Shown here: piece after piece, positions 1 to 64,000 of the stretch | How positions within the stretch are numbered: the stretch's first letter is position 1 | How the letters are laid out: each line of letters opens with the position of its first letter | Source: Euborellia annulipes | Taxonomy: Eukaryota > Arthropoda > Insecta > Dermaptera > Anisolabididae | Direction of reading: 5' to 3' | DNA: 64,000 nt | Assembly (NCBI GenBank): GCA_023213315.1 | Contig: JAKCPI010003258.1 | Coordinates: 49,725 to 113,724 of the forward strand | The notes under the pieces: generated by a model | The model's input: the letters and a program-made list of their open reading frames with translations, nothing else | Told to the model about the DNA's origin: nothing | Databases searched by the model: none | Position numbers and translations under genes: made by a program

Positions 1-1240
1 TCGGGTCCCAGCAAAAAAAAAATTTTGAATCGTCAAATCGGAAAAATCAACTTAGGAAATTTAATTGCGAAGTTCAATTTGAAATTATTTTTATTATTTG
101 TATAGCAAATATCAACTCTTTATGTATTTTTATTTTTATTTAATGTTTTTGAGATACGAAAATCCCCCCCCCCTCCTCACTTCCCTCTCGACAAGACAAG
201 AGATAAAAATTTTATTTCATTTCAATTTAATACAAACAATCCCATTTGGGGATTTAAGAATTGTTTCTTGTTGCCATAAAGTGAAATATTAAAATCAATA
301 GAAGCAGAAGAAATGACTTTCTATATTCTCAAATGAGGCATAAATTATATTCAGACTAATTTTTTAAATACTACAGGGCCGCCGAGAGTTAGCCTGGACA
401 TTAATCATATGCATTTGTATACAAATTGAGATTTTTTTGTTTTCAAAAATCTTAATTGAAAAATGCATTTATTTTTTAAATACTGCCGGGCCGCCGAGAG
501 TTAGCTTGGGCAAATAAGAAAATAAATATTTAAAATAAAAAATTCACGAAGTTTGTTTCTCTATATTCCAATAAATACCGAGATTTTTTCCTATCAATTC
601 ATTAACATTTTATTAGTATTAAATTAAGACATTTTTATTTCCAAGTTATTTTCGAGAGAGTGCAGCAACATGAGGATTTATTTTTTCCCCCTAAAGAAGC
701 CTCAATTTAATCTCACGATCTGGGAGAGCTCGTATATATTATTATTTCTAAGTGCATCCATCCGTTAATGCAGAGTTCAAAAAAAAAAAGCAAAGGAAAA
801 TCCTTTCTCGAATAGAAGAGACAAAGCGTAGCAATGCAGGTGATTAATCAATAATTGATTATATTAACTGCAATAAAAGATTCTAATCATCCAATAATAA
901 AGAAATCTGCATTTATTAGTTTAACCTTGTCTCTAAAAAAAAGTCGAAGTCAATAACTTCAAATCTTAATCACTCTTCCTCTCAGTTTTCTTTTGATAAT
1001 AATTGGAATTATATTTAAGAAATTTTTTGTAAAAAATTAAAATTTGTTTCATATCAATTGCAAAACGATTCCATATTATATATCTTGGATACCTCCCTCG
1101 CTTTTCTTCTTCTATCTAGGAGACAGGGAAAGAGACGCCCACTCTTTTCTTGTCTCTCTCCAAAACTCGGCCAAATTCTTTGTTAATTTTCTTGATTTAA
1201 AATCTTTGCGAAAAGTCCGAAATAAAATATGAATTGTATT
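1..1240. other. AT-rich non-coding stretch with a short direct repeat
   Basis: I see no gene here. A motif of about 35 bp, centred on GGGCCGCCGAGAGTTAGC, occurs twice in direct orientation at about 365-400 and 474-512, each copy preceded by TTTTTTAAATACT. The rest is low-complexity AT-rich sequence; the short reading frames at 98 and 1044 have no family resemblance. Confidence 0.6.
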
Positions 1241-1449
1241 GAAATAATAACGCTTGTTATGGATTCAGGGCAAAATTTAATTTCACTCTACAGTCGACGT
1301 TTCGGGAGTCTAAACGCTTCTCAGCATATCAGCCTTTTGCATTGTTCAGAGTCCTGAAGATGGGACTCGATCGACTCCCGAAACATCGACTGTATAGTGG
1401 AATTAAATTTTGCCCTGAATATACCTCCATAACAAGCGTTATTATTTCA
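1241..1449. mobile_element. Foldback element with hammerhead-like core
   Basis: The two ends are inverted repeats: ATAATAACGCTTGTTATGG on the left is matched by CCATAACAAGCGTTATTAT on the right, and the arms continue inward for about 65 bp with small differences. The right arm has CTGAAGA (1354-1360), a GGGA/TCCC hairpin and GAAACATC; the left arm has the complementary GACGTTTCGGGAGTC. It belongs to the GACGTTTCGG foldback family found throughout this window. Confidence 0.75.
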
Positions 1450-3225
1450 AAATCTACACTTTATTATGAATTGTATTACTTGGAATACTACATACTTTAA
1501 CGATCTCTTTCCTGATGATTCGATATGTTATTTTACTATTCACACAGGAACCTGAACTATGAGAGGCATCTGACGGGCCTTGTGAACCTTTCTAGAAATT
1601 ATAAGTGGAGTGTTAATGACTTCGAATTGGATTCTGATTATGTATTGAAATAAAGTGCTATGGCGGTTAACATATTTGAAGAATCGGTCATAATTTGGAA
1701 AGATTCATAGGATTTTCAAGAAACTGTCCGAGGATGACGATGTATCAATTGTTCATCATTTATAAGGAAATGAAATAAGACGAACCTGAGTCCCACACAA
1801 GGGCGGATACAAGGGGGGGGGGGGGGGGGGTTACCCCCCCCCCCCTATAAAAAAAAAATTTTTTTTTAAAAAAAAAATTTTTTATTTAAATTTTTATTTT
1901 AAAATTTATAAATTTAAATTTTGTGTTTTTTTTTTTTCAAAAATAATACAAAAAGCTTTTTAAATTATTAAAAAAAAAAAAAATAGTGTGGGGTGGGCCC
2001 CCCCCCCCCCCCCCCCCCCCCCACACCCCCCCCCCCCCCCCCCCCCCCCGGAAATAGCAAAGTCCTTTTAGCTATCAGTGTGACCACCTCCAAAAAACAA
2101 ACAAACTGTGTACCTTTGACTTTTATTGGATCATAAGTATGGCTTCTATATATTGAAAGAAATAATCTAAGGACTCTGGTCGAATCTAATTCAAGAGCCC
2201 ACCTCAAAATGCACACACACACATCTCCACGCCTAACAAAGTTTGGAACATTAATGATAATCCACATGCTAATAAAAGAGTCAACTAAAAATGCATTTGC
2301 AAACTCTATTAGTTAATCTCTAGCTAAGTCATAATTATCATTTACAGACGTGGATTTTATATTTAGAAGGAAAAATAATATAAATTTAATCTTTCCCTTA
2401 TTCAAAAAGGTCACTCGTTTAAAGTTCGAGTGAAATCCAGGAAATGTAAATATAAATGAGGTCTGGAATGGAATAAAATGGTTGCTCTGTCTGTCTGTCT
2501 GGTTCTTTGCGTGAGGAGATTTAATCGTATAAAACGAGGCTCTATTAAGAACGAGGAGAGCAAAAAAATAAAGTAGGCGAATCAATGACCTATTCAAATT
2601 AACTTTGAAGTTCTTTTGAAAAGAAAACAAACAAAAGAATTTATTTTTCTTTACCTTTCCTTATTTATTTATTTATAAAAAAAAAGGAAGTAATATCTCT
2701 TTTAAATTTTTAATAAAATAAAGCCTCTCATGATGAAATATGCATCTTGTCAAGATTATGAAAAAGGGGCGTTAATTTGGAATTTGATTTTTTTTTTGTT
2801 TGAATCATGAATGAAAAAGTTTTACCGGAAATAGGGCAGAAAAAAAAGGTTAGGGTGAGAAGCCATGAACCGGAAATATTAAAAGATTTGAATTAAAAAA
2901 AAGCCCGACAAAAATCTGGTCTTGTTTCTACAAAAGTGAACTAGATATTACTTCATTAGATAACTGAATTGAATTTAAAAATTATCTGGCCGAAAATTTT
3001 TTGAGTCAACTGAATAAGATAAAAAAAAAACGTTTGCAGCAACATTAGCGCTCTTCCTCAGAATTTTATTTATTTACATCCATTTCGACAGACTTTTGCC
3101 TATACTTCAATTCAAAAAATTATTATAAAATGGGGTTGAAATAGTTTTTAAAAATGATTTATAAAAAAATAAATAAATAAAATGACAAGTATCAGGTATT
3201 ATTATTATTATTTTTTTAAATTTTT
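1450..3225. other. Non-coding region with long homopolymer runs
   Basis: No gene seen. Positions 1815-2050 hold uninterrupted runs of G, C, A and T (for example poly-G at 1815, poly-C at 1836 and about 2000-2049), which produce a glycine-rich spurious frame on the minus strand. A short GTCT tetranucleotide run lies near 2487. Homopolymer lengths in such a place are likely to be uncertain in the assembly. Confidence 0.6.
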
Positions 3226-3375
3226 CTATCATTCAATAGAGATAATTACAGAGAGAGGGAGGAGACATTGGCAATGCTAGAAAATTTTCACGGCAAGTGG
3301 GATTTGAACCCGAGTTGTATAGCAACTCTAGATTCGTAATCCGTAGCTTATCTGATTGGCTATGATCCTCCTAAT
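3226..3375 (-). repeat. tRNA-derived SINE, minus strand
   Basis: Read on the minus strand, the head has a good RNA polymerase III B box, GGTTCAAATCC, preceded by tRNA-like sequence with an anticodon-arm-like region. It is followed by an unrelated body and a pyrimidine-rich tail. The body and lack of a clean acceptor stem argue for a SINE head rather than a functional tRNA gene. Its head differs from the other SINEs in the window. Confidence 0.6.
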
Positions 3376-3404
3376 TTTTATGAAAAATGGCTGTAGATTT
3401 TAAA

Positions 3405-3562
3405 TTGGATATAGGAGTCATAGTAGCCAAGAAAATTAAATAAAAAACTTTTATTTAATTACCAATCGTCGACGTTTCGGTCGCTAATCACTAAGTCGGC
3501 GATTAATAATTAAATAAAAGTTTTTTATTTAATTTCCCTGCCTACTACGTCTCCTATATCCA
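3405..3562. mobile_element. Foldback element, GACGTTTCGG family
   Basis: The arms AAATAAAAAACTTTTATTTAA and its reverse complement flank GTCGACGTTTCGGTCGC. The outer parts (GGATATAGGAG at left, CTCCTATATCC at right) are also inverted. Only one half of the hammerhead-like module remains, so this copy is internally deleted. Confidence 0.65.
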
Positions 3563-4805
3563 AATTTATATCACTCAGGTTAAGTAACGAACCTCTGACT
3601 GCAGCGCATAAGAAGAGAGACTTATAGCTTTTTTTCAATGTCCAAAAAGTTGATCAAAGTGAGATACCTATTTTTGAAATTTATGAAATTTCTTAACATC
3701 AATTTGCTCATCACAGGGCTTTCAGGAGTAATAAATACCACTAGGTGAAGGGGCGTAGTCTCGGAGGGGATTGTTGCAAATTTCTCCCCTCCCATAAAAA
3801 CTCATAAATAAATAAATAAATAAAAATATAGTGTAAATTTCAAAAGTTATTAGAAATTATAAAAACATTCTACTTTAAAATTTGTTCATTTGGGGAGAAG
3901 GAGGCAATGTCGTCATCGTCCAAACCTCGCTCTCCTACTTCGAAACAATTTCTGACTACGGCCATGATGGCCAGAAAAGTTCATATATAAAGAAAAAGAA
4001 AAGCTTGTTTTTATCAAATGGGAGTTTGTTTTTTTAAATGAGGATTTTGTTATCAGAGGTAACGTTAACAGAAGAATAAATTTCAATGATTACTATTCCT
4101 TTTTTTTACATTTAATTTCGTCGTTTATTACCAAAATTTTGAATTTTTTGTTTGCCCCTCACGTTCAAAGGTTGACAAACACTAAAGTTAAATAAAATGA
4201 TGTTTGCTAACAAAGCAAAAATAAAAAAAAAAGAGGCAATGGATATGTTTATTTTGGCTCTCCTTGCAAAGTTTCACTTAGGAGGTGGAGATTTTAGTTC
4301 ATCCGTAAGTAAAAATGTCAAAATAAAATAAATAATGATTGGAAACGATATGCATAAATATTAATATTAGCTCTGAGTAATATTTAATCTTGTTTGAATG
4401 GATTAAACTACGTATTAGATAATTTCTATCTACACGTATGAAAAATGTATTAGCGGTAGGTAATGGATTTATTATACAAATAAATATGGTGGGAAAAAAA
4501 TAATTAAAAAAAAAGAAGAGAAGAGAAGAAATGAATCATTTATAAAACGAGACGAGGCGTTCGTTGGTTGTTAATATAACGCCCAACTTTTAATTCCATC
4601 TACCTAATTAAAGTGGGGCAATTAAGGTCGCTTAATGGGGAATTGATATTTAAAAAAAGGCTCAAACAAGCCCCGTTTTATTCTATTTATAGGTAACATT
4701 TTTTAATTTTTCAACAGTTTAATAGAACTAATATACAAGTTTAGAAAAGAAATTTTCTTCAATTGTCTGTACGAATCTATCAATTTTAACAGCAGAGAAT
4801 GAAGA
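3563..4805. other. AT-rich non-coding stretch
   Basis: No gene, RNA or clear repeat boundary recognised. It contains only AT-rich simple sequence. Confidence 0.5.
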
Positions 4806-4809
4806 GGAA

Positions 4810-4965
4810 TGCAGCCAGGTAGAGAGCCTCAATGTCAAATCAAATGCCATCTTCAGTTGATAAGAGTTTAAAAATAGAGTTGAAGACGAATTAATCTATT
4901 TTTTAATACAACTGAAGATGGCATAATAAATTTGGCCGAAACGTCAGATTTATGCCCCGATTAAA
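4810..4965. mobile_element. Foldback element with CUGAAGA core
   Basis: The left half starts with the recurrent end motif GCAGCCAGG and contains GCCATCTTCAGTTG; the right half contains CAACTGAAGATGGC. CTGAAGA at 4912-4918 is followed by a GGC/GCC hairpin and GAAACGTC, so the hammerhead-like order is complete on the plus strand, though the outer stem I pairing is weak. Confidence 0.6.
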
Positions 4966-5069
4966 AAAATTTTTTTCTCGGGTTCCTATATCTGAAACAC
5001 CCTTACTTTGCCATTGGCCAAATGGTTTTTCCGACGGCCATTTAATTAAGTTAAAAAAAAAAAATAATA

Positions 5070-5262
5070 ATAAAGTATATTAAAATTAAATATACAAATT
5101 AAACACTAGGTTATTTGTTTCAAAGGATTTATTAATGAACCCTTCTGATGATGACACAATGTCGAAATAGGTATCAAGTGTTAATTTTTAATTAATAAAA
5201 CCTTTGAATCAAATAACCTAGTCTTTAATTTGTATATTTAATTTTAATTTACAAAATGTTTC
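5070..5262. mobile_element. Foldback element, TAGGTTATTTG family, copy 1
   Basis: The arms carry AAATTAAATATACAAATTAA and its inverted copy, then CTAGGTTATTTG and CAAATAACCTAG. The loop has CTGATGA, a GACA/TGTC hairpin and GAAAT, a hammerhead-like arrangement without the GUC. A second copy lies at 23850-24030. Confidence 0.75.
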
Positions 5263-6010
5263 AACGAAAGCCAACGGTTGAAAGTTTTAAACTTATAATT
5301 CTGGTTGTTGTAATGAGAAAAGTAGATTTAACTCGGAAAAAAAAATTTTGGAGAAGAATATTGGACTGCCAAACTCTCACTTTAACAACAATCAATTGTT
5401 TGAGTTGAACGAGATGAAAACAATGTCTGAGTGACACAAGAAAAAAAACATTTTTGTGATCGAAGCGACTGTGACGAATTGCTTGCCAAAAAATCTAACT
5501 CAGGTTTATTAAAACAAAGAGAATAAAAAATTCAGAGGATTTAAAAATGATCTTAGGAGGGGAGTAGGTCTGAATATTTAATAATTTGTGATATATCTGG
5601 TTAATATCCTATTTAATTTAATATTCATTTCAAGTTCTTATGAATTCACTTTTGCTAGAAATAGGAGACTTGAAATTCTTCTGAACTCTTCTCAACCACA
5701 AAAAAAAAAAAGATACTCTAATCAAATTCCCTTTCCCCGCCTCTTCGCCCTATGCATGTTTGGTGACGATAAATAATTTATTAGTCGAAAAGAGCAGTGA
5801 CCTGAACTAACGAAAATGTGACAGACATATTAAATAATAAATTCTCTTAATTTGTAGCAAATTTTTGAATGGAATCAACTGACCGGTCGGTCAGTCGGCG
5901 AATGAATGCTGAGTTTGTTTATGAATCATCATCTACGGAATGGAAATGCAAATTATTTTTAGCGATTCCGTCAAAGAATAAACACAATTGACGAGGATTA
6001 TATAATAAGT

Positions 6011-6041
<31 letters not shown>

Positions 6042-6226
6042 CGAACGAACGAGTCTTTTTTTAGGGGAGAGAAAGGAAAAAAGAAAGCTAAATAGATGAA
6101 TGGAGAGGCAAATTTTTTCTTTCTTTTTTTTAGGAGACCTTTTATGGCTTTTGAGGTCGAAGTGTCAATGGATGACTCATCAGTTGCTTTTGACAACTAA
6201 TTTATTTATTTATTGGGCAAACTCAC
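5263..6226. other. Non-coding, probable first coding intron of the small heat-shock gene
   Basis: This lies downstream of the 6227 splice donor on the minus strand. It contains a GA dinucleotide tract (about 6014-6041) and AT-rich DNA. No alpha-crystallin domain exon is visible here or anywhere to the left, so the intron seems to run out of the window. Confidence 0.5.
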
Positions 6227-6418
6227 CTGGATGTTGATTTAGTGAAGAAATTGCTCTCTCGGTTCATCAACTCGGACCGGAATCGTGCCATCTCCTCTTC
6301 CATTTTTCGCATTTCGGCGTCGAATCGTTCACGGATGTTACTGAATTCCGTATCAATTACGCTAAAATCGCCCAATTTGATAGGAATATTACGACGAATA
6401 CCACCATCAGCCATTTTT
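6227..6418 (-). CDS. Small heat-shock protein, N-terminal coding exon (partial gene)
   Basis: The exon encodes the first 62 residues of a protein that resembles arthropod CG14207/HSPB8-type small heat-shock proteins. Diagnostic stretches are NIPIKLGDFSVIDTEF, IRERFDAEMRKMEEEM and ELMNRESNFF. The family are ATP-independent cytosolic chaperones whose alpha-crystallin domain follows this helical N-terminus. The start codon is at 6414-6412, four bases after an acceptor (TTTTAG, ending 6419). The donor is GTGAGT with GT at 6226-6225, and the exon ends two bases into a codon. No alpha-crystallin exon was found to the left, so the gene is truncated by the window edge. The ORF remains open for only two codons past the donor, consistent with a real splice. 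Assignment rests on remembered family sequence, not a search; I am confident of the family and less so of the exact orthologue. Confidence 0.85.
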
Positions 6419-6941
6419 CTAAAAGAAATTTAAATCAACAAGTGATTAATAAATTTTGTGAATGAAATAAACGAGGGAAGAAGTATTAAAAATGCAATCA
6501 ATAAAGTTAAGACATCCGGTATTATGGTGTGAAAAAGTTTTTAGAATATTAAAAATTTAAGTATCAGAAAATTTATTCGCATGACGAAAAAAATTTGTTT
6601 GCCAAATTTGGTATGATTTTCACTTATGAGTTGATTTGTTTAAAAATAAAAATTAATATTAAATTGTGAGAATGTTAATTAGTTTGATTGTTTAATTCAA
6701 CAAAAGGTGATTATTAATAATAAATAATCTAATTTCTATTTTAAATTTGTATTCAATATTATTAAAATATAAAATTGAATAACGAATCAGTCAGTTTAAT
6801 AAAAAATTATTAAAAAAATAACATAACCTCTTTAACAATCATTAACATTCAATTGTTAATTATATAATCAAATTACAACAATTAAAAAAGAGGTTATGTT
6901 TATTTAGTATTTGTTTGTGGAAATAATAATAATTAACTTAC
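6419..6941 (-). other. 5' UTR intron of the small heat-shock gene, with a small MITE
   Basis: The intron is bounded by a GTAAGT donor (GT at 6941-6940) and the TTTTAG acceptor at 6419-6420, giving 523 nt. At about 6819-6902 it contains a small inverted-repeat element with ends ACATAACCTCTTT and AAAGAGGTTATGT. Confidence 0.65.
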
Positions 6942-7006
6942 TGTGAGTGATTTGTTGAGAAAGTGAGAAAATCACAAATGAGCTTGTTATAATATAATAC
7001 TGCACT
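6942..7006 (-). other. Probable 5' UTR exon and transcription start, small heat-shock gene
   Basis: On the minus strand, GTTCAGTGC at 7010-7002 contains the arthropod initiator TCAGT, with the start A at about 7006. The leader runs to the donor CACA/GTAAGT at 6942. No TATA box lies about 30 bp upstream. The exact start is an inference from the motif. Confidence 0.5.
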
Positions 7007-7068
7007 GAACGAGTTCAATTCTTGCTTTGAGCGGAGTGGCGGTTGACCCGGGAGTCTTAAAGCGCCGG

Positions 7069-7076
7069 TGACGTCA
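7069..7076. promoter_or_regulatory. CRE/ATF palindrome TGACGTCA
   Basis: Exact 8-bp palindrome in the GC-rich promoter block, about 66 bp upstream of the inferred initiator. Confidence 0.6.
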
Positions 7077-7166
7077 CGATGACGGAGCGCCGTATCGTCA
7101 CCTGGGGAGGCGGAGCGCATGCGCAGTCGAGTTTAATCGATCGTGGGTGCGAGTGAGATGGAGAGT

Positions 7167-7184
7167 TTCTCGAACATTTTCGAA
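7167..7184. promoter_or_regulatory. Near-perfect heat-shock element
   Basis: The sequence TTCTCGAACATTTTCGAA has four alternating 5-bp units; three match the HSF consensus and the third has TTT instead of TTC. It lies upstream of a recognised small heat-shock protein exon. Confidence 0.65.
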
Positions 7185-7289
7185 ACGACGCGATGCATTC
7201 CAATGGGAGTAAAAGAGAGAGAGAGTGCATCTCATCTCCCCCTTGAAACCCTGAAACCCACACTCCCGACATATGGCTGAATATAGTTA

Positions 7290-7624
7290 AACAGTCAGGG
7301 CAAAATATTTCATCATTCGAAGAAAAATCTCGAACAAATAATCAAACATGACTAATTTTGTCTATTTTGTCTAGCACTCACCTATTCGGGGGTGGCGTTG
7401 CCAAAAAACAATTACAAATATGTAATGACTAAACAAATGAAGAAGAATCATTATTTTATTTTTGGAAAAATATGGCCAAATGGTAGGCCTAGTAAATATG
7501 GGTAAGGTTTTAGGGTTCGATTAAAAAAAAAAAAAAAAAACAAGCATCAGGGCAGGGCGTCAAGTTTAAAGGGGTCGAATTTTTTTATCAGTTTTTATTT
7601 TGTTTTATATCTTCGTAAACTAAG
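7290..7624. other. Non-coding stretch
   Basis: No gene or repeat recognised apart from a poly-A run near 7524-7541. Confidence 0.45.
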
Positions 7625-7639
7625 CATATTTTTATGACG

Positions 7640-7925
7640 GGCAGCCAAGGCGAAAAATAAGTCCATTTTTTTGTCGACGTTTCGAGTGCCGATCGCACTC
7701 TTCATCAGGAGAAAAATGATGTCAGGTTAGTTGACATGGCAGTGTAGCAACGTTTTTAACAATTTATATTTTCTTGAAAAATTCTCTTTACTGTTCGCGA
7801 GGTCGCCATTCGACCGTTCGAAACGTTGCTACACTGCCATGTCAACTAACCTGACAACTTGACATCATTTTTGTCCTGATGAAGAGTGCGATCGGCACTC
7901 GAAACGTCTCGATAATTGTTGAAAA
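7640..7925. mobile_element. Foldback element with two opposed hammerhead-like motifs, copy 1
   Basis: Both arms carry GTTGCTACACTGCCATGTCA or its complement and, outside it, the module CTGATGA, GAGTGC/GCACTC hairpin, GAAACGTC. The plus-strand core is CTGATGA at 7876-7882; the minus-strand core is at 7702-7708. The left end has GCAGCC. A second, nested copy lies at 59085-59440. Arms have diverged slightly; the plus motif has lost its 3' stem I strand. Confidence 0.8.
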
Positions 7926-7984
7926 TCGGAGGCTTCATACTTTTTTGGCTGCTTCTGCTCCCTTCCTTTTGTTGAATCTTTCCT

Positions 7985-8165
7985 TGTTGTTGCGGGTTCG
8001 GATTCCAGGCAGTTCTATGTTTTTATTTAAGCCATTTGGATACTAAATGGCTTAAATAAAAATGCCTGGTTCCCCAATATTAATAAATAACGAATATCGT
8101 AAAGTCTTATATGGCCTGAGTTGCCGATAAGACTGTGTGTATATGTGAAGCTTGCTGGCCTTCTG
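7985..8165 (+). repeat. SINE family A fragment
   Basis: Starts within the B box (GCGGGTTCGG), then has the family-A palindrome ATTTAAGCCATTTGGAT...AAATGGCTTAAATAAAAA and the shared motif ATGGCCTGAGTTGCCGATAAGAC. The head is truncated. Confidence 0.7.
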
Positions 8166-8295
8166 CACCAAGGGTCGCGGGTTCGCAATTTGCGACAATT
8201 TATTTCAAGTAGATTGGCTACCAACCAATTGAAATAAAGAGAGGTGAGGTCTAAATGGCCTCCGTTGTCGGAAAAGACCCCAATAAAAATTAAAA
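8166..8295 (+). repeat. SINE family B fragment
   Basis: Begins with GGGTCGCGGGTTCG (B-box-like), continues through a body with ATTGAAATAAAGAGAG and ends with the shared motif AAATGGCCTCCGTTGTCG and AAAAGACC. It abuts the family-A SINE, so two different SINEs lie in tandem. Confidence 0.6.
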
Positions 8296-8989
8296 AAAAT
8301 CTTGAGACTTTCAGAAGAAAGTTTACTCGAAGTACCTTTCTTTTGGAAGTCTAATTAATCAACTCTAACAAACCAGTTATTTTTAAACTATAAATGCACT
8401 TTGCAGAAATGCGCACTGACTACCCTAAAGCCGGCCCTAGTCTCAAGGATCGAAATAAGAAAAAAAAAGGGCCACGACCATCCTGCATCTTACGGCTGTT
8501 GTAATAACAAATATTCGACGGAGGTGTATAGCTGATAATTTGTAGATTAAAGGTTTCTGGATTTGGAAGCAGCTAGTTGTTTTTCCTTCTATTTATTAAT
8601 ATGCGAGGGTCGACGGTTCGGTCGCGTATAGGGTCCATCCTCAAAGTCAAGCCATTATCAATATATTGATCCTCCTCCAGTGGTCATATTGGAAAAAGAC
8701 TTTAATAATCCAATGACCAAATTATATACTGGTAAATTGAAAAAACTACTAGCTGGTTGCTGAATGGAGATATCCAGAAAACTTTAGTTTTAATAATAAA
8801 TTCGATTTTCTTTGCAATTTTTGAGAAAATCTCGTTTATTAAAAGATTTTTTAAATTCCAACGAAATCAAGAAATAATTTTTGGTATTCTTATACATCTG
8901 CGGAGTTGATAAATAGAAAGATGCAATGGAGAAAAAAAACAAGTCGTCCTGACGCTTGAATTGGATGGGAAGACGAAGAATGGCATAAA

Positions 8990-9070
8990 GGAAGAGAGGA
9001 TGAAATGTCAGCCTTAGTTCGGGTAATTCGTGGTCGCCAACCACGTACTCACCAGATCCGAGCCCCTGAG
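8990..9070 (-). repeat. Retroposon 5' fragment (GCTCAGGGGC family), minus strand
   Basis: On the minus strand it reads CTCAGGGGCTCGGATC followed by GTTGGCGACCACGAATTACC, matching the heads of the copies at 36433 and 52326. The body diverges after about 80 bp. Confidence 0.55.
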
Positions 9071-9079
9071 TCATGGAGT

Positions 9080-11037
9080 TACATATATTGTTAGAATACT
9101 TTGTACAATAAGCGAGTGAAGAGGTGAGGGGAGGGGGGACGAATAAATAAAAATTTAATTTAATTTTAACTCTGGAATTATTTCATCAATCGAAGAGTCG
9201 GAGCGAGATTATTTAATTCAAAGGTGTTAGTTATTTCTATTATTCATGCACTAAATTTAAACTTTTTATGTTCTTTGTAGTCGCATCTTCATTTCTATTT
9301 TTTTAATAGAAATAAAAAAAGAGAGAGAATGATTTGTTTTTGTAATTCTCGAGATGATTCAGATGAGCCAAGAGAGTGGGCGAAGAGATTATTTCATGGG
9401 GTGTGAAATTGAAGTAAAATAAAATAAAGTTTTTTTTTTTAACCATTTGATTTTAGATTTGAGAGCAATCGGTCCATTTGAAATAGTGCACTTTATAATT
9501 AGTTGCTCTATCATTTCAATTAACGGGAAATAAATTATAATTAACGCGCTAGCTCTTAAGTCAGAGAACCTAGACCTAAATCAACACTTAAATAATAATA
9601 AGTCATAGGATGGTGGTGGGGTGAAAATTAAGATTTAATTTTTTTTTAAATTATTTAAACTCTTTTTCGGAATTTAGAACTTAAATGGTGATTTAGTAAA
9701 ATTTTCATTGATTGGAATGGGAAGCGAACCTCAGATCCTTAAAGGGTTATACCCGTAACTGCAAACTTGACAAGCGATGTACATAGAAAATTTACACTAA
9801 TTTAAGCATAAATTATATGATATCTCATTTTTTTAAAAAATGGACTTACACCACTTTCAAAATAAACGGTCCATATATAGTAAGAGGGATGGGGTTGCGG
9901 GAGAAGAGGGTCTCAGCAGATGATGATGACACGTTGGTAGTTATTAAAATATCTACAGTATCAAGTGTATAATTTACTAATGTATAAATTGAAACATATC
10001 ACCAAGTATTTTATTGATTAATCTTTCCCGAGAAAAAAAATTACGGCTCTGATCGTTGGAGTCTGAAAAAATAGTACGAAAAAATCCATTAATGAGTTTG
10101 TCATTTGGGTTGCCTACATTCCAGCAACCCAAAAGAAAAATGGAAGGACTTCCATAATCCAATTTGTTTTCCTTTAGCTCAGGTCAGTTATTTGTGTATT
10201 CACAGAAGGCTGAATTTCTTTGTTTTCTTCTTAAATAATAATATATATGATAATGAACGAAAGGAGAGATCAGTTATGTTAATTGACACATACACACACA
10301 CACACACACGTAGCAGGCAATACATAGGTGGACATTTAGTATGCTCTTTTATGGCTCTGGTCATGGGTTCGAAGTCCCGCGATGACGACATCCTCGTCAC
10401 AACCTGCCGTGTGACGTCACACGGTGTATGCATGCCAAATTTAACACACGCGAACAACACGAACGACGACAATGGCATCCAGATCATTCTTCTAATTAAT
10501 TGAATTGGTTGATTATGCGATGAGTAGTTCAAGGTCACAAGATTCAATTTAGAAAAGTTTTCTTTTTCTGCTTTGATCCTAAAGTTTTAGAGCTTAATGG
10601 GGCAAATTGGAATAGAAAAACTCTCTTTTACTTATTTAGAATATAGTGAGGGCAAGGGGGGGGGGGGGTAAAGGGTGTAATTACCCCCCCTCCGTGATTT
10701 TTGCAATTAAATTTTATTTTTAATAAAAAATATATAAAATTAATGCTTACGTAGCATCTAGTCTGTTATCCATTTGCAAAAGAGCCTCTTAAAATTTTAT
10801 AATTGAGTCTTCAATTCAATAATACGATGTGATAACAGTTAGTGGTGTTATTCGGTGGTGGAATTGTCGATGACTCTCGTTGAAAATCCTGAGTTCGATT
10901 CCTCATCTTTGGAGAAGCCAGATATTCAATCTAGAAATTAATTTCGAATTTGAAATAATTAAATAAATCGATCGCTCATAGCAGAAAATCCAATTGTGAG
11001 TTTGTCCAGCAAACAAACGCCAACAAATTTCTACACG
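9080..11037. other. Non-coding stretch with simple repeats and tRNA-like remnants
   Basis: No gene. It contains a CA dinucleotide run (about 10288-10309), a second TGACGTCA palindrome at 10412-10419 in a small GC-richer patch, a poly-G tract at about 10658-10669, and a tRNA-like plus-strand remnant around 10845-10910 with GAGTTCGATTCC as B box. The 132-codon frame at 10105 has no recognisable family. Confidence 0.5.
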
Positions 11038-11045
11038 TTAAGGAC

Positions 11046-11297
11046 CATGGGCGTAGCCAGACATCTTGTTAGGGGGACCAACCCCTCGTTAGAGCGAGAG
11101 GAGGGGTTGCAATTAATATATACATAGATTATTAATTATTTATTTAAATAAAAAAAAAAAACTAAATTAATGTAGTGGATTGGGGCGTTAAAAGAAATTC
11201 CCAATGGGAAAAATATATATTTGTTTTTTTTTTTTAATTTTTAGGGCAAGCCGGGGGGGCAAAGGCCCCTCCCTGCCTCCCCCTGGCTACGCCCATG
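11046..11297. mobile_element. hAT-type MITE with exact 8-bp target duplication
   Basis: Terminal inverted repeats CATGGGCGTAGCCAG and CTGGCTACGCCCATG bound 252 bp. They are flanked by identical 8-bp direct repeats TTAAGGAC at 11038-11045 and 11298-11305. An 8-bp duplication is the hAT superfamily signature. There is no coding capacity. Confidence 0.85.
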
Positions 11298-11305
11298 TTA
11301 AGGAC

Positions 11306-12274
11306 TATAAGAAGGATTAAATGAAGGAGAATTCATTCTATTTAAGGAATTTTATATTTTTATAAATGTCTTTTGAATATAATAATAATAATAATAGCAA
11401 TAATAATATTACTCCTTACAATATTATATAAATTTAATTAAATATTTAGTGATTTAATTATTTTGAATCTTCTTCATTTTGGCTAAATTATAATAATATT
11501 AATAAAAAAAAAAATTCTCTATTATTTTTCATTATTTTTTTTTATTACATATGGACGTCTTACCTGGAAATTAAATTCAAATTAAGTACATATAAAAAAA
11601 AGAGAAAGAAGTATAAAATAACAACAGTATAACAACAAGGACAAAAACAACAACAACAAATGCAAATTGGTGCTCTTTGTTTATTCTACAAATGCAAAAT
11701 TTACTATGTTTTTTTTTATAATTAAGATGGATCTTTTGTTTTTTGAATTTCGTTGGAAAATTTTTTTATAATAAAGAAACAAACTGGAATATTGAAAGCG
11801 GGCTAGCTTTTATGGTCAAAAAGATATCCATTGCATTTTTAAGTGAAGATAAAAATAATGAAAGAAGAAAAAATTTCGAAAAGGATACACAGACTCAATA
11901 TGATTGAGTTCAAGTTTCATAATAATGATTATAGGCAGGAAGCAAAAAGCGTGATAGACACACGGAAACCGATAATTGAGAAATCAATCAAAAGAAAGAA
12001 TTTACGATAACAGGGAAAGAGGAAGAAAAAAAAAACTTTATTTAATATACAAGTGTCAAGTACTCAGCAATTTTTCAGAACAAATTCTCAAGATTCCTAA
12101 ACGCACATAAAAAAACAACTTCAAGTAAGCGTATGAATGTGACTCTTTAATACCAAAGTTAACATGAAAATTAACGAAGAAAAAGAGAAGAATCGATGAA
12201 AAAATGCATTCTAAAAAAATTTAACGTACCGTAAAATTGGGACCATCATAATAAAAATTAATTATTTATATTTA
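11306..12274. other. AT-rich non-coding stretch
   Basis: TAA and CAA simple repeats (about 11380-11400, 11640-11662) and AT-rich sequence; no gene or repeat boundary recognised. Confidence 0.5.
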
Positions 12275-14526
12275 CCAGGTGTGCCGGTTAATAATGATTA
12301 ATTTTTTTCTTAAAAAAAAAAACACGAAAATTCAGGGAGAATGATAAAATTTGCTTTATTCTATCGGCCCTCGCTTTTACACATTTTTCCTATATTTTGG
12401 GCAAATTGTGGATTCGCTGCCAAAAGAACTATTCGTTTTTTCCGTCGATCTATTTTTGGACATCTTTAAAATTACCGAAGTTCTGCTCAGCGAGAGCAAA
12501 TGGTAATCCGAAGGAGCCAAGTCTTGAGAGTAGCTCGGGTGGTGTAGGATGTCCCATTCAAGTGCAGCGATGGTATCCAGAAGGGGGGGGGGGGGGGAAA
12601 AAAAAAGTTTTAATATTTTCTAACAGAAAAATTATAAATTTTACGTCTCAGGATAGCTAAACGCAAATTTCAATGCCTAATTTGCAAAAATTTCCCATAC
12701 CCCCTAGGGTGTTGGCTTGTATTCAAGGGTCGCGTCGGATCCCAGAATTTTTAATGAATACTGATATTATTTGGCTTTAATTTGACTAAAAGAAAATTAG
12801 GATGTCGTCTAAATGGCGACATACGAGTGAAAGGGTTAATTTTAAAGGTCGCTCAAAATTTATTTTTATTTTATTCATATAAATGTTTAATAAATTTTTC
12901 TTTTAATTAGTAAGATAATCGAAAAATAAGATGAACAAAAAAAAGATAGAAAGTAATTTTGGGATTAGATAGATATCGACAAGGGTAAAATTTATTTAAT
13001 TATCGTCGAGTTTTGGAATCACAACGATCATTTCAGGAGTAAACTGTTAATGTTTTAGATAGATGATTTTGGTTCTACAAAAATAAATGATCAAATTTGT
13101 ATAATTAGATGTTATAAGAATTGGTAGGTGATGGGTGTTTTTTATTTTGTGGATGGGGAAACAGACTGGAGATTAAAAGACTGAAAATATAATTTTTTAA
13201 TAACTTGTAATTTGAAATTAAGGTACGATTGATTTTATTTTGTCAAATATCTTACTAATTAAGAAAATTAGAATTTTTCATGGGGGTCTTGTGGGGGGGT
13301 GTGGGGGGGGGGGGGTGTTTTGTTTTTTTTATAAATGTGTGGTTGGGGGAAAAAATTCCAATTGAAAAATTTATTTGTTTGGGTTTTTTATTGGGTCGGG
13401 GGGGCCCCCTGTTTTATCTTTGTTTTAGGTCGGTCGAGAAATGGAACTAAAAAAATTTGAGGGACCTTTAAAAATTATTTTTAAGTTGAAAATTTGAGAA
13501 CTTTTTTTTTCGACTATAAAATTCGACCATAATAAAAAAATTAAAAAAAAAAAAAAATCAATTTTTGAGAATTTGGAAATTTTTTAAAATTTTGATGACT
13601 CTAAAAATTTTTTGAGCTCATCTTTGGAGAGGTTCTAAAACATGATATACTAAAATATTGTCATACGAGATTGAAAAATTAGTCGGTTTTTTGCATCCTA
13701 TTCTTCACTTCCCTACATCATAAATTTTAGGATTGGCTACCTCAGGTGAAATAAATATATAGAATAGGTCTAAAATCGTGGGAAAAGAGCTAAATAAAAA
13801 AAAAAAAAAAAAAAAAAGCCCCCCCTGAAAAATCTGGGACCCCACTGTCCAGAAGCGTATCCAGGTGGGGGCGAAGGGGGCGCTCGCCCCCCCCCGCCCC
13901 TGGCGCATCAAGCTTTTGGCGCCCCTCGCGCATCCGGCTTTCCGGCCTTTTCCCAAAATCTCGGGCTTTTTTTTTGAAATTTCATAATAAATTCATTTTA
14001 TATCACAAATCCGGAGAAAAATTACAAAAAAAAGATCGAACGAGATTCGAATACTAAAAAAAAAAAAAAAAAAAGGGTAAACGAAAAACGGCGCCCCAGA
14101 TGAGCTTCGCCCCTCCGCCCTCAAAGGCTAGTTACGCCGCTGATGGTATCCTGTAGTATGGGAAGGAGAGTTATCATTACTGCAAGATTGCTTGACTATG
14201 TCTTCTGGCCCATTCCGGACTTTTTTCAATCAATGCTTGATTCAAATTGATCAATTGTTGTCAGAGGCACTCGACATTTTCCGTTTTCCCTAGTAGCGCT
14301 TGCAATTCAGCGTTCTCGAAATCGCCACTTTTAAAGCGTACACAAATTGGAATATCTGGCTGGTAACTCGACTATGATGCGCACACTAATTAGACGATAC
14401 ATCAATGGTGTTTTGAAAGATACTGTCACAGAACAAAAATGACATGAAAAAATTAGGGGATAATTAACCACTGCTACCAAAAAACTGCGCTCGAAAAAAT
14501 TGATCATTATTTACCGACTCACTTGG
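12275..14526 (-). pseudogene. Decayed mariner element split by a later insertion
   Basis: The left end CCAGGTGTGCCGGTTAAT is preceded by TA. The right end is the degraded inverse, ATTTACCGACTCACTTGG, ending at 14526. On the minus strand, 14150-14450 gives fragments such as FKSGDF, NAELQALLG, LNQALIEKSPEW and a DNSPSHT motif. After the insert, 12400-12570 gives LEWDILHHPSYSQDLAPSDYH, the C-terminal catalytic region of mariner transposases. Frameshifts, stops and a large internal deletion make it inactive. It is clearly older than, and different in sequence from, the intact mariner at 49603. Confidence 0.75.
12578..14142. mobile_element. Insertion inside the decayed mariner, 8-bp target duplication
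   Basis: The mariner pseudogene is interrupted by a 1565-bp block flanked by ATGGTATC at 12570-12577 and again at 14143-14150. The block starts CAGAAGGGGG and ends with GCGTAAC-type sequence inverse, as in hAT MITEs of this window. A second start-like end, CAGAAGCGTATCCAGG at 13851, suggests a nested or rearranged element covering 13851-14142. The rest is long homopolymers and AT-rich DNA. Confidence 0.6.
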
Positions 14527-15986
14527 TTTTTTCTTGGTAGCATTAGCTAAAAGAGCAGAGAAATGATTTATGTAAAATTTCATAAATTACTCTGAAATAA
14601 ACTCCATTCTTAAGTTTAAACAGAGGCTGCCTTTTAAATAGAAAATTAGAATAATTTTTATCAACGCACAATGCATAAATAAAATTATATAAATAATGTA
14701 CTTTAACGTCATCTTCCTTTTTTATGAAAAAACAAATGGATTCCAGTCCATGTCTCTATTTATATTAAATATCCATCTTAATATTTTTTATTTATTAAAA
14801 AATCTCTATTTAAACAATATATATACATGTGTATATATCATTCATATAAAATTGTCTTTTTTTTAAATTATTTTTGTTTTTGTTTTTTTTTTTATTAATA
14901 TTATATTTAGAAACTAGAGTTTTTTAATTAAATATTTTGAGGCGTTATTTATTTATGAATTATTTTATATTTAAAAACAAAAATTAATATTTTAAGGATG
15001 AATATATTTCTTTTATTTATTATGGCACTTTTTTTTTTTAATGCAAGCTCTAAATTGTACTAAAAATTATAAGAAAGGATTATTTGTTGAATATTTAAGA
15101 AAATGAAGATAATTTCACTTCTTGAGCTTCTCCTTTAATCTAATTAGAATGGGTTTTTTAACACATTCTTGGTATTCAAATGATTTAAATAAATATTCAT
15201 CGCACTGTCTGGGGCCCTTGGCTTTTAAGGTTAACAATATAGTGACACTATCTCTAATCTCACGGCCAAGGGATATGGGTGGGGGTTTTTAGGGTTTTTA
15301 CTCTTTTTTTGCAAACGTTTTAAATGGCATAAAAATTATACGATTCAAGGACTGGATATCTTTTCTTCAAAAACCCCCTCAACTTACCAATCATATTTGT
15401 GGGAGGCAGATAATTTCCCCCTCATTCGGAAATATAGCGGTGGGGTAATAAAATTAAACGAATTACTCATAAAGAACTTTTGGATCTTTACATTTAAGTG
15501 ATCCCTTGACCCTAATCTTTTAAACAATTTTACATTCCAATACAGCAATTCCTCGAATAGTCCTTTTATTAAATTCCACCGATTTACCGGACTATTTGAA
15601 ACCGGATTAAAATCGTGGAACTAAGGGGATATACAGACATCAGTGGACCGCCCCCCCCCCCCCGAAATGTCGATTGGCCCTGGAGCGCGAAAAAATATAG
15701 TTCCGCAAAAAAAATTTTCCGCAGGGTTGAAAACTTTGGTTCCGCAAAAGAAAAAATGTTCCGCAAAAAAATTTCGTGTGAAAAAAAAATGTAGTTTCTT
15801 AAAAAAATAATTTTTGAGTTCAGGCCCCCCCTCTCCCAAAAAAATTTCTATATACGCGCCTGCAGTACAATATTCCCATGGAAATTTTTAGTACAATTTA
15901 TTTTAGCAGATTTTAAAATAATTCTATTAATATTTTTATATATTTATAAATAAAATCAAAATATTTTTATTTTAAAATTAATTTGG

Positions 15987-16017
<31 letters not shown>

Positions 16018-17084
16018 TAAAAAAATTAATTTTAAAATTAATAAAATCATATACAATATTGTATAATAATATATTTTTTTATAAAATATAAATAATAAAT
16101 ATAAATAAAATTAATAAAAAAAAAAAAAAAAAAAAAATATTCAACAAATGTGACCGACTTCGAAGTGGAGAGAATTGGCGCAAGTTTATAAATTTCTTTA
16201 AAGGAGAATTTGAAAGAAATATAAAAAATAAAATAAAATATAATAATTAAATAATATTTTCCAAAATAAATTATTCAATAACTTCCAAAATGCAAATACT
16301 GTTTGTTGATTGAGGAGTGAAGAGAAAGAAACTAGTCGATGTCCCTTGGGAGTGATGTGGCCCGAATAAAATAGCAATAGATCAAATATGCTCTTTTTTA
16401 AAGTGACACTAATTCCACTAACATATAGAAGTTTGAACATATTGTTGTTTCCAACAAGACAAAAGCTTTATGATCAGTTATTCGCCTTCAGATCATACAC
16501 TTTTTGGAATAAATCAGTTATAGGGTGTGGAAAAAGAAACCAATCAATTTTTATCCTCTAATAATTAATGCAAATGCAATTCCGAATTATTATATGGACA
16601 AACACTCGATTAAAGAAATCCAAACCAACTATATAATGTCACCAGATTTTTTCTAAATTCTTCCATCGTTTGGTGGACTTTATAGTCCGTAATAATACAA
16701 AAGAGATTTGGAGATATAATTCTCATCCACAAATATTTGCATTAAACGATGAAGGAAATGTTTTTTAAGCAAATTATATAATCTGGACTGAGTTCTTCAC
16801 GTATTATTCGAAAAATCTTCTCTAGTTGTGTTAGGGGAAAATCGGTTAGACGGAATTGTTTATTTATTGAAATAATGGTCTAGAATAGGATAATGAGATA
16901 AACAATTCTACTATCATTAATACAAACAATTCGGGTTGCTTATGCAAATAACTATTATAAATTTGTGTCACTTAAAAAAAAATAAATAAATCTAGCGTTA
17001 GTGTTAATACAGAAAGGAATGAATAAAGCATTAATGTTTCATTCACACTGACTAGTTTCTTTCTACACAGGATCCAAAGAAACT
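14527..17084. other. AT-rich non-coding stretch with MITE remnant
   Basis: No gene. Around 15640-15865 lies a MITE-like piece with poly-C, repeated TTCCGCAAAA blocks and an end ATTTCTATATACGCGCCTG that recurs near 57147 (AATTTCTATATGCGCCCCTG). A TAA/ATA-rich tract spans about 15900-16138, ending in poly-A. Confidence 0.5.
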
Positions 17085-17255
17085 TTGCAGCCAGGAGATT
17101 AAATAAAAAAGTTTTATTCGCCGACGTTTCGGTCATCACTCAGTGTGTGATCGTGTATAGCTTGCCCTGAGGAAGGTCGTGATTGGCGTCCGAAACGTTG
17201 GCGAATAAAAATTTTTTGTTTAATCTCCTGGCTGCAAAGTTTCTTCGAATCCTGA
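17085..17255. mobile_element. Foldback element with GCAGCCAGGAG ends
   Basis: The ends GCAGCCAGGAGATTAAA and TTTAATCTCCTGGCTGC are perfect inverted repeats. The right arm has CTGAGGA, a GG/CC-closed hairpin and GAAACGTTGG; the left arm carries GCCGACGTTTCGGTC. Here the cleavage triplet is GUU rather than GUC, which hammerheads tolerate poorly. It lies just beyond the probable 3' end of the GAS2-like gene. Confidence 0.75.
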
Positions 17256-17319
17256 TTAAATCTCAGTCATAAAACATTAAGTTTCTTTCATTATTATAAA
17301 AATCTTTAAAAAAAGCCTT

Positions 17320-17332
17320 CGTGTATTTATTC
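17320..17332 (-). terminator. Possible poly(A) signal of the GAS2-like gene
   Basis: The plus strand has TTTATT here, which is AATAAA on the minus strand, about 220 nt after the stop codon at 17551. The context is AT-rich so chance occurrence is likely. Confidence 0.3.
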
Positions 17333-17550
17333 TCTTTTAAAAGAAACTTATAAACATGTCATGTTCTAATTCCAAATTAATTCTTTGGTTAATATTAAAA
17401 AAAAAAAAATTAATATTTAATTATTAATAATAATATTTATAAAGCGAGATCTTGAAGTCTTTTTTTAGGCTGATAGAGAGTATGATGATGATGTCGATGA
17501 TGATGATGATGATGAAGAATGAATGAGTCAATTAAAGACGAGGAGGAGGG

Positions 17551-17787
17551 CTAATGCGAATTGCGCGAATATTTCTGAATGGAAGGCGTGTGCAGAAAGG
17601 AGTCGCTAGACTTGTTGTTGGTGCTCCTCGGGGGTGTCGGTGTAAGTGTGAAGGGGTTTCCCGGCGAGGGTGATGGGGTTTCCCGGCCGATCATCTTTAC
17701 CTGGCAGGGGTCATGCCTTAAGAGATAATGTTCTAAGGTGTCCCAGCCGCCGCCAACGCGCACCATCGTGTGACGGCCCTTCAGCAA
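17551..17787 (-). CDS. GAS2L: GAS2-like protein, exon 6: second half of GAR domain and C-terminal tail
   Basis: After acceptor TTTTGCAG (ending 17788) the exon starts in phase 0 and reads [20 protein letters not shown] followed by YLLRHDPCQ. This is the most conserved part of the GAS2-related (GAR) microtubule-binding domain. A tail rich in S, T and P follows ([16 protein letters not shown]) to a stop at 17553-17551. Phase joins exactly to exon 5, which ends KVVFIR. GC content drops at the stop, supporting this as the true end, but CAG/GTAAAG just after HDPCQ could serve as an alternative donor. GAS2-like proteins link actin to microtubules through CH and GAR domains; here the tail is much shorter than in long insect forms, so other isoforms may exist. 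Confidence 0.88.
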
Positions 17788-20030
17788 CTGCAAAAGTCCA
17801 TTTCCACATTTAAAGTCTTCTTAAAATAAGTTAACATGTTCGGTGTGGTATGAAAGATTTTCCTCTTGATTTTTTTTTTCCTTTGACAAATTTAGAAATA
17901 GGATTTTTCCAAAAACAGGAAAAGCAATTTTCCAAATCCAAAAAATTAAAATTTTTTTTTTAGTTTAAATTCTGTTTTTTTTTTTTTTCTCCAAACATTA
18001 TGCAGATGAAAAGACTTGCATCAGAATGGCCAGCCAGCGAAAATATTTTGATAACAAATAAAATTTTTATTTAGATTATAGAGTAGGCTGGGATGAGTAT
18101 AGTAATGGGGTTGGGGAATAATAAACCAGCAGTTTCATCGCTCCACCTGATGTCCTTTATTTAGCAAATATTTCGACGATGCATCCACTTCAGTGCCACG
18201 CTTTAAAAATTTAATTTACAAAAATAAACAAAGATTCATTCAGTTTTTTAAAATAATTTTTTAAAAAATTACCCCCAGGATGTAGAAGGTGGGTTTAGTC
18301 CAATTGTATTAAATGCCTCAGGGGCGTTAAACATGTTTATGAGGTGCCTTCTCTAAGCTGATGACCGCTCTGTGTCCAAAGCAGAATTGATATTAAATAT
18401 TGAACAATTAAATATAAGGGATTTATTAATTTAGTGAATGCGTCAAATAAAACCTAAAACTGAACTTTTTTTTATTTAAATCTTCCAGCCATCATCAGAG
18501 TCTGGTAAAAAGATTTTCTACCCTCTTATGAATATAACATCACAGCTATAAATTGTGTTTTGTAAAAATGTAATTGCTATCATTAGCGATACTCAAACAT
18601 CTAGACTTTTGAACGAACCTAAAACATGATTATATAATCAAATTACGCTTTCTAAACGTAATAAAGAAAAATAGGCCTATCAAGTGGATTTTTAAATCAC
18701 AATGAAGTGTTAAGCCACGAAAATTTATTATATTGTAATTTATTTGATGTGCAATAATTTCATAAAATGAAGATGAATCCATAATATAAACATTTCTCTT
18801 CTGGTAATTTGTATCAGATTTGGAAGAAACGCCTGCGAGGAAGGAGAATAGGCATCCTTGGAGCCAGACTTGTGTTCATGGTAGCGGAAGTGAAAGGGAA
18901 TCTCAAATCTAAATATTCAATTCAGGAGGATGCCGCTGTATGGCTTTCGCTTCGGATGATGACAGTAATGTCAAAATACACATAAAGTGTATTAATTCTA
19001 ACAAATTTTTTCCATATCATTTGTAATGAAATTTTGAAATCCTATATAAATTTATATGTTTAAACAAGAGCCTAAATTATATTTAATTCCCCCTTGATTT
19101 AGAGGGATTAACTTTTTTTTAATTTTTTTAAAAGATTATTACTAAATTCACCAGGTAAAAAATATTAGGCCTACATACTTTTTAAAGACGATTGTTTTAA
19201 AATATTTTTCTAAATCAAATAAATTATTTAAAGTTTTTAGTGTAGACCAGTGTATCTTATTAAATTAAATTAGCTAAAACAGTAGTTTTTTCTTGGTCAA
19301 CTCACAAGGTGGTAAATGACAGTGAATAAAACATTTTTAAAAATTATCGGTTTATACAATATCTGACTGGGCAAATTTTCACTAAATTCAGCAATCAACT
19401 GCCAATTAGCAGAGCAATCAAGAACTACAATAGATATTAATTAATACATTAAATTAATGATGTATAAAAATAACATATAGTTTTTAATTCAATAACGAGG
19501 TTTAGGCCTTTTCAGTACACAAAAATACAATTTTTTCAAAAAATTGTATTTTTTATTTTGTCTACTGAAAAGCCCTAAACCTTAGTTATTGAATAATACC
19601 TTGTACTCGGTGAGTCTACGTTTTGAATAGTTTTTAAGTTATTATATTATATTAATTTATCTCATAATAGAGAAAGCAAAATTTTAACAATTTATTTTAT
19701 TTCATTTTAACATAGAAGGTTTTTTTATGAATTGGTAGTTAAAATTTTGCCTTCTATTATGAGATAAATTAATATAATAACTTAAAAACTATATCTAATT
19801 TTTATACATCATTAATATAATGTGTTAATATCTATTGTAGTTTAATTGAAGACGGCAGTTGATTTCTGAAATAAGTGAAGATTTGCCCAGTCAGATTTCC
19901 AAGATAATGCTCTGAAATATAAACCAATAATTTTTAAAAAATGTTGTTTTATTATGAGTTGACCAAGAAAAAATTACTGATTTAGTTAATTTAATTAACT
20001 CTAATAAAAAAAAAACTTTCAAAAACTTAC
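17788..20030 (-). other. GAS2-like intron 5
   Basis: 2243-nt intron with GTAAGT donor and TTTTGCAG acceptor. It holds AT-rich sequence, a possible degraded foldback half near 18150-18200 (TTTCGACGATGCATCC) and the large inverted repeat at 19255-19997. No coding sequence seen. Confidence 0.65.
19255..19997. repeat. Large inverted repeat with nested inverted repeats
   Basis: The arms match over about 300 bp: for example TTTTTTCTTGGTCAACTCA near 19286 pairs with TGAGTTGACCAAGAAAAAA near 19955, and ATCTGACTGGGCAAAT near 19362 with ATTTGCCCAGTCAGAT near 19875. Inside lie two further inverted repeats, about 19488-19592 (GGTTTAGGCCTTTTCAGTA) and 19630-19792 (ATAATATAATTAATTTATCTC-type arms). It ends 33 bp from the donor of exon 5. 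Confidence 0.75.
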
Positions 20031-20347
20031 CCGAATAAAAACGACTTTTCCAGCGATGGAATATTTTCCTTCGCCAACTTTATTAACTCTAAGTTTCAGG
20101 CATTTTCCTGAAGCACATCGGCAATGTCTCAAAGTTTCCCTTGTGGCTGCTTGAACTTTTCTATCGAGTTCGGTGCTCGGGGCATCGCCGCTGCCATCAA
20201 TCAAATCGGGATCTTCACCACTTCCTCGGGACCATTCATCTTCTGTGTTATCAGACGGTACACCGTCACTACCGGCGCCACCTCGGTTTGTTGTAGTCAG
20301 ACCATCGGAAGCAGCTCGATGGCGTAATCCGTCGCCCACCATGTCAT
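20031..20347 (-). CDS. GAS2L: GAS2-like protein, exon 5: linker and first half of GAR domain
   Basis: The acceptor TTTTTCTAG ends at 20348 and the exon begins with two bases that complete the codon left by exon 4. It encodes an acidic, glycine/serine-rich linker (EDEWSRGSGEDPDL) and then HCRCASGKCLKLRVNKVGE and GKYSIAGKVVFIR, the zinc-coordinating-type cysteine cluster and first strands of the GAR domain. The donor is GTAAGT with GT at 20030-20029, phase 0. Reading straight into exon 6 gives an uninterrupted GAR domain. The minus-strand frame is clearly the coding one; two plus-strand frames overlapping it are shadows. Confidence 0.9.
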
Positions 20348-20565
20348 CTAGAAAAATCCGATCACCAAATTAGGTATTTTTTTAAATAAAAGTGATCTAT
20401 TGTATTCAAAATTTAATTTTATTTAAATGTTTTGGGGTTGTCAAAAACCGAAAAGGGGAAGGAACCCAGGAACTACAATCTAGAAGGTTTTTAAATTTTA
20501 AATTTGGATATTTTGTAGGCTTGTGCTTCTCATAGCTCTACAAAATAAAATAGTAATGCGCTTAC
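20348..20565 (-). other. GAS2-like intron 4
   Basis: Short 218-nt intron, donor GTAAGC, acceptor TTTTTCTAG; no repeats recognised. Confidence 0.8.
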
Positions 20566-20922
20566 TTTCTGCCCATCGTGCCTGTCCATTTGTATTATTA
20601 TTCTGAATGGCGGAGGATGAAGAGCTATGCCGAAGCCGTCGACCATGTGCCGGCGAATTGGACGGCACAGTTGCCGACACGGCCTGTGCTGTGGCACTTG
20701 GCGTCGGCGATGGATGAAATTGCCAAGACATAAACGAACTATGCGAGAATCCAGAATCGGAATGGCAATGTTGCGATTCATCCTCATCCAATTCCTCTTC
20801 CTGTTCCAGTGCGATTTCCTTCTCCAGCTGGACCAGGCCTGGAGGATCGATGCCAAACCGTTGCACCAATCGAGACACCTCCAGGAGGCAGAGGATCACG
20901 CTACGCACATTCGACTGTAACA
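20566..20922 (-). CDS. GAS2L: GAS2-like protein, exon 4: end of CH domain and linker
   Basis: Starting after GATCAG (ending 20923), two bases complete the valine codon begun in exon 3, giving VLQSNVRSVILCLLEVSR, the last helix of the GAS2-type CH domain. The family signature FGIDPPGLVQLEKEIA follows, then an acidic run (EQEEELDEDE) and a serine-rich low-complexity linker ending near GQARWAE. The donor GTAAGC follows 20566 and leaves one base, completed by exon 5. A second AG seven bases downstream (TTACAG) would break the frame, so the upstream acceptor is preferred. Overlapping frames on both strands are shadows produced by the higher GC content. Confidence 0.9.
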
Positions 20923-20989
20923 CTGATCACAAATTGATTAGATGATTTGCCTTTATTATTATTTCAAATTAAATAATAAACAAAAAATT

Positions 20990-21625
20990 TCGGCTAATGT
21001 CTAGAATATGGCTAATGATTTTTTACTATCTTAATAATCTTTTTAAGGTTTCTTTCTTTATTAGCCTAAATAAGAGCGTGGAAAGCCAATTTGGACCAAA
21101 TGTCTCTAAAAATAACGAACATATAGAAGAAATATGAAGATGACTTTAACCTATAAAAAAGGTTTTTTAACTTCCTTTTTACTTTTCCATGTTTTTTTCT
21201 TGATCAATTGTATTTATCATCTAAAAACAATTTGTAGGGGTCCCGAATTTGCTGGGTACGATCCCGTTAAGGTTCGCTTCTGTTTAGAAAAAAAAATTTA
21301 AAACTAGGGAACTTTCTAGGTTGACAAAAAAGGCTGCAAATGCAAAATATTTTATTAATATCAACCATAATTAACTGTTACAGTATTTTTAAGATTAAAA
21401 ATGAAATCGAGAAAGAAAAAAATACGAAATGGTAAGGTCTAATGTACCTTTCTTATAGGTTATGTCATTTCATATTTCTTCTATATTTTTGTTATTTTTA
21501 GAGATATTTGGTCCAAATTGGCTTTCCGAACTCATATTTCTAATAAAGGGATTGGATAAAGAAAGAAACCTTATAGAATTTACTAACATAGCAAAAAATC
21601 ATTAGCCGTATTCCAGACTCGAGCC
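20990..21625. repeat. Large inverted repeat in intron 3
   Basis: Left arm GGCTAATGATTTTTTACTAT, then GAAAGCCAATTTGGACCAAA, matches the right arm in inverse (TTTGGTCCAAATTGGCTTTC near 21510; AAAAAATCATTAGCC near 21592). Arms are about 180 bp with indels. It begins about 70 bp upstream of exon 4. Non-coding. Confidence 0.75.
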
Positions 21626-22024
21626 AAAATTTCAATTAATTCTCATTAAAAAAGTTACCCAGAGAGAAAGATATGGAATTAGCATAACCTAAAAATTACA
21701 ATTTTTTTGGTAGGTATTTATTTTATTTACCTGATGAATGATCATATAATAAATTTAAAATGCCAAAGAAACAAAACATTTTTATTAAAAAAAATGCACG
21801 TCTATTGTTGGAATCAATAAAGTTAAATTAGTAACAATTTAATTGACCCAACTGAAATTATCAAAGAAATATTATTACATCTCTCTTTGTTAAAGATTTA
21901 AATGTATTGTTATAGGCCTGTTTATACGACTACGACTAGACTGGATTTGTTGCTCCTTTGGGATCGGTTTTTATTCGTTTTTAACTACTAATAAATTTCA
22001 ATTGAATTAACTACCAATCAGTTT

Positions 22025-22112
22025 AAATAAATAGGCTCGGGGTCTAAATGGCCTCAGATGCCAAAAAAAGACCTTAAACAAATTAAAAAAAAAAAAAAAA
22101 AAAAACACTAAT
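22025..22112 (+). repeat. SINE family B 3' fragment
   Basis: Contains GGGGTCTAAATGGCCTCAGA and GCCAAAAAAAGACC followed by poly-A, the shared SINE 3' motif in plus orientation. Confidence 0.6.
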
Positions 22113-22524
22113 AAATTGTTCAAATTTTAACACTATAGATCAGAATGATTTAAAAAAAAAAAATATTTATCAAAGTTCAAAAAAAAATTATTAGAATGGA
22201 AGTTCTTTTATTGATCCTATATTTCCGTCTTCTCAAATTAGAACCAAGTTGAAACATGTCAGAAAAGAAAAAATTGAATATATTCTTTATTTATAGAGTA
22301 GATTCTCGCTATATTTAAACTGAGTGATTTATCTAACAAGTAAGCGTAAAAACGAGCCCTTTACACAAATAACCAACAGTTCAAGATTACCTAACGAATC
22401 ATTCATTATTTATTTAGTTTTCTAAAAAAGGAGACGAGATTAAGTATTCATTAAAAAAGGCATTAAAAAAAAAAGATTTACACTTTCAACTGTAGGCAAT
22501 CGGTATCTATTATAATTTAAAAAG

Positions 22525-22608
22525 TCTGGTGTGAATGGTCGCACAGCACACAACTTTCGTTTACCTTCGGTAATCGAAAGTTGTGTTCTGTCACACCAGA
22601 CTTTTTAA
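22525..22608. repeat. 90-bp hairpin element (TCTGGTGTGA family)
   Basis: Near-perfect palindrome: AAAAAGTCTGGTGTGA ... TCACACCAGACTTTTT, with inner ACACAACTTTCGTTTACC / GGTAATCGAAAGTTGTGT. Other copies: 24073, 30418, 44888, 53838, 61000, 61294. In some of these the hairpin is the first part of a longer element. Confidence 0.8.
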
Positions 22609-22734
22609 ATTAAATTTTTTTGTGTCGAGATATATTTAGTTTCCCATAGCACCTTAGTTTCAAACTTGCATTTTAAATGTTGACTGCTTGCAAATAAACT
22701 ATGGTTACTTTTCAAAATTTTAATCTCATATTTG

Positions 22735-22880
22735 GCATTACACAATAGAGAATCCTAAATAAATACAAAATTTCATAAGAATTGGAAAAAATTTTTTTAA
22801 ATGTGTAAAAAGTTCCAAAGGGGACCCCCTTTTGAATCGAAATTAACATGCAAATCCCCATAGGGATTTAACATTGGCTC
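22735..22880 (+). repeat. Interspersed repeat, second copy inverted at 41560-41690
   Basis: Contains AATAGAGAATCCTAAA, CATAAGAATTGGAAAAAA and AAATCCCCATAGGGATTT. The same blocks occur in reverse order and complement at 41560-41690. No terminal structure identified. Confidence 0.6.
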
Positions 22881-23039
22881 TGTGGAAGGAGGAGCCGGAA
22901 AATGAATTTGAAAAATCTGAAATACATCAGAAACGTGAACTTCAAACAATTTCCACGAAAAATTTTACTGATATACTTTTTAAAGAGCATTTAAAATTTA
23001 AATTTACATTGGAAATGGAATGGGAGCCTTCCCGGGAAC

Positions 23040-23305
23040 AGCAGCCAGGTTATATAAAAAATTTCATATTTCTTAGCCGACGTTTCGGGTGCAAGTCGCA
23101 CCCATCCTCAGGGCAAGCAAAATTGTCAAAGTTTAGTACAGGTTAATCGGTACTTAAAAATTAATTTCATGTTTATACATGTATTCGTGCGTTCGTTGAT
23201 ATGTACAATAACAAAAAACGTTTTGCGATAAGTTTTTTGTTATTGTAATGTTACATACCAACGAACACACGAATACATGTAGAATCATGAAATTACACAC
23301 AACAA
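23040..23305. mobile_element. Foldback element with minus-strand hammerhead-like motif
   Basis: Starts with GCAGCCAGGTTATATAAA. The minus-strand motif (23074-23118) is followed by an inner inverted repeat: TTCGTGCGTTCGTTG near 23185 against CAACGAACACACGAA near 23260. The right outer arm seems replaced by the poly-G MITE that follows, so only one hammerhead-like motif remains. Confidence 0.65.
23074..23118 (-). ncRNA. Hammerhead-ribozyme-like motif
   Basis: On the minus strand: GCTTGCC, CTGAGGA (23105-23111), one T, hairpin GGGTGC/GCACCC with a perfect 6-bp stem, GAAAC GTC, then GGCTAAG. The outer strands GCTTGCC and GGCTAAG pair with one bulge, giving stem I. All catalytic-core positions (CUGANGA, GAAA, UH) are present apart from one extra base before stem II. 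Confidence 0.6.
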
Positions 23306-23309
23306 GAGT

Positions 23310-23545
23310 TCAATGTGAAAAATTTTTTTTTCCCTCCTGTGAAAATTATTTTATCGGGGGGGGTTTTTTTAGGGAAGACGAAATTTATGTCGCGAAAAAT
23401 TTATTGGGAAAAAAATTTTTTGCAGAACTTTATTTATCCATCCTGCGGAAAATTTTTTTCTGCCTCTCAAAGACAAATATTTGAAGGCCGACTCGGGGCC
23501 TAGGGCGGACCCCCCCCCCCCTCCCTGGTACGGCTCTGAAACGAA
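23310..23545. repeat. Homopolymer-bearing MITE-like fragment
   Basis: Contains poly-G, poly-T, repeated GAAAAATTTTTTT blocks and poly-C (23509-23521), similar in style to 15640-15865 and 56820-57150. The boundaries are unclear. Confidence 0.4.
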
Positions 23546-23849
23546 GTATAAAGAGTAAAAAAGTAAAAATTAATATGCCCGCTCATTTATACGAGTGTGT
23601 GTCTTCTATGCATTGACGGATATTTATAGCAAGCGAGAGGATTCCCTTCACTATGGGTTGCATATTGTTAAGGCGCGCCAAGTTTCTCTGAGTTGGTTGG
23701 TTCCTTTCGTCGAGTTCCCTTTCATATCGAGTATATTTTTAAAATAATCGTATTTTAATATAAATCTTTACATATTTGTATTTTTTTTTAAGAGATTAAT
23801 TTATAAGATTTAAACTTTCGACCGTTGGTTCTCGTTGAAACATTTGTAA

Positions 23850-24030
23850 ATTAAAATTAAATATACAAATTAAACACTAGGTTATTTGTTTCAAAGGTTT
23901 ATTAATTAAAAATTAACACTTGATATGATGACAAGGAATTGTCGAAATACGTATTAAGTGTTAATTTTTAATTAATAAAACCTTTGAAACAAATAACCTA
24001 GTGTTATTTGTATATTTAATTTTAATTTAG
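23850..24030. mobile_element. Foldback element, TAGGTTATTTG family, copy 2
   Basis: AAATTAAAATTAAATATACA and CTAGGTTATTTGTTTC at left are matched by their complements at right. The centre has TGATGA, a GACA/TGTC-type hairpin, GAAATACG and flanks AACACTTGAT / TATTAAGTGTT that pair. Copy 1 is at 5070-5262. Confidence 0.8.
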
Positions 24031-24069
24031 ATTAATTTATCATAAATTTTTCTCTTTTGGTTTTACAAA

Positions 24070-24142
24070 AATATCTGGTGTGATTGCATACACCTTTCTT
24101 TTACTGAAAGTCGTGTGCAGTGCTTGTCACACGAGAATTTTT
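24070..24142. repeat. Degraded hairpin element (TCTGGTGTGA family)
   Basis: ATCTGGTGTGATTGCATACAC at left and GTGCAGTGCTTGTCACACGAG at right form an imperfect hairpin. The downstream 120 bp recur inverted at 27845-27965. Confidence 0.6.
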
Positions 24143-24654
24143 TGTATCGAGATATATTTATATGGAGTGATATATTTAGTTATATTAAATATCAAAATTC
24201 AACCATGTTGTTGTTTAGAAATTTTGTTCGCAGACAGGATTTTATCCTCAGACACACAGACTATTTTTTGACTCGAAAAATGTGCAGAAAGCAAATATGT
24301 CAAGAATCAAATTTAAATCCAATATTTCGTCGGTGCCAATATATTATTTATTTATTCTATATAAAAATTTTTTAAACATAGAAATATTATATTAGTAATA
24401 GACAGTAAGACATGGACTTATCGATCTAAACCAATTTTGTTTTGCATTAAATCCACCCCGGGATGACTTGAATTTTTAGGGAGTGGTTGTTGGAACGCAT
24501 TAAAATAATGAAAATGAATAGGCCAGCTGCCCTAAAGGAATGAGATATAATATTCTACTATATGATCTATTAAAAAAAAAAACATTCAAAGGGGAAAATA
24601 ATAATGATTTCTTGGTGAGGTTCTGCTTAAAAAAAATAATAAATTTCTAGTCTA

Positions 24655-25530
24655 GTCCTAGCGGAATAGGACAGAAGGTGTTCGCATGTTTTTCCCGATA
24701 AGATGGCGTAGTGTGTCATAAAAAGTATGCCCAAAAAATCAAGTAATTCAAAAATTTGCCAAGAGATGTCAGAATGGTAGCTAATAATATTTAATGCATT
24801 TGGTTGATTTTCATTGATCTTTTAACAATAAATACTTTATAAATGTTATTATATATTATGTATCTTTTATAAAAGCATACAAATATATAAATATAGACCA
24901 GATATACGCTATTAGGGGGATCAGCTGTTAGACTAGCCTGCCATCTATTGCAAGAATGCTGAACTAATTTGACAGTTGATTTTTAAATAAATCATCTAAG
25001 CTTATTTTAAAAATTTCTTAATTAATATGTGATTAATAATAACAATAAATTCATTTTTAAATTTAAAAAAATTAAAGATTATTGGGACAGAAAGTTTTTT
25101 TGTATTGGCTTGATGACAAAAAATGACTTAATGACTTATTAGAAAATTAAAGAAATTAATTAATTTTGTTATCAAGCAAATACAGCAAACAATCTGTCCC
25201 AATAATCTTTAATTTTTTTTTTAATTTAAAAATGAATGTATTGTTATTATTAATCACATATTAATTAAGAAAATTTTAAAATAAGATTGGTAGATATATT
25301 TAAAAATTATGTGTCAAATAGTTCAGCACTCTTGCAAAAGATGGCAGGCTAGTCTAACAGCCGATCCCCTATTAGCCTATATCTGGCCTATATTTTTATG
25401 CTTTTATAAATGATACATAACATATAATAACATTTATAAAGAATTCATTCTTAAAAGATTAATGAAAATCAACCAAATGCATTAAATATTATTAGCTACC
25501 ATTCTGACATCTGTCTAAAATTTTATCATT
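24655..25530. mobile_element. Large palindromic element, compact copy
   Basis: Arms of about 380 bp: GCCAAGAGATGTCAGAATGG (24758) to GGGACAGA (about 25090) is repeated inverted from TCTGTCCCAATAATC (about 25192) to CCATTCTGACATC (25510). The outermost left 100 bp, with AAGATGGCGTAGTGTGTC, is missing from the right arm but present on both sides of the 41690-46495 copy. No coding capacity. Confidence 0.8.
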
Positions 25531-25979
25531 TAATGAATCAAGAATCATATATCTCTAAAGACAGAGAAGATGCAACCCAATCCTCATCTCGACGTAATAT
25601 ACTTAATAGTTTATTGAGTAAAGTTCACAAAACTATTCAAGTACAAAAGGGGCGCAAAGTATTAATTGAGTGATAAAATATAATTTATTATTTACATGTA
25701 AACTCCCTATATCCAAACCCCCTAATGGAAAAAAATTATGATGGCTTTCTAAATAAGAAAATTGGCTTTAGGCTTAGGGGGGGGGGGGATTGAAAACATC
25801 GTAAAAAAAAGTAATAATGTTAATTAAAGGCAGCGCAGCCCTGGTGGGCGAAGAACACTGAGTGCATCAGAGTAATGAACGACAAAATGCATAAAAAGAA
25901 GCGAAGGAAATATAAAATAAATTAATAGTCTACTAAAATATCAAATTAAATTTAGGATGGTAGAAAAAAAAAACCAGGA

Positions 25980-26500
25980 TTGCATTTTGAAAATCCTATC
26001 TGGATCCCCGTTTATTTACCTGAGTGCACGAAGACACATACAAGCCCGGCCTCTGGCCATCTACCGGCACCCCGTGAAGTTACATTATTTCCTATCTCTA
26101 ACTCCTCCTCCTGCATTTATTTCTAGCTAGTGAACTAATCCTTATTTCTGGTTCCACCCGGTTCCTTTTATCCAACCTCTTCTATGCTAGGGAGGATGTC
26201 CTGGTGTGAGGAGGGACTCCCTCAGCATCGGCTCCTTCGAAGAATGCATCATTGAGAGGGAAACCTTCTTTACGCCCCTTACACAGGACGGGATGTCAGA
26301 GCAACTCCCTCTCCCCGTAGAGTTGGCTGGGGAATATTATGGTGAGATCCAATATTCCAATCCAGTGCCTGCTTGAGGATATGTTTACATTAAACAAATA
26401 TTTTTATTTAATGAAAAATCCCGCACGCCCGGGGTTTGAACAGGGATCTTCTTTGCAGAAGCTGACACCCTAGCTCACTACACCAGCGAGCCCCCCTCCT
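25980..26500 (-). repeat. Retroposon with tRNA-like head, minus strand
   Basis: Reading minus from 26493, GGCTCGCTGGTGTAGTGAGC (A-box-like) and TGTTCAAACCCC (B box) form a tRNA-like head. A long body follows, passing CAAGCAGGCACTGGATTGG and GAAGTTACAT-inverse sequence, to about 25980. A second, headless copy lies at 43280-43720. The body piece CACTGGATTGGAATA also occurs within the Helitrons. Confidence 0.6.
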
Positions 26501-26631
26501 CTAAGAAAAAAATATAAAAATTTAATTATATAACAATTTTTATTATTTTTCATTTGAAAGATTTAATTATTTTTTTATTAAGTGTCTTGCATTTTACATA
26601 TCGAAAGTAAAAACTCAATTCTTCTTATGCC

Positions 26632-26895
26632 CCCGGGTGTGGCGTAGTAGGTAGCGTGCCTACCTCCTATACCAAACGTCGCGGGTTCGGACCCAGGCAG
26701 TCCGATGATTTTATTTAAGCCATTTGGATACCAGATGGCTTAAATAGAAATGCCTGACCCCACAATAGATATATTCCTTACAACGGTTATCGTCAAAGTC
26801 TTAAATGGCCTAAGTTGCCGAAAAGACTGTGTAAATTGTGTGTGAATGTGAGTGTGAATGAGAAAAAAGTGTGAATGTTTAAAAAAAAAAAAAAT
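26632..26895 (+). repeat. SINE family A, full-length copy
   Basis: tRNA-like head with A box GGCGTAGTAGGTAGCG and B box GGGTTCGGACC. It is followed by the family-A palindrome (ATTTAAGCCATTTGGATACC / AGATGGCTTAAAT), the shared motif AAATGGCCTAAGTTGCCGAA, a TGTGAGTGTGAATG tail and poly-A. About 264 bp. Pol III-type, non-coding. Confidence 0.85.
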
Positions 26896-26939
26896 TCTTC
26901 TTAATTGTCAAATTCTGGATTTTCTGGAATTTTTTGCAC

Positions 26940-27077
26940 TTCCCCTTTTGAGACTTTGTGGACCCAATTTGTTCATAACGTACTCTATAAGACTGCAAAA
27001 TTTCGTTTCAAAATTCTAACGGGAAGTTGGTCACACAGAGCGTGACAGACGGACAAGCCGCTATTTATAGATATAGA
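26940..27077 (-). mobile_element. Helitron 5'-end fragment next to exon 3
   Basis: In inverse orientation it has the Helitron 5' terminus (TCTATATCTATAAATAGCGG on the minus strand) and AAGTTGGTCACACAGAGCGT-type subterminal sequence shared with 28600 and 46290. The tip lies 23 bp from the donor of GAS2-like exon 3. The 3' part is missing. Confidence 0.7.
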
Positions 27078-27100
27078 AAGAAAAAAAAAACCAGGCTCAC

Positions 27101-27242
27101 CTAAATCTTCGCTTTCAAATAGGAGATTTTCGTGTACTCCTAATTGTCGGGAAAATTGGATAAAATTATCCATGTTATCTCTTGCATAAAAACTATGCCG
27201 AGCAGCCCTCTCCCAGCACCGGGAACGAATTGTAGGCACGGG
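27101..27242 (-). CDS. GAS2L: GAS2-like protein, exon 3: CH domain middle
   Basis: Acceptor TTTTCCAG (ending 27243), phase 0. It reads PVPTIRSRCW, ERAARHSFYARDNMDNFIQF and SRQLGVHENLLFESEDL. FYARDNxxNFxxxxRxLGVxExxLFES is the hallmark of the GAS2-family calponin-homology domain, which binds F-actin. The donor is GTGAGC (GT at 27100-27099), leaving one base that, with exon 4, makes valine in ESEDLVLQ. The surrounding reading frame continues into intronic sequence on both sides, so the longer 167-codon frame is not the protein. A Helitron end lies 23 bp past the donor. Confidence 0.92.
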
Positions 27243-27304
27243 CTGGAAAAGAGAGGACTCAATTATAAGAAACGCTTTTGACGATAAATTGAAAAGATAC
27301 TGAC
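27243..27304 (-). other. GAS2-like intron 2, only 62 nt
   Basis: A very short intron: GTCAGT donor, TTTTCCAG acceptor. Both flanking exons are in phase 0 here, and skipping it gives the expected CH-domain order. Confidence 0.85.
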
Positions 27305-27429
27305 CCCTTTGGTCTGACCCGAGGCGACCGCCTCCATCGCCCGATGTTGGATCACCTTGGCCAGCTGACAGAGCACTACTCCGTTGTCCAACACGTCCAG
27401 GAAGTTCTCCCCCGTTATATAACTCATTT
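27305..27429 (-). CDS. GAS2L: GAS2-like protein, exon 2: CH domain start
   Basis: The acceptor ACAG after a long poly-T ends at 27430. Two bases complete the codon left by exon 1; then 41 codons read MSYITGENFLDVL, DNGVVLCQLAKVIQ and HRAMEAVASGQTKG. FxxxLDNGxxLCQLAxxxQ is the CH-domain motif of GAS2 proteins. The donor GTCAGT follows at 27304. This frame differs from the longest open frame at the locus. The methionine at the start of the exon is unlikely to be the initiator because the preceding exon 1 joins it in frame and supplies the first CH helix. Confidence 0.92.
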
Positions 27430-27432
27430 CTG

Positions 27433-27464
<32 letters not shown>

Positions 27465-27994
27465 TAAGTTCCAAACAACAACCAGCATGTTGGCAATATG
27501 ATCGTCTAATAAATAACAGAGACAAAAACAAAAACGAGAGATGGAAAAGGCGCTAGAAAAGTCGATTTTCGATTTTGGAATCGACTTGATATTTTTCGAT
27601 TATCGGAATCATTTCTAAAAGTTCTACTTTTTAAAAACTCTTTAGCTCGTGCTTAGGAGATTCTCAGTAAATGTTAAATACTAGCCGCGCCTTCGGCGGG
27701 CTTCGTGTCTAGCCAGTGAGGCTACGCCCTCCTGGACCCCCCGGAACTGGCTCGGGCCCGCCTGCGGCGGACCACTCGCCTTTTCTTAATTATGAGAAAC
27801 GGGCTGACGTCTAGACAGGGGTGCTACACTTATTTTTGAGTCAAAAAATGGTCTGTGTGTCAGAGGATAAAATTCTGTCTGCGAACAAAATATCTAAACA
27901 ACAACATGGTTGAATTTTGATGTTTAATATACTATCGGAAACTAAAAAATATATCACTCTATATAAATATATCTGGGGCGAAATTTTTATTTTA

Positions 27995-28175
27995 TTTTTT
28001 TTAACACTCACACTTTTTTCTCATTCACACTCACATTCTGTTGGGGGTCCAGGCTTTCTTATTTAAGCCATTTGGTATCCAAATGACTTAAATAAAATCA
28101 TCGGACTGCCTGGGGTCCGAACCCGCGACTTTTGGTATACGAGTTTAGCACGCTAATCCCTACACCAGAAAAGAA
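27995..28175 (-). repeat. SINE family A, minus strand
   Basis: Tail CACTCACACTTTTTTCTCAT at left, family-A palindrome in the middle, B box complement GGTCCGAACCCGCG at about 28115 and A-box complement at the right. It lies within the Helitron; the shared GGCC-CCGAAAAGAC segment has been lost from this copy. Confidence 0.7.
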
Positions 28176-28261
28176 AATCATTACTACGTATTCCAATCCA
28201 GTGCCTGCTTGAGGATTTGTTTACATTCAAAGAATACATAAATATTTCTCTATTGTCCAAG

Positions 28262-28403
28262 GAGCTCCATGAGGAAAGACACCCAGCATAAATAAAAACT
28301 TTTATATAATTTCATCGACGTTTCGGGAGCGCGTATTTATGCTGGCGAAACGTTGATGAAATAATATAAAAGTTTTTATTTATGCTGGCTGCCTTTCCTC
28401 ATT
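28262..28403. mobile_element. Foldback element, deleted centre
   Basis: AAGGAGCTCCATGAGG at left and CCTCATTGAGCTCCTT at right, with inner AGCATAAATAAAAACTTTTA inverted repeats, flank ATCGACGTTTCGGGAGCG and GGCGAAACGTTGAT. The hairpin portion of the hammerhead module has been lost. Confidence 0.75.
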
Positions 28404-29822
28404 GAGCTCCTTAGTCAATCATCACCACAGCCATTTCTATTCTTCATTGAACCGATAATATTTCTCTAAACATTTCCTATGGGAGAAATCGTAACTTTAG
28501 GACTTAATAACACAAAAAGTTATAAGAATTCCGGGACCCGAGTACTTTTCCTGGACTCTCGATAACGTCCTCTATATCTTATTACTGCAAAATTTCGTTT
28601 CAAAATTGGGCAAACAGAGCGTGACAGACGGACACTCCGATATTATAGTTATTTATTTATAATATAAGAGTTATTAAACATTTTATTAAATACAACACAC
28701 AAATATTGTTTTCAATATTTTTATAAAAAAATATTCTATCCAGAAATATACGTGATATGGCACCGAACTTTAAAATAAAATATGAAAGTTGAGTGTCAAA
28801 ATAAAACATTAAAATTGAGGAATTAAGAATGCCACATATGTTCACTAACCGATGAGATTAGGAAGCGTGTTGATTGGTGTGTTATGTGTAGGTTTTAAAA
28901 GAAAGATGAAAGTCAATCAATGAAAACGTTACAAACTATATTCAAATCGTATACTAAGTCTGGTAAGAAAAAAGTCCAAGTCGTCCAGCGAGAATCGACT
29001 CTAATCGACTTGAGGGAGTTTCAACTCGATTCTAAAAAGTCGATTATTTTCACTAAAAGATCTTTGATTAGAGTCAGAGTCGATTTTTCCATCCCTAAAA
29101 AAAAAACAACACTCAAAGGGCCAAACAAATTTTTGTTTTTGTATAAGAAATTAATAAAGAAGTAAAAATTTTCTATCTGGTTGGGTTTTTCCAACCATGC
29201 ATTGAAATTAGATCCGCTCTATAAAGTCAGTCAATCATTTGGAAGAGGAAAAATAATAATAATAATTAGAATTTTGTCATCAGTGATTTGGAATAATAAT
29301 AAGACAAGGAGAGACAGTTCGAGTGGCGTTGCCTTTGAGGATTCAATTAAACAACTCTAGAAGGACATTGAACCGGTCAATGGTAATCTAAGGTTCAATT
29401 GCTGGCTAAATTAAATAAAGACGAGGAGAGAGGGGGGGGGGCAATTATTTGATTGAGAGAGAACGAGTTGAAGAAAGAAGAAAGGCTTTCTTTTACTTGA
29501 CACGTGAGAGAGTCAAACAACACGGATTTGCGTATCTTGAAAATCAAAAATCTTTCTAAAACATTTTCTCTTTTTTTACAAAATTGAAACCCGGTAAACT
29601 CATTTTTTTTTTTTTCATTTAAGGACTTTTTACGGCATTGAAGGCCATTAGACCCCATCTCTATTTATTTCAATTGAATCGTTTATTTCAGAAACCACCT
29701 AAGTGCGCTTTTTTCAACTTTCGGAAAACTAAAGAAAACTGTTTTGCAGCTTAAGTATAGGTCTAGTCTCCTTCAAATATTTTTTTACCAAATCAAAAAC
29801 ATGCTATTGGGATAATCTTTTT

Positions 29823-30511
29823 TTACTTTCTCTTACCTCTATATATATGTTAATATATATATAGAGAGAAAGTATTGGATTCATGTCAAAAATTCGATGT
29901 CGAGATTTTGATGGATCTTCACGTTTTGAGGTCCCCTGAATCCAAAAAAGTGGTTTTCGCGACATGGTCTGTCTGTCTGTCTGTGTGTGTGTGTGTGTGT
30001 GTCTGTGTGTCTGTGAACAAAATATCTCAAGAACGAAAAGAACTAGGAGGTTGAAATTTTATATTTAAGTTAGGCACCCCATGGGACGTGACACGAAGCT
30101 TTTGAACAAAATCGGCCAAAGAGTACTAGTACTTTACTGATGCACTTTTTCAGTATTTTTCGATTTTCTCAAAATTTGCTCCAACGATTTTTGTTAAAAT
30201 TCAAAAATCAATTATTTTTTAGATGCTCTTTCAAATGTATATTCTCATTTTGTGATTGAAATCTTCTGAAGACCACTTTACTCTTGTACTCCATAGAAAA
30301 GATAGGAGAAATGGTTGCCATGGTAACAAAATATAAACATTTTGCCATACTTATAAATTTTACATCTTGAAAATCGAATGTACCGTACTGTCGGAAACTA
30401 AATACATGTCGACACAAAAACATCTGGTGTGACAAGCACAGAACACAACTTTCGATTACCGAAGGTAAGAGAAAGTTGTGTGCTGTGCGCCAGTCACACC
30501 AGATTTTTTTT
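29823..30511 (-). mobile_element. Hairpin-headed element with internal microsatellite, copy 1 (minus)
   Basis: On the minus strand it starts with the 90-bp TCTGGTGTGAC hairpin (30418-30509). It continues through TTTAGTTTCCGACAGTACGG, a region with AAGTACTAGTACTCTTTGGC sequence, a CA/CAGA microsatellite (about 29967-30015 on plus) and ends in GAGAAAGTATTGG and AAGAGAAAGTAAAA. Other copies are at 44888-45551 and 61294-61953. It resembles Helentron-associated non-autonomous elements in having a terminal hairpin and microsatellite, but I cannot prove that class. Confidence 0.6.
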
Positions 30512-30685
30512 TTTAATGTCTTTATCGGCATCTAAGGCCATTTAGACCCCATCCCTATTTATTTCAAATGATTTGTAGTCAAATCAAATGAAATAAATTT
30601 TTCTCACTTGGGATGGGAAGCGAGCCCGGGACTCCGGTGCGAGAAGCTAATGTCTTCTCACTGAGCCACGGCTCCCGGGCTTGGG
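30512..30685 (-). repeat. SINE family B, minus strand, 12-bp target duplication
   Basis: Reads on minus: GAGCCGTGGCTCAGTGAGAA (A-box region), GGCTCGCTTCCC (B-box-like), ATTTATTTCATTTG body, and the shared motif complement CGGCATCTAAGGCCATTTAG. Its target duplication TTGGGATAATCT lies to the right at 30681 and, because a later element entered its tail, at about 29809 to the left. Confidence 0.7.
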
Positions 30686-30859
30686 ATAATCTAAAAGATG
30701 TATTTACTTTTGAATTGTACAGTAGCACCGAAAACACATGATTTGAAATTTTGTCGCTTAGGTGGTTTCTGAAATAAACGATTCAATTGCACTGTAAAAA
30801 AATTTTTAGAGGATTTAAAAAAATCTCATCAAACTTTTAAAGCTTCGGTGAATTTTAAG

Positions 30860-30890
<31 letters not shown>

Positions 30891-30894
30891 TTAC

Positions 30895-31120
30895 TATACC
30901 GAAGGTCGCGGGTTCGGACCCCAAGCAGTCCGATGATTTTATTTAAGGCATTTGGATACCAAATGGCTTAAATAGAAATGCCTGGACCCACAATAGATTT
31001 ATTAAAACATACGAGTATCGTTTAAAGTCTTAAATGGCCTAAGTTGCCGAAAAGACTGTGTGAATGTATGTGAGTGTGAATGAGAAAAAAGTGTGAATAT
31101 TTTTTTTTTTTTTTTTTAAA
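30895..31120 (+). repeat. SINE family A, 5'-truncated
   Basis: Follows a long poly-A (about 30859-30889). Begins at GAAGGTCGCGGGTTCGG and has the palindrome, GGCCTAAGTTGCCGAAAAGA and TGTGAGTGTGAATGAG tail. It lies directly left of hAT-like copy B. Confidence 0.75.
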
Positions 31121-31294
31121 TAAATTACGAATGGAGGGTGAAGCCATAATAGGGATGGAAAAGGCTCTCGCAAAGTAGATTTTCAATTTTCGGAATCGAT
31201 TAATCATTTCTGAAAGTCGACTTTTTAAAAACCCTATAAGTCGTGCTTAGGAGATACTCAGTAGATATTAAATATATTTATTTATTTATAATAA

Positions 31295-31512
31295 TAAGTG
31301 GCGTGGCGAGGACGGCGTACGACATGGAACTCCTCGGACGACAACGCAGAGGATCACCTAGGATGACTTGGCTTCATCGGGTCAGGAGAGACATGACCGA
31401 TGCTTGGCCTGTCGGAGACAACAGCATTGGATAGAGGAGAGTGGAGGGAGAGGGTAAGGTCAGCCGACCCCGCACCGCGGGATTAAAATGGCGAGGACAG
31501 AAGAAGAAGATT
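31295..31512 (+). pseudogene. LINE 3' fragment: reverse-transcriptase C-terminal region
   Basis: The frame gives GVARTAYDMELLGRQRRGSP and RMTWLHRVRRDMTDAW. This resembles the conserved end of non-LTR and related reverse-transcriptase ORFs (a GRRxxGRPRxxWxDxVxxDL pattern). It ends with CGACCCCGCACCGCGGGA and a GAAGAAGA tail, shared with the short retroposons at 36433 and 52326. It is a 5'-truncated dead copy inserted in hAT-like copy B. Confidence 0.6.
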
Positions 31513-31799
31513 TATTTATAATATAAGATTAAACATTTTATTAAATACAACACACACAAATATTGTATTCAATATTTTTATAAAAGAATATTCTATCCAG
31601 AAATAGTACGTGATATGGCACCGAGCATTAAAATAAAACATGAAAGTTGAGTATCAAAATAAAACATTAAAATTGAGGAATTAAGAATGCCACATATGTT
31701 CACTAACCGATCTTAGAATTAGCGTGTTGATTGGTGTGTTATGTGTAGGTTTTAAAAGAAAGATGAAAGTCAATCAATGAAAACGTTACAAACTATATT

Positions 31800-32465
31800 A
31801 CCATCGGACCATTTCTAATAAAAAATAATTTTGATGGTTAAAATTTCATTAAAAAAAAATAATTTTCTTGAAATTTTTTTTCCCTGAGGGGGCCCCGGCC
31901 CTTTGAGATCAAATCTTAAAATTATATGAACGATAAATGATAACGCTAGAGGTATTTTCAGGCCATACTAATATGAACTGAAATTGTTGTGGAATTTTAC
32001 TCCTTAGGTGCCCCATATACCAGTGGCGGATCCCGAGGTGTTTCTAGGGGGGAGGTGAGGTAATCTGGTGTGACTGGTCGTACAGCACACAATTTTTTCT
32101 TAATTTCGGTAATTTAAAGGCGCATTCTGTACTTGTTTGCCAGAATATAAATACAAATCAAATTTTTTTAAATGCTTATAAATCAAGCTAAGTTTGATAC
32201 TATTTTTCGTCTCAGGATAGCTAAAAACGCTTCCAAACCCCCCAGAGCACCCGGAAGTCGTCTCTGTACGGATCTGTCCTAGGTAAATTATGGTAACCCT
32301 ATGTTTAGGGAATTTTGACAAATTTTCAAATAACTTTTTGAAATTTAAATAAATATATAAGCTATGCATAAGTTTCAAAAATTGTGCCAAAAAGTGTGTA
32401 AAAATTTGTTGGCATGAAGGCCTACAATAGCCTTTTATAAACTAGAAAAAGTACAAAATTAAGTA
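31800..32465. repeat. Composite insert in hAT-like copy B
   Basis: Includes CAGTGGCGGATCC at about 32021 followed by a G-run (MITE-like end), a partial TCTGGTGTGACTGGTCG hairpin at 32062-32130 lacking its right arm, and GTCTCAGGATAGCTAAA, which also occurs at 12643. Boundaries not resolved. Confidence 0.4.
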
Positions 32466-32640
32466 GTCCCGGGCCAGATGGCTTAAATAGAAATGCCTGA
32501 ACCCCCAATAGATATATTAATTACAACGGATATCGTCAAAGTCTTATATGGCCTAAGTTGACGAAAAGACGGTGTGAATGGGAGTGTGAGTGTGAGTGTG
32601 AATGAGAAAAAAGTGTGAATGTTTTTTTATAAAAAAAAAA
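32466..32640 (+). repeat. SINE family A, 5'-truncated
   Basis: Starts at CAGATGGCTTAAATAGAAAT, then ATGGCCTAAGTTGACGAAAA and a GTGAGTGTGAATGAGAAAA tail with poly-A. Confidence 0.7.
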
Positions 32641-32849
32641 GTAGCCCCGGGGTCCGCTAAGTCTGTCTGCAGCTCTGGATACTAAGTAATATAAGAAAAA
32701 AGTCGAAGTCGCCCAGTGAGAATCGAAATCGATTCTAATCGACTTGAAAGAGTTTCAACTCGTTTCTAAAAAGTCGATTATTTTCAGTAAAAGATCGATT
32801 CTTGACTGTCTCTTGAAAAGTCAGAGTTGACTTTTCCATCCCTAAGACA

Positions 32850-33685
32850 TCAATCAACCCATCCGTAATCCAAATGTATTTGATCTCACTTAACAATAGA
32901 GATCTTTTTTTTTTTCAATTGATCTTTCATTCATTTCCAATTAGAAGATGAAATTCGTTTCTTTATTAGACGAGAGAAAGAAGAAGGTCCAAATGACTGA
33001 CAGGAAATGACTATTTGACGCCCTTTTCCGTTTCAACTTTCAATAAATAAAAGACCCTATTTATAAATTCAAAGAATGAAACAAGATGTAATGCCAAGGA
33101 TTCTATTCTATACATGACTTGTGAGTGAGCGCCTGCCTCCTCGGCGGCTCTTTATTTTATTTGAGAAATCTGTCTTTTATTAAAAATGAAATCAAATAAG
33201 CCTACTAATGAATGAATGAATGACACCATTGCATCCGACTCAAGTGTTTTTGTCAATAAATGATAATTAACTCAATATGACACACATCAAAGGATTCATT
33301 TAAATGAAAGGTGGGGGGGGAGGATTGAGGCGCGTGCCCCTGCCCCCCCCCTTCATAGCATCTGCTAACAAGTAGTTTGGTTATATATTAGAACAAATTC
33401 TACCTAGTCGTGTATCATCTAATTTAATTGTAACAAGTGTCAACAATTATTTGACGAAAATGAAGAAAAGTGAATCCCTAAAACAATAATTTAAGATGAA
33501 TTTAATTGAAATTTAATGGGTAGGTGCAGGCACTCAAATAAAAAAGGCTCTTTGTTTTGTTCCCTTGTAAATTTGAAACCTTTGGTGTTTTATGAAGGTA
33601 TATGAGTGACATTTAATCCTCGAAACTTTATAAAAATTAATAAAAAAATTTTGATTCATTCAAAAGCCTCTATATTTTCTATACC
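32850..33685. other. Non-coding stretch
   Basis: No gene recognised. Short G and C runs at about 33313-33350; otherwise AT-rich. Confidence 0.5.
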
Positions 33686-34302
33686 CAGTATATATAATAG
33701 TGGAGTGTCCGTTTGTCACGCTCTGTTTGATCAACTTCCCGATGGAATTTTGGAAAGAAATTTCGCAGTCTTATAGACGACGTTATGGAGAGTCCAGGAA
33801 AAATACTCGGGTTCCCAAATTCTTATAACTGTTTGAGTTATTAATTCCTTTAAGTTACGATTTCTTCCATAATAAATGTATAGAGAAATATTTATGTATT
33901 CTTTGCATTTATGTATTCTATGAATGGAAACAAATCCTCAAGTAGGCCCTGGATTGGGATAGTTGTGAAAATTTTCTTTTCATAATTAAGAAAAGCCCTC
34001 GGGCTTGGCGTAGTTGGTAGCGCGCCTGCCTTGTATAGGCCTACCAAGGGTCGAGGGTTCGGATTTTATTTAGATACCAAATGGCTTAAATAAGAATGCC
34101 TGGACCCCCAATTGATATATTTTCAAATAACCTTTATCCTTTAAAGTCATAAATGGCCTAAGTTGCCGAAAAGACGTTTATGGGTGTGTGAATGAAAAAA
34201 AAAAATTAAGAAAAGGCAAGGGTCCTCCGCAGGCGGGCCCGAGCCAGCAGGAAGGGGGCCCAGGGGAGCGAAGCCGGCCTTGAAGGCCGACGCTTCGGCT
34301 AG
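33686..34302 (+). mobile_element. Non-autonomous Helitron carrying a SINE
   Basis: 5' region GTATATATAATAGTGGAGTG TCC and TCACGCTCTGTTTGA. The 3' end is a GC-rich hairpin (GGCCTTGAAGGCC, then GACGCTTCGG) and CTAG at 34299-34302, followed by host T. It is interrupted by a plus-strand SINE at 33998-34205. No helicase coding. Confidence 0.75.
33998..34205 (+). repeat. SINE family A within Helitron
   Basis: Head GGGCTTGGCGTAGTTGGTAG, B box GAGGGTTCGG, then body and AAATGGCCTAAGTTGCCGAA. Lies between ATAATTAAGAAAAG-type Helitron sequences on both sides. Confidence 0.75.
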
Positions 34303-34429
34303 TATTCTAATAATTCACGAAAATAAAATTGTATTTGTATGTAGATTAAGCCTGAACAAATTATATCTTAGAAAAGAGGGGAAAAAATGGAAATATACGA
34401 AAATTATTATACGTCATAAATGTTTCTCC

Positions 34430-34655
34430 GTTTTCTATATACATATAATAGTTGAGTGTATGTCTGTCTGTCAGGCTGTCACGCTTTGTTTGACCAATCT
34501 CATAGAGTGTAAGCAATCGACGCCTCTTGACATAGGCAACATCAACATTTCCGCTCACTCGATAGTACAGTACAAGTCGACTATATAATTTAAATAGGCA
34601 GAGCAGCCCGCCTTCGGCGAGCCTCGCACCTAGCCAGGAGGACTTAGATATCACA
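34430..34655 (+). mobile_element. Degraded Helitron fragment
   Basis: TCTATATACATATAATAGTTG with GTCTGTCTGTCAGGCTGTCAC resembles the Helitron 5' end. Near 34605 GCAGCCCGCCTTCGGCGAGC resembles the 3' hairpin region in inverse, so two remnants may abut. Confidence 0.5.
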
Positions 34656-34899
34656 AAGGGGCTTAAATGGTTCAAGCCACCATTTTAATCAAACAAACTG
34701 GTCAGTTTTCTGAAGGATTTTATAACATTATTAAATAGTTTAGAGCAGCGTTTTCTAAACCTCCCTAGGGAGGCGCGGGCTAGTCTAAAGGGAGGCGCGA
34801 ATGTTAGCCACAGCGAGCAATTTTCTAAATTTTATAAATAGGAATATATAAAAAAAATATTTTTATATAAATTTATTGTGACGTATGTGTTTGTGGATG

Positions 34900-35125
34900 G
34901 AAGTTTGTATTATTAAGGCGAAGTCAAAAACGGCCACTGGTTTAGGTCATCTTCAGAGCCGGAGGGGAGAATAAATGAAATTTTGAATGAAAATTAAAAT
35001 TTCATTTATTCCGGAGGTGATATTTTAATTTTCATTCAAAATTTGATTTATTCTCACCTCCAGCCGTGAAGATGACATAAACCAGTGGCCGAAACGTCAC
35101 AATAAAAGAAATAATTTTGGCTGTA
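34900..35125. mobile_element. Foldback element nested in hAT-type element
   Basis: GGCCACTGGTTTAGGTCATC and GATGACATAAACCAGTGGCC are inverted, with AAATTTTGAATGAAAATTAA arms inside. GTGAAGATGACAT then GGCCGAAACGTCAC preserves part of the module. Confidence 0.75.
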
Positions 35126-35241
35126 TATGTCTTGGAATTTTTTTTTTTAGCTTTACAAATGTTTGTTTTTGTATTATTTTACAAAATGGGGGAGGGGGAG
35201 GCGTCATATGATTAAATATTTGTAAGGGAGGCGTGCCGGGG

Positions 35242-35452
35242 GGCCTGGCAACGGAGAAGATCAACAGTCACCACAATCGTTGAAGTTAAGTGATGCTAAG
35301 CACGGTGAAAGTTCGGGATTGGTGACCCCGAGCAATCAGCGTGTGGAACGCCCCCCGGTTGCCATCGGTACATTGTATATTAAAATTTATAATAAATAAA
35401 TAATCCCTAAATGGCCTCTGTAGCCGAAAAGGGTTAAAAAAAAAAAAAAAAA
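35242..35452 (+). repeat. 5S-rRNA-derived SINE
   Basis: The head resembles 5S rRNA: GCCTGGCAACGG, then TTGAAGTTAAGTGATGCTAA and GATTGGTGACCCC, the internal promoter region, ending GGTTGCC. The body then ends AAATGGCCTCTGTAGCCGAA and poly-A, which is the motif shared with the tRNA-headed SINEs. Related copies are at 62838 and 62985. Confidence 0.7.
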
Positions 35453-35944
35453 AGGAGGCGTTGTACCAAAAAGTTTGAAAACCACTGGTTTAGAGTGTTG
35501 AAGAGGCGAAGAGAATATGTCGATTTAATAAGCTTGATTACATTGATTTTTCAATAGAGTGATACATTTATCGGTAGGTAATATTGATTATTGGAAAGGT
35601 CAAAAAATATTGTTGCATTTTTAATAGTTATTTTTATTTCTCTACTCGAAGGAAAAAGTGGAAGGCAGATTGATAAGATAACCTAATTGATTATTCCACA
35701 ATAAATAAGAAACATTTCTTTGTAATGGACAAATTATGTCTTGACACTTAATTTAATTTATTAAAATGAGAGAAAAAAAAATTGAAATTCTTTATCTATT
35801 CAGATGATTGTAGTTTAGAGATTCACAATATTTCAAAGAAAATTTTTTTTTAATTAATCCCATTAAAAGATTTCTAGCAGAGTTTTTATACTACCCTAAC
35901 AAGCACAAATGGAGAATCTACATTACAATTGATATAATTAATAA

Positions 35945-36030
35945 TTACTAAGAAAGGAGTCGAACGACGAATCTGCCAATTTACACTAGTCATGCCCTAC
36001 TACTAGACCACACTACCGCTTTCTCTATTT
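35945..36030 (-). repeat. tRNA-like SINE head, minus strand
   Basis: Minus strand: GCGGTAGTGTGGTCTAGTAG (A-box region) and CGTTCGACTCC (B box). No acceptor stem pairing is evident; treated as a SINE or tRNA pseudogene. Confidence 0.5.
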
Positions 36031-36127
36031 GTAAAATAATGTTTTTGGGAGGAGAAGGGATCAAAAATTCTGCCTGGTGTGGAGAAAAATTAATTGGTGT
36101 CCTTTCTTTTTGGTTGGGTTTTAAAAA

Positions 36128-36322
36128 AAAAAAAATACATCAAATAAACCTCCACCCTAGAGAATAGAGCCGTGAAGTTAGACAACCAGAGTGCTTGGAA
36201 ACTAAATAAATAAACTTTTTTTTAATATTGCAGTGGAAATACTATTTTTTAAGACAACAATTAAGGCAGATAAGCGCTCTGGTTGCCTAACTTGACGGCT
36301 CTATTCTCTAGGGGTGGAGGTT
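36128..36322. mobile_element. Foldback element without hammerhead-like core
   Basis: CCTCCACCCTAGAGAATAGA and TCTATTCTCTAGGGGTGGAG are inverted, and inside lie AACCAGAGTGCTT and AGCGCTCTGGTT. The centre is AT-rich and lacks CTGANGA/GAAAC. Confidence 0.75.
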
Positions 36323-36432
36323 AATATTGAAACTGACTGTACAACCACCTGAAAATTTTCATTTCATCCGAGATAAAAATTGGTTAAATTGGCGAAGATT
36401 ATTTAAGCGATATCGGAATTGAATTTAAAATC

Positions 36433-36670
36433 GCTCAGGGGCCCACATCTTGTGGATACGTGAATGGCGACCACGAGCTGCCCGAGCTGGGACATACAGT
36501 CCTTCTGTTCTTTGTATGTCGGTCTCTTCCTCTTTTCAACAGGCGTCAGACCGTGGGACGGGCCGGCCTATTCTATTCTTCTCGGTCGCAAAAACGTATG
36601 ATAGGGTTGGAGAGAAAAAGTGAGGTCCGCCGACCCCGCATCGCGGAAATGCGAGGACAGAAGAAGAAAA
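36433..36670 (+). repeat. Short retroposon (GCTCAGGGGC head, GAAGAAG tail)
   Basis: Head CGCTCAGGGGCCCACATCTT, then TGGCGACCACGAGCTGCCCG, end CGACCCCGCATCGCGG and AGAAGAAGAAA. A second copy at 52326-52567 and a head fragment at 8990. The tail matches the LINE fragment at 31295, so it probably used that LINE for mobilisation. Confidence 0.7.
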
Positions 36671-37064
36671 AGAGGGACAAATTAATTCTTTGATTTATTT
36701 GATGAAAGATCAAGCTGAGAAAATGTTTGGACAACTTAGTTTAAATTTTAAAATCTGAGAAGAGAAGAGAATATGAAAATTATTTTATTTATAAAAAGGA
36801 GCGGACAATGTTTAATTAATTTGAGGCTTCAGAAGAAACCCGAGATTTATTATTCCTTTAGAGAGATGTTTTTGATGGAGGAACTTGCAAAAAGCTATTA
36901 GATTGGCTGAAATTGTCAGGAAACAAGCGCTAAAGGAAGATGCGAAAAAGTATCCGAATAATCATAAAACAACTTCATGTAAAAAATCAAAATACGATTT
37001 TTGCATTAATGCCAAATAAAATTGACAGGAAAAATTTGTATTTAGAAGGATAAATAAAAATGCC

Positions 37065-37450
37065 CTGCAGCTATTATTATTTCTTTGGTATCAAACCCAC
37101 AGCGACGTTTCTGTTGACTATGCGACCATCTTCATGGCTAGGGTTCAGTCAAATAACCGTCTTAAGTTTTTTGATATACATTTATTTACAATTTACGATC
37201 TATCACAATTACATTCAGAGCGAGTCAAATTTAATATGAATTTCATAATAATAATAATGAATATTTCATATTAAATTTGACTGGCGCTGAATGTAATTGT
37301 GATAGATCGTAAATTGTCTATCAAAGAACTCAAGAGGGTTACTATTGACTGAACCCTAGCCATGAAGATGGTCGCATAGTCGACCGAAACGTTGCTGTGG
37401 GTTTGATACCAATAAAGAAATAATTATAGCTGCTTGGCCTTTTTATTCAT
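37065..37450. mobile_element. Foldback element with variant hammerhead-like arms, copy 1
   Basis: Outer TATTTCTTTGGTATCAAACC and its complement; inner ATTTACAATTTACGATCTAT and ATAGATCGTAAATTG. The right arm has ATGAAGA, hairpin GGTCGC...GTCGACC, GAAACGTTG; the first core base is A rather than C. A relative with the same core lies at 49065-49465. Confidence 0.8.
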
Positions 37451-38274
37451 TCTTCTACATATTGATTCGGCTATTCACCTCGCTTACATATTTGTATTTA
37501 GGGGCAAAGGGTAGAACGATCTTAAAAGAATATACAAAAATAGCAGATGCACACATTCTTTGTTGGTGTCAACAATAATAATACATTTTCGGCAGAAAAA
37601 AAATATTTTTTATTGAATACCTATTAATTCTAAGGAAATAAGTAGTAATATTTATGAAATGCAAAGGTCGACGGTCTGTCTGTCTGTCCTTCCTTATAAA
37701 TAATCATCATGACTAATTTTGTTTTATTATAACGAGAAGGAATGTTTATCTAATCAAGTATTCCTGACTGACGGGACTGATGAGGTCATTGAACACGATT
37801 CAAAACAAATCTCTTTCATCTACGCTAACTACCTTGTACTTTATCAATTCATTTTTATTTAATCTTATCAATGCAATTAACTTTTTTTTCTTTTTTGCAA
37901 TATGTAGGTTAACTTTTTTTTTTTTGATGGCAAATTCAACTTATAAGAGATGGAAAATATTAATTTCGTCGGAAATATACGCCTAGAGACAGATGTACTG
38001 AAATATTTTTAGAATTTCAAGCTTTAATCTAACGGAAGTGACACTTTACTCAACGCTTTTTTTTTTAAACTCTCGTTTCCTTCTTCAGGTAAAATTCAGA
38101 TATAATCATAAAGTATAGAGATTTATATTCGAAACTTCATGGAGGGGAGATTCAATCTCTAGAGGTTAGACACTTTGAGATTCTTTCTGATTTATTCCCG
38201 AATAAGGCCTCAAAATGAGTACCTGGCCGAATATCTTATACAAATAAATGCAGTTTAATATAAAATGTCTTTGT

Positions 38275-38420
38275 GGCTAGAAGGATTGTAGAGACAAAGC
38301 CAAATGTATTTTATTAAAGCGAATAAAACTCGCCAAGCCACTCTGAAGATTGCCTAGACAAAGTGCCGAAACGTCAGCCTGGTATGGCTCTAATAAAATA
38401 CATTTAGCTACCAAAAGTCT
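38275..38420. mobile_element. Foldback remnant
   Basis: TTTTATTAAAGCG and TAATAAAATACATTT with TGAAGATTGCC and GTGCCGAAACGTCAG. The arms are degraded. Confidence 0.45.
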
Positions 38421-38934
38421 TGAAGCTTTTTTTCGACTCCGCATATACAATTGGCGATGTTATGCACGAAGGAACCAAGCGCCATTAACCAAAATCTGAG
38501 ATAAGGTACATTTCATTTGCATAGTTGTAAACAAAACCAATGATTTTTTTTTATACAAAAAAAAAGTGCACAGAGTAATAATGTTGTGATTTAAATAAAG
38601 AGGTAGATCTTTTTATTTTCCCCTACAAGATGGCGGTATTATCTCAATTTCGATCATAATGGCGCTTGGTTCCTTCATGCATAGCATATTGCTACCCCAT
38701 ATCCGGTGGCACGAAGCCCCCCCCTCCCCCGGTGGTAATCTTCCTCCCTTTATTAAATAGTTAAAATTTGTTTGAACCTAGCCACAGAGGACTTGAGCTC
38801 CTATTCAGACCTTGGATAAATTTATTTATTTTAAAAAGAATCGAAATCTCGTTTGGTAGGAGGGACCTCACCTCGTAACATCGCTACTGAGGATTTGCAT
38901 CCCATTCCAGGCAAAAAAAATGTATTTCAGTTTT

Positions 38935-39205
38935 TTTTTTTTTATTTATTTAAGCTCTTTTTTCGGCATCTGAGGCCATTTAGATCCCGTCCCAAATGTA
39001 TTCCAATTGATTGGTATCCAATTAATTTAAAATAAATTCTTCGAACCCTTGACTTTTGGCACCAGAAGCTAATGCTCTACCTCTGAGCCATAGGTCAAGG
39101 GCATTTATTTTAATTCAATTCGATACCAATCAATTGAATTAAATAGAGACGAGGCTCTAAATGACCCCTCGGATGACGAAAAAGACTTTAAACAAGTCAA
39201 AAAAC
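38935..39205. repeat. Two SINE family B copies, head to head
   Basis: 38945-39100 is in minus orientation (CGGCATCTGAGGCCATTTAG at left, GAACCCTTGACTTTTGGC and GAGCCATAGG at right). 39100-39200 is plus-oriented 3' sequence (TTGAATTAAATAGAGACG, CTAAATGACC, AAAAAGAC). Confidence 0.6.
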
Positions 39206-40288
39206 AACCTCGCTACTCTTTTGTAATTATTAAGATGAGAAAATTGATCTTGTACCGAATAATAAAATAATTTATACAGAGTATATAAACGTCTAATGAG
39301 AAATTTCAACTAATTTCCCTCTCTTTTATGTGATATTTATAGAATGAAGATTTTTAAAATAGTGGCGTGTAATTTATAGCTGGCAGACGATGGCTAAGTA
39401 GCTATGGCGCCTGTAGATAGGCAAACGCAAGGGCATCTCTCTCTCGGGGGGGTGGGTTGAGTTTCAATTAATATTAAACACCTTTTTAATGACTTTCGTT
39501 TTACTTATGACTAATTGCGAAATCAAAGAAATTTCACGTTCTGGTACTTGTTGGAATCCTGTGTAAATGTAATTGAACGTTGAAGAGCACGATTTAATAT
39601 TATTTTTGTCTTTCTTAAAAAAAAAAATTCATTTTTATGTCTTTTTCCGCTATTAAAATTGAGATGTTGGATATCGCCTATTTTTCGACGTTATTACGGG
39701 GATCACAGTAGGAAATTCATATAATAAAAATTCTGAATAGCTCCAAAAGCAGAGAAGTGACATAAATTGAAAGAGAAAAAAAGCAGCCAATGTAGTTGAT
39801 TTAATGAAATTCAGCCCACGGCTAACGTTTCGGTCTTAAGTTTGGACCATCCTCTCACATATAACGAGAAGAGTATTTCGATTTCTAACAATAATAGCAT
39901 CTTTTGTTAATAAAAGTGCATGGAAGGGAAGACACCCTCTCGGGGAAAGTATATGCCTATATGCTCAAGGTATATCATATCATAGCAAATGTTCTCAAAA
40001 GGGAGAAGAAAAAAAATGAATTAAAATTCCGTGTATTTTTGTTTACGTTAAATTTCAGAAGAAAACGAAAAACTGTCAGAGAATACTTGTCTTAGCGTGA
40101 GTTTTTTTTTTTTTTTGGTAATTGAAAAAAGATAGAAAACAGCAAGAGAAATATACGAAGATATATTCCAAGTAGGGCATTCAGGCATTATGCTCTACCT
40201 CAAGGTCAAGGGCTTTCTTAAAGTTAACTATAATTAGCTATTCGAGCTAAAGAGTGTGAGTTGGTCCATTCAGACGACAATGAGGGAA
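39206..40288. other. Non-coding stretch with half-foldback
   Basis: No gene. At 39783-39862 GCAGCCAATGTAG, CTAACGTTTCGGTCTTAA and GGACCATCC give one arm of a GACGTTTCGG foldback. Confidence 0.5.
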
Positions 40289-41015
40289 TCTTTTATATAT
40301 AATAATTGCGGAGTGTCCGTCTGTCTGTCTGTCACGCTAGGTTTGACCAACTTCCCGTTGGAATTTTGAAACGAAATTTTTGCAGTCTTATAGAGGACTT
40401 TATGGAGAGTCCCGGAAAATACTCAGGTCCCGAAATTCCTATAACTTTTTGAGTTATTAATTCCTAAGTTTACGATTTCTCCCATAGGAAATGTATAGAG
40501 AAATATTTAAGTATTCTTTGTAGGTGTGTATTCTATGAATGTAAATAAATCCTCAAGCAGGCACTGGATTGGAATACATAGTTATAATAATTTTCTTTGC
40601 CGATGGCCAAGGGCTAAAGGCTTGAATAATAAAAAAAAAAAAAAATATTTTTCTTGCCCACGGGGCGTAGTAGGTTAGCGTGCTAACCTCGTATACCAAA
40701 CGTCGCGGGTTCGGACCCCAGGCAGTCCGATGATTTTATTTAAGCCAATTGGATACCAAATGGCTTAAATAGAAATGCCAGGACCCCTAATATAGTGTAT
40801 ATTAATCTGTATAACGGATATCGTCAAAGTCTTATATGGCCCGAGTTGCCTGAAAAGACTGTGTGAATATGTGTGTGAGTGTGAGTGTGAATGGGAAAAA
40901 AGTGTGAGTGTTAAAAATAATAATAATAATAATTTTCTTTTCATAATTAAGAAAAGGCGAGGATCCGCCGCAGGCGGGCCCGAGCCAGTTAGTGGGGGGT
41001 CCAGGGGGGGGCTAG
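40289..41015 (+). mobile_element. Non-autonomous Helitron with complete ends
   Basis: Starts TC after host A (TCTTTTATATATAATAATTG), has the GTCTGTCTGTCTGTCACGC subterminal block and ends CTAG at 41012-41015 before host T. An inner SINE occupies about 40653-40925. It lies about 210 bp from the GAS2-like exon 1 donor. Confidence 0.8.
40653..40925 (+). repeat. SINE family A within Helitron, near full length
   Basis: A box GGGGCGTAGTAGGTTAGCG, B box CGGGTTCGGACC, palindrome AAGCCAATTGGATACCAAAT, then ATATGGCCCGAGTTGCC and a GTGTGAGTGTGAATGG tail. Confidence 0.8.
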
Positions 41016-41224
41016 TGAATGCATAATACGCTTCAGTTTGGATTTAGAGCCGAAACGGCATCATTCAATATGATAATGTTATTACCGAGAAATAAATATA
41101 AATAAATAGATAATGAAATAAATTTGGTTCTTCCTTCAATGGAGCCAAATAAATCAAGTTATATAATTATTATAGTTGTTGGAGAATAATTTTATAAAAA
41201 GAAATTCCCCGATGGTTTTCTTAC

Positions 41225-41441
41225 CTAATGTCCTATTGATCCAGTCGGCGAGGTCTTCTTTCAAGGGGAAGAGCTGCCTCTGTTGTGAACTAAAGATCCT
41301 TGACTGGTAGAGTTCTGCGCATTCTTGTTCCGTCTCTGGTGCAAAAGTGGCTGCCGTTGCGCCCGACGATGGCAGGTAACCGGCGCTCCATGGTCGCCGG
41401 CTGCCACGGGGGGACCCGTCGCAGGAACCCCGTTGAGGCCA
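41225..41441 (-). CDS. GAS2L: GAS2-like protein, exon 1 found: start of CH domain (5' limit uncertain)
   Basis: The open frame on the minus strand ends YQSRIFSSQQRQLFPLKEDL then ADWINRTL and a GTAAGA donor (GT at 41224-41223), leaving one base that completes Glu with exon 2. LxPxKEDLxxWxxxxL is the first CH helix in GAS2-family proteins, so the join to exon 2 is well supported. Upstream the frame stays open to a stop at 41444-41442 and contains no methionine, so the exon is internal. The obvious acceptor TTTGCAG at about 41456 would place that stop in frame, so one of several weaker AGs (for example GCACCAG at about 41346 or GGCAG further up) must be used. Frames on both other phases are also open because of high GC. 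Confidence 0.8.
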
Positions 41442-41559
41442 TCATCTACCACGACCTGCAAATCAACAACAACAAAAAAAAACTTATTAGAGTGCTGATC
41501 TAGTAGTATTTTAGATTTTTTAAATTTCATTTTCCAGGTCTTCCTTCCAAAGACCCAAT

Positions 41560-41689
41560 GGTAAATCCCCATATGGGGATTTGCTTGTTAATTTGGATTC
41601 AAAAGGACTGAACTTTTTACACATTTAAAAATTTTTTTTCCAATTCTTATGAAATTTTGTATTTTAGGATTCTCTATTGTATTTAAGGC
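41560..41689 (-). repeat. Interspersed repeat, inverse of 22735-22880
   Basis: CAAATCCCCATATGGGGATT, CAATTCTTATGAAATTTTGT and AGGATTCTCTATTG are the complements, in order, of the 22.7-kb copy. Confidence 0.6.
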
Positions 41690-42904
41690 GGAATAGGACC
41701 GAAGTTGTTATGCATGTTTTTCCCGCTAAGATGGCGTAGTGTGTCATAAAAAGTATGCCCAAAAATCAAGCAATTCAAAAATTTGCCAAGAGATGTCAGA
41801 ATGGTAGCTAATAATATTTAATGCATTTGGTTGATTTTCATTGATCTTTTAACAATAAATACTTTATAAATGTTATTGTATATTATGTATCTTTTATAAA
41901 AGCATAAAAATATATAAATATAGGCCAGATATACGCTATTAGGTGATCAGCTGTTAGACTAGCCTGCCATCTATTGCAAGAATGCTGAACTAATTTGACA
42001 GTTGATTTTTAAATAAATCATCTAAGCTTATTTTAAAAATTTCTTAATTAATATGTGATTAATAATAACAATAAATTCATTTTTAAATTTAAAAAAAATT
42101 AAAGATTATTGGGACAGATTGTTTTTTTGTATTTGCTTGATAACAAAAAAATTAATTACGATAATTTTTTAATAAGTCATTAAAAAAATTATAGCTCAAT
42201 GTCCCAATAATGTCTTATGAATTAAATTCATAAAAAAAAACCCATTGAAAAATTTCTTATAATAGTCTAGTTTTTTTTTTTAAGTTCGTTAAGACGTCGC
42301 TCCTGAACCCTTTAAACTATCTAAATATGAGATTAAAATTTTGAAAAATATTAACCAGTGGACAAAGATGGGAGTCAGAGAGATGAAGGGAAGGAGGGGG
42401 GAGGGGGCAATAATTGATAAAGCTAGCAATTCATAAATCGGTGAATAATTAAATATACAAAGAGGAGCTGATTAGTTTATGGCAGGTTTTATTAGTAGCC
42501 TACTCTCGGGTCCATTTTCTCACTTAATCTAATATTCATAATCTCTCTCTCTCTCTCTCTCTCACTCGTGTCTGCTGAGAGAATTTTAGTATGAAAGGAA
42601 ATTAAAGTCAAGAAGATAAAAGAAATCAAGAAAGACTAGATTCACAACCATAGATGGATTTTTTTTTTATTTAATTTATTAATAATATTGCAAATCTTGA
42701 CACCGTTAACATAAAAGCCATTAGTGTGAATGAAAACGCTATTGAATATTGAATGCGATTAAAGAGAACTTGCAAAAATAAAATTACGGCATATTCCCTC
42801 ATGGCCTACAAAATTATGGTGAGTCTTGAACGGAGATACATACCATGTACCGATATTTAGGACAAGATTATTATTAAAATGATAGAGAGGAAGAGAGGAT
42901 GTCA

Positions 42905-43225
42905 GCCAAAAGGAGAGCCTCTATCGAATAAAAATCTCCATTCAGAAGACGTTTCGGTTTTAATTAAATAAATCCATCATCAGTTCTTAAGAGATTATTG
43001 ACAATCTCAAGTTGTACACAGATAGAGTTGTTATTTATAAACATATACAAAAATTTTATAAAAATTCAATATTTGCACATAAGATGACGTATGCCCATCA
43101 GTTAATACGGCCAAGTCTCAAATGTATATAAAACATTTTTTTCATGATGATGGATTTATTTAATTAAGCCCGAAACGTCTTCTGAATGGAGATTTTTTCA
43201 CCTTTTGGCTGACATCCTCTCTTCC
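42905..43225. mobile_element. Foldback element with hammerhead-like arms
   Basis: GAGAGGATGTCAGCCAAAAG and CTTTTGGCTGACATCCTCTC are exact inverse ends. Next inward, CTCCATTCAGAAGACGTTTC and GAAACGTCTTCTGAATGGAG. The minus core CTGATGA (42977-42983) has a GG/CC stem and GAAACGTC; the plus copy has lost the core C. Confidence 0.85.
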
Positions 43226-43279
43226 CGTCTATCGTTCTAATCGTTGAACAGCCACTTCTCTTAACAACAAGATTATTAT

Positions 43280-43720
43280 TATTTGAAATTCCGGATTCCC
43301 ATTTATTTACCCGAGGTGTTTTCGTGCACGAAGACACACACCTCACCTCTCGCCGTAGCCATCTACCGGCACTCCGTGAAGTTACATCATTTCTTATCTC
43401 TAAATACTCCTCCTAGCTAACGAGCTAATCATTATTTCTGGTTCTTTTTATCCAACCTCACACACTTTTACGATATCCGTTATTGATTTATATACATATT
43501 TGGGGTCCATGCATTCTTATTTAAGCCAATCCAACCTCTTCTATGTTAGGGAGAATGTCCTTGTTTGAGGAGGGACTCCCTCAGCACTCCTTTCGGAGAA
43601 TTTAGAGATTTCGTTCCCTGGAGAGAGCCTTCTTTACACGGAATGTCACAGCAACTCACTCTTCTGAGCCCTATTGTTATTGTGGCGGAATCCAATATTC
43701 GAATCAAGGGCGTACTTGAG
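43280..43720 (-). repeat. Retroposon body, second copy
   Basis: Shares CATTTATTTACCCGAG-type start, CACGAAGACACA, GCCATCTACCGGCAC and GTGAAGTTACAT with 25980-26500. It is interrupted at about 43450-43530 by a fragment of SINE family A in inverse orientation. Confidence 0.65.
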
Positions 43721-43734
43721 GTCAAAATTAAATG

Positions 43735-44340
43735 ATTATACTGTATTAAATATTATATCTCAAAAAATTTCCATTAAGTTTAAATTTTCTCAAAATACAA
43801 CTATATAATTTTTCGGGATGATTTAATATTTTTATATTTTAATGTTAAGTTAAAAAAAATGTGCTTAACTTAACATTAATATATAATTTTTCATTTAAAA
43901 AGAACATACCAATTTAGTTTTCGATAGTATATACGGTAGCATTAAAAAATTTAATGTATTCGAAAAATACATAATAATTTTTTAATGTTTTGAAAATGTG
44001 AAATACATTAATCAAAGCAGTATATATAAGCTTATTCAGTGGTTGATGCTATACATAGAAGCCTCACACATTAAAGGTCGGCAATAGAGAGGATTGCAGC
44101 CTGGCAGTAGTATGAGAATCTCAATAAAAGAAAACGTTTTGGCTTTAATTAGATAAGGCCATCTTTAAAATAATTTGAAAACATTTATGAAGATCTCTTT
44201 GAGTAAATATTAAATTGATAAGATATAAGGAAACGAGAAACCAATTTTATTTTTATTACTAGGAAGTAAAAAAAAAACATTTTATCTATGATAAGAAAAT
44301 AAAAAAGTGGAGGGGGGGGGAAGAATTCTAATAAGAAGAT
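43735..44340. other. AT-rich non-coding stretch with half-foldback
   Basis: AT-rich; 44095-44175 has GCAGCCTGGCAG, AAAACGTTTTGGC and GGCCATCTTTAAAAT, one arm of a foldback. No gene. Confidence 0.5.
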
Positions 44341-44600
44341 GGTTAGGTTAGGTTTTCCGACTTCTGTTTGTGTTGTAAATAAAAAGAAAAGGAGAAATAA
44401 ATGAATGGCTTGTGTTGTTGTGTGTTGTTTGGTGATTTCCTCTTCTTCTCTCTCTCTCTCTGATTAATAAACATCTGGTGTGTGTGGTGGTGGACCCTTC
44501 TTCCTTGGCTGGTTGGCTGGCTGGCCTACCTAGCGGTTCGTTGCGCCTGCCAAGCCTGGCTGGCTTCACTCACTTCTCACCACCACTACACTACCACTCA
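44341..44600. other. GC-richer patch, possible 5' exon or promoter
   Basis: Contains GGTTAGGTTAGG, a CT microsatellite and TGGCTGGTTGGCTGGCTGGC. The composition differs from its surroundings and it lies upstream of the GAS2-like exon 1, so it could hold a 5' UTR or first exon of that gene. I see no convincing coding frame. Confidence 0.25.
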
Positions 44601-44667
44601 CAAATCGACGGGTTTTCATTTACTAAAAGCAATTTTGATTAAAAACAATTTGTTTTGATTATTTTGC

Positions 44668-44790
44668 AGCCCTCGGGGCTTGGTGTGGTTGATAGCCTGC
44701 TTACCCTCTATTCCAAGGGTCGCGAGTTCGGAACACAGACAGTCCGATGATTTAAATTAAATAAGAATGCCTGGACCCCAATAGATAATT
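44668..44790 (+). repeat. SINE family A fragment
   Basis: GGGGCTTGGTGTGGTTGATAG (A-box region), GGGTCGCGAGTTCGG (B box) and AATAAGAATGCCTGGACCCC; truncated after that. Confidence 0.7.
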
Positions 44791-44887
44791 ACAAAAGAGA
44801 TTATTGGGACATCGAGCTATAATTGTATTAATGACTTATTAAAAAATTATCGTAATTAATTTTTTTGTTATCAAGCAAATACAAAAA

Positions 44888-45374
44888 AATCTGGTGTGAC
44901 TGGCGCACAGCACACAACTTTCTCTTACCTTCGGTAATCGAAAGTTGTGTTCTGTGCTTGTCTCACCAGATTTTTTGTATCGACATATATTTAGTTCCCG
45001 ACAGTACGGAACATTTGAATTCAGATGTAAAATTTATAAGTGTGGGAAAATATTTATATTTTGTTACCATGGCAACCATTTCTCCTATCTTCCCTATGAA
45101 ATACAAGAGTAAAGTGGTCTTCAGAAGATTTCAATTGCAAAATGAGAATATACATTTTAAAGAGCATCTAAAAAATAATTGATTTTTAAATTTAAAAAAA
45201 AATCGTTGGAGCAAATTTTGAGAAAATCGAAAAAAACTGAAAAAGTACATCAGTAAAGTACTAGTACTCTTTGGCCGATTTTGATTAAAAGCTTATTTTT
45301 CCGGTCCCGGGAAATGTTTAACTTAAATATAAAATTTCAACCTCGTAGCTCAATTCCTTCATGCTTAAAATTGA

Positions 45375-45406
<32 letters not shown>

Positions 45407-45551
45407 ACCATGTCGCGAAAACCACTTTTTGGATTCAGGGGACCTCAAAACGTGAAGATCCATCAAAATTTCGACATCGAATTTTTGACATGAATCCAAT
45501 ACTTTCTCTCTCTATATATATTACATATATACATAGGTAAGAGAAAGTAAA
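44888..45551 (+). mobile_element. Hairpin-headed element with CA microsatellite, copy 2
   Basis: Head hairpin ATCTGGTGTGACTGGCGCAC ... CTTGTCTCACCAGAT; then GTTCCCGACAGTACGG, the AAGTACTAGTACTCTTTGGC block, an ACACACAC run at 45375-45402, CATGTCGCGAAAACCAC and end TAGGTAAGAGAAAGTAAAA. The 105-codon frame over its head is not a host gene; the same frame occurs in copy 1. Confidence 0.65.
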
Positions 45552-45852
45552 AACAATATGTCCCAATAATCTTTAATTTTTTTTTTATTTAAAAATGAAT
45601 TTATTGTTATTATTAATCACATATTAATCAAGAAATTTTTAAAATAAGCTTAGATGATTTATTTAAATTTCAACTGTCAAATTAGTTCAGCATTCTTGCA
45701 ATAGATGGCAGGCTAGTCTAACAGCTGATCCCGTAATAGCGTATATCTGGGCTATATTTATATATTTTTATGCTTTTATAAAAGATACATAATATATAAT
45801 AACATTTATTGTTAAAAGATCAATGAAAATCAGCCAAATGCATTAAATATTA

Positions 45853-46374
45853 CTAGCTATACTTCGGCGGGCTTCGCGTCTAGCCAGGGGGCTACGCCCC
45901 CTGGACCCCCAGCCGCTGGCTCGGGCCCGCCTGCGGCGGACTCTCGCCTTTCTTAAATATGAGAAACGGGCTGGCGTCTAGACGGGGGGGGGCTACGCCC
46001 CCCTGGACCCCCCAGCCGCTGGGGGCTTTTCTTAATTATAAAAAGAAAATTATTATTACTACGTATTCCAATCCAGTGCCTGCTTGAGGATTTGTTTACC
46101 TTCATAGAATACACAACTTCAAAGAATACTTGAATATTTCTCTATACATTTCCTATGGGAGAAATCGTAACTTTAAGAATTAATAACTCAAAAAGTTATA
46201 GGAATTTTGGGACCCGAGTATTTTTTTCCGGGACTCTCTATAACGTCCTCTATAAGACTGCAAAATTTCGTTTCAAAATTTCAATGGGAAGTTGGTCAAA
46301 CAGAGCGTGACAGACGGACAGACAGACAGACAGACAGACGGACAGACGGACACTCCGTAATTATTAAATATAGA
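45853..46374 (-). mobile_element. Non-autonomous Helitron, complete, with empty-site evidence
   Basis: Minus orientation: the plus strand starts CTAGCTATACTTCGGCGGG after host A and ends AAATATAGA before host T. It contains GTCTGTC microsatellite complements (46308-46342). The host sequence on either side joins to give AAATATTATTAGCTACC, exactly the uninterrupted sequence of the related palindromic element at about 25487-25503. Confidence 0.9.
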
Positions 46375-46495
46375 TTAGCTACCATTCTGACATCTCTTGA
46401 CAAATTTTTGAATTACTTGATTTTTTGGCCATGCTTTTTATGACACACTACGCCATCTTATCGGGAAAAATATGCGTAACACCTTCGCTCTTAAG

Positions 46496-47104
46496 TTTTT
46501 GACATCGCCCTTATTCTAGCCATTATCTAACTAGGTAAACGAGAAAAAAGCCCCATCACTTATTCAACTCTTAAAAACAAGAAATATTCTGTAGCTATAT
46601 GCAATTGATCCAAATAAAAATGTTCCTCTCCTATCGCATCCTATCAAAGAGCCTTATCAACTATAACTTTTCAAGATGATATAGCTAGCCAGAAGGGCAA
46701 TAAATCACCCAGCAGATAGATAGATAGAGTTGAGTCTAGAGGAGTCGATAAAATTTCCCGTCTGTCCGACTAATAAATTGATTGTTTTTTACTATTTTCC
46801 CTGTCAACTCGATAACATCTATCAAACTCGCCCAAGTTCATGGCCAGTAGCCAAATTATTACTTTATTAAGAGAGAAACATGTTCATTTTATTTTTTTTG
46901 ACTAAGGCTCCGCCCATACTAATTGGCAGGCGATTTTAATTATAACTAGCTGCATAGCCCACCTTCGAATAATTAAATTTTATTTTATTTAATAACAAAT
47001 TTTTTTTTCTAAACACCCCTTAAATTTCTAAAAAAAGAAACCATACAAGGAAAAAAATATTGATGAAAATCCGCCATTTAGGTAGTTTCGTAGTGAATGA
47101 GTTA
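46496..47104. other. Non-coding stretch
   Basis: No gene. A GATA run (about 46715-46727) and, near 46947, ACTAGCTGCATAGCCCACC, possibly a decayed Helitron 3' end. Confidence 0.45.
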
Positions 47105-47119
47105 TAAAGAAAAAGAGAA

Positions 47120-47230
47120 TTTTTTTTTTTAACACTCACACTTTTTTCCCATTCACACTCACAGTCTTTTCGGCAACTTAGGCCTTATAAGACTTTGACG
47201 ATAACCGTTGTAATGAATATATCTATTATG
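47120..47230 (-). repeat. SINE family A 3' fragment, minus strand
   Basis: AACACTCACACTTTTTTCCC, then CTTTTCGGCAACTTAGGCCT, the complement of the shared SINE motif and tail. Confidence 0.7.
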
Positions 47231-47488
47231 TAGCTTTTATGGTCAAGTAGCATGCGCGAAAAAGGGCAATTTTTCGATATTTTTTTTGCCTAAAAAATTA
47301 GGTTTTTCGAGAAAACAAATTGATTTTGGAGTTAATTACTCAGGATTTTTTTATTTATTCTATTAGAGTTTTTCTTCCTGCAGAAATTGACATCACATTT
47401 AGTCTGATCTGATTGGCCGTTCGGAATCTACAGGGGTTTAAACTTTCAAATTTGAATTTACCGCAACGCGGCAAAATGAAATGATAGG

Positions 47489-47758
47489 CAGTGGCGTAGC
47501 GAGCTTAACTCGCGCCCGGGGTACAATACCGTTTTAGCGCCCCCCCCCATTCGAAAACCATATAATATTTTATGTAAAATATACAAAATTATTATATTAA
47601 CACTGGCACTAAATTTAAAATATATTTTCCAGAAATCAATTATAATAAAAATAAAATTTATCCAGCAATTTTTTTGTTTTGCGGACCATTTGGCGCCCCT
47701 TTCTGAGTAGCGCCCGGGGCATGATGACCCCCCTTGCACCCCCCTCGCTACGCCACTG
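47489..47758. mobile_element. hAT MITE, 8-bp duplication ATGATAGG
   Basis: Ends CAGTGGCGTAGCGAGC and GCTACGCCACTG; direct repeats ATGATAGG at 47481-47488 and 47759-47766. The copy at 51.7 kb shows one ATGATAGG complement, an empty site. Confidence 0.9.
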
Positions 47759-47833
47759 ATGATAGGAAAAAAAAATTAATGGTGAAATCTTTAGCTGAAA
47801 AATCATTCTTTCTAACCGTATATTCATCATATT

Positions 47834-48032
47834 CATGGGCGTAACTAGAGGATTTGGCTGGAGGAGGGCAAGGGACCAGCCATCCTCGCTGGGGGGGGGG
47901 GAAGCATGGGACCAGAAATTCTCCGGGGGGCCTGAAAAGCCCCATATTTTCTCAATTTTTCTTGGGGCAGGGAGCTTTCTGGGGGGGGGGGGGGGGGGCA
48001 GGCCCCACCGGCACCCCCTAGTTACGCCCATG
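47834..48032. mobile_element. hAT MITE, 8-bp duplication ATCATATT
   Basis: Ends CATGGGCGTAACTAG and CTAGTTACGCCCATG; direct repeats ATCATATT at 47826-47833 and 48033-48040. Same end type as 11046-11297. The proline/glycine-rich frames across it come from homopolymers. Confidence 0.9.
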
Positions 48033-48079
48033 ATCATATTTATACCTCTTAAGACAGAGGAGATATTCAAGTCGCTGTT

Positions 48080-48200
48080 TAAGGTTTTTATTACAGCATC
48101 TAAAGTATTTAGTCAAATGAAATAAATTTTTCACGCTTGGGACGGGAACCGGGACCCTAGGTAATATCTTTTTTCTGAGCCACGGGTCACGGGCGAACAA
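48080..48200 (-). repeat. SINE family B 5' portion, minus strand
   Basis: AGTCAAATGAAATAAATTTT, CACGCTTGGGACGGGAACC and CTGAGCCACGGGTCACGGGC match the head of the 30512 copy. Confidence 0.65.
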
Positions 48201-48750
48201 TTATTTAAAATAGTATTTATGGTTTATGACATTGTAGTCCTAATATTCATTATATTCTTCCAAAAAAAAGAAATAAAGTTAATTAATGTCTCCAAATTAT
48301 CAAATGTCTCCAGGTTAATTATAAATGATAATGATGATTATAATGACATGGATAACTGAAATATGTCCCAGAGAATGCACACCGAGGGCCCCGCCTCAAA
48401 ATGCTATGCTTTTTAAAAGCTAACGGGCGGGCGACTAACTAAATGCAAGAAGCCCTCTCTCATTAATTGCCATCAGAAGTTGACTATTTCTAATCTAATT
48501 GCTTGCCACGAGCGACGAGCGATGTCAATCAATCTCTCGATAATCTCTTTTTTATTGTTTCTTTTCGAAACATCTGCCCCATGGTGATTCAACTCTCTAA
48601 AAAAAAAAAAATATTCTTCCATTATTTATAATAATTATAATTCACCTTGAAATATTCTCTGGTTTTTTTATATTTTACTTATCGAAAGTGCTTTAAACCC
48701 GTTTTGAGACTCCCCAAATTCTAAATTATCATTTTTAGCGAATATTTCTT
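48201..48750. other. Non-coding stretch
   Basis: No gene or repeat recognised; AT-rich with short GC patches near 48390. Confidence 0.45.
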
Positions 48751-48754
48751 GTGT

Positions 48755-48895
48755 AAAGTCGGCGCTACAAGTGCCTGATTTGCTCGAGAGTGGATTCTTT
48801 AGCTTAGACAACCAAAATGGTATTTATTTTTAAAAATATTTGTTTAGTTGACTAAGCTCAAGGCTCTACTCTCGTAATACCGACTGTACTCAAAA
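48755..48895. mobile_element. Foldback element (GCTCGAGAGT family), copy 1
   Basis: TGCTCGAGAGTGGATTCTTT then AGCTTAGACAACCAAA at left; TAGTTGACTAAGCTC and CTCTACTCTCG at right. Related to the arms at 58570 and 59548. No hammerhead-like core. Confidence 0.7.
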
Positions 48896-49064
48896 TAATA
48901 GCGAAACCTTCAAATGAAATTTTAATATATACTACTTCTGAAGCAGAGGTGCATTCCCCGGTGACGGGGATCCTGTAGGAAGGGAGTTTTTAAGGGATTC
49001 CCTTTTTTAAGGTCTTTTTTCGGCATCTAGGGCCAATTAGAACCAGTCTCTATTTATAGTAGAA

Positions 49065-49465
49065 AATAAAAGTTCGAGCAGCTATGTTAATTTCTTTTTT
49101 AGAACCCCAGCGACGTTTCGGTCGACTATGCGACCATCTTCATGGCTAGAGTTCAGTCAACAGAAAAACCTCTTAAGTTCTTTGACGGACATTTCATAAA
49201 ATACATTACGATCTATCATATATAATGCATTCAGCGCCAAAGTCAATATGCTGAATGCATTATATATGATAGATCGTAATGTATTTTATGAAATGTCTGT
49301 CAAAGAACTTAAGAGGTTTTTCTGTTGACTGAACTCTAGCCATGAAGATGGTCGCATGAGTCGACCGAAACGTCGCTGTGGGTTCTCAAATAAAGAAATT
49401 ATCATAGCTGCTCGACCTTTATTTTCTACTACATATTGATTCAGCTATTCGCCTCGCTAACAGTC
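49065..49465. mobile_element. Foldback element with variant hammerhead-like arms, copy 2
   Basis: Centre AATGCATTATATATGATAGA palindrome; arms AAGAACTTAAGAGGTTTTTC and complement; outer AGCAGCTATG and CATAGCTGCT. Core ATGAAGA, hairpin GGTCGC/GTCGACC, GAAACGTCGC. The arms match almost perfectly, so it is young. Confidence 0.85.
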
Positions 49466-49602
49466 TCTATTTATTTCGCAATTCTCAATTGGAAGATTAC
49501 TCCTTAATAGATAGCAGGTTCTTAAAGCAATATTTCAATAAAAAACATAAATATTTTTTTATTTTCAGGATTTTTATTATTTGATGACTGTGTGTGCACA
49601 TA

Positions 49603-50889
49603 CCAGGGGTGTGCCTATGAAACCGCCTTTACTTTGAAAAATCCTGGCGGCCAGTTTTGGTACTATACAGTCTAGTTATTGAGTTTGTTTGTTTGGTTTA
49701 TGTCTGTTCTAAGTTTCGAACTCAAAAAAATTCCAATTTCATACTCCCAACATTTTTTTTTCACCACGTCAAACATGTCAACCTTTGTTCCTCAACAAAG
49801 TGATTTGCGGACGGCGTTGATTTTTTGCTATCATTTGAAAAAAACGGCCGCGGAGTCTCATCGAATGCTTGTAGAAGCTTTTGGCGACTATGCTCTTGGT
49901 GAAACACAGTGCAAAGAATGGTTCAAAAAATTCAAGAGGGGAGATTTTGACATTAAGAACGAAGCACGTGGCCGACCGCCCAAAAAGTTTGATGACACCG
50001 ATTTGCAAGAATTGTTGAATGAAGATTCAACTCAAACACAACAACAATTGGCAGAACAGTTAAACGTGACTCGGGAAACTATTTCCAAGCGTCTGAAAGC
50101 TATGGGGAAGATCCAGAAGATCGGGAAATGGGTTCCACATGAACTGAACGAAAGGCAGCAAGAGAACCGAAAAACCACTTGTGAGATGCTGCTCGCCAGA
50201 TACAAAAGAAAGTCATTTCTTCATCGAATTGTTACTGGAGATGAAAAATGGATCTTTTTTGAAAATCCTAAGCGTCGAGCATCATGGGTATCTCCAGGTG
50301 AGCCATCAACATCGACTCCAAGACCAAATCGATATGGACGAAAGACAATGCTTTGTGTTTGGTGGGATCAGAAGGGAATTATCTATTACGAACTCCTGAA
50401 ACCTGGCGAAACTGTCAATACGGAACGTTATCAACAGCAAATGGTGAAATTGAACCAGGCTATACGCCAAAGAAGACCAGAATATCAAAAAAGGCAGCAC
50501 AAAGTCATCTTGTTGCACGACAACGCTCCGTCACACGCTGCAAAACGAACCAAAGAAACCATTGAAACGTTTGGGTGGGAAATTCTCACACATGCGGCTT
50601 ATTCCCCAGACTTGGCCCCAACGGACTATCACTTGTTTTCATCTTTGGGTCACGCTTTGAGGGAGCAGCAGTTCACAGATTACGAAAATGTTGCCAAATG
50701 GCTCGATGAATGGTTTGCCTCGAAAGAAGACGAGTTTTTTTGGAGAGGGATTCATAAGCTCCCTGAAAGATGGGAGAATTGTATTGCTAACGAAGGAAAT
50801 TACTTTGAATAAAATATCTTTTTTCACTTTTATAAAATATGTGTTTATGTGCGCACCTCTAAAGGTCGGTTTCATAGGCACACCCCTGG
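49603..50889 (+). mobile_element. Mariner element, mauritiana type, apparently intact
   Basis: 1287 bp with terminal inverted repeats CCAGGGGTGTGCCTATGAAA (left, continuing CCGCCTTTA) and the same sequence inverse at the right (one base different in length). TA target duplications are at 49601-49602 and 50890-50891. The length is close to the canonical 1.28-1.3 kb. It encodes one uninterrupted 345-aa transposase. Confidence 0.95.
49775..50812 (+). CDS. Mariner transposase (DD34D), full length
   Basis: Cut-and-paste transposase acting on the flanking inverted repeats. From the methionine at 49775 it has 345 residues, the usual length for Mos1-like proteins; 32 upstream in-frame codons are probably leader. 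An N-terminal helix-turn-helix region covers about residues 1-112, the WVPHEL linker motif is at 120-124, and YSPDLAP at 276-282. The catalytic aspartates are D156 (GDEKWIF), D249 (HDNAPSH) and D284 (APTDYH), with 34 residues between the last two. There are no frameshifts or stops. The sequence is strikingly similar to Drosophila Mos1 as I remember it, especially in RYKRKSFLHRIVTGDEKWIF and KPGETVNT. This intactness, alongside a fully decayed mariner at 12275, suggests recent arrival. Confidence 0.96.
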   Translation: MSTFVPQQSDLRTALIFCYHLKKTAAESHRMLVEAFGDYALGETQCKEWFKKFKRGDFDIKNEARGRPPKKFDDTDLQELLNEDSTQTQQQLAEQLNVTRETISKRLKAMGKIQKIGKWVPHELNERQQENRKTTCEMLLARYKRKSFLHRIVTGDEKWIFFENPKRRASWVSPGEPSTSTPRPNRYGRKTMLCVWWDQKGIIYYELLKPGETVNTERYQQQMVKLNQAIRQRRPEYQKRQHKVILLHDNAPSHAAKRTKETIETFGWEILTHAAYSPDLAPTDYHLFSSLGHALREQQFTDYENVAKWLDEWFASKEDEFFWRGIHKLPERWENCIANEGNYFE

Positions 50890-51002
50890 TATAACCAGAT
50901 TCGTCACCAAATGACCATCATCAGATCTAACATGTTGTTTTTTGCAGATCTGATGATGGTCATTTGAGTGACCGAAACTGGTGGTATATATGTGCACACA
51001 CA

Positions 51003-51371
51003 CATAGGCGCCGGAATGGGGGGGCAAGGGTACATTGCCCCCTGGCATCCTATAGGGGGGACAGAGGGGGGCAAATTTCTTCTTTTATTTCATTTATTTT
51101 TAAAATGATATATTTTTACTTTTGAAAATAAAATTTTCTAAATTAAAAAAATTAAAAGAGTAAGAAATTCATTTTTTTCAAATTTTTTCCAAAAATTTTT
51201 GATAAAATCACTAGAAAATTTTTTTTAATTTTAATTTTATTAAAATTGTGATTTTATTTAAAATTTTATAGTAATTTGTTTTTGTTTTATACTATTTGAT
51301 CATATTAAATTATTTTAATTTTCTAAAAAAATTTTTTGCCCCCCCGATTCAAATTCGTTCCGGCGCCCCTG
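51003..51371. mobile_element. hAT-type MITE, 8-bp duplication CACACACA
   Basis: Ends CATAGGCGCCGGAATGG and CGTTCCGGCGCCCCTG; flanking CACACACA at 50995-51002 and 51372-51379. The duplication lies in a CA-rich arm so its exact extent is less certain. Confidence 0.7.
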
Positions 51372-51589
51372 CACACACAGTCATCAAATAATAAAAATCC
51401 TGAAAAAAAAAATATATATGTTTTTTATTGAAATATTGCTTTAAGAACCAACATTTTTCAAATTGAAATGTCTAAAATATTACATCTTCTCCGCATGTCC
51501 TAGAGACAATTTTGACATGACAACAACGTCTTACGATGCATGTTTATTAGTGGCCGGGTAGGGAGGCATGCACGAAAAAATTGAGCGAC

Positions 51590-51770
51590 TTGAATAACTC
51601 CTCTGTTTTAGGAGGTATAATTATGATGAATAGATAATTATGTTAGAAATAATGATTCTTCAGCTAAAAATTTCTTTTTTCCTATCATTTCATTTTGCCG
51701 CGTTGCGGTAAATTCAAATTTGAAAGTTTAAACCCCTGTAGATTCCGAACGGCTAATCACATAAGACTAA
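51590..51770. repeat. Uninterrupted inverse copy of the 47.4-48.1 kb repeat
   Basis: CTCCTCTGTTTTAGGAGGTA, CAGCTAAAAATTTC, TTCCTATCATTTCATTTTGC and CCGCGTTGCGGTAAATTC give the empty-site state for both MITEs at 47489 and 47834. Confidence 0.75.
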
Positions 51771-52325
51771 TAGAAATAGCTTTCTTTAAATATCCTATTT
51801 CTTTTTATTCCAAAAAATTTATGAGAGTCTCTTGAGTGTAATACCGGTATATATTTTCGATGCTTTTTATAAAGACTTTTGGGGAGTAAGCAGCGTGGGA
51901 ACAGAATTATGAAAAAGGGCAGGCAGGCAGCCATTAGAAGGAACTCCAAGGGCTCTCTCGCTCTCTCTCTCTTCAGATAAGGGATACTCATTTTTTTTCT
52001 AACGAGCATGATCCCTTAGCCTGTGGTCCTCATTCAATGGAGAAACTTGAAATAAATTCATGTCACATTTCGATGGATGGGTGGTCTTGAAAACCAGCAA
52101 TAAAGAAAATCAAATGATCGAATATATCTTATTTAAATCAACTTTGTGATTAGACTAGGGGTATGTGAGATATTGGTGTGACTAATTACAATTCACTCTG
52201 ATTTAAAATTATCCGGAAGGAGGGTCAGAAGAAAAGTAGCACCCCAGAGAGGTAGGTGAGTCATAAAAAAGGGAAGGGCTTGAACTTATAAGAGATATTT
52301 TGAATTCCTAGTCAATAAAAGACTT
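51771..52325. other. Non-coding stretch
   Basis: CT microsatellite at about 51957-51971; no gene recognised. Confidence 0.45.
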
Positions 52326-52567
52326 GCTCAGGGGCCCACATCTTGTGGGTACGTGGATGGCGACCACGAGCTACCCGAGCTGGGACAGGCAGTCCTTCAG
52401 TTCTTTAAATGTCTGTCTCTTCCTTCCTCTTTTCAACAGGCGTCAGACCGTGCGACGGGCCGGCCTGTCCGATTTCTTCCGGTCGCAAAAAAGGCATGAT
52501 AGAGCAGAAGGGAAAAGTGAGGTCCGCCGACCCCGCATCGCGGGAATAAAGACAAAGACAGAAGAAG
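52326..52567 (+). repeat. Short retroposon (GCTCAGGGGC head, GAAGAAG tail), copy 2
   Basis: GCTCAGGGGCCCACATCTTG, GGCGACCACGAGCTACCCG, TTCAACAGGCGTCAGACCGT and a CGACCCCGCATCGCGGG tail; highly similar to 36433-36670. The frame across it is not a host gene. Confidence 0.75.
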
Positions 52568-52605
52568 GGTCAATAATAGAGACTGTTTAGAACTAAAATT
52601 CTTTT

Positions 52606-53067
52606 ACACCAGAAAGCAGGAGGTTTACTTGGCGTGTAAGTTGCAGATGGAGATGCAAAATAAATAAATAAATAAAATTTATTTTCAGGATTTTTTATTA
52701 GTGACGACCAACCGCAGTGAATTGGTTTCGGTTAACAAAAGTAACCATCATCAGGTCTGAAATTTACAAAATTAATTGAAAAAATGCGGAAGGGCATCCA
52801 AAAACATCAGTCAATAAAAGATATTCAAAATAATAGTAGTAATATTTTGAATATCTTTTATTGACTGATGTTTTGGATGTCCTTCCGCATTTTTTCAATT
52901 AATTTTGTAAATTTCAGACCTGATGATGGTTACTTTTGTTAACCGAAACCAATTCACTGCGGTTGGTCGTCACTAATAAAAATCCTGAAAATAAATTTTA
53001 TTTATTTATTTATTTTGCATCTCCATCTGCAACTTACACGCCAAGTAAACCTCCTGCTTTCTGGTGT
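52606..53067. mobile_element. Nearly perfect 462-bp palindromic foldback
   Basis: ACACCAGAAAGCAGGAGG at the left end is matched by CCTCCTGCTTTCTGGTGT at the right. The arms of about 220 bp are almost identical in inverse, with a loop of about 15 bp near 52833. Each arm has CTGATGA (plus copy 52920-52926), a GGTTA/TAACC hairpin and GAAAC, but GUC is replaced (CCAA). The ends share ATAAAAATCCTGAAAATAAA with the foldback at 49510. Confidence 0.9.
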
Positions 53068-53089
53068 TGATAATTTCTTGGCCTGTTTC

Positions 53090-53290
53090 GTTTGTTAAAA
53101 TTCTTTTATTTACATCGTGTCGACGTTTTGGGGCCAGCACAAGGGTTGTAAAAAAAAAAATATTTATTTCCTTGTATGTAAATTTTAATTTCACAAAAGG
53201 AAAGAAATAAAAAGTTTTTTAAATACCCTTGTTCTGAAGATAGGTCACGTTTAATCCACGAAACGTCCAAACGGTTTAAATAAAAGACAA
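53090..53290. mobile_element. Foldback element, degraded arms
   Basis: GTCGACGTTTTGGGGCC at left, CTGAAGATAGGTCACG and ACGAAACGTCC at right, with TTTTATTTACA and TAAATAAAAGAC outside. Confidence 0.5.
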
Positions 53291-53489
53291 AGGTCCAGAG
53301 ATGCTTCCTCTGGGCTCTTAATTGTGCTGAATATGCCCCGTTTTCGGCCTCAAAGGAGGCATCTCTGGCCCTTCCAAGGGTATATAACTTTCATTTTAGG
53401 GCTAGAATGTCAGTTTTCATCGCAAGTGACATCTCGTTATCTAACAATATGGTCGCTTTATAACATAATTAACATAATTTGATGACAAA

Positions 53490-53640
53490 CTAAAAATTAC
53501 TAGTACTTTACTGATGTACTTTTTCAGTTTTTTTCGATTTTTTTTTTTCAAAATTCGCTCTAACGATTTTGAATAAAATTCCAAAATCAATTATTTTTTA
53601 GATATATGCTCTTTAAAATGTATATTCTCATTTTGCTCTC
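53490..53640. repeat. Fragment of hairpin-headed element, inverse
   Basis: ACTAGTACTTTACTGATGTA and AAAATCAATTATTTTTTAGA match the middle of the element at 29823; both ends are missing. Confidence 0.6.
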
Positions 53641-53645
53641 AAAAT

Positions 53646-53805
53646 TGCCATTTGGATACCAAATGGCTTAAATAGAAATACCTGGACCCCCAATAGATAT
53701 ATTAAACATACGAGTATCGTTTAAAGTCTTAGATGGGCTGAGTTGCCGAAAAGACTGTGTGAATGTGTGTGTGAGTGGAAAAAAGTGTGAATGTTTAAAA
53801 AAAAA
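53646..53805 (+). repeat. SINE family A, 5'-truncated
   Basis: CCATTTGGATACCAAATGGC, TGGGCTGAGTTGCCGAAAAG and a GTGTGTGTGAGTGG tail with poly-A. Confidence 0.7.
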
Positions 53806-53837
53806 ATCTAATATATTGGCGCATTATCTCGACACAA

Positions 53838-53917
53838 AAAATCTGGTGTGACAAGCACTTTTACCAAAGGTAAAGAGAAAGTTGTGTGCTGGGCGACCAG
53901 TCACACCAGATTTTTTA
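53838..53917. repeat. Hairpin element (TCTGGTGTGA family)
   Basis: AAAAAATCTGGTGTGACAAG at left and CAGTCACACCAGATTTTTT at right, with a shortened stem (TTACCAAAGGTAA centre). Confidence 0.75.
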
Positions 53918-54004
53918 TCATTGGCTGTATCTTCTTTTTTTATTAATCCAATTCTACAATTCCAACAGCCACAACTTTAAAACTTTTTTTTTTTTTTTTG
54001 ATAA

Positions 54005-54250
54005 AAAACATTCACACTTTTTTCTCATTCACACACACATTCACGCAGTCTTTTCGGCAACTTTGGCCATTTAAGACTTGGACGATAACCGTTATTTAAG
54101 AATTTATCTATTATTGGGGTCCAGGCATTCTAATTTAAGCCATTTGATATCCAAATGGCTTAAATAAAATCATCGGACTGCCTGGAGTCCGAACCCGCGA
54201 CGTTTGGTATATGAGGTTGGCACGCTAACCTCTACACCAAGCCCCGAGGG
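54005..54250 (-). repeat. SINE family A, near full length, minus strand
   Basis: Tail ACATTCACACTTTTTTCTCA at left, shared motif complement TCTTTTCGGCAACTTTGGCC, palindrome, B-box complement GGAGTCCGAACCCGCG, head ending CCAAGCCCCGAGGGC. Confidence 0.85.
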
Positions 54251-54618
54251 CTTTAAAACTTGATTTTTATAAATTTATTTTTAATTATAAATTATAAACA
54301 ATTGTTATAAATATTAAAAGTGGGTATTGTATTAAGAGTGTGGACTACTGCAGCTAGTAGCAGTAGGCTATTGGGGTCCAGGCATTCTTATTTAAGCCAT
54401 TTGGTATCCAAAGTTGCCCAGCTACTGCAGCTAGTAGGCCTATACTAGGGTTTGGACACCGGTGGAAACCGAAACCGGTATACCGGTTTTTTGGCTAATT
54501 TTCAAAACCGAGAAACCGAGTTTTTCCCGAAAAACCGAATTCGGTTTTTTTTTTTTTAAATTTTTTCTTCAGTAATACTTTTATTCAAATATATATATAA
54601 TAAATAATATATAAATTA

Positions 54619-54810
54619 GCCCGTGACCCTTGGCTCAGAGAGAAGACATTAGCTTCAAGTGGCTTGGTGTTTCGGGTTCGCTTCCCATCCCAAGCGAGAA
54701 AAATTTATTTCATTTGAATTGGCTCTCTCAATCATTTAAAATAATTAAGATGGAGTCTAAATGGCCTTACAATTGTTAGATGCCGAAAAAGACTTTAAAC
54801 AAATTTAAAA
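54619..54810 (+). repeat. SINE family B, near full length
   Basis: GCCCGTGACCCTTGGCTCAG (A-box region), GGGTTCGCTTCCC (B box), AAAAATTTATTTCATTTG, then CTAAATGGCC and GATGCCGAAAAAGAC, poly-A. Confidence 0.75.
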
Positions 54811-54862
54811 AAAAATTATAAATTATTTATATTTTTTCCCCTTTCTTCCAATACTTAAACAA

Positions 54863-55085
54863 TCTATATATAATAATAGCGGAGTGTCTGTCTGTCTGTC
54901 TCGCTCTATTTGACCAACTTTCCGTTGGAATGACGAAATTTTTTCAGTTTTATAGAGGAAGTTATGGAAAGTTCAGAAAAAATACTCGAGTCCCGAAATT
55001 CCTAAAATTTTTTGAGTTATTAATTCCTAAAATTACGATTCCTCCCATAGGAAATGTATAGAGAAATATTTATGTATTTTTTGTT
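54863..55085 (+). mobile_element. Helitron 5' fragment
   Basis: TCTATATATAATAATAGCGG after host A, GTCTGTCTGTCTCGCTC, continuing to GAGAAATATTTATGTATT where it is truncated. No CTAG end. Confidence 0.75.
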
Positions 55086-55226
55086 TCCAAAATGGTGGTG
55101 CGATCTAAATAGATTCAGATGTTGAAAAAACCCGGTTTAAAACCGGTTTACCGGTTTTCCGCTTTTGTAAAAACCGAAAAACCGGTTTTCAAAATTCTCC
55201 GGTTTTTTCCAAACCCTAGCCTATAC

Positions 55227-55794
55227 CACTGGCTTCAGGTTTCTTATCACAAACTCTAATCATTTGTTACTTGGCAGCATTTCTTCACCTTTCTATTAAT
55301 TCATTTAATCACCAATTTGAGTTCGAAAGAAAAGCAATAAATTGTTTCATATCAAATATCTTATCATTGATTAAAAAAAAAAAAGAATTTTTATTTAAAC
55401 TATGACACAGCAAGAAGAAGGGGGGGGGGGGAGAATTTAATTGAATTAAAATGAACCTTATATAAGATAATAATCTCTATTGATTTAGTATGCAGGCAGG
55501 CGCGCATATGGCTTGTTTGTTTTAGAGGGGGATCACAAAACGAGCAAGGAGCCTGTTCCAGATGATAATGGATGTGCCTATGGTCAAGCTTTCTCATAAC
55601 ACCTCACCTCCGCTTGTCCAATTAACCTCAAAAGAGCCTCTGTCTTTTAGAGTCGGCTAGAGATTAACGATCTAATTATTTGATATTTGTCGAATTTTAT
55701 CGCTTTCCGTAATTATTATTAAATTTATAGAAATTTTTTTTTTTTATTATTTTAAAGTGAAGTGGCTGTTGTATGTTAAGTAAAGATGTGCTTC
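55227..55794. other. Non-coding stretch
   Basis: Poly-G at about 55421-55431; otherwise no recognisable feature. Confidence 0.45.
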
Positions 55795-55851
55795 TTGTAG
55801 TAAGGAAGAAAGAAAAGAGCGATTGCAGCTAATTTTATTTCGTTTATTAAT

Positions 55852-55904
55852 CGCTTCAAGCCGACGTTTCGGCCAGATATACGACCATCATCAGGCCTGA
55901 AGCG
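55852..55904 (-). ncRNA. Hammerhead-ribozyme-like motif
   Basis: Minus strand: CGCTTCAGGC, CTGATGA (55888-55894), T, hairpin GGTC ... GGCC-side, GAAACGTC, GGCTTGAAGCG. Stem I pairs over most of its length with one mismatch or bulge. Confidence 0.6.
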
Positions 55905-56035
55905 TGTCAACAAAATTCCTCAAAATGTCGAATGGCACAATTGAGTAAAATATTTTTTGCCATTTTATAAGGACCAACAGGCTATGCGAGTCAAGGTTAG
56001 ATTGTGCCATTCGATATTTTGAGAAATTTGTTGAC

Positions 56036-56089
56036 ACGCTTCAGCCCTGATGATGGTCGTATATCTGACCGAAACGTCGGCTGAAGCGT
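56036..56089 (+). ncRNA. Hammerhead-ribozyme-like motif, perfect 11-bp stem I
   Basis: ACGCTTCAGCC (56036-56046), CTGATGA (56047-56053), T, GGTC (56055-56058), loop, GACC (56067-56070), GAAA (56071-56074), CGTC (56075-56078), GGCTGAAGCGT (56079-56089). The first and last blocks are exact reverse complements. GUC precedes stem I as in a hammerhead cleavage site, and ACGU at the top is self-complementary, allowing stem III only in a dimer. Confidence 0.7.
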
Positions 56090-56179
56090 TAATAAACGAA
56101 ATAAAATTAGCTGCAATCGCTCTTTTCTTTCTTCCTTACTACAAGATCTACTCAGCTATCCGCCTCACTTTAAAATGTG

Positions 56180-56460
56180 CTTCTTTTAGTCGACGTTTCG
56201 GATATTTCGTTTTCGCTTTATTTCATACACTTGGCGACGTTTCGGCCTTTATCAGGACAATGTGCTGTTTGCCTCGAGCTTAGAGGGGCTCTTGGCAACT
56301 CCTCACGTAGGGCCTATTGTTGGTCTGATTGAACCAGAAGTCATGAAATCTGATGAATGTTCGCACCACACAATAGCCTCTAAGATCGAGGCAAACAGCA
56401 TATTGTCCTGATGAAGGCCGGAATTTCGGCCGAAACGTCGACAATTGTATGAAATAAAGC
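56180..56460. mobile_element. Foldback with one complete hammerhead-like motif
   Basis: ACAATGTGCTGTTTGCCTCG at left and CGAGGCAAACAGCATATTGT at right are inverse. The right arm holds the 56402 motif; in the left arm (minus) stem II is deleted, CTGATAA running straight into GGCC and GAAAC. Confidence 0.8.
56402..56445 (+). ncRNA. Hammerhead-ribozyme-like motif
   Basis: ATTGTC, CTGATGA (56408-56414), A, GGCCG (56416-56420), loop, CGGCC (56427-56431), GAAA, CGTC (56436-56439), GACAAT. Stem I (6 bp) and stem II (5 bp) are perfect. Confidence 0.7.
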
Positions 56461-57235
56461 AGAAGAAAAGAAATATATTTTTTCTTTATTGCTTTCAGCT
56501 GCTTTGATCTCCTAACTACTCATTATATTATCTGTAACAGTCAAAAGTATCCATTTTTAGAGTTGTGACAGAGAGATTTCTCTCAAAGCTTAGAGACATT
56601 AGAGCAAGCGGCTTATTTAGTTGCGTCCAACACATAAATCACATAATAAAACCTTACACATAATAAATTTTCATCATTTAATTATAATATTTTTATTTAA
56701 TTATCATTAACATCATATACTTTTAGATACCCATTAAAAGGCACCTGCTCTCTCTAAACTTTATGGCTTCTCTCACCGATAGGGTGCACTACTAGAGTGA
56801 ATTCTTTTGGCTGTTCACAGATCAGGGGGCCGATGCCCCCCTCCCCCGAAATTTCCTAAATGCATATACATATATAGGAATATAGAGCCAATAATGGGTC
56901 TCGCCCCCCCCCGAAATGTTTGCGCGGCCCCGTAGCGCGAAAATGTAGGCTCCACAAACGGCACATGAAGAAAATTTTGGTTCCACGGATGGTCGCGGGT
57001 GGCAAAAATTTAGCGTCTCTAAAAAAAAAAGGTAAAATATTTTTTCGGACGGGAAAAAATTTTGGTCCCGCGAAAAAAGATTTTTCGCAGAAAATTTTTG
57101 AGATCAGGCCCCCCCCCCCCCCGAAAAAAATTTCTATATGCGCCCCTGTTACAGATAATACATTGAGCCACAGCTTCTGTAATAAATATTTTATATCTCA
57201 CAAGATAATATCTACGTGTATTTCATAACAACCTT
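56461..57235. repeat. Non-coding with homopolymer-rich MITE-like segment
   Basis: 56820-57150 has CCCCCC runs, repeated GGCCCCGTAGCGCGAAAAT-like blocks and end ATTTCTATATGCGCCCCTG, as at 15640-15865. It is a probable hAT-type MITE; I could not confirm a target duplication. Confidence 0.45.
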
Positions 57236-57300
57236 CGGCCCCGAAGAAGGACGCGATAGGCGTCCGAAACATCGACCAATCAAAGAAATTAAAAAAATAA
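57236..57300 (+). ncRNA. Degraded hammerhead-like motif
   Basis: CCGAAGA, hairpin GGACGC/GCGTCC (perfect 6 bp), GAAACATC, GACC. The second core base is changed (U to C), so it is likely inactive. No matching inverse arm nearby. Confidence 0.4.
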
Positions 57301-58400
57301 ATTTTTTATTCTCCATGTTTTATTTATTGTATTTTCATCACAAGACAAATTAAGAGTCAATAGTTCACTTTCTAACCAGAGCGGTAAAAATATTGGCCAA
57401 CAATAAAAAACTAGCTTCGCAATAGACTTTGCATCCAGCCAGGGGCATTTCGACCCCACTGGTCTAAATTAAATGACAAATCACTTCACTAAGTAAAATT
57501 TCAACACAATAAAAGTTTTAACGTGACCGTTGAATGGTATCAACAGTGGAGAAAGCCTACTTTTTTTAGGCAGTGTTGAATGAAAAACACAATTTCAATG
57601 AAAAGGCTCTTCTCCATCAGAAGTTTAACTAAAATATAAAACAAATGTAAATGTTGATATTTTAACTAATTTTATAAAAAAGTTTAATCTCTCGAGTCAT
57701 CTTGATAAAAATCAAAACGTTGTTTTATGCCTCCAGTGTCTTCGAAATATAATGTCAAAAAATAAAACTCAATTGTGTTTTTCATTCAAACTTGAATAGC
57801 CGTTCTACATTTGAATTTGCCATCTCGGCGTCACTCTACTGATATCTACAGTTTGTAACCAACTATTAAGGTTGCCTTGTGTTCAATAAAGGTGGAAAAA
57901 CGCTAAACGCTTTCAAGTAACCACAGAGAGTGAGAGATCAAGGGTCAATGGTGAAGCCTCGGGTACATAAAAGAACAAAAAAGTTTTTTCTGACTGCTAA
58001 CTCAAAACAACAACAAAAGTTACTGTAATACGTTGACAACGCCAGTTTATTTTAATGGGTGCATCATTCACCCTCTATCTTATTTCTAGAAATAAACACT
58101 CAAGAAGAGAAGCGAAGAGGCAACTTAAAATAAACAAGGTGAATAGAGTAGAGGAAGAATCAACCTAAAGAAAGGATTAAAAAAAAAAGAACTAATCACC
58201 TTTTCTTTCAAGAATAAAAATAACAAAAATCTGGTGCGCACAGCACACAACTTTCGATTACCGGAGGTAAGAGAATGAATCATTCTAATCGAGAGATTTG
58301 CTTTAACATCATCTTGTATCGAAACAAAGCATACTTGCTATATATAATTATACATTGTAATCTATATGTTTAAAATATCACAACAAATGACACCTTATTG
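57301..58400. other. Non-coding stretch
   Basis: No gene. Contains ACTAGCTTCGCAATAGACTT near 57410 (possible Helitron 3' end), a half hairpin at about 58229-58275 (ATCTGGTGCGCACAGCACAC), and a short frame starting at 57948 discussed under rejected items. Confidence 0.45.
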
Positions 58401-58414
58401 TTATAATTGACACA

Positions 58415-58464
58415 TGCTCAGTCCTGAGGAAGGGGGCGATTAGCACCCGAAACGTCGACGAGCA
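58415..58464 (+). ncRNA. Hammerhead-ribozyme-like motif, solitary
   Basis: TGCTCAGTC, CTGAGGA (58424-58430), A, GGG/CCC-closed hairpin, GAAA (58449-58452), CGTC (58453-58456), GACGAGCA. Stem I forms with one bulged A. No inverse arm nearby; GGGCAGCCTACC at about 58496 marks the family end. Confidence 0.6.
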
Positions 58465-59084
58465 GATTGAAATAAAATTGTTTTATTTCTAATCCGGGCA
58501 GCCTACCCAGCATCAATAATATACACAATCTCCAGGAGGGATGATTCGTTTGGAAAATTGGTTTTCCGGGACGTACAGTGGGCGCCACAAATGCCTGATC
58601 TGCTCGAGAGTCGAGTCTTGAGCTTAGTCAACCAAACCAATATTTTTTAAAATAAATAAATCATCTTTTTTTAATGCAACTGAAGAAGACAAGCTACTTT
58701 TAAGATAACACTTCATAAAGCTAAGCATTTTGAATGGCTAAGCCAGTGATTTCCAACCTGGGGGCGATCGCCATCAAGTGGGCGATTTGGTTATCAGGGG
58801 GGCAATAAATAAGTGGGGGGGGGGGGCGAAGAGTATTCAAAGAGGGAAAAATTAGTAGAGTTTACTAAAATTAAAAAAAAAAAACAAAAATCAAAGAGAA
58901 AAATCTCTTATTTAAAAGATGGCCAGTATAAAAGAGGACAAAATAATAAAAAAGTCTGAAGATAATTCCATCTAGAATCGAAACGTCACTTTTGTTTTCA
59001 TTAAATTAAGATTGACCGTTGAAAAAAGATCCATTTTTGTTATTTTCTTCATAAAAATAAAATTATTATAATATGAGGATGTGG

Positions 59085-59440
59085 CATAAGGTGAAAAATA
59101 AAATAATTTTTTTTGTCGACGTTTCGAGTGCCGATCGCACTCTTCATCAGGACAAAAATGATGTCAAATTGTCGGGTTTGTTGACATGACAGTGTAGCAA
59201 CGTTTTTGCCAATTTATATTTACTTGAAAACTCTCTTTACTGTTCCGAGAACCAGTAAAGGGTTTTCAAGTAAATATAAAAAATAATTGGTAAAAACGTT
59301 GCTACACTGCCATGTCAACAAACCCGACAATTTGACATCATTTTTGTCCTGATGAAGAGTGCGATCGGCACTCGAAAACGTGGACAAAAAAAATAAAAAA
59401 ATTTTTATTTTATTTTTCACCTTGGCTGCCCTTATGCCAC
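59085..59440. mobile_element. Foldback with two hammerhead-like motifs, copy 2
   Basis: Same family as 7640-7925. Outer AAGGTGAAAAATAAAAT and complement; inner ACAGTGTAGCAACGTTTTT and complement. The minus motif is intact, the plus motif has an extra A and GUG in place of GUC. Confidence 0.9.
59107..59159 (-). ncRNA. Hammerhead-ribozyme-like motif
   Basis: Minus strand: ATTTTTGTC (59159-59151), CTGATGA (59150-59144), A, GAGTGC/GCACTC hairpin (6 bp), GAAA (59125-59122), CGTC (59121-59118), GACAAAAAAAT. Stem I ATTTTTGTC / GACAAAAAT is perfect. Confidence 0.7.
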
Positions 59441-59610
59441 GTCCTCATATCATAATATCCAGCCATCAAGAAAATGAAATGGGGGCGGTAGGTGTTAATC
59501 AACCTCCAGAAAGGGGGCGATAGGCTACAAAAGGTTGGGAACCACTGGGCTAAGCTCAAAGCGACACTTTCGAGCAGATCAAGCACTTGTGGCACCCACT
59601 GTACATGTTA

Positions 59611-60193
59611 ACAAATAGAATATGCAATTGCATAGGAATCCAGGCTTTATTTATTACCGTCCCGGCCTCTGAGTGATGCATTCTTTGAAAGGGGTAGTGG
59701 ATGGATCATTGGGTAGCCATTCCTCCTTTAGCTCTTAACACCTCCAACAGGTGGGGGAAATGTAAACAAATATTACTTTCATTCATTCATTCTGTTACGT
59801 ATATTAACAGTAATTTGTGTTTTTGTTAATTCATATATGATTCTTGTTATTAAAAGCCCACCTGCGCTGTTACACGAACCGAAACACCTTAATTGCATCT
59901 TCATATTTTTTTGTAATAATAATTTCTAACAATTTTAAACGGTGCAATTTAAAAAAAATTCAAACTGTTCTTTCCTATCTCTATCGCAATTTGAAATAAA
60001 TATTTTAAAAAAATAACTGGATTTCAACTCTAATCTTATATAATTAATAATATGGTAAGTAACCAAAAAATGTTTTTATTTATTCGAGTCGGTTCTAGAG
60101 TGGCCACTTCAGGTTAATTTTAATTTTTTTTTTTTTTAATTTTTTATCCCACTTTCTTGGTGTGCCTGATACCTAAAACGAGCAACCTTTGAC
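59611..60193. other. Non-coding stretch
   Basis: 59640-59790 shares CCCGGCCTCTGAG, GATGCATTCTTTGAA and a GGGGGAAATGTAAACAAATA segment with the retroposon at 25980. No gene recognised otherwise. Confidence 0.45.
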
Positions 60194-60264
60194 CTGGCAG
60201 CATCCGGTGACAGATAAACTTGATTTCAATTTCACGACACCTTTTAATTTCATCATCCCGCTCT
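60194..60264 (-). CDS. Exon of an unrecognised gene (second of two)
   Basis: Acceptor TTTCTTTAG (ending 60265). The first base completes Ala with the previous exon, then 23 codons read ERDDEIKRCREIEIKFICHR and MLP, with one base left before GTCAAA (GT at 60193-60192). The sequence is charged and helical-looking. If the donor is not used the frame continues QRLLVLGIRHTKKVG to a stop at 60144, which would make it a last exon. The phase agrees exactly with the exon at 62563, which is the main reason to believe both. I do not recognise the family. Confidence 0.45.
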
Positions 60265-60997
60265 CTAAAGAAAAATTTATTCAAGATTTTTGTTTCATCT
60301 AAGCGATAATTAATAAATAAAAGAAATTCAAACTTTTTCTCTTCTCCTAATAATGTTATAAACAAAAACAGTGATTGTGCTAGCTACCTAAACAACAACA
60401 AAACGTATGCACATAAATTTCGAAAAATTAATAAAAAAACGAAAAGATTTTTTGGCATTTGAGGCCATTTGGACGTCGTAATTTGTGTATATATTATTAA
60501 CGATATTATTTGATCCAAATTGATACCGACTGGTGATTGTTTTTTCATTTAAGGCCTTTAATCGGCATCTGAGGCCATTTAGACTAGGGTTGGTAGTTTC
60601 GGAGGCTGAATCGATTTTCGATTCGTCGATTTTAAAATCGAAAAAAAAATTGAAAAAAAAATCGATTTTTGTCATAAAAAAAATAGATTTTTAATCGATT
60701 TTCGATTTTTTACAAAAAATTTTCGTTGGGCCCATAAGTTGATTTTAAAGTTCTGCTTAGGATTTTCTAGCGGTTTGTGGAACAGGAAAAATAGAACGTT
60801 GCATTACTGATGCCTAAATCAATTTATTCAGTCTTTATAACTTCTTTAAAGACTAACACATACAGTCTTTGTATATGTTAGGCGTATCATATACATGTAC
60901 AACATATACAAAATAACTTATTTAGTCTTTATAACTTGTAAGTTTTAACAAACCCAGAGAACCAAACATCAGCTTCTATATTTCTTTTTTTTTTTAA

Positions 60998-61285
60998 TCT
61001 GGTGGTCGCACAACACACAACTTTCTCTTCTCTTCAGAGAAAGAGAAAGTTGTGTTCTGTGCTTGTCACGCCAGATTTTTCGTGTCGACATATATTTAGA
61101 TTCAGACAGTAAGCTTACGGTACATTTGAATTCAACATTAAAATTTAAAAACATGGGGAAATATTAATATTTTGTTACCATTGCAACCAATTCTCTATCT
61201 GGAGAATATACATTTTAAAGAGCACCTAAAAATTAATTGATTTTTGAATTTTAAACAAAATCGTTAGACCGAATTTTGAGAAAAT
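60998..61285 (+). mobile_element. Hairpin-headed element, 3'-truncated
   Basis: Hairpin AATCTGGTGGTCGCACAACA ... TGCTTGTCACGCCAGATT (60998-61078), then GTGTCGACATATATTTAG, ACAGTAAGCTTACGGTAC and AGCACCTAAAAATTAATTG; it stops where the next copy begins. Confidence 0.65.
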
Positions 61286-61293
61286 CGGAAAAA

Positions 61294-61953
61294 AAATCTG
61301 GTGTGACTGGCGCACAGCACACAACTTTCTCTTACCTTCGGTAATCGAAAGTTGTGTACTGTGCTTGTCACACCAGATTTTTGTGTCGACATGTATTTAG
61401 TTCCCGGCAGTAGGGAATATTTGAATTCAAGATGTAAAATTTATAGGTATGGGAAAATATTTATATTTTGTTACCATGACAACCATTTCTCCTATCTTTC
61501 CTATGAAGCACAAGAGTAAAGTGTGCTTCAAACAATTTTGAGGGCAAAACGAGAATATACATTTGAAAGAGCATCTAAAAAATAATTGATTTTTGAATTT
61601 TAATCAAAATCGTTAGAGCGAATTTTGAGAAAATCGAAAAAAACTGAAAAAGTACATCAGTAAAGTACTAGTACTCTTTGGCCGATTTTGATTAAAAGCT
61701 TATTTTCATGGTCCAGGAGGGTGTTTAACTTAAATATAAAATCTCAGCCTCCTAGCTCAATTCCTTCATGCTTAAAATTGAACACACACACGCACCCACC
61801 CACAGACAGACCATGTCGCGAAAACCACTTTTTTGGACTCAGGAGACCTCAAAACGTGTATATCTATCAAAATCTGGACATCGAATTTTTGACATGAATC
61901 CAATACTTTCTCTCTATAGCTTATATATTCATATATAGGTAAGGGAAAGTAAA
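61294..61953 (+). mobile_element. Hairpin-headed element with microsatellite, copy 3
   Basis: Full length, same order as 44888-45551: head hairpin, GTTCCCGGCAGTAGGG, AAGTACTAGTACTCTTTGGC, ACACACACGCACCCACC, CATGTCGCGAAAACCACTT and AGGTAAGGGAAAGTAAAA. It lies tandemly after the truncated copy. Confidence 0.7.
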
Positions 61954-62562
61954 ATAGGTCTTCTTTGATTCAAAACATACGTAAAATAATACGACTTTGA
62001 TAAGAAATAATCAATAAAATTTCCTAAGAGGTTAAGGACTATTTTTATTATTCAAATATTGATTGAAAATAACCTTAATTCAATAGTCTAGATAAGAGAG
62101 AAGTACGCGAGCTGACCCATATAACGTATTGACGTTAGATTATATAAAAAATACTTCTTTATTAATTCAATGGAATCAAAGGGCGGAATCGTTAACTCAT
62201 CACAATTGGCAAACAATTTTATACTATGCAAAAAGAGCCTATAATAAGTCGTGATGAAATAGAGTCGTTATTTTGTAGCCGTGATTCGAAAATCAAAAAA
62301 ATCCACAAAATGATTGCTTCATCTAGAGTCAAGTAACCGACCCGAATTAGCCTTCTATTGAAGAAACCAGCTTCATCATTTTATTATTATATTTAACAAT
62401 GAAAAAAGAATATTTCTTTTCTACTTGTTTTAATAATAAAATGATGAGATGCGGTTTATTTTATAATAAATCAAGTTGGGCCAGCTACTTGACCATGGAT
62501 GAAGAAACTGGCCTTCATTGTAATATAGAATGGGCAAATGAAAATAAAAAGCAATTACTCAC

Positions 62563-62629
62563 GCAATGTCAAATAGGGGCTCTGCCTTTTGGTATTTTGT
62601 TATAACGTTAGAACTGGGAAGTCTCTTAC
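62563..62629 (-). CDS. Exon of an unrecognised gene (first of two seen)
   Basis: A strong pyrimidine tract and TTTCAG (ending 62630) are followed by 67 nt: two bases, then KRLPSSNVITKYQKAEPLFD and I, then two bases before a good GTGAGT donor (GT at 62562-62561). Reading into the exon at 60264 gives an in-frame Ala and LFDIAERDDEIKRC across the junction. A caveat is that CAG/GTAAGA at its start also resembles a donor, so an exon on the other side is conceivable. It starts with two bases of a codon, so an upstream exon must exist, probably outside the window or unrecognised. Confidence 0.45.
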
Positions 62630-62837
62630 CTGAAACAAGAGAAAAGAAATTTATTAAATAACATTATATGTATTTTAGTTCAATGCGTAAAAAACCAATG
62701 TTTGCATGCAAGTCACACTGGCGCCAATAAAAAACTAGCATACAATTTTGACACACAAACATTTTTGCAAAATTATCTATTAAAATATAAGCTGTGAAAA
62801 AAATCTTAAATGCATTATATTTAAAAATTTAAAAAAA
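62630..62837. other. Non-coding stretch
   Basis: AT-rich; nothing recognised beyond the pyrimidine tract at 62631-62650 (minus). Confidence 0.45.
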
Positions 62838-63160
62838 TATAGGTGACCCCGAGAAATCCCCATGTTGAACGTCCCCAGTAGCCATTGATATTATGTATTT
62901 AAACATTTATATATTAAAAGTCAACCCCCTAAATGGCCTCAATAGCCAAAAAAAAATAATTAACTAAATGAATTTTGAACATGAATGATTGTTAAGCAAC
63001 ACCAAAAGGTGTTGAAAATCGGGATAGGTGGCCCCCGAAAAAGAAGACAATTGAACGCCCGCCGGAAGCCATCGATACATATATTTAATAAATAAGCAAT
63101 AAATTTATAGAAGTCAAATGGCCTCTGTAGCCGAAAAGACTTAAAAAAAAAAAAAAAACA
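62838..63160 (+). repeat. Two 5S-headed SINE fragments in tandem
   Basis: First (62838-62960): GGTGACCCCGAGAAAT, CCCAGTAGCCATTG, then CTAAATGGCCTCAATAGCC. Second (62985-63160): AAGCAACACCAAAAGG, GGATAGGTGGCCCCCG, CGCCGGAAGCCATCG, AAATGGCCTCTGTAGCCGAA, AAGAC and poly-A. Both lack the 5' half of the 5S-like head present at 35242. Confidence 0.65.
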
Positions 63161-63740
63161 TGAATGAAGAAGCCGGCCCTTAAAAAAATCACTATTAAAA
63201 TATAACCTTGGCTTTGAAACGAGGGGGAGTCGCGTCTTTCAACACGAAAACATTTCAAGAAAGGGACGATTTTATTGAATTTTTTTTACTCATTTTGAAT
63301 AAAAATAATTTAATAAGATGATTCTGTAATTTCAGATAAAGCATGAATCAAATAAATTGGATAATTTATTCAGGACTGGACAAAATACTCAAAAAGCAAC
63401 ATTATTTAAAATACAAAATACTTGGATTCGATAACAATGGCAAATGTATTGTCGGCAGTAAATTTTTGGGGCCTCAGTAAAAGTAAAAAAGTAAAAAAAA
63501 AAGCGATGTGACTCGAATCAGAATACTTGTTATTCACGGCTGACGTTTCAGGCTCAGATTTAAGAAATCTTCAGAGTCAGTTAATAATAAACAGGTTCAA
63601 CAGTAACAAGCATCTGTGGTCTGCTCAGACGTAAAGAAATTATTAAAATATAATTAAATTAAATATCGTAGGGGTTATATACCTAGAGCTGAATGCTCCT
63701 AATTAAATTTGGTAGAAAAAAATGACCAACGAAAGTAATA
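63161..63740. other. Non-coding stretch with foldback half
   Basis: 63525-63600: CACGGCTGACGTTTCAGGCTC and AATCTTCAGAGTCAG give one degraded hammerhead-like module on minus. A GC-richer patch at about 63205-63250 has no convincing exon boundaries. Confidence 0.45.
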
Positions 63741-63744
63741 AGCA

Positions 63745-63895
63745 ACGCAGCTAATTTTATTTCATTTTATTATTAAAACCAGGACCGACGTTTCGGTCAC
63801 ATATAGGACCATCTCCAGATCTCCAGGTTCAGGTTAAAATGTGACCGAAACGTCGGCCCTGCTTTTAATGATAAAATGAAATAAAAATTTTTTCT
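63745..63895. mobile_element. Foldback element with GCAGCTAATTTTATTTC end
   Basis: Left ATTTTATTTCATTTTATTAT and AGGACCGACGTTTCGGTCAC; right GTGACCGAAACGTCGGCCCT and TAATGATAAAATGAAATAAA. The left arm keeps CTGGAGA, GGTCC/GTGACC hairpin; the right arm lacks the core. It shares its outer end with 55826. Confidence 0.75.
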
Positions 63896-64000
63896 ACCAT
63901 TTAAAATAATTTTTAGTTGAATATTTTTCTAGATCTATGTATTTGAATAAGATAATAGTATTCAAAATACCTCGATTCGGACTTAACAAGTCATAGATAT
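63896..64000. other. Non-coding window edge
   Basis: AT-rich; nothing recognised. Confidence 0.4.

What the first reader, a model, noticed from the sequence alone, without database searches (positions are those of the whole stretch)
55826..59440. A family of foldback elements carries hammerhead-ribozyme-like modules
Seen: about fifteen places have CTGANGA, a hairpin, GAAAC and usually GTC in this order (CTGANGA at 1354, 4912, 7876, 50950, 52920, 56047, 56408, 58424, 59349 on plus; 7702, 23105, 42977, 55888, 59144 on minus). The hairpin sequence differs between copies but still pairs (GAGTGC/GCACTC, GGTC/GACC, GGCCG/CGGCC, GGGTGC/GCACCC, GGTTA/TAACC, GGACGC/GCGTCC), and outer flanks pair with each other in the best copies. 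Known: type I hammerheads with short stem III occur in Penelope-like elements and retrozymes. Inference: these foldbacks are, or derive from, ribozyme-bearing retroelements and make self-cleaving or circular RNA.
Basis: partly seen in the sequence, partly recalled or inferred. Interest (0 to 1): 0.88.

Follow-up and report, generated by a model that had tools for sequence, protein, structure and literature searches.

The report
Penelope-retroelement foldbacks carrying minimal hammerhead ribozymes
This stretch of what looks like an animal genome holds short back-to-back retroelement insertions, most carrying a stripped-down version of a known self-cutting RNA; the kind is known, and the insertion scars suggest how such inverted pairs are made.

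Summary
All 14 listed CTGANGA sites are present. CTGANGA-N17..19-GAAACGTC occurs 13 times, against 0 in 200 shuffles. Stems I and II covary (score 0.551 against 0.227 shuffled, 17 copies).

These are not textbook hammerheads. No Rfam hammerhead matches up to E 10. GAAAC runs straight into GTC, so a monomer has no stem III, and one unpaired A or T follows CUGANGA. Missing helix III, with possible dimer cleavage, is how reviews describe Penelope-like (PLE) hammerheads.

The surroundings fit PLEs. In 8 of 17 inverted repeats examined, a 10-15 bp target-site duplication adjoins the left arm and a 16-38 nt tail lies only on the right. In 6 of 7 measured, the tail ends 105-122 nt past core A9, near where the Anolis PLE starts reverse transcription (111-118; PMC11167929).

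I read them as head-to-head inverted pLTRs left by PLE insertion, perhaps with reverse transcription started at both target ends. RNA circles are not supported: same-family copies on one strand lie 12 kb or more apart. Catalysis is untested, modelled folds do not favour the hammerhead, and no PLE protein was found in 63 ORFs.

The parts
55786..55796 (.). left target-site duplication ATGTGCTTCTT of the 56.0-kb foldback
   Evidence: exact 11-bp repeat of 56175-56185, adjoining the left arm with 0 unaligned bases
55797..56174 (+). 56.0-kb foldback (378 nt): left arm without tail, right arm ending at 56142, 32-nt tail 56143-56174
55863..55894 (-). hammerhead-like module, left arm of the 56.0-kb foldback
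   Evidence: 41.4 bits
56047..56078 (+). hammerhead-like module, right arm; 11-bp stem I, stem II, predicted cut after GTC at 56078
   Evidence: 53.7 bits
56175..56185 (.). right target-site duplication ATGTGCTTCTT
56202..56476 (+). 56.3-kb foldback; full module 56408-56439 (+), module with shortened stem II at 56226-56265 (-); no duplication found
56408..56439 (+). hammerhead-like module, right arm of the 56.3-kb foldback (6-bp stem I, 6-bp stem II)
   Evidence: 52.7 bits
57241..57273 (+). hammerhead-like module, damaged core (CCGAAGA); no good inverted partner within 1.2 kb
   Evidence: 51.3 bits
58424..58456 (+). hammerhead-like module; best inverted repeat nearby does not contain it
   Evidence: 51.2 bits
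58956..58987 (+). hammerhead-like module, 6-bp stem I, imperfect stem II
   Evidence: 44.7 bits
59064..59457 (+). 59.2-kb foldback: module 59118-59150 (-) intact, module from 59349 (+) damaged (GAAAAC, GTG); no duplication found
1228..1477 (+). 1.3-kb foldback with 13-bp duplication TATGAATTGTATT, 16-nt tail; full module 1354-1387 (+), cut triplet ATC
7676..7908 (+). 7.8-kb foldback; modules 7676-7708 (-) and 7876-7908 (+); right-arm homology stops at the predicted cut
17054..17289 (+). 17.1-kb foldback with 10-bp duplication AGTTTCTTTC, 25-nt tail; module 17167-17199 (+), cut triplet GTT
23079..23111 (-). hammerhead-like module (GGGTGC/GCACCC stem II); lies beside, not inside, the palindrome at 23162-23295
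   Evidence: 55.5 bits
28241..28468 (+). 28.3-kb foldback with 12-bp duplication AATATTTCTCTA, 38-nt tail; only 3' halves of the module (GAAACGTC/T) in its arms
37034..37501 (+). 37.2-kb foldback with 12-bp duplication ATTTGTATTTAG, 35-nt tail; modules 37135 (-) and 37362 (+), core ATGAAGA
42862..43281 (+). 43.0-kb foldback with 15-bp duplication ACAAGATTATTATTA, 30-nt tail; modules 42948-42983 (-) and 43144 (+, core ATGATGA)
49044..49474 (+). 49.2-kb foldback with 14-bp duplication CAGTCTCTATTTAT, 30-nt tail; modules 49143 (-) and 49342 (+), core ATGAAGA
52594..53108 (+). 52.8-kb foldback with 13-bp duplication TAAAATTCTTTTA, 29-nt tail; arms nearly identical; modules 52754 (-) and 52920 (+), no GTC

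Best explanation
The foldbacks are short insertions derived from Penelope-like retroelements (PLEs): two inverted, head-to-head copies of the pLTR region with no protein gene between them. Most carry the PLE kind of minimal type I hammerhead: stems I and II, no stem III in a monomer, and a palindromic ACGU that could form a 4-bp stem III only between two copies. How they arise (inferred): the PLE endonuclease opens AT-rich DNA with a 10-15 bp stagger, and reverse transcription of pLTR RNA starts at the two neighbouring sites known for PLEs, one at each DNA end. The two cDNAs run toward and often through the hammerhead and are joined head to head; the difference between the start sites leaves the 16-38 nt tail on one side only. 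What the ribozyme would do (inferred): two pLTR copies on one RNA, or two RNAs, pair and cut after GTC, trimming PLE transcripts. Inside a foldback's own transcript the module is often buried by the opposite arm. Shown here: anatomy, covariation, duplications, tails and spacing. Not shown: catalysis, the protein, and how the two arms were primed. The confidence given is for PLE origin; for the both-ends start I would say about 0.55.
For: Motif excess: 13 against 0 of 200 shuffles. Covariation: score 0.551 against 0.227 +/- 0.034 shuffled (0 of 500) and at most 0.222 when slid; 10 of 11 pairs changed on both sides (23 of 500 shuffles reach that count), 43 such cells (0 of 500). Duplications of 10-15 bp at the arm ends in 8 of 17 inverted repeats, left arm starting 0-4 bases after them; tails of 16, 25, 38, 35, 30, 30, 29 and 32 nt, right side only. 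None of 7 comparison inverted repeats has a duplication placed at its arm ends (coordinates). Published PLE traits: inverted pLTRs head to head, palindromic junctions, 8-10 bp duplications (absent in some copies), optional 31-bp tail (PMC3846280, passages); a 30-40 bp tail lying between two reverse-transcription start sites, a start region 111-118 bp into the ORF, both DNA strands cut and extended, AT-rich target (PMC11167929, passages and part 1 of the main text). Here the tail ends 105, 107, 122, 117, 113, 170 and 122 nt from A9 and the tail-less end lies at 89, 82, 87, 87, 83, 141 and 90: 2 of 7 tail ends are inside the Anolis range, 4 more within 6 nt of it. PLE hammerheads lack helix III and may cleave as dimers (PMC6155905, PMC7761336; passages).
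Against: No reverse transcriptase or GIY-YIG domain in the 63 stop-to-stop ORFs of 80 aa or more. 9 of 17 inverted repeats show no duplication. Nothing here was compared with a named PLE sequence, because none could be fetched. Energies do not favour the hammerhead: the best monomer fold is a hairpin pairing GAUG with CGUC, 2.2-4.4 kcal/mol better in three of the best copies, and the double-hammerhead dimer that I wrote scores worse than two monomers in 14 of 14 copies folded (for example 56047: -52.3 against -58.8; such models leave out tertiary contacts and my stem choice was crude). The unpaired base after A9 departs from the standard core; an unpaired A there is known in the plus hammerhead of chrysanthemum chlorotic mottle viroid (PMC3705267, passages). 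The 52.8-kb ends (141, 170 nt) are off the pattern; 3 of 8 tails (16, 25, 29 nt) are shorter than the published 30-40. In vitro, top and bottom strands of the Anolis element showed no difference in start site, which the one-sided tail would need.
Confidence: 0.8

Rival explanations
1. Retrozymes: small non-autonomous elements whose hammerheads cut tandem transcripts into units that are circularised.
For: Type I geometry of stems I and II, low GC and longer duplications are shared with metazoan retrozymes, and amphibian ones have a weak helix III and work better as dimers (PMC7229834, passages).
Against: Same-family copies on one strand lie 12 kb or more apart. The paired copies are inverted, not direct. 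Helix III is absent, and no Rfam hammerhead matches.
Confidence: 0.05
2. The conserved module is only a hairpin (a DNA or RNA binding site, or a transposon end); its resemblance to a hammerhead is incidental.
For: In the 14 copies folded the monomer energy minimum is never the two-stem hammerhead that I wrote, and uses GAUG/CGUC in the best ones; the dimer hammerhead is not favoured either.
Against: The GANG/CGTC helix has 0 of 4 pairs with a change on both sides, and its position-7 pair is broken in 10 of 17 copies. Over 20 copies position 7 is A10 T6 G4 C0 (counted), although C would pair perfectly; around anchored hairpins the other letters are those of the hammerhead core.
Confidence: 0.12
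3. Foldback or MITE-like DNA transposon ends moved by a transposase, with hammerheads picked up secondarily.
For: Terminal inverted repeats with direct duplications; the window holds an open mariner transposase frame.
Against: The ends are asymmetric (tail on one side in 8 of 8) and duplications vary from 10 to 15 bp; cut-and-paste elements have symmetric ends and a fixed duplication length (recalled).
Confidence: 0.05
4. Within a PLE origin: snap-back (self-primed) copying of one cDNA, as proposed for rotifer Penelope, rather than reverse transcription started at both target ends. (The odds given are conditional on PLE origin.)
For: Arms of 52.8 kb differ at 1 of 216 aligned positions; palindromic junctions were read as self-priming in PMC3846280; the Anolis enzyme used the same start sites on both strands in vitro.
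Against: A snap-back strand should copy the tail too, yet the left arm stops short of it in 8 of 8, next to the duplication, and at 82-90 nt from A9 in 6 of 7.
Confidence: 0.3

Closest known systems
Minimal hammerheads of Penelope-like elements (Cervera and De la Pena 2014; Lunse, Weinberg and Breaker 2017; neither held, known here from citations and reviews)
   Same: Type I order, stems I and II, helix III missing, many dispersed copies, action as dimers proposed
   Different: One unpaired A or T after CUGANGA in the 20 copies; I could not check whether published PLE copies share it
Poseidon PAc of Anolis carolinensis (PMC11167929)
   Same: Hammerhead at the pLTR-ORF junction with its cut 26 bp after the start codon (26-27 nt from A9 through GTC in copies with 17-18 nt spacing; that the Anolis start codon begins at A9 is my inference), tail and start-site spacing, AT-rich target
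   Different: Here no ORF follows and the pLTRs are paired head to head in 204-489 nt elements
Penelope families of Adineta vaga (PMC3846280)
   Same: Inverted head-to-head pLTRs, optional 31-bp tail, direct duplications, palindromes at the junction
   Different: In the passages read, intact ones flank an 830-842 aa ORF and duplications are 8-10 bp or absent; duplications here are 10-15 bp; the paper does not mention ribozymes (0 occurrences)
Metazoan retrozymes (PMC7229834)
   Same: Type I hammerheads, AT-rich small elements
   Different: Direct tandem units with canonical hammerheads (loop-loop contacts, helix III weak only in amphibians); not seen here
Chrysanthemum chlorotic mottle viroid plus hammerhead (PMC3705267)
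   Same: Unpaired A after A9
   Different: A viroid motif; similarity of position only

Membership tests
Hammerhead ribozyme (type I) | CUGANGA and GAAA core with an NUH cut triplet | tested here: met
   13 exact CTGANGA-N17..19-GAAACGTC matches; several other copies have damaged cores
Hammerhead ribozyme (type I) | Stems I and II, adjoining the core, kept by compensatory change | tested here: met
   stem II begins one base late
Hammerhead ribozyme (type I) | Stem III | tested here: not met
   GAAAC is directly followed by GTC, so a monomer has no loop; only an ACGU self-complementary dimer stem is possible (13 of 14 copies folded have it), and that dimer is not favoured by energy
Hammerhead ribozyme (type I) | Match to an Rfam hammerhead model | tested here: not met
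   0 hits at gathering, no hammerhead among 59 hits up to E 10
Hammerhead ribozyme (type I) | Self-cleavage | not testable with these tools
   needs in vitro transcription
PLE-type minimal hammerhead | Helix III lacking; dispersed copies | tested here: met
   (description)
Penelope-like element | ORF with telomerase-like reverse transcriptase and GIY-YIG endonuclease | tested here: not met
   63 of 63 stop-to-stop ORFs of 80 aa or more scanned, none; shorter or broken remnants not searched; hence PLE-derived, not autonomous PLEs
Penelope-like element | Inverted, head-to-head pLTRs with target-site duplication | tested here: met
   8 of 17 inverted repeats
Penelope-like element | Tail of about 30-40 bp on one side, reverse-transcription start about 111-118 nt into the ORF | tested here: met
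   loosely: tail on one side in 8 of 8, 30-40 nt long in 5 of 8; tail end at 111-118 nt from A9 in 2 of 7, 105-122 in 6 of 7
Penelope-like element | Sequence homology to a named PLE pLTR | not tested
   no named PLE sequence was fetched; own-genome search did not complete
Retrozyme | Direct tandem repeats with hammerheads, circular RNA | tested here: not met
   no tandem same-family pairs among 30 copies compared; RNA not testable

The most novel reading that the evidence does not exclude
Each foldback records one PLE integration in which a two-RNA, two-protein complex started reverse transcription at both ends of a staggered break, at two different fixed start sites. The palindromic hammerhead core would be both the joint that holds the two RNAs together and the place where they cut. 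The 7.8-kb copy, whose right-arm homology stops at the predicted cut, would be a cDNA jump between cleaved RNAs, that is, a trace of cleavage in the animal.
Probability: 0.12. Interest if true: 0.75.

Novelty: new member of a known kind. Interest (0 to 1): 0.42.

Why it matters
The role of the hammerhead in Penelope-like elements is called a mystery in a review (PMC7761336, passages), and little is known of how PLEs integrate (PMC11167929). A set of small insertions with intact duplications, a tail on one side and ends at fairly fixed distances from the ribozyme bears on both questions: it suggests that both ends of a PLE insertion can be reverse-transcription starts. It can be tested in any PLE-rich genome by computer alone. 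It also corrects the reading of these foldbacks as sources of circular RNA.

Tried and rejected
Rfam scan for hammerheads: nothing; the miRNA-family hits there, several on inverted repeats, are all below their cut-offs and are taken as chance.

My rescan saw 89 sites, 20 with a stem II: 15 in the standard register (at least 4 bp asked; 7 of them one repeated sequence) and 5 one base late (at least 3 bp asked). Three stricter patterns gave 1 stretch in all, whose site looks like ordinary phage-contig sequence without the module's stem II and was taken as chance.

Search for a PLE protein: none in 63 of 63 ORFs of 80 aa or more. A protein search with the GAS2 exon gave 67 metagenome proteins, nearly all without a name, and was not followed.

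Idea that the two arms already differed at insertion (two source RNAs): arm divergence 0.5-9.4% against intact duplications gives a product of 0.0046, but intact duplications are what I selected for, so I do not claim it.

Junction at the cut site in 7.8 kb: one case only, left open.

Rows dropped: alignment A1 holds 16 of the 20 copies plus 59150, which is kin of 7708; the four left out (4912, 35066, 53234, 63574) are weak pairers and count against the reading; they are included. In one search, 14 copies were folded, chosen by me for intact or nearly intact cores.

Duplication test: 15 inverted repeats (7 fit) and 2 (1 fits). One of the 17 (23.2 kb) had hand-set bounds and its module lies beside the palindrome; 3.4 kb holds one partial module. 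In the mismatched-pair control 21 of 210 reach 10 bp and 10 of 210 reach 11 bp, two of these at over 100 bp, which I take to be overlapping windows. A 21-bp hit at 50.9 kb is a self-overlap and was discarded. Of 7 comparison repeats, 3 reach 10 bp or more (10, 10 and 17), all three well inside the arms and not at their ends.
Full report
OBSERVATION. The 14 CTGANGA sites listed are all in the sequence. GAAAC follows in 13 of 14 and GTC in 10 of 14. The spacing is tight: 18 of the 20 CTGANGA...GAAAC hits have 17-19 bases between, where 200 dinucleotide shuffles give a mean of 0.055; 13 end in GTC, and no shuffle gave one. Starting instead from GAAACGTC (27 sites in 64 kb), 11 have a hairpin directly before them; of those 11, 7 show exact CTGANGA, 3 show it with one mismatch and 1 does not, and the base just before the hairpin is A or T in all 11.

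STRUCTURE. In 20 copies chosen one per family, stem II pairs 76.5 of 100 when started one base after CTGANGA, and 36-38 in the neighbouring registers. Stem I pairs 58 of 100 exactly at the core and GTC, and 19.5-40.5 when slid. On an alignment of 17 copies the covariation score is 0.551 against 0.227 for shuffles (0 of 500 as high) and at most 0.222 for slides; 43 cells change on both sides (0 of 500); 10 of 11 pairs have such a change, a count that 23 of 500 shuffles also reach. Two of these 17 rows are kin (7708, 59150), and four weak copies were left out of this alignment but not. A model from it finds 29 matches at E < 0.01 in the window, the 17 included.

DEPARTURES FROM THE STANDARD HAMMERHEAD. 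No Rfam hammerhead is hit up to E 10. GAAAC and GTC abut, so a monomer has no stem III; ACGU is self-complementary and could form a 4-bp stem between two copies. A base is inserted after A9; among viral-contig sites with the same pattern and a stem, 15 of 20 have the standard register and 5 have this one. An unpaired A at this place is published for one viroid hammerhead (PMC3705267, passages). Energies speak against easy folding: in three of the best copies the best monomer fold is a plain hairpin that pairs GAUG with CGUC (56047: -29.4 against -25.6 kcal/mol; 56408: -19.9 against -15.5; 59150: -19.7 against -17.5), and the double-hammerhead dimer scores worse than two monomers in 14 of 14 copies. 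But that hairpin is not what is conserved: its helix shows no two-sided change and its position-7 pair is broken in 10 of 17. Position 7 is A in 10, T in 6, G in 4 and C in 0 of 20 copies (counted).

SURROUNDINGS. 17 inverted repeats holding or (23.2 kb) adjoining a whole or partial module were examined. Where both arms hold a module the two point outward. Downstream of GTC, by eye, many families share an AT-rich stretch, often AATAAA-like, and then GCTGC. In 8 of 17 an exact 10-15 bp direct repeat flanks the element; the left arm begins 0-4 bases after it, and the right arm is followed by a 16-38 nt tail before its copy. The mismatched-pair control reaches 10 bp in 21 of 210 and 11 bp in 10 of 210; of 7 comparison inverted repeats 3 reach 10 bp, none at the arm ends. 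The duplications are 20% GC (20 of 100 bases, counted); the window is 33.5%. Tails of the 37.2, 49.2 and 56.0 kb elements share CTATYCRCCTCRCT. Counted from core A9, the tail ends at 105, 107, 122, 117, 113, 170 and 122 nt and the tail-less end lies at 89, 82, 87, 87, 83, 141 and 90 (1.3, 17.1, 37.2, 43.0, 49.2, 52.8, 56.0 kb; 28.3 kb has no full module).

WHAT IT IS. These traits together are those published for Penelope-like elements: inverted head-to-head pLTRs, palindromic junctions, a 31-bp optional tail and 8-10 bp duplications (absent in some) in rotifer Penelope (PMC3846280, passages); in the Anolis element a hammerhead at the start of the ORF with its cut 26 bp on, two reverse-transcription starts bounding a 30-40 bp tail, a start region 111-118 bp into the ORF, AT-rich targets, and both DNA strands cut and extended (PMC11167929, passages and part 1 of the main text). 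PLE hammerheads are described as lacking helix III, with cleavage as dimers possible (PMC6155905, PMC7761336, passages). The original PLE hammerhead papers are not held. No PLE protein was found in 63 of 63 ORFs of 80 aa or more, so the elements are called PLE-derived and non-autonomous.

MECHANISM. Inferred: staggered cutting, then reverse transcription of pLTR RNA from both ends at the two known start sites, then head-to-head joining. This accounts for the duplications, the one-sided tail and the near-fixed distance of both ends from the ribozyme. Snap-back copying, proposed in PMC3846280, should carry the tail into the second arm, which is not seen in 8 of 8; but near-identical arms (1 of 216 differ at 52.8 kb) fit it, and in vitro the Anolis start sites did not differ between strands, so it stays open. 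The ribozyme's part is not shown. In vitro the Anolis ribozyme needed its protein to cut, insertion did not need cutting, and RNA reads did not begin or end at the cut (PMC11167929). In the transcript of a whole foldback, 32-33 of 33 core bases pair with the other arm in 5 of 8 elements (0, 8 and 14 in the other three), so these foldbacks look like poor sources of cleaved RNA.

Hammerhead-like modules and retroelement descent: supported. Compensatory change: found within the window, so that part of the stated refutation did not occur; the genome-wide alignment and the cleavage test could not be made. Circular RNA: no support; same-family copies on one strand lie 12 kb or more apart.

LIMITS. 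The source genome could not be searched, no named PLE DNA was compared, and cleavage was not tested. Whether solo inverted pLTR pairs or the extra base are already in print I cannot say: the searches cover only open-licence papers, and I read passages and one part of a main text, not whole papers.

Noticed in passing
7876-7908 and 7909-7988: The right arm of the 7.8-kb foldback matches its family (84 of 88 to the 59150 copy) up to and including GTC, where the alignment ends: a homology break at the predicted cleavage site. Single case.
   Followed up: partly
1228-1477, 17054-17289, 28241-28468, 37034-37501, 42862-43281, 49044-49474, 52594-53108, 55786-56185: The tail lies on the right (plus) side in 8 of 8 duplication-bearing foldbacks; the GAS2-domain exons lie on the minus strand, so the tailed copy is antisense to that gene if the gene spans them.
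   Followed up: partly
17554-17820 and 20022-20369, minus strand: Two exons that together cover a GAS2 domain (profile 38-69 and 3-41; PDB matches of the first to GAS2 and MACF1): a GAS2 or spectraplakin-like animal gene.
   Followed up: partly
49676-50809, plus strand: Open 378-codon mariner-type transposase frame (HTH_48 and Transposase_1).
   Followed up: no
7989-8150; kin at 26.7, 28.1, 30.9, 40.7, 53.7, 54.2 kb: An unnamed interspersed repeat family, 80-87% identical between these copies.
   Followed up: no
L065: A viral contig has a hammerhead-like site with a 7-bp stem II starting one base after CTGAGGA (extra C), the same register as the window copies.
   Followed up: no
55860-56080 and 63785-63857: Rfam miRNA family MIR6136 matches these inverted repeats below its cut-off (53.1 and 28.8 bits, cut-off 99). 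Chance or a shared foldback origin not examined.
   Followed up: no
1286-1388, 17123-17199, 28317-28355, 63777-63854: In the 1.3, 17.1 and 63.8 kb foldbacks one arm holds only the 3' half of the module (from about the stem II 3' strand on), and in 28.3 kb both do, so the inverted junction falls inside the hammerhead (by eye).
   Followed up: partly
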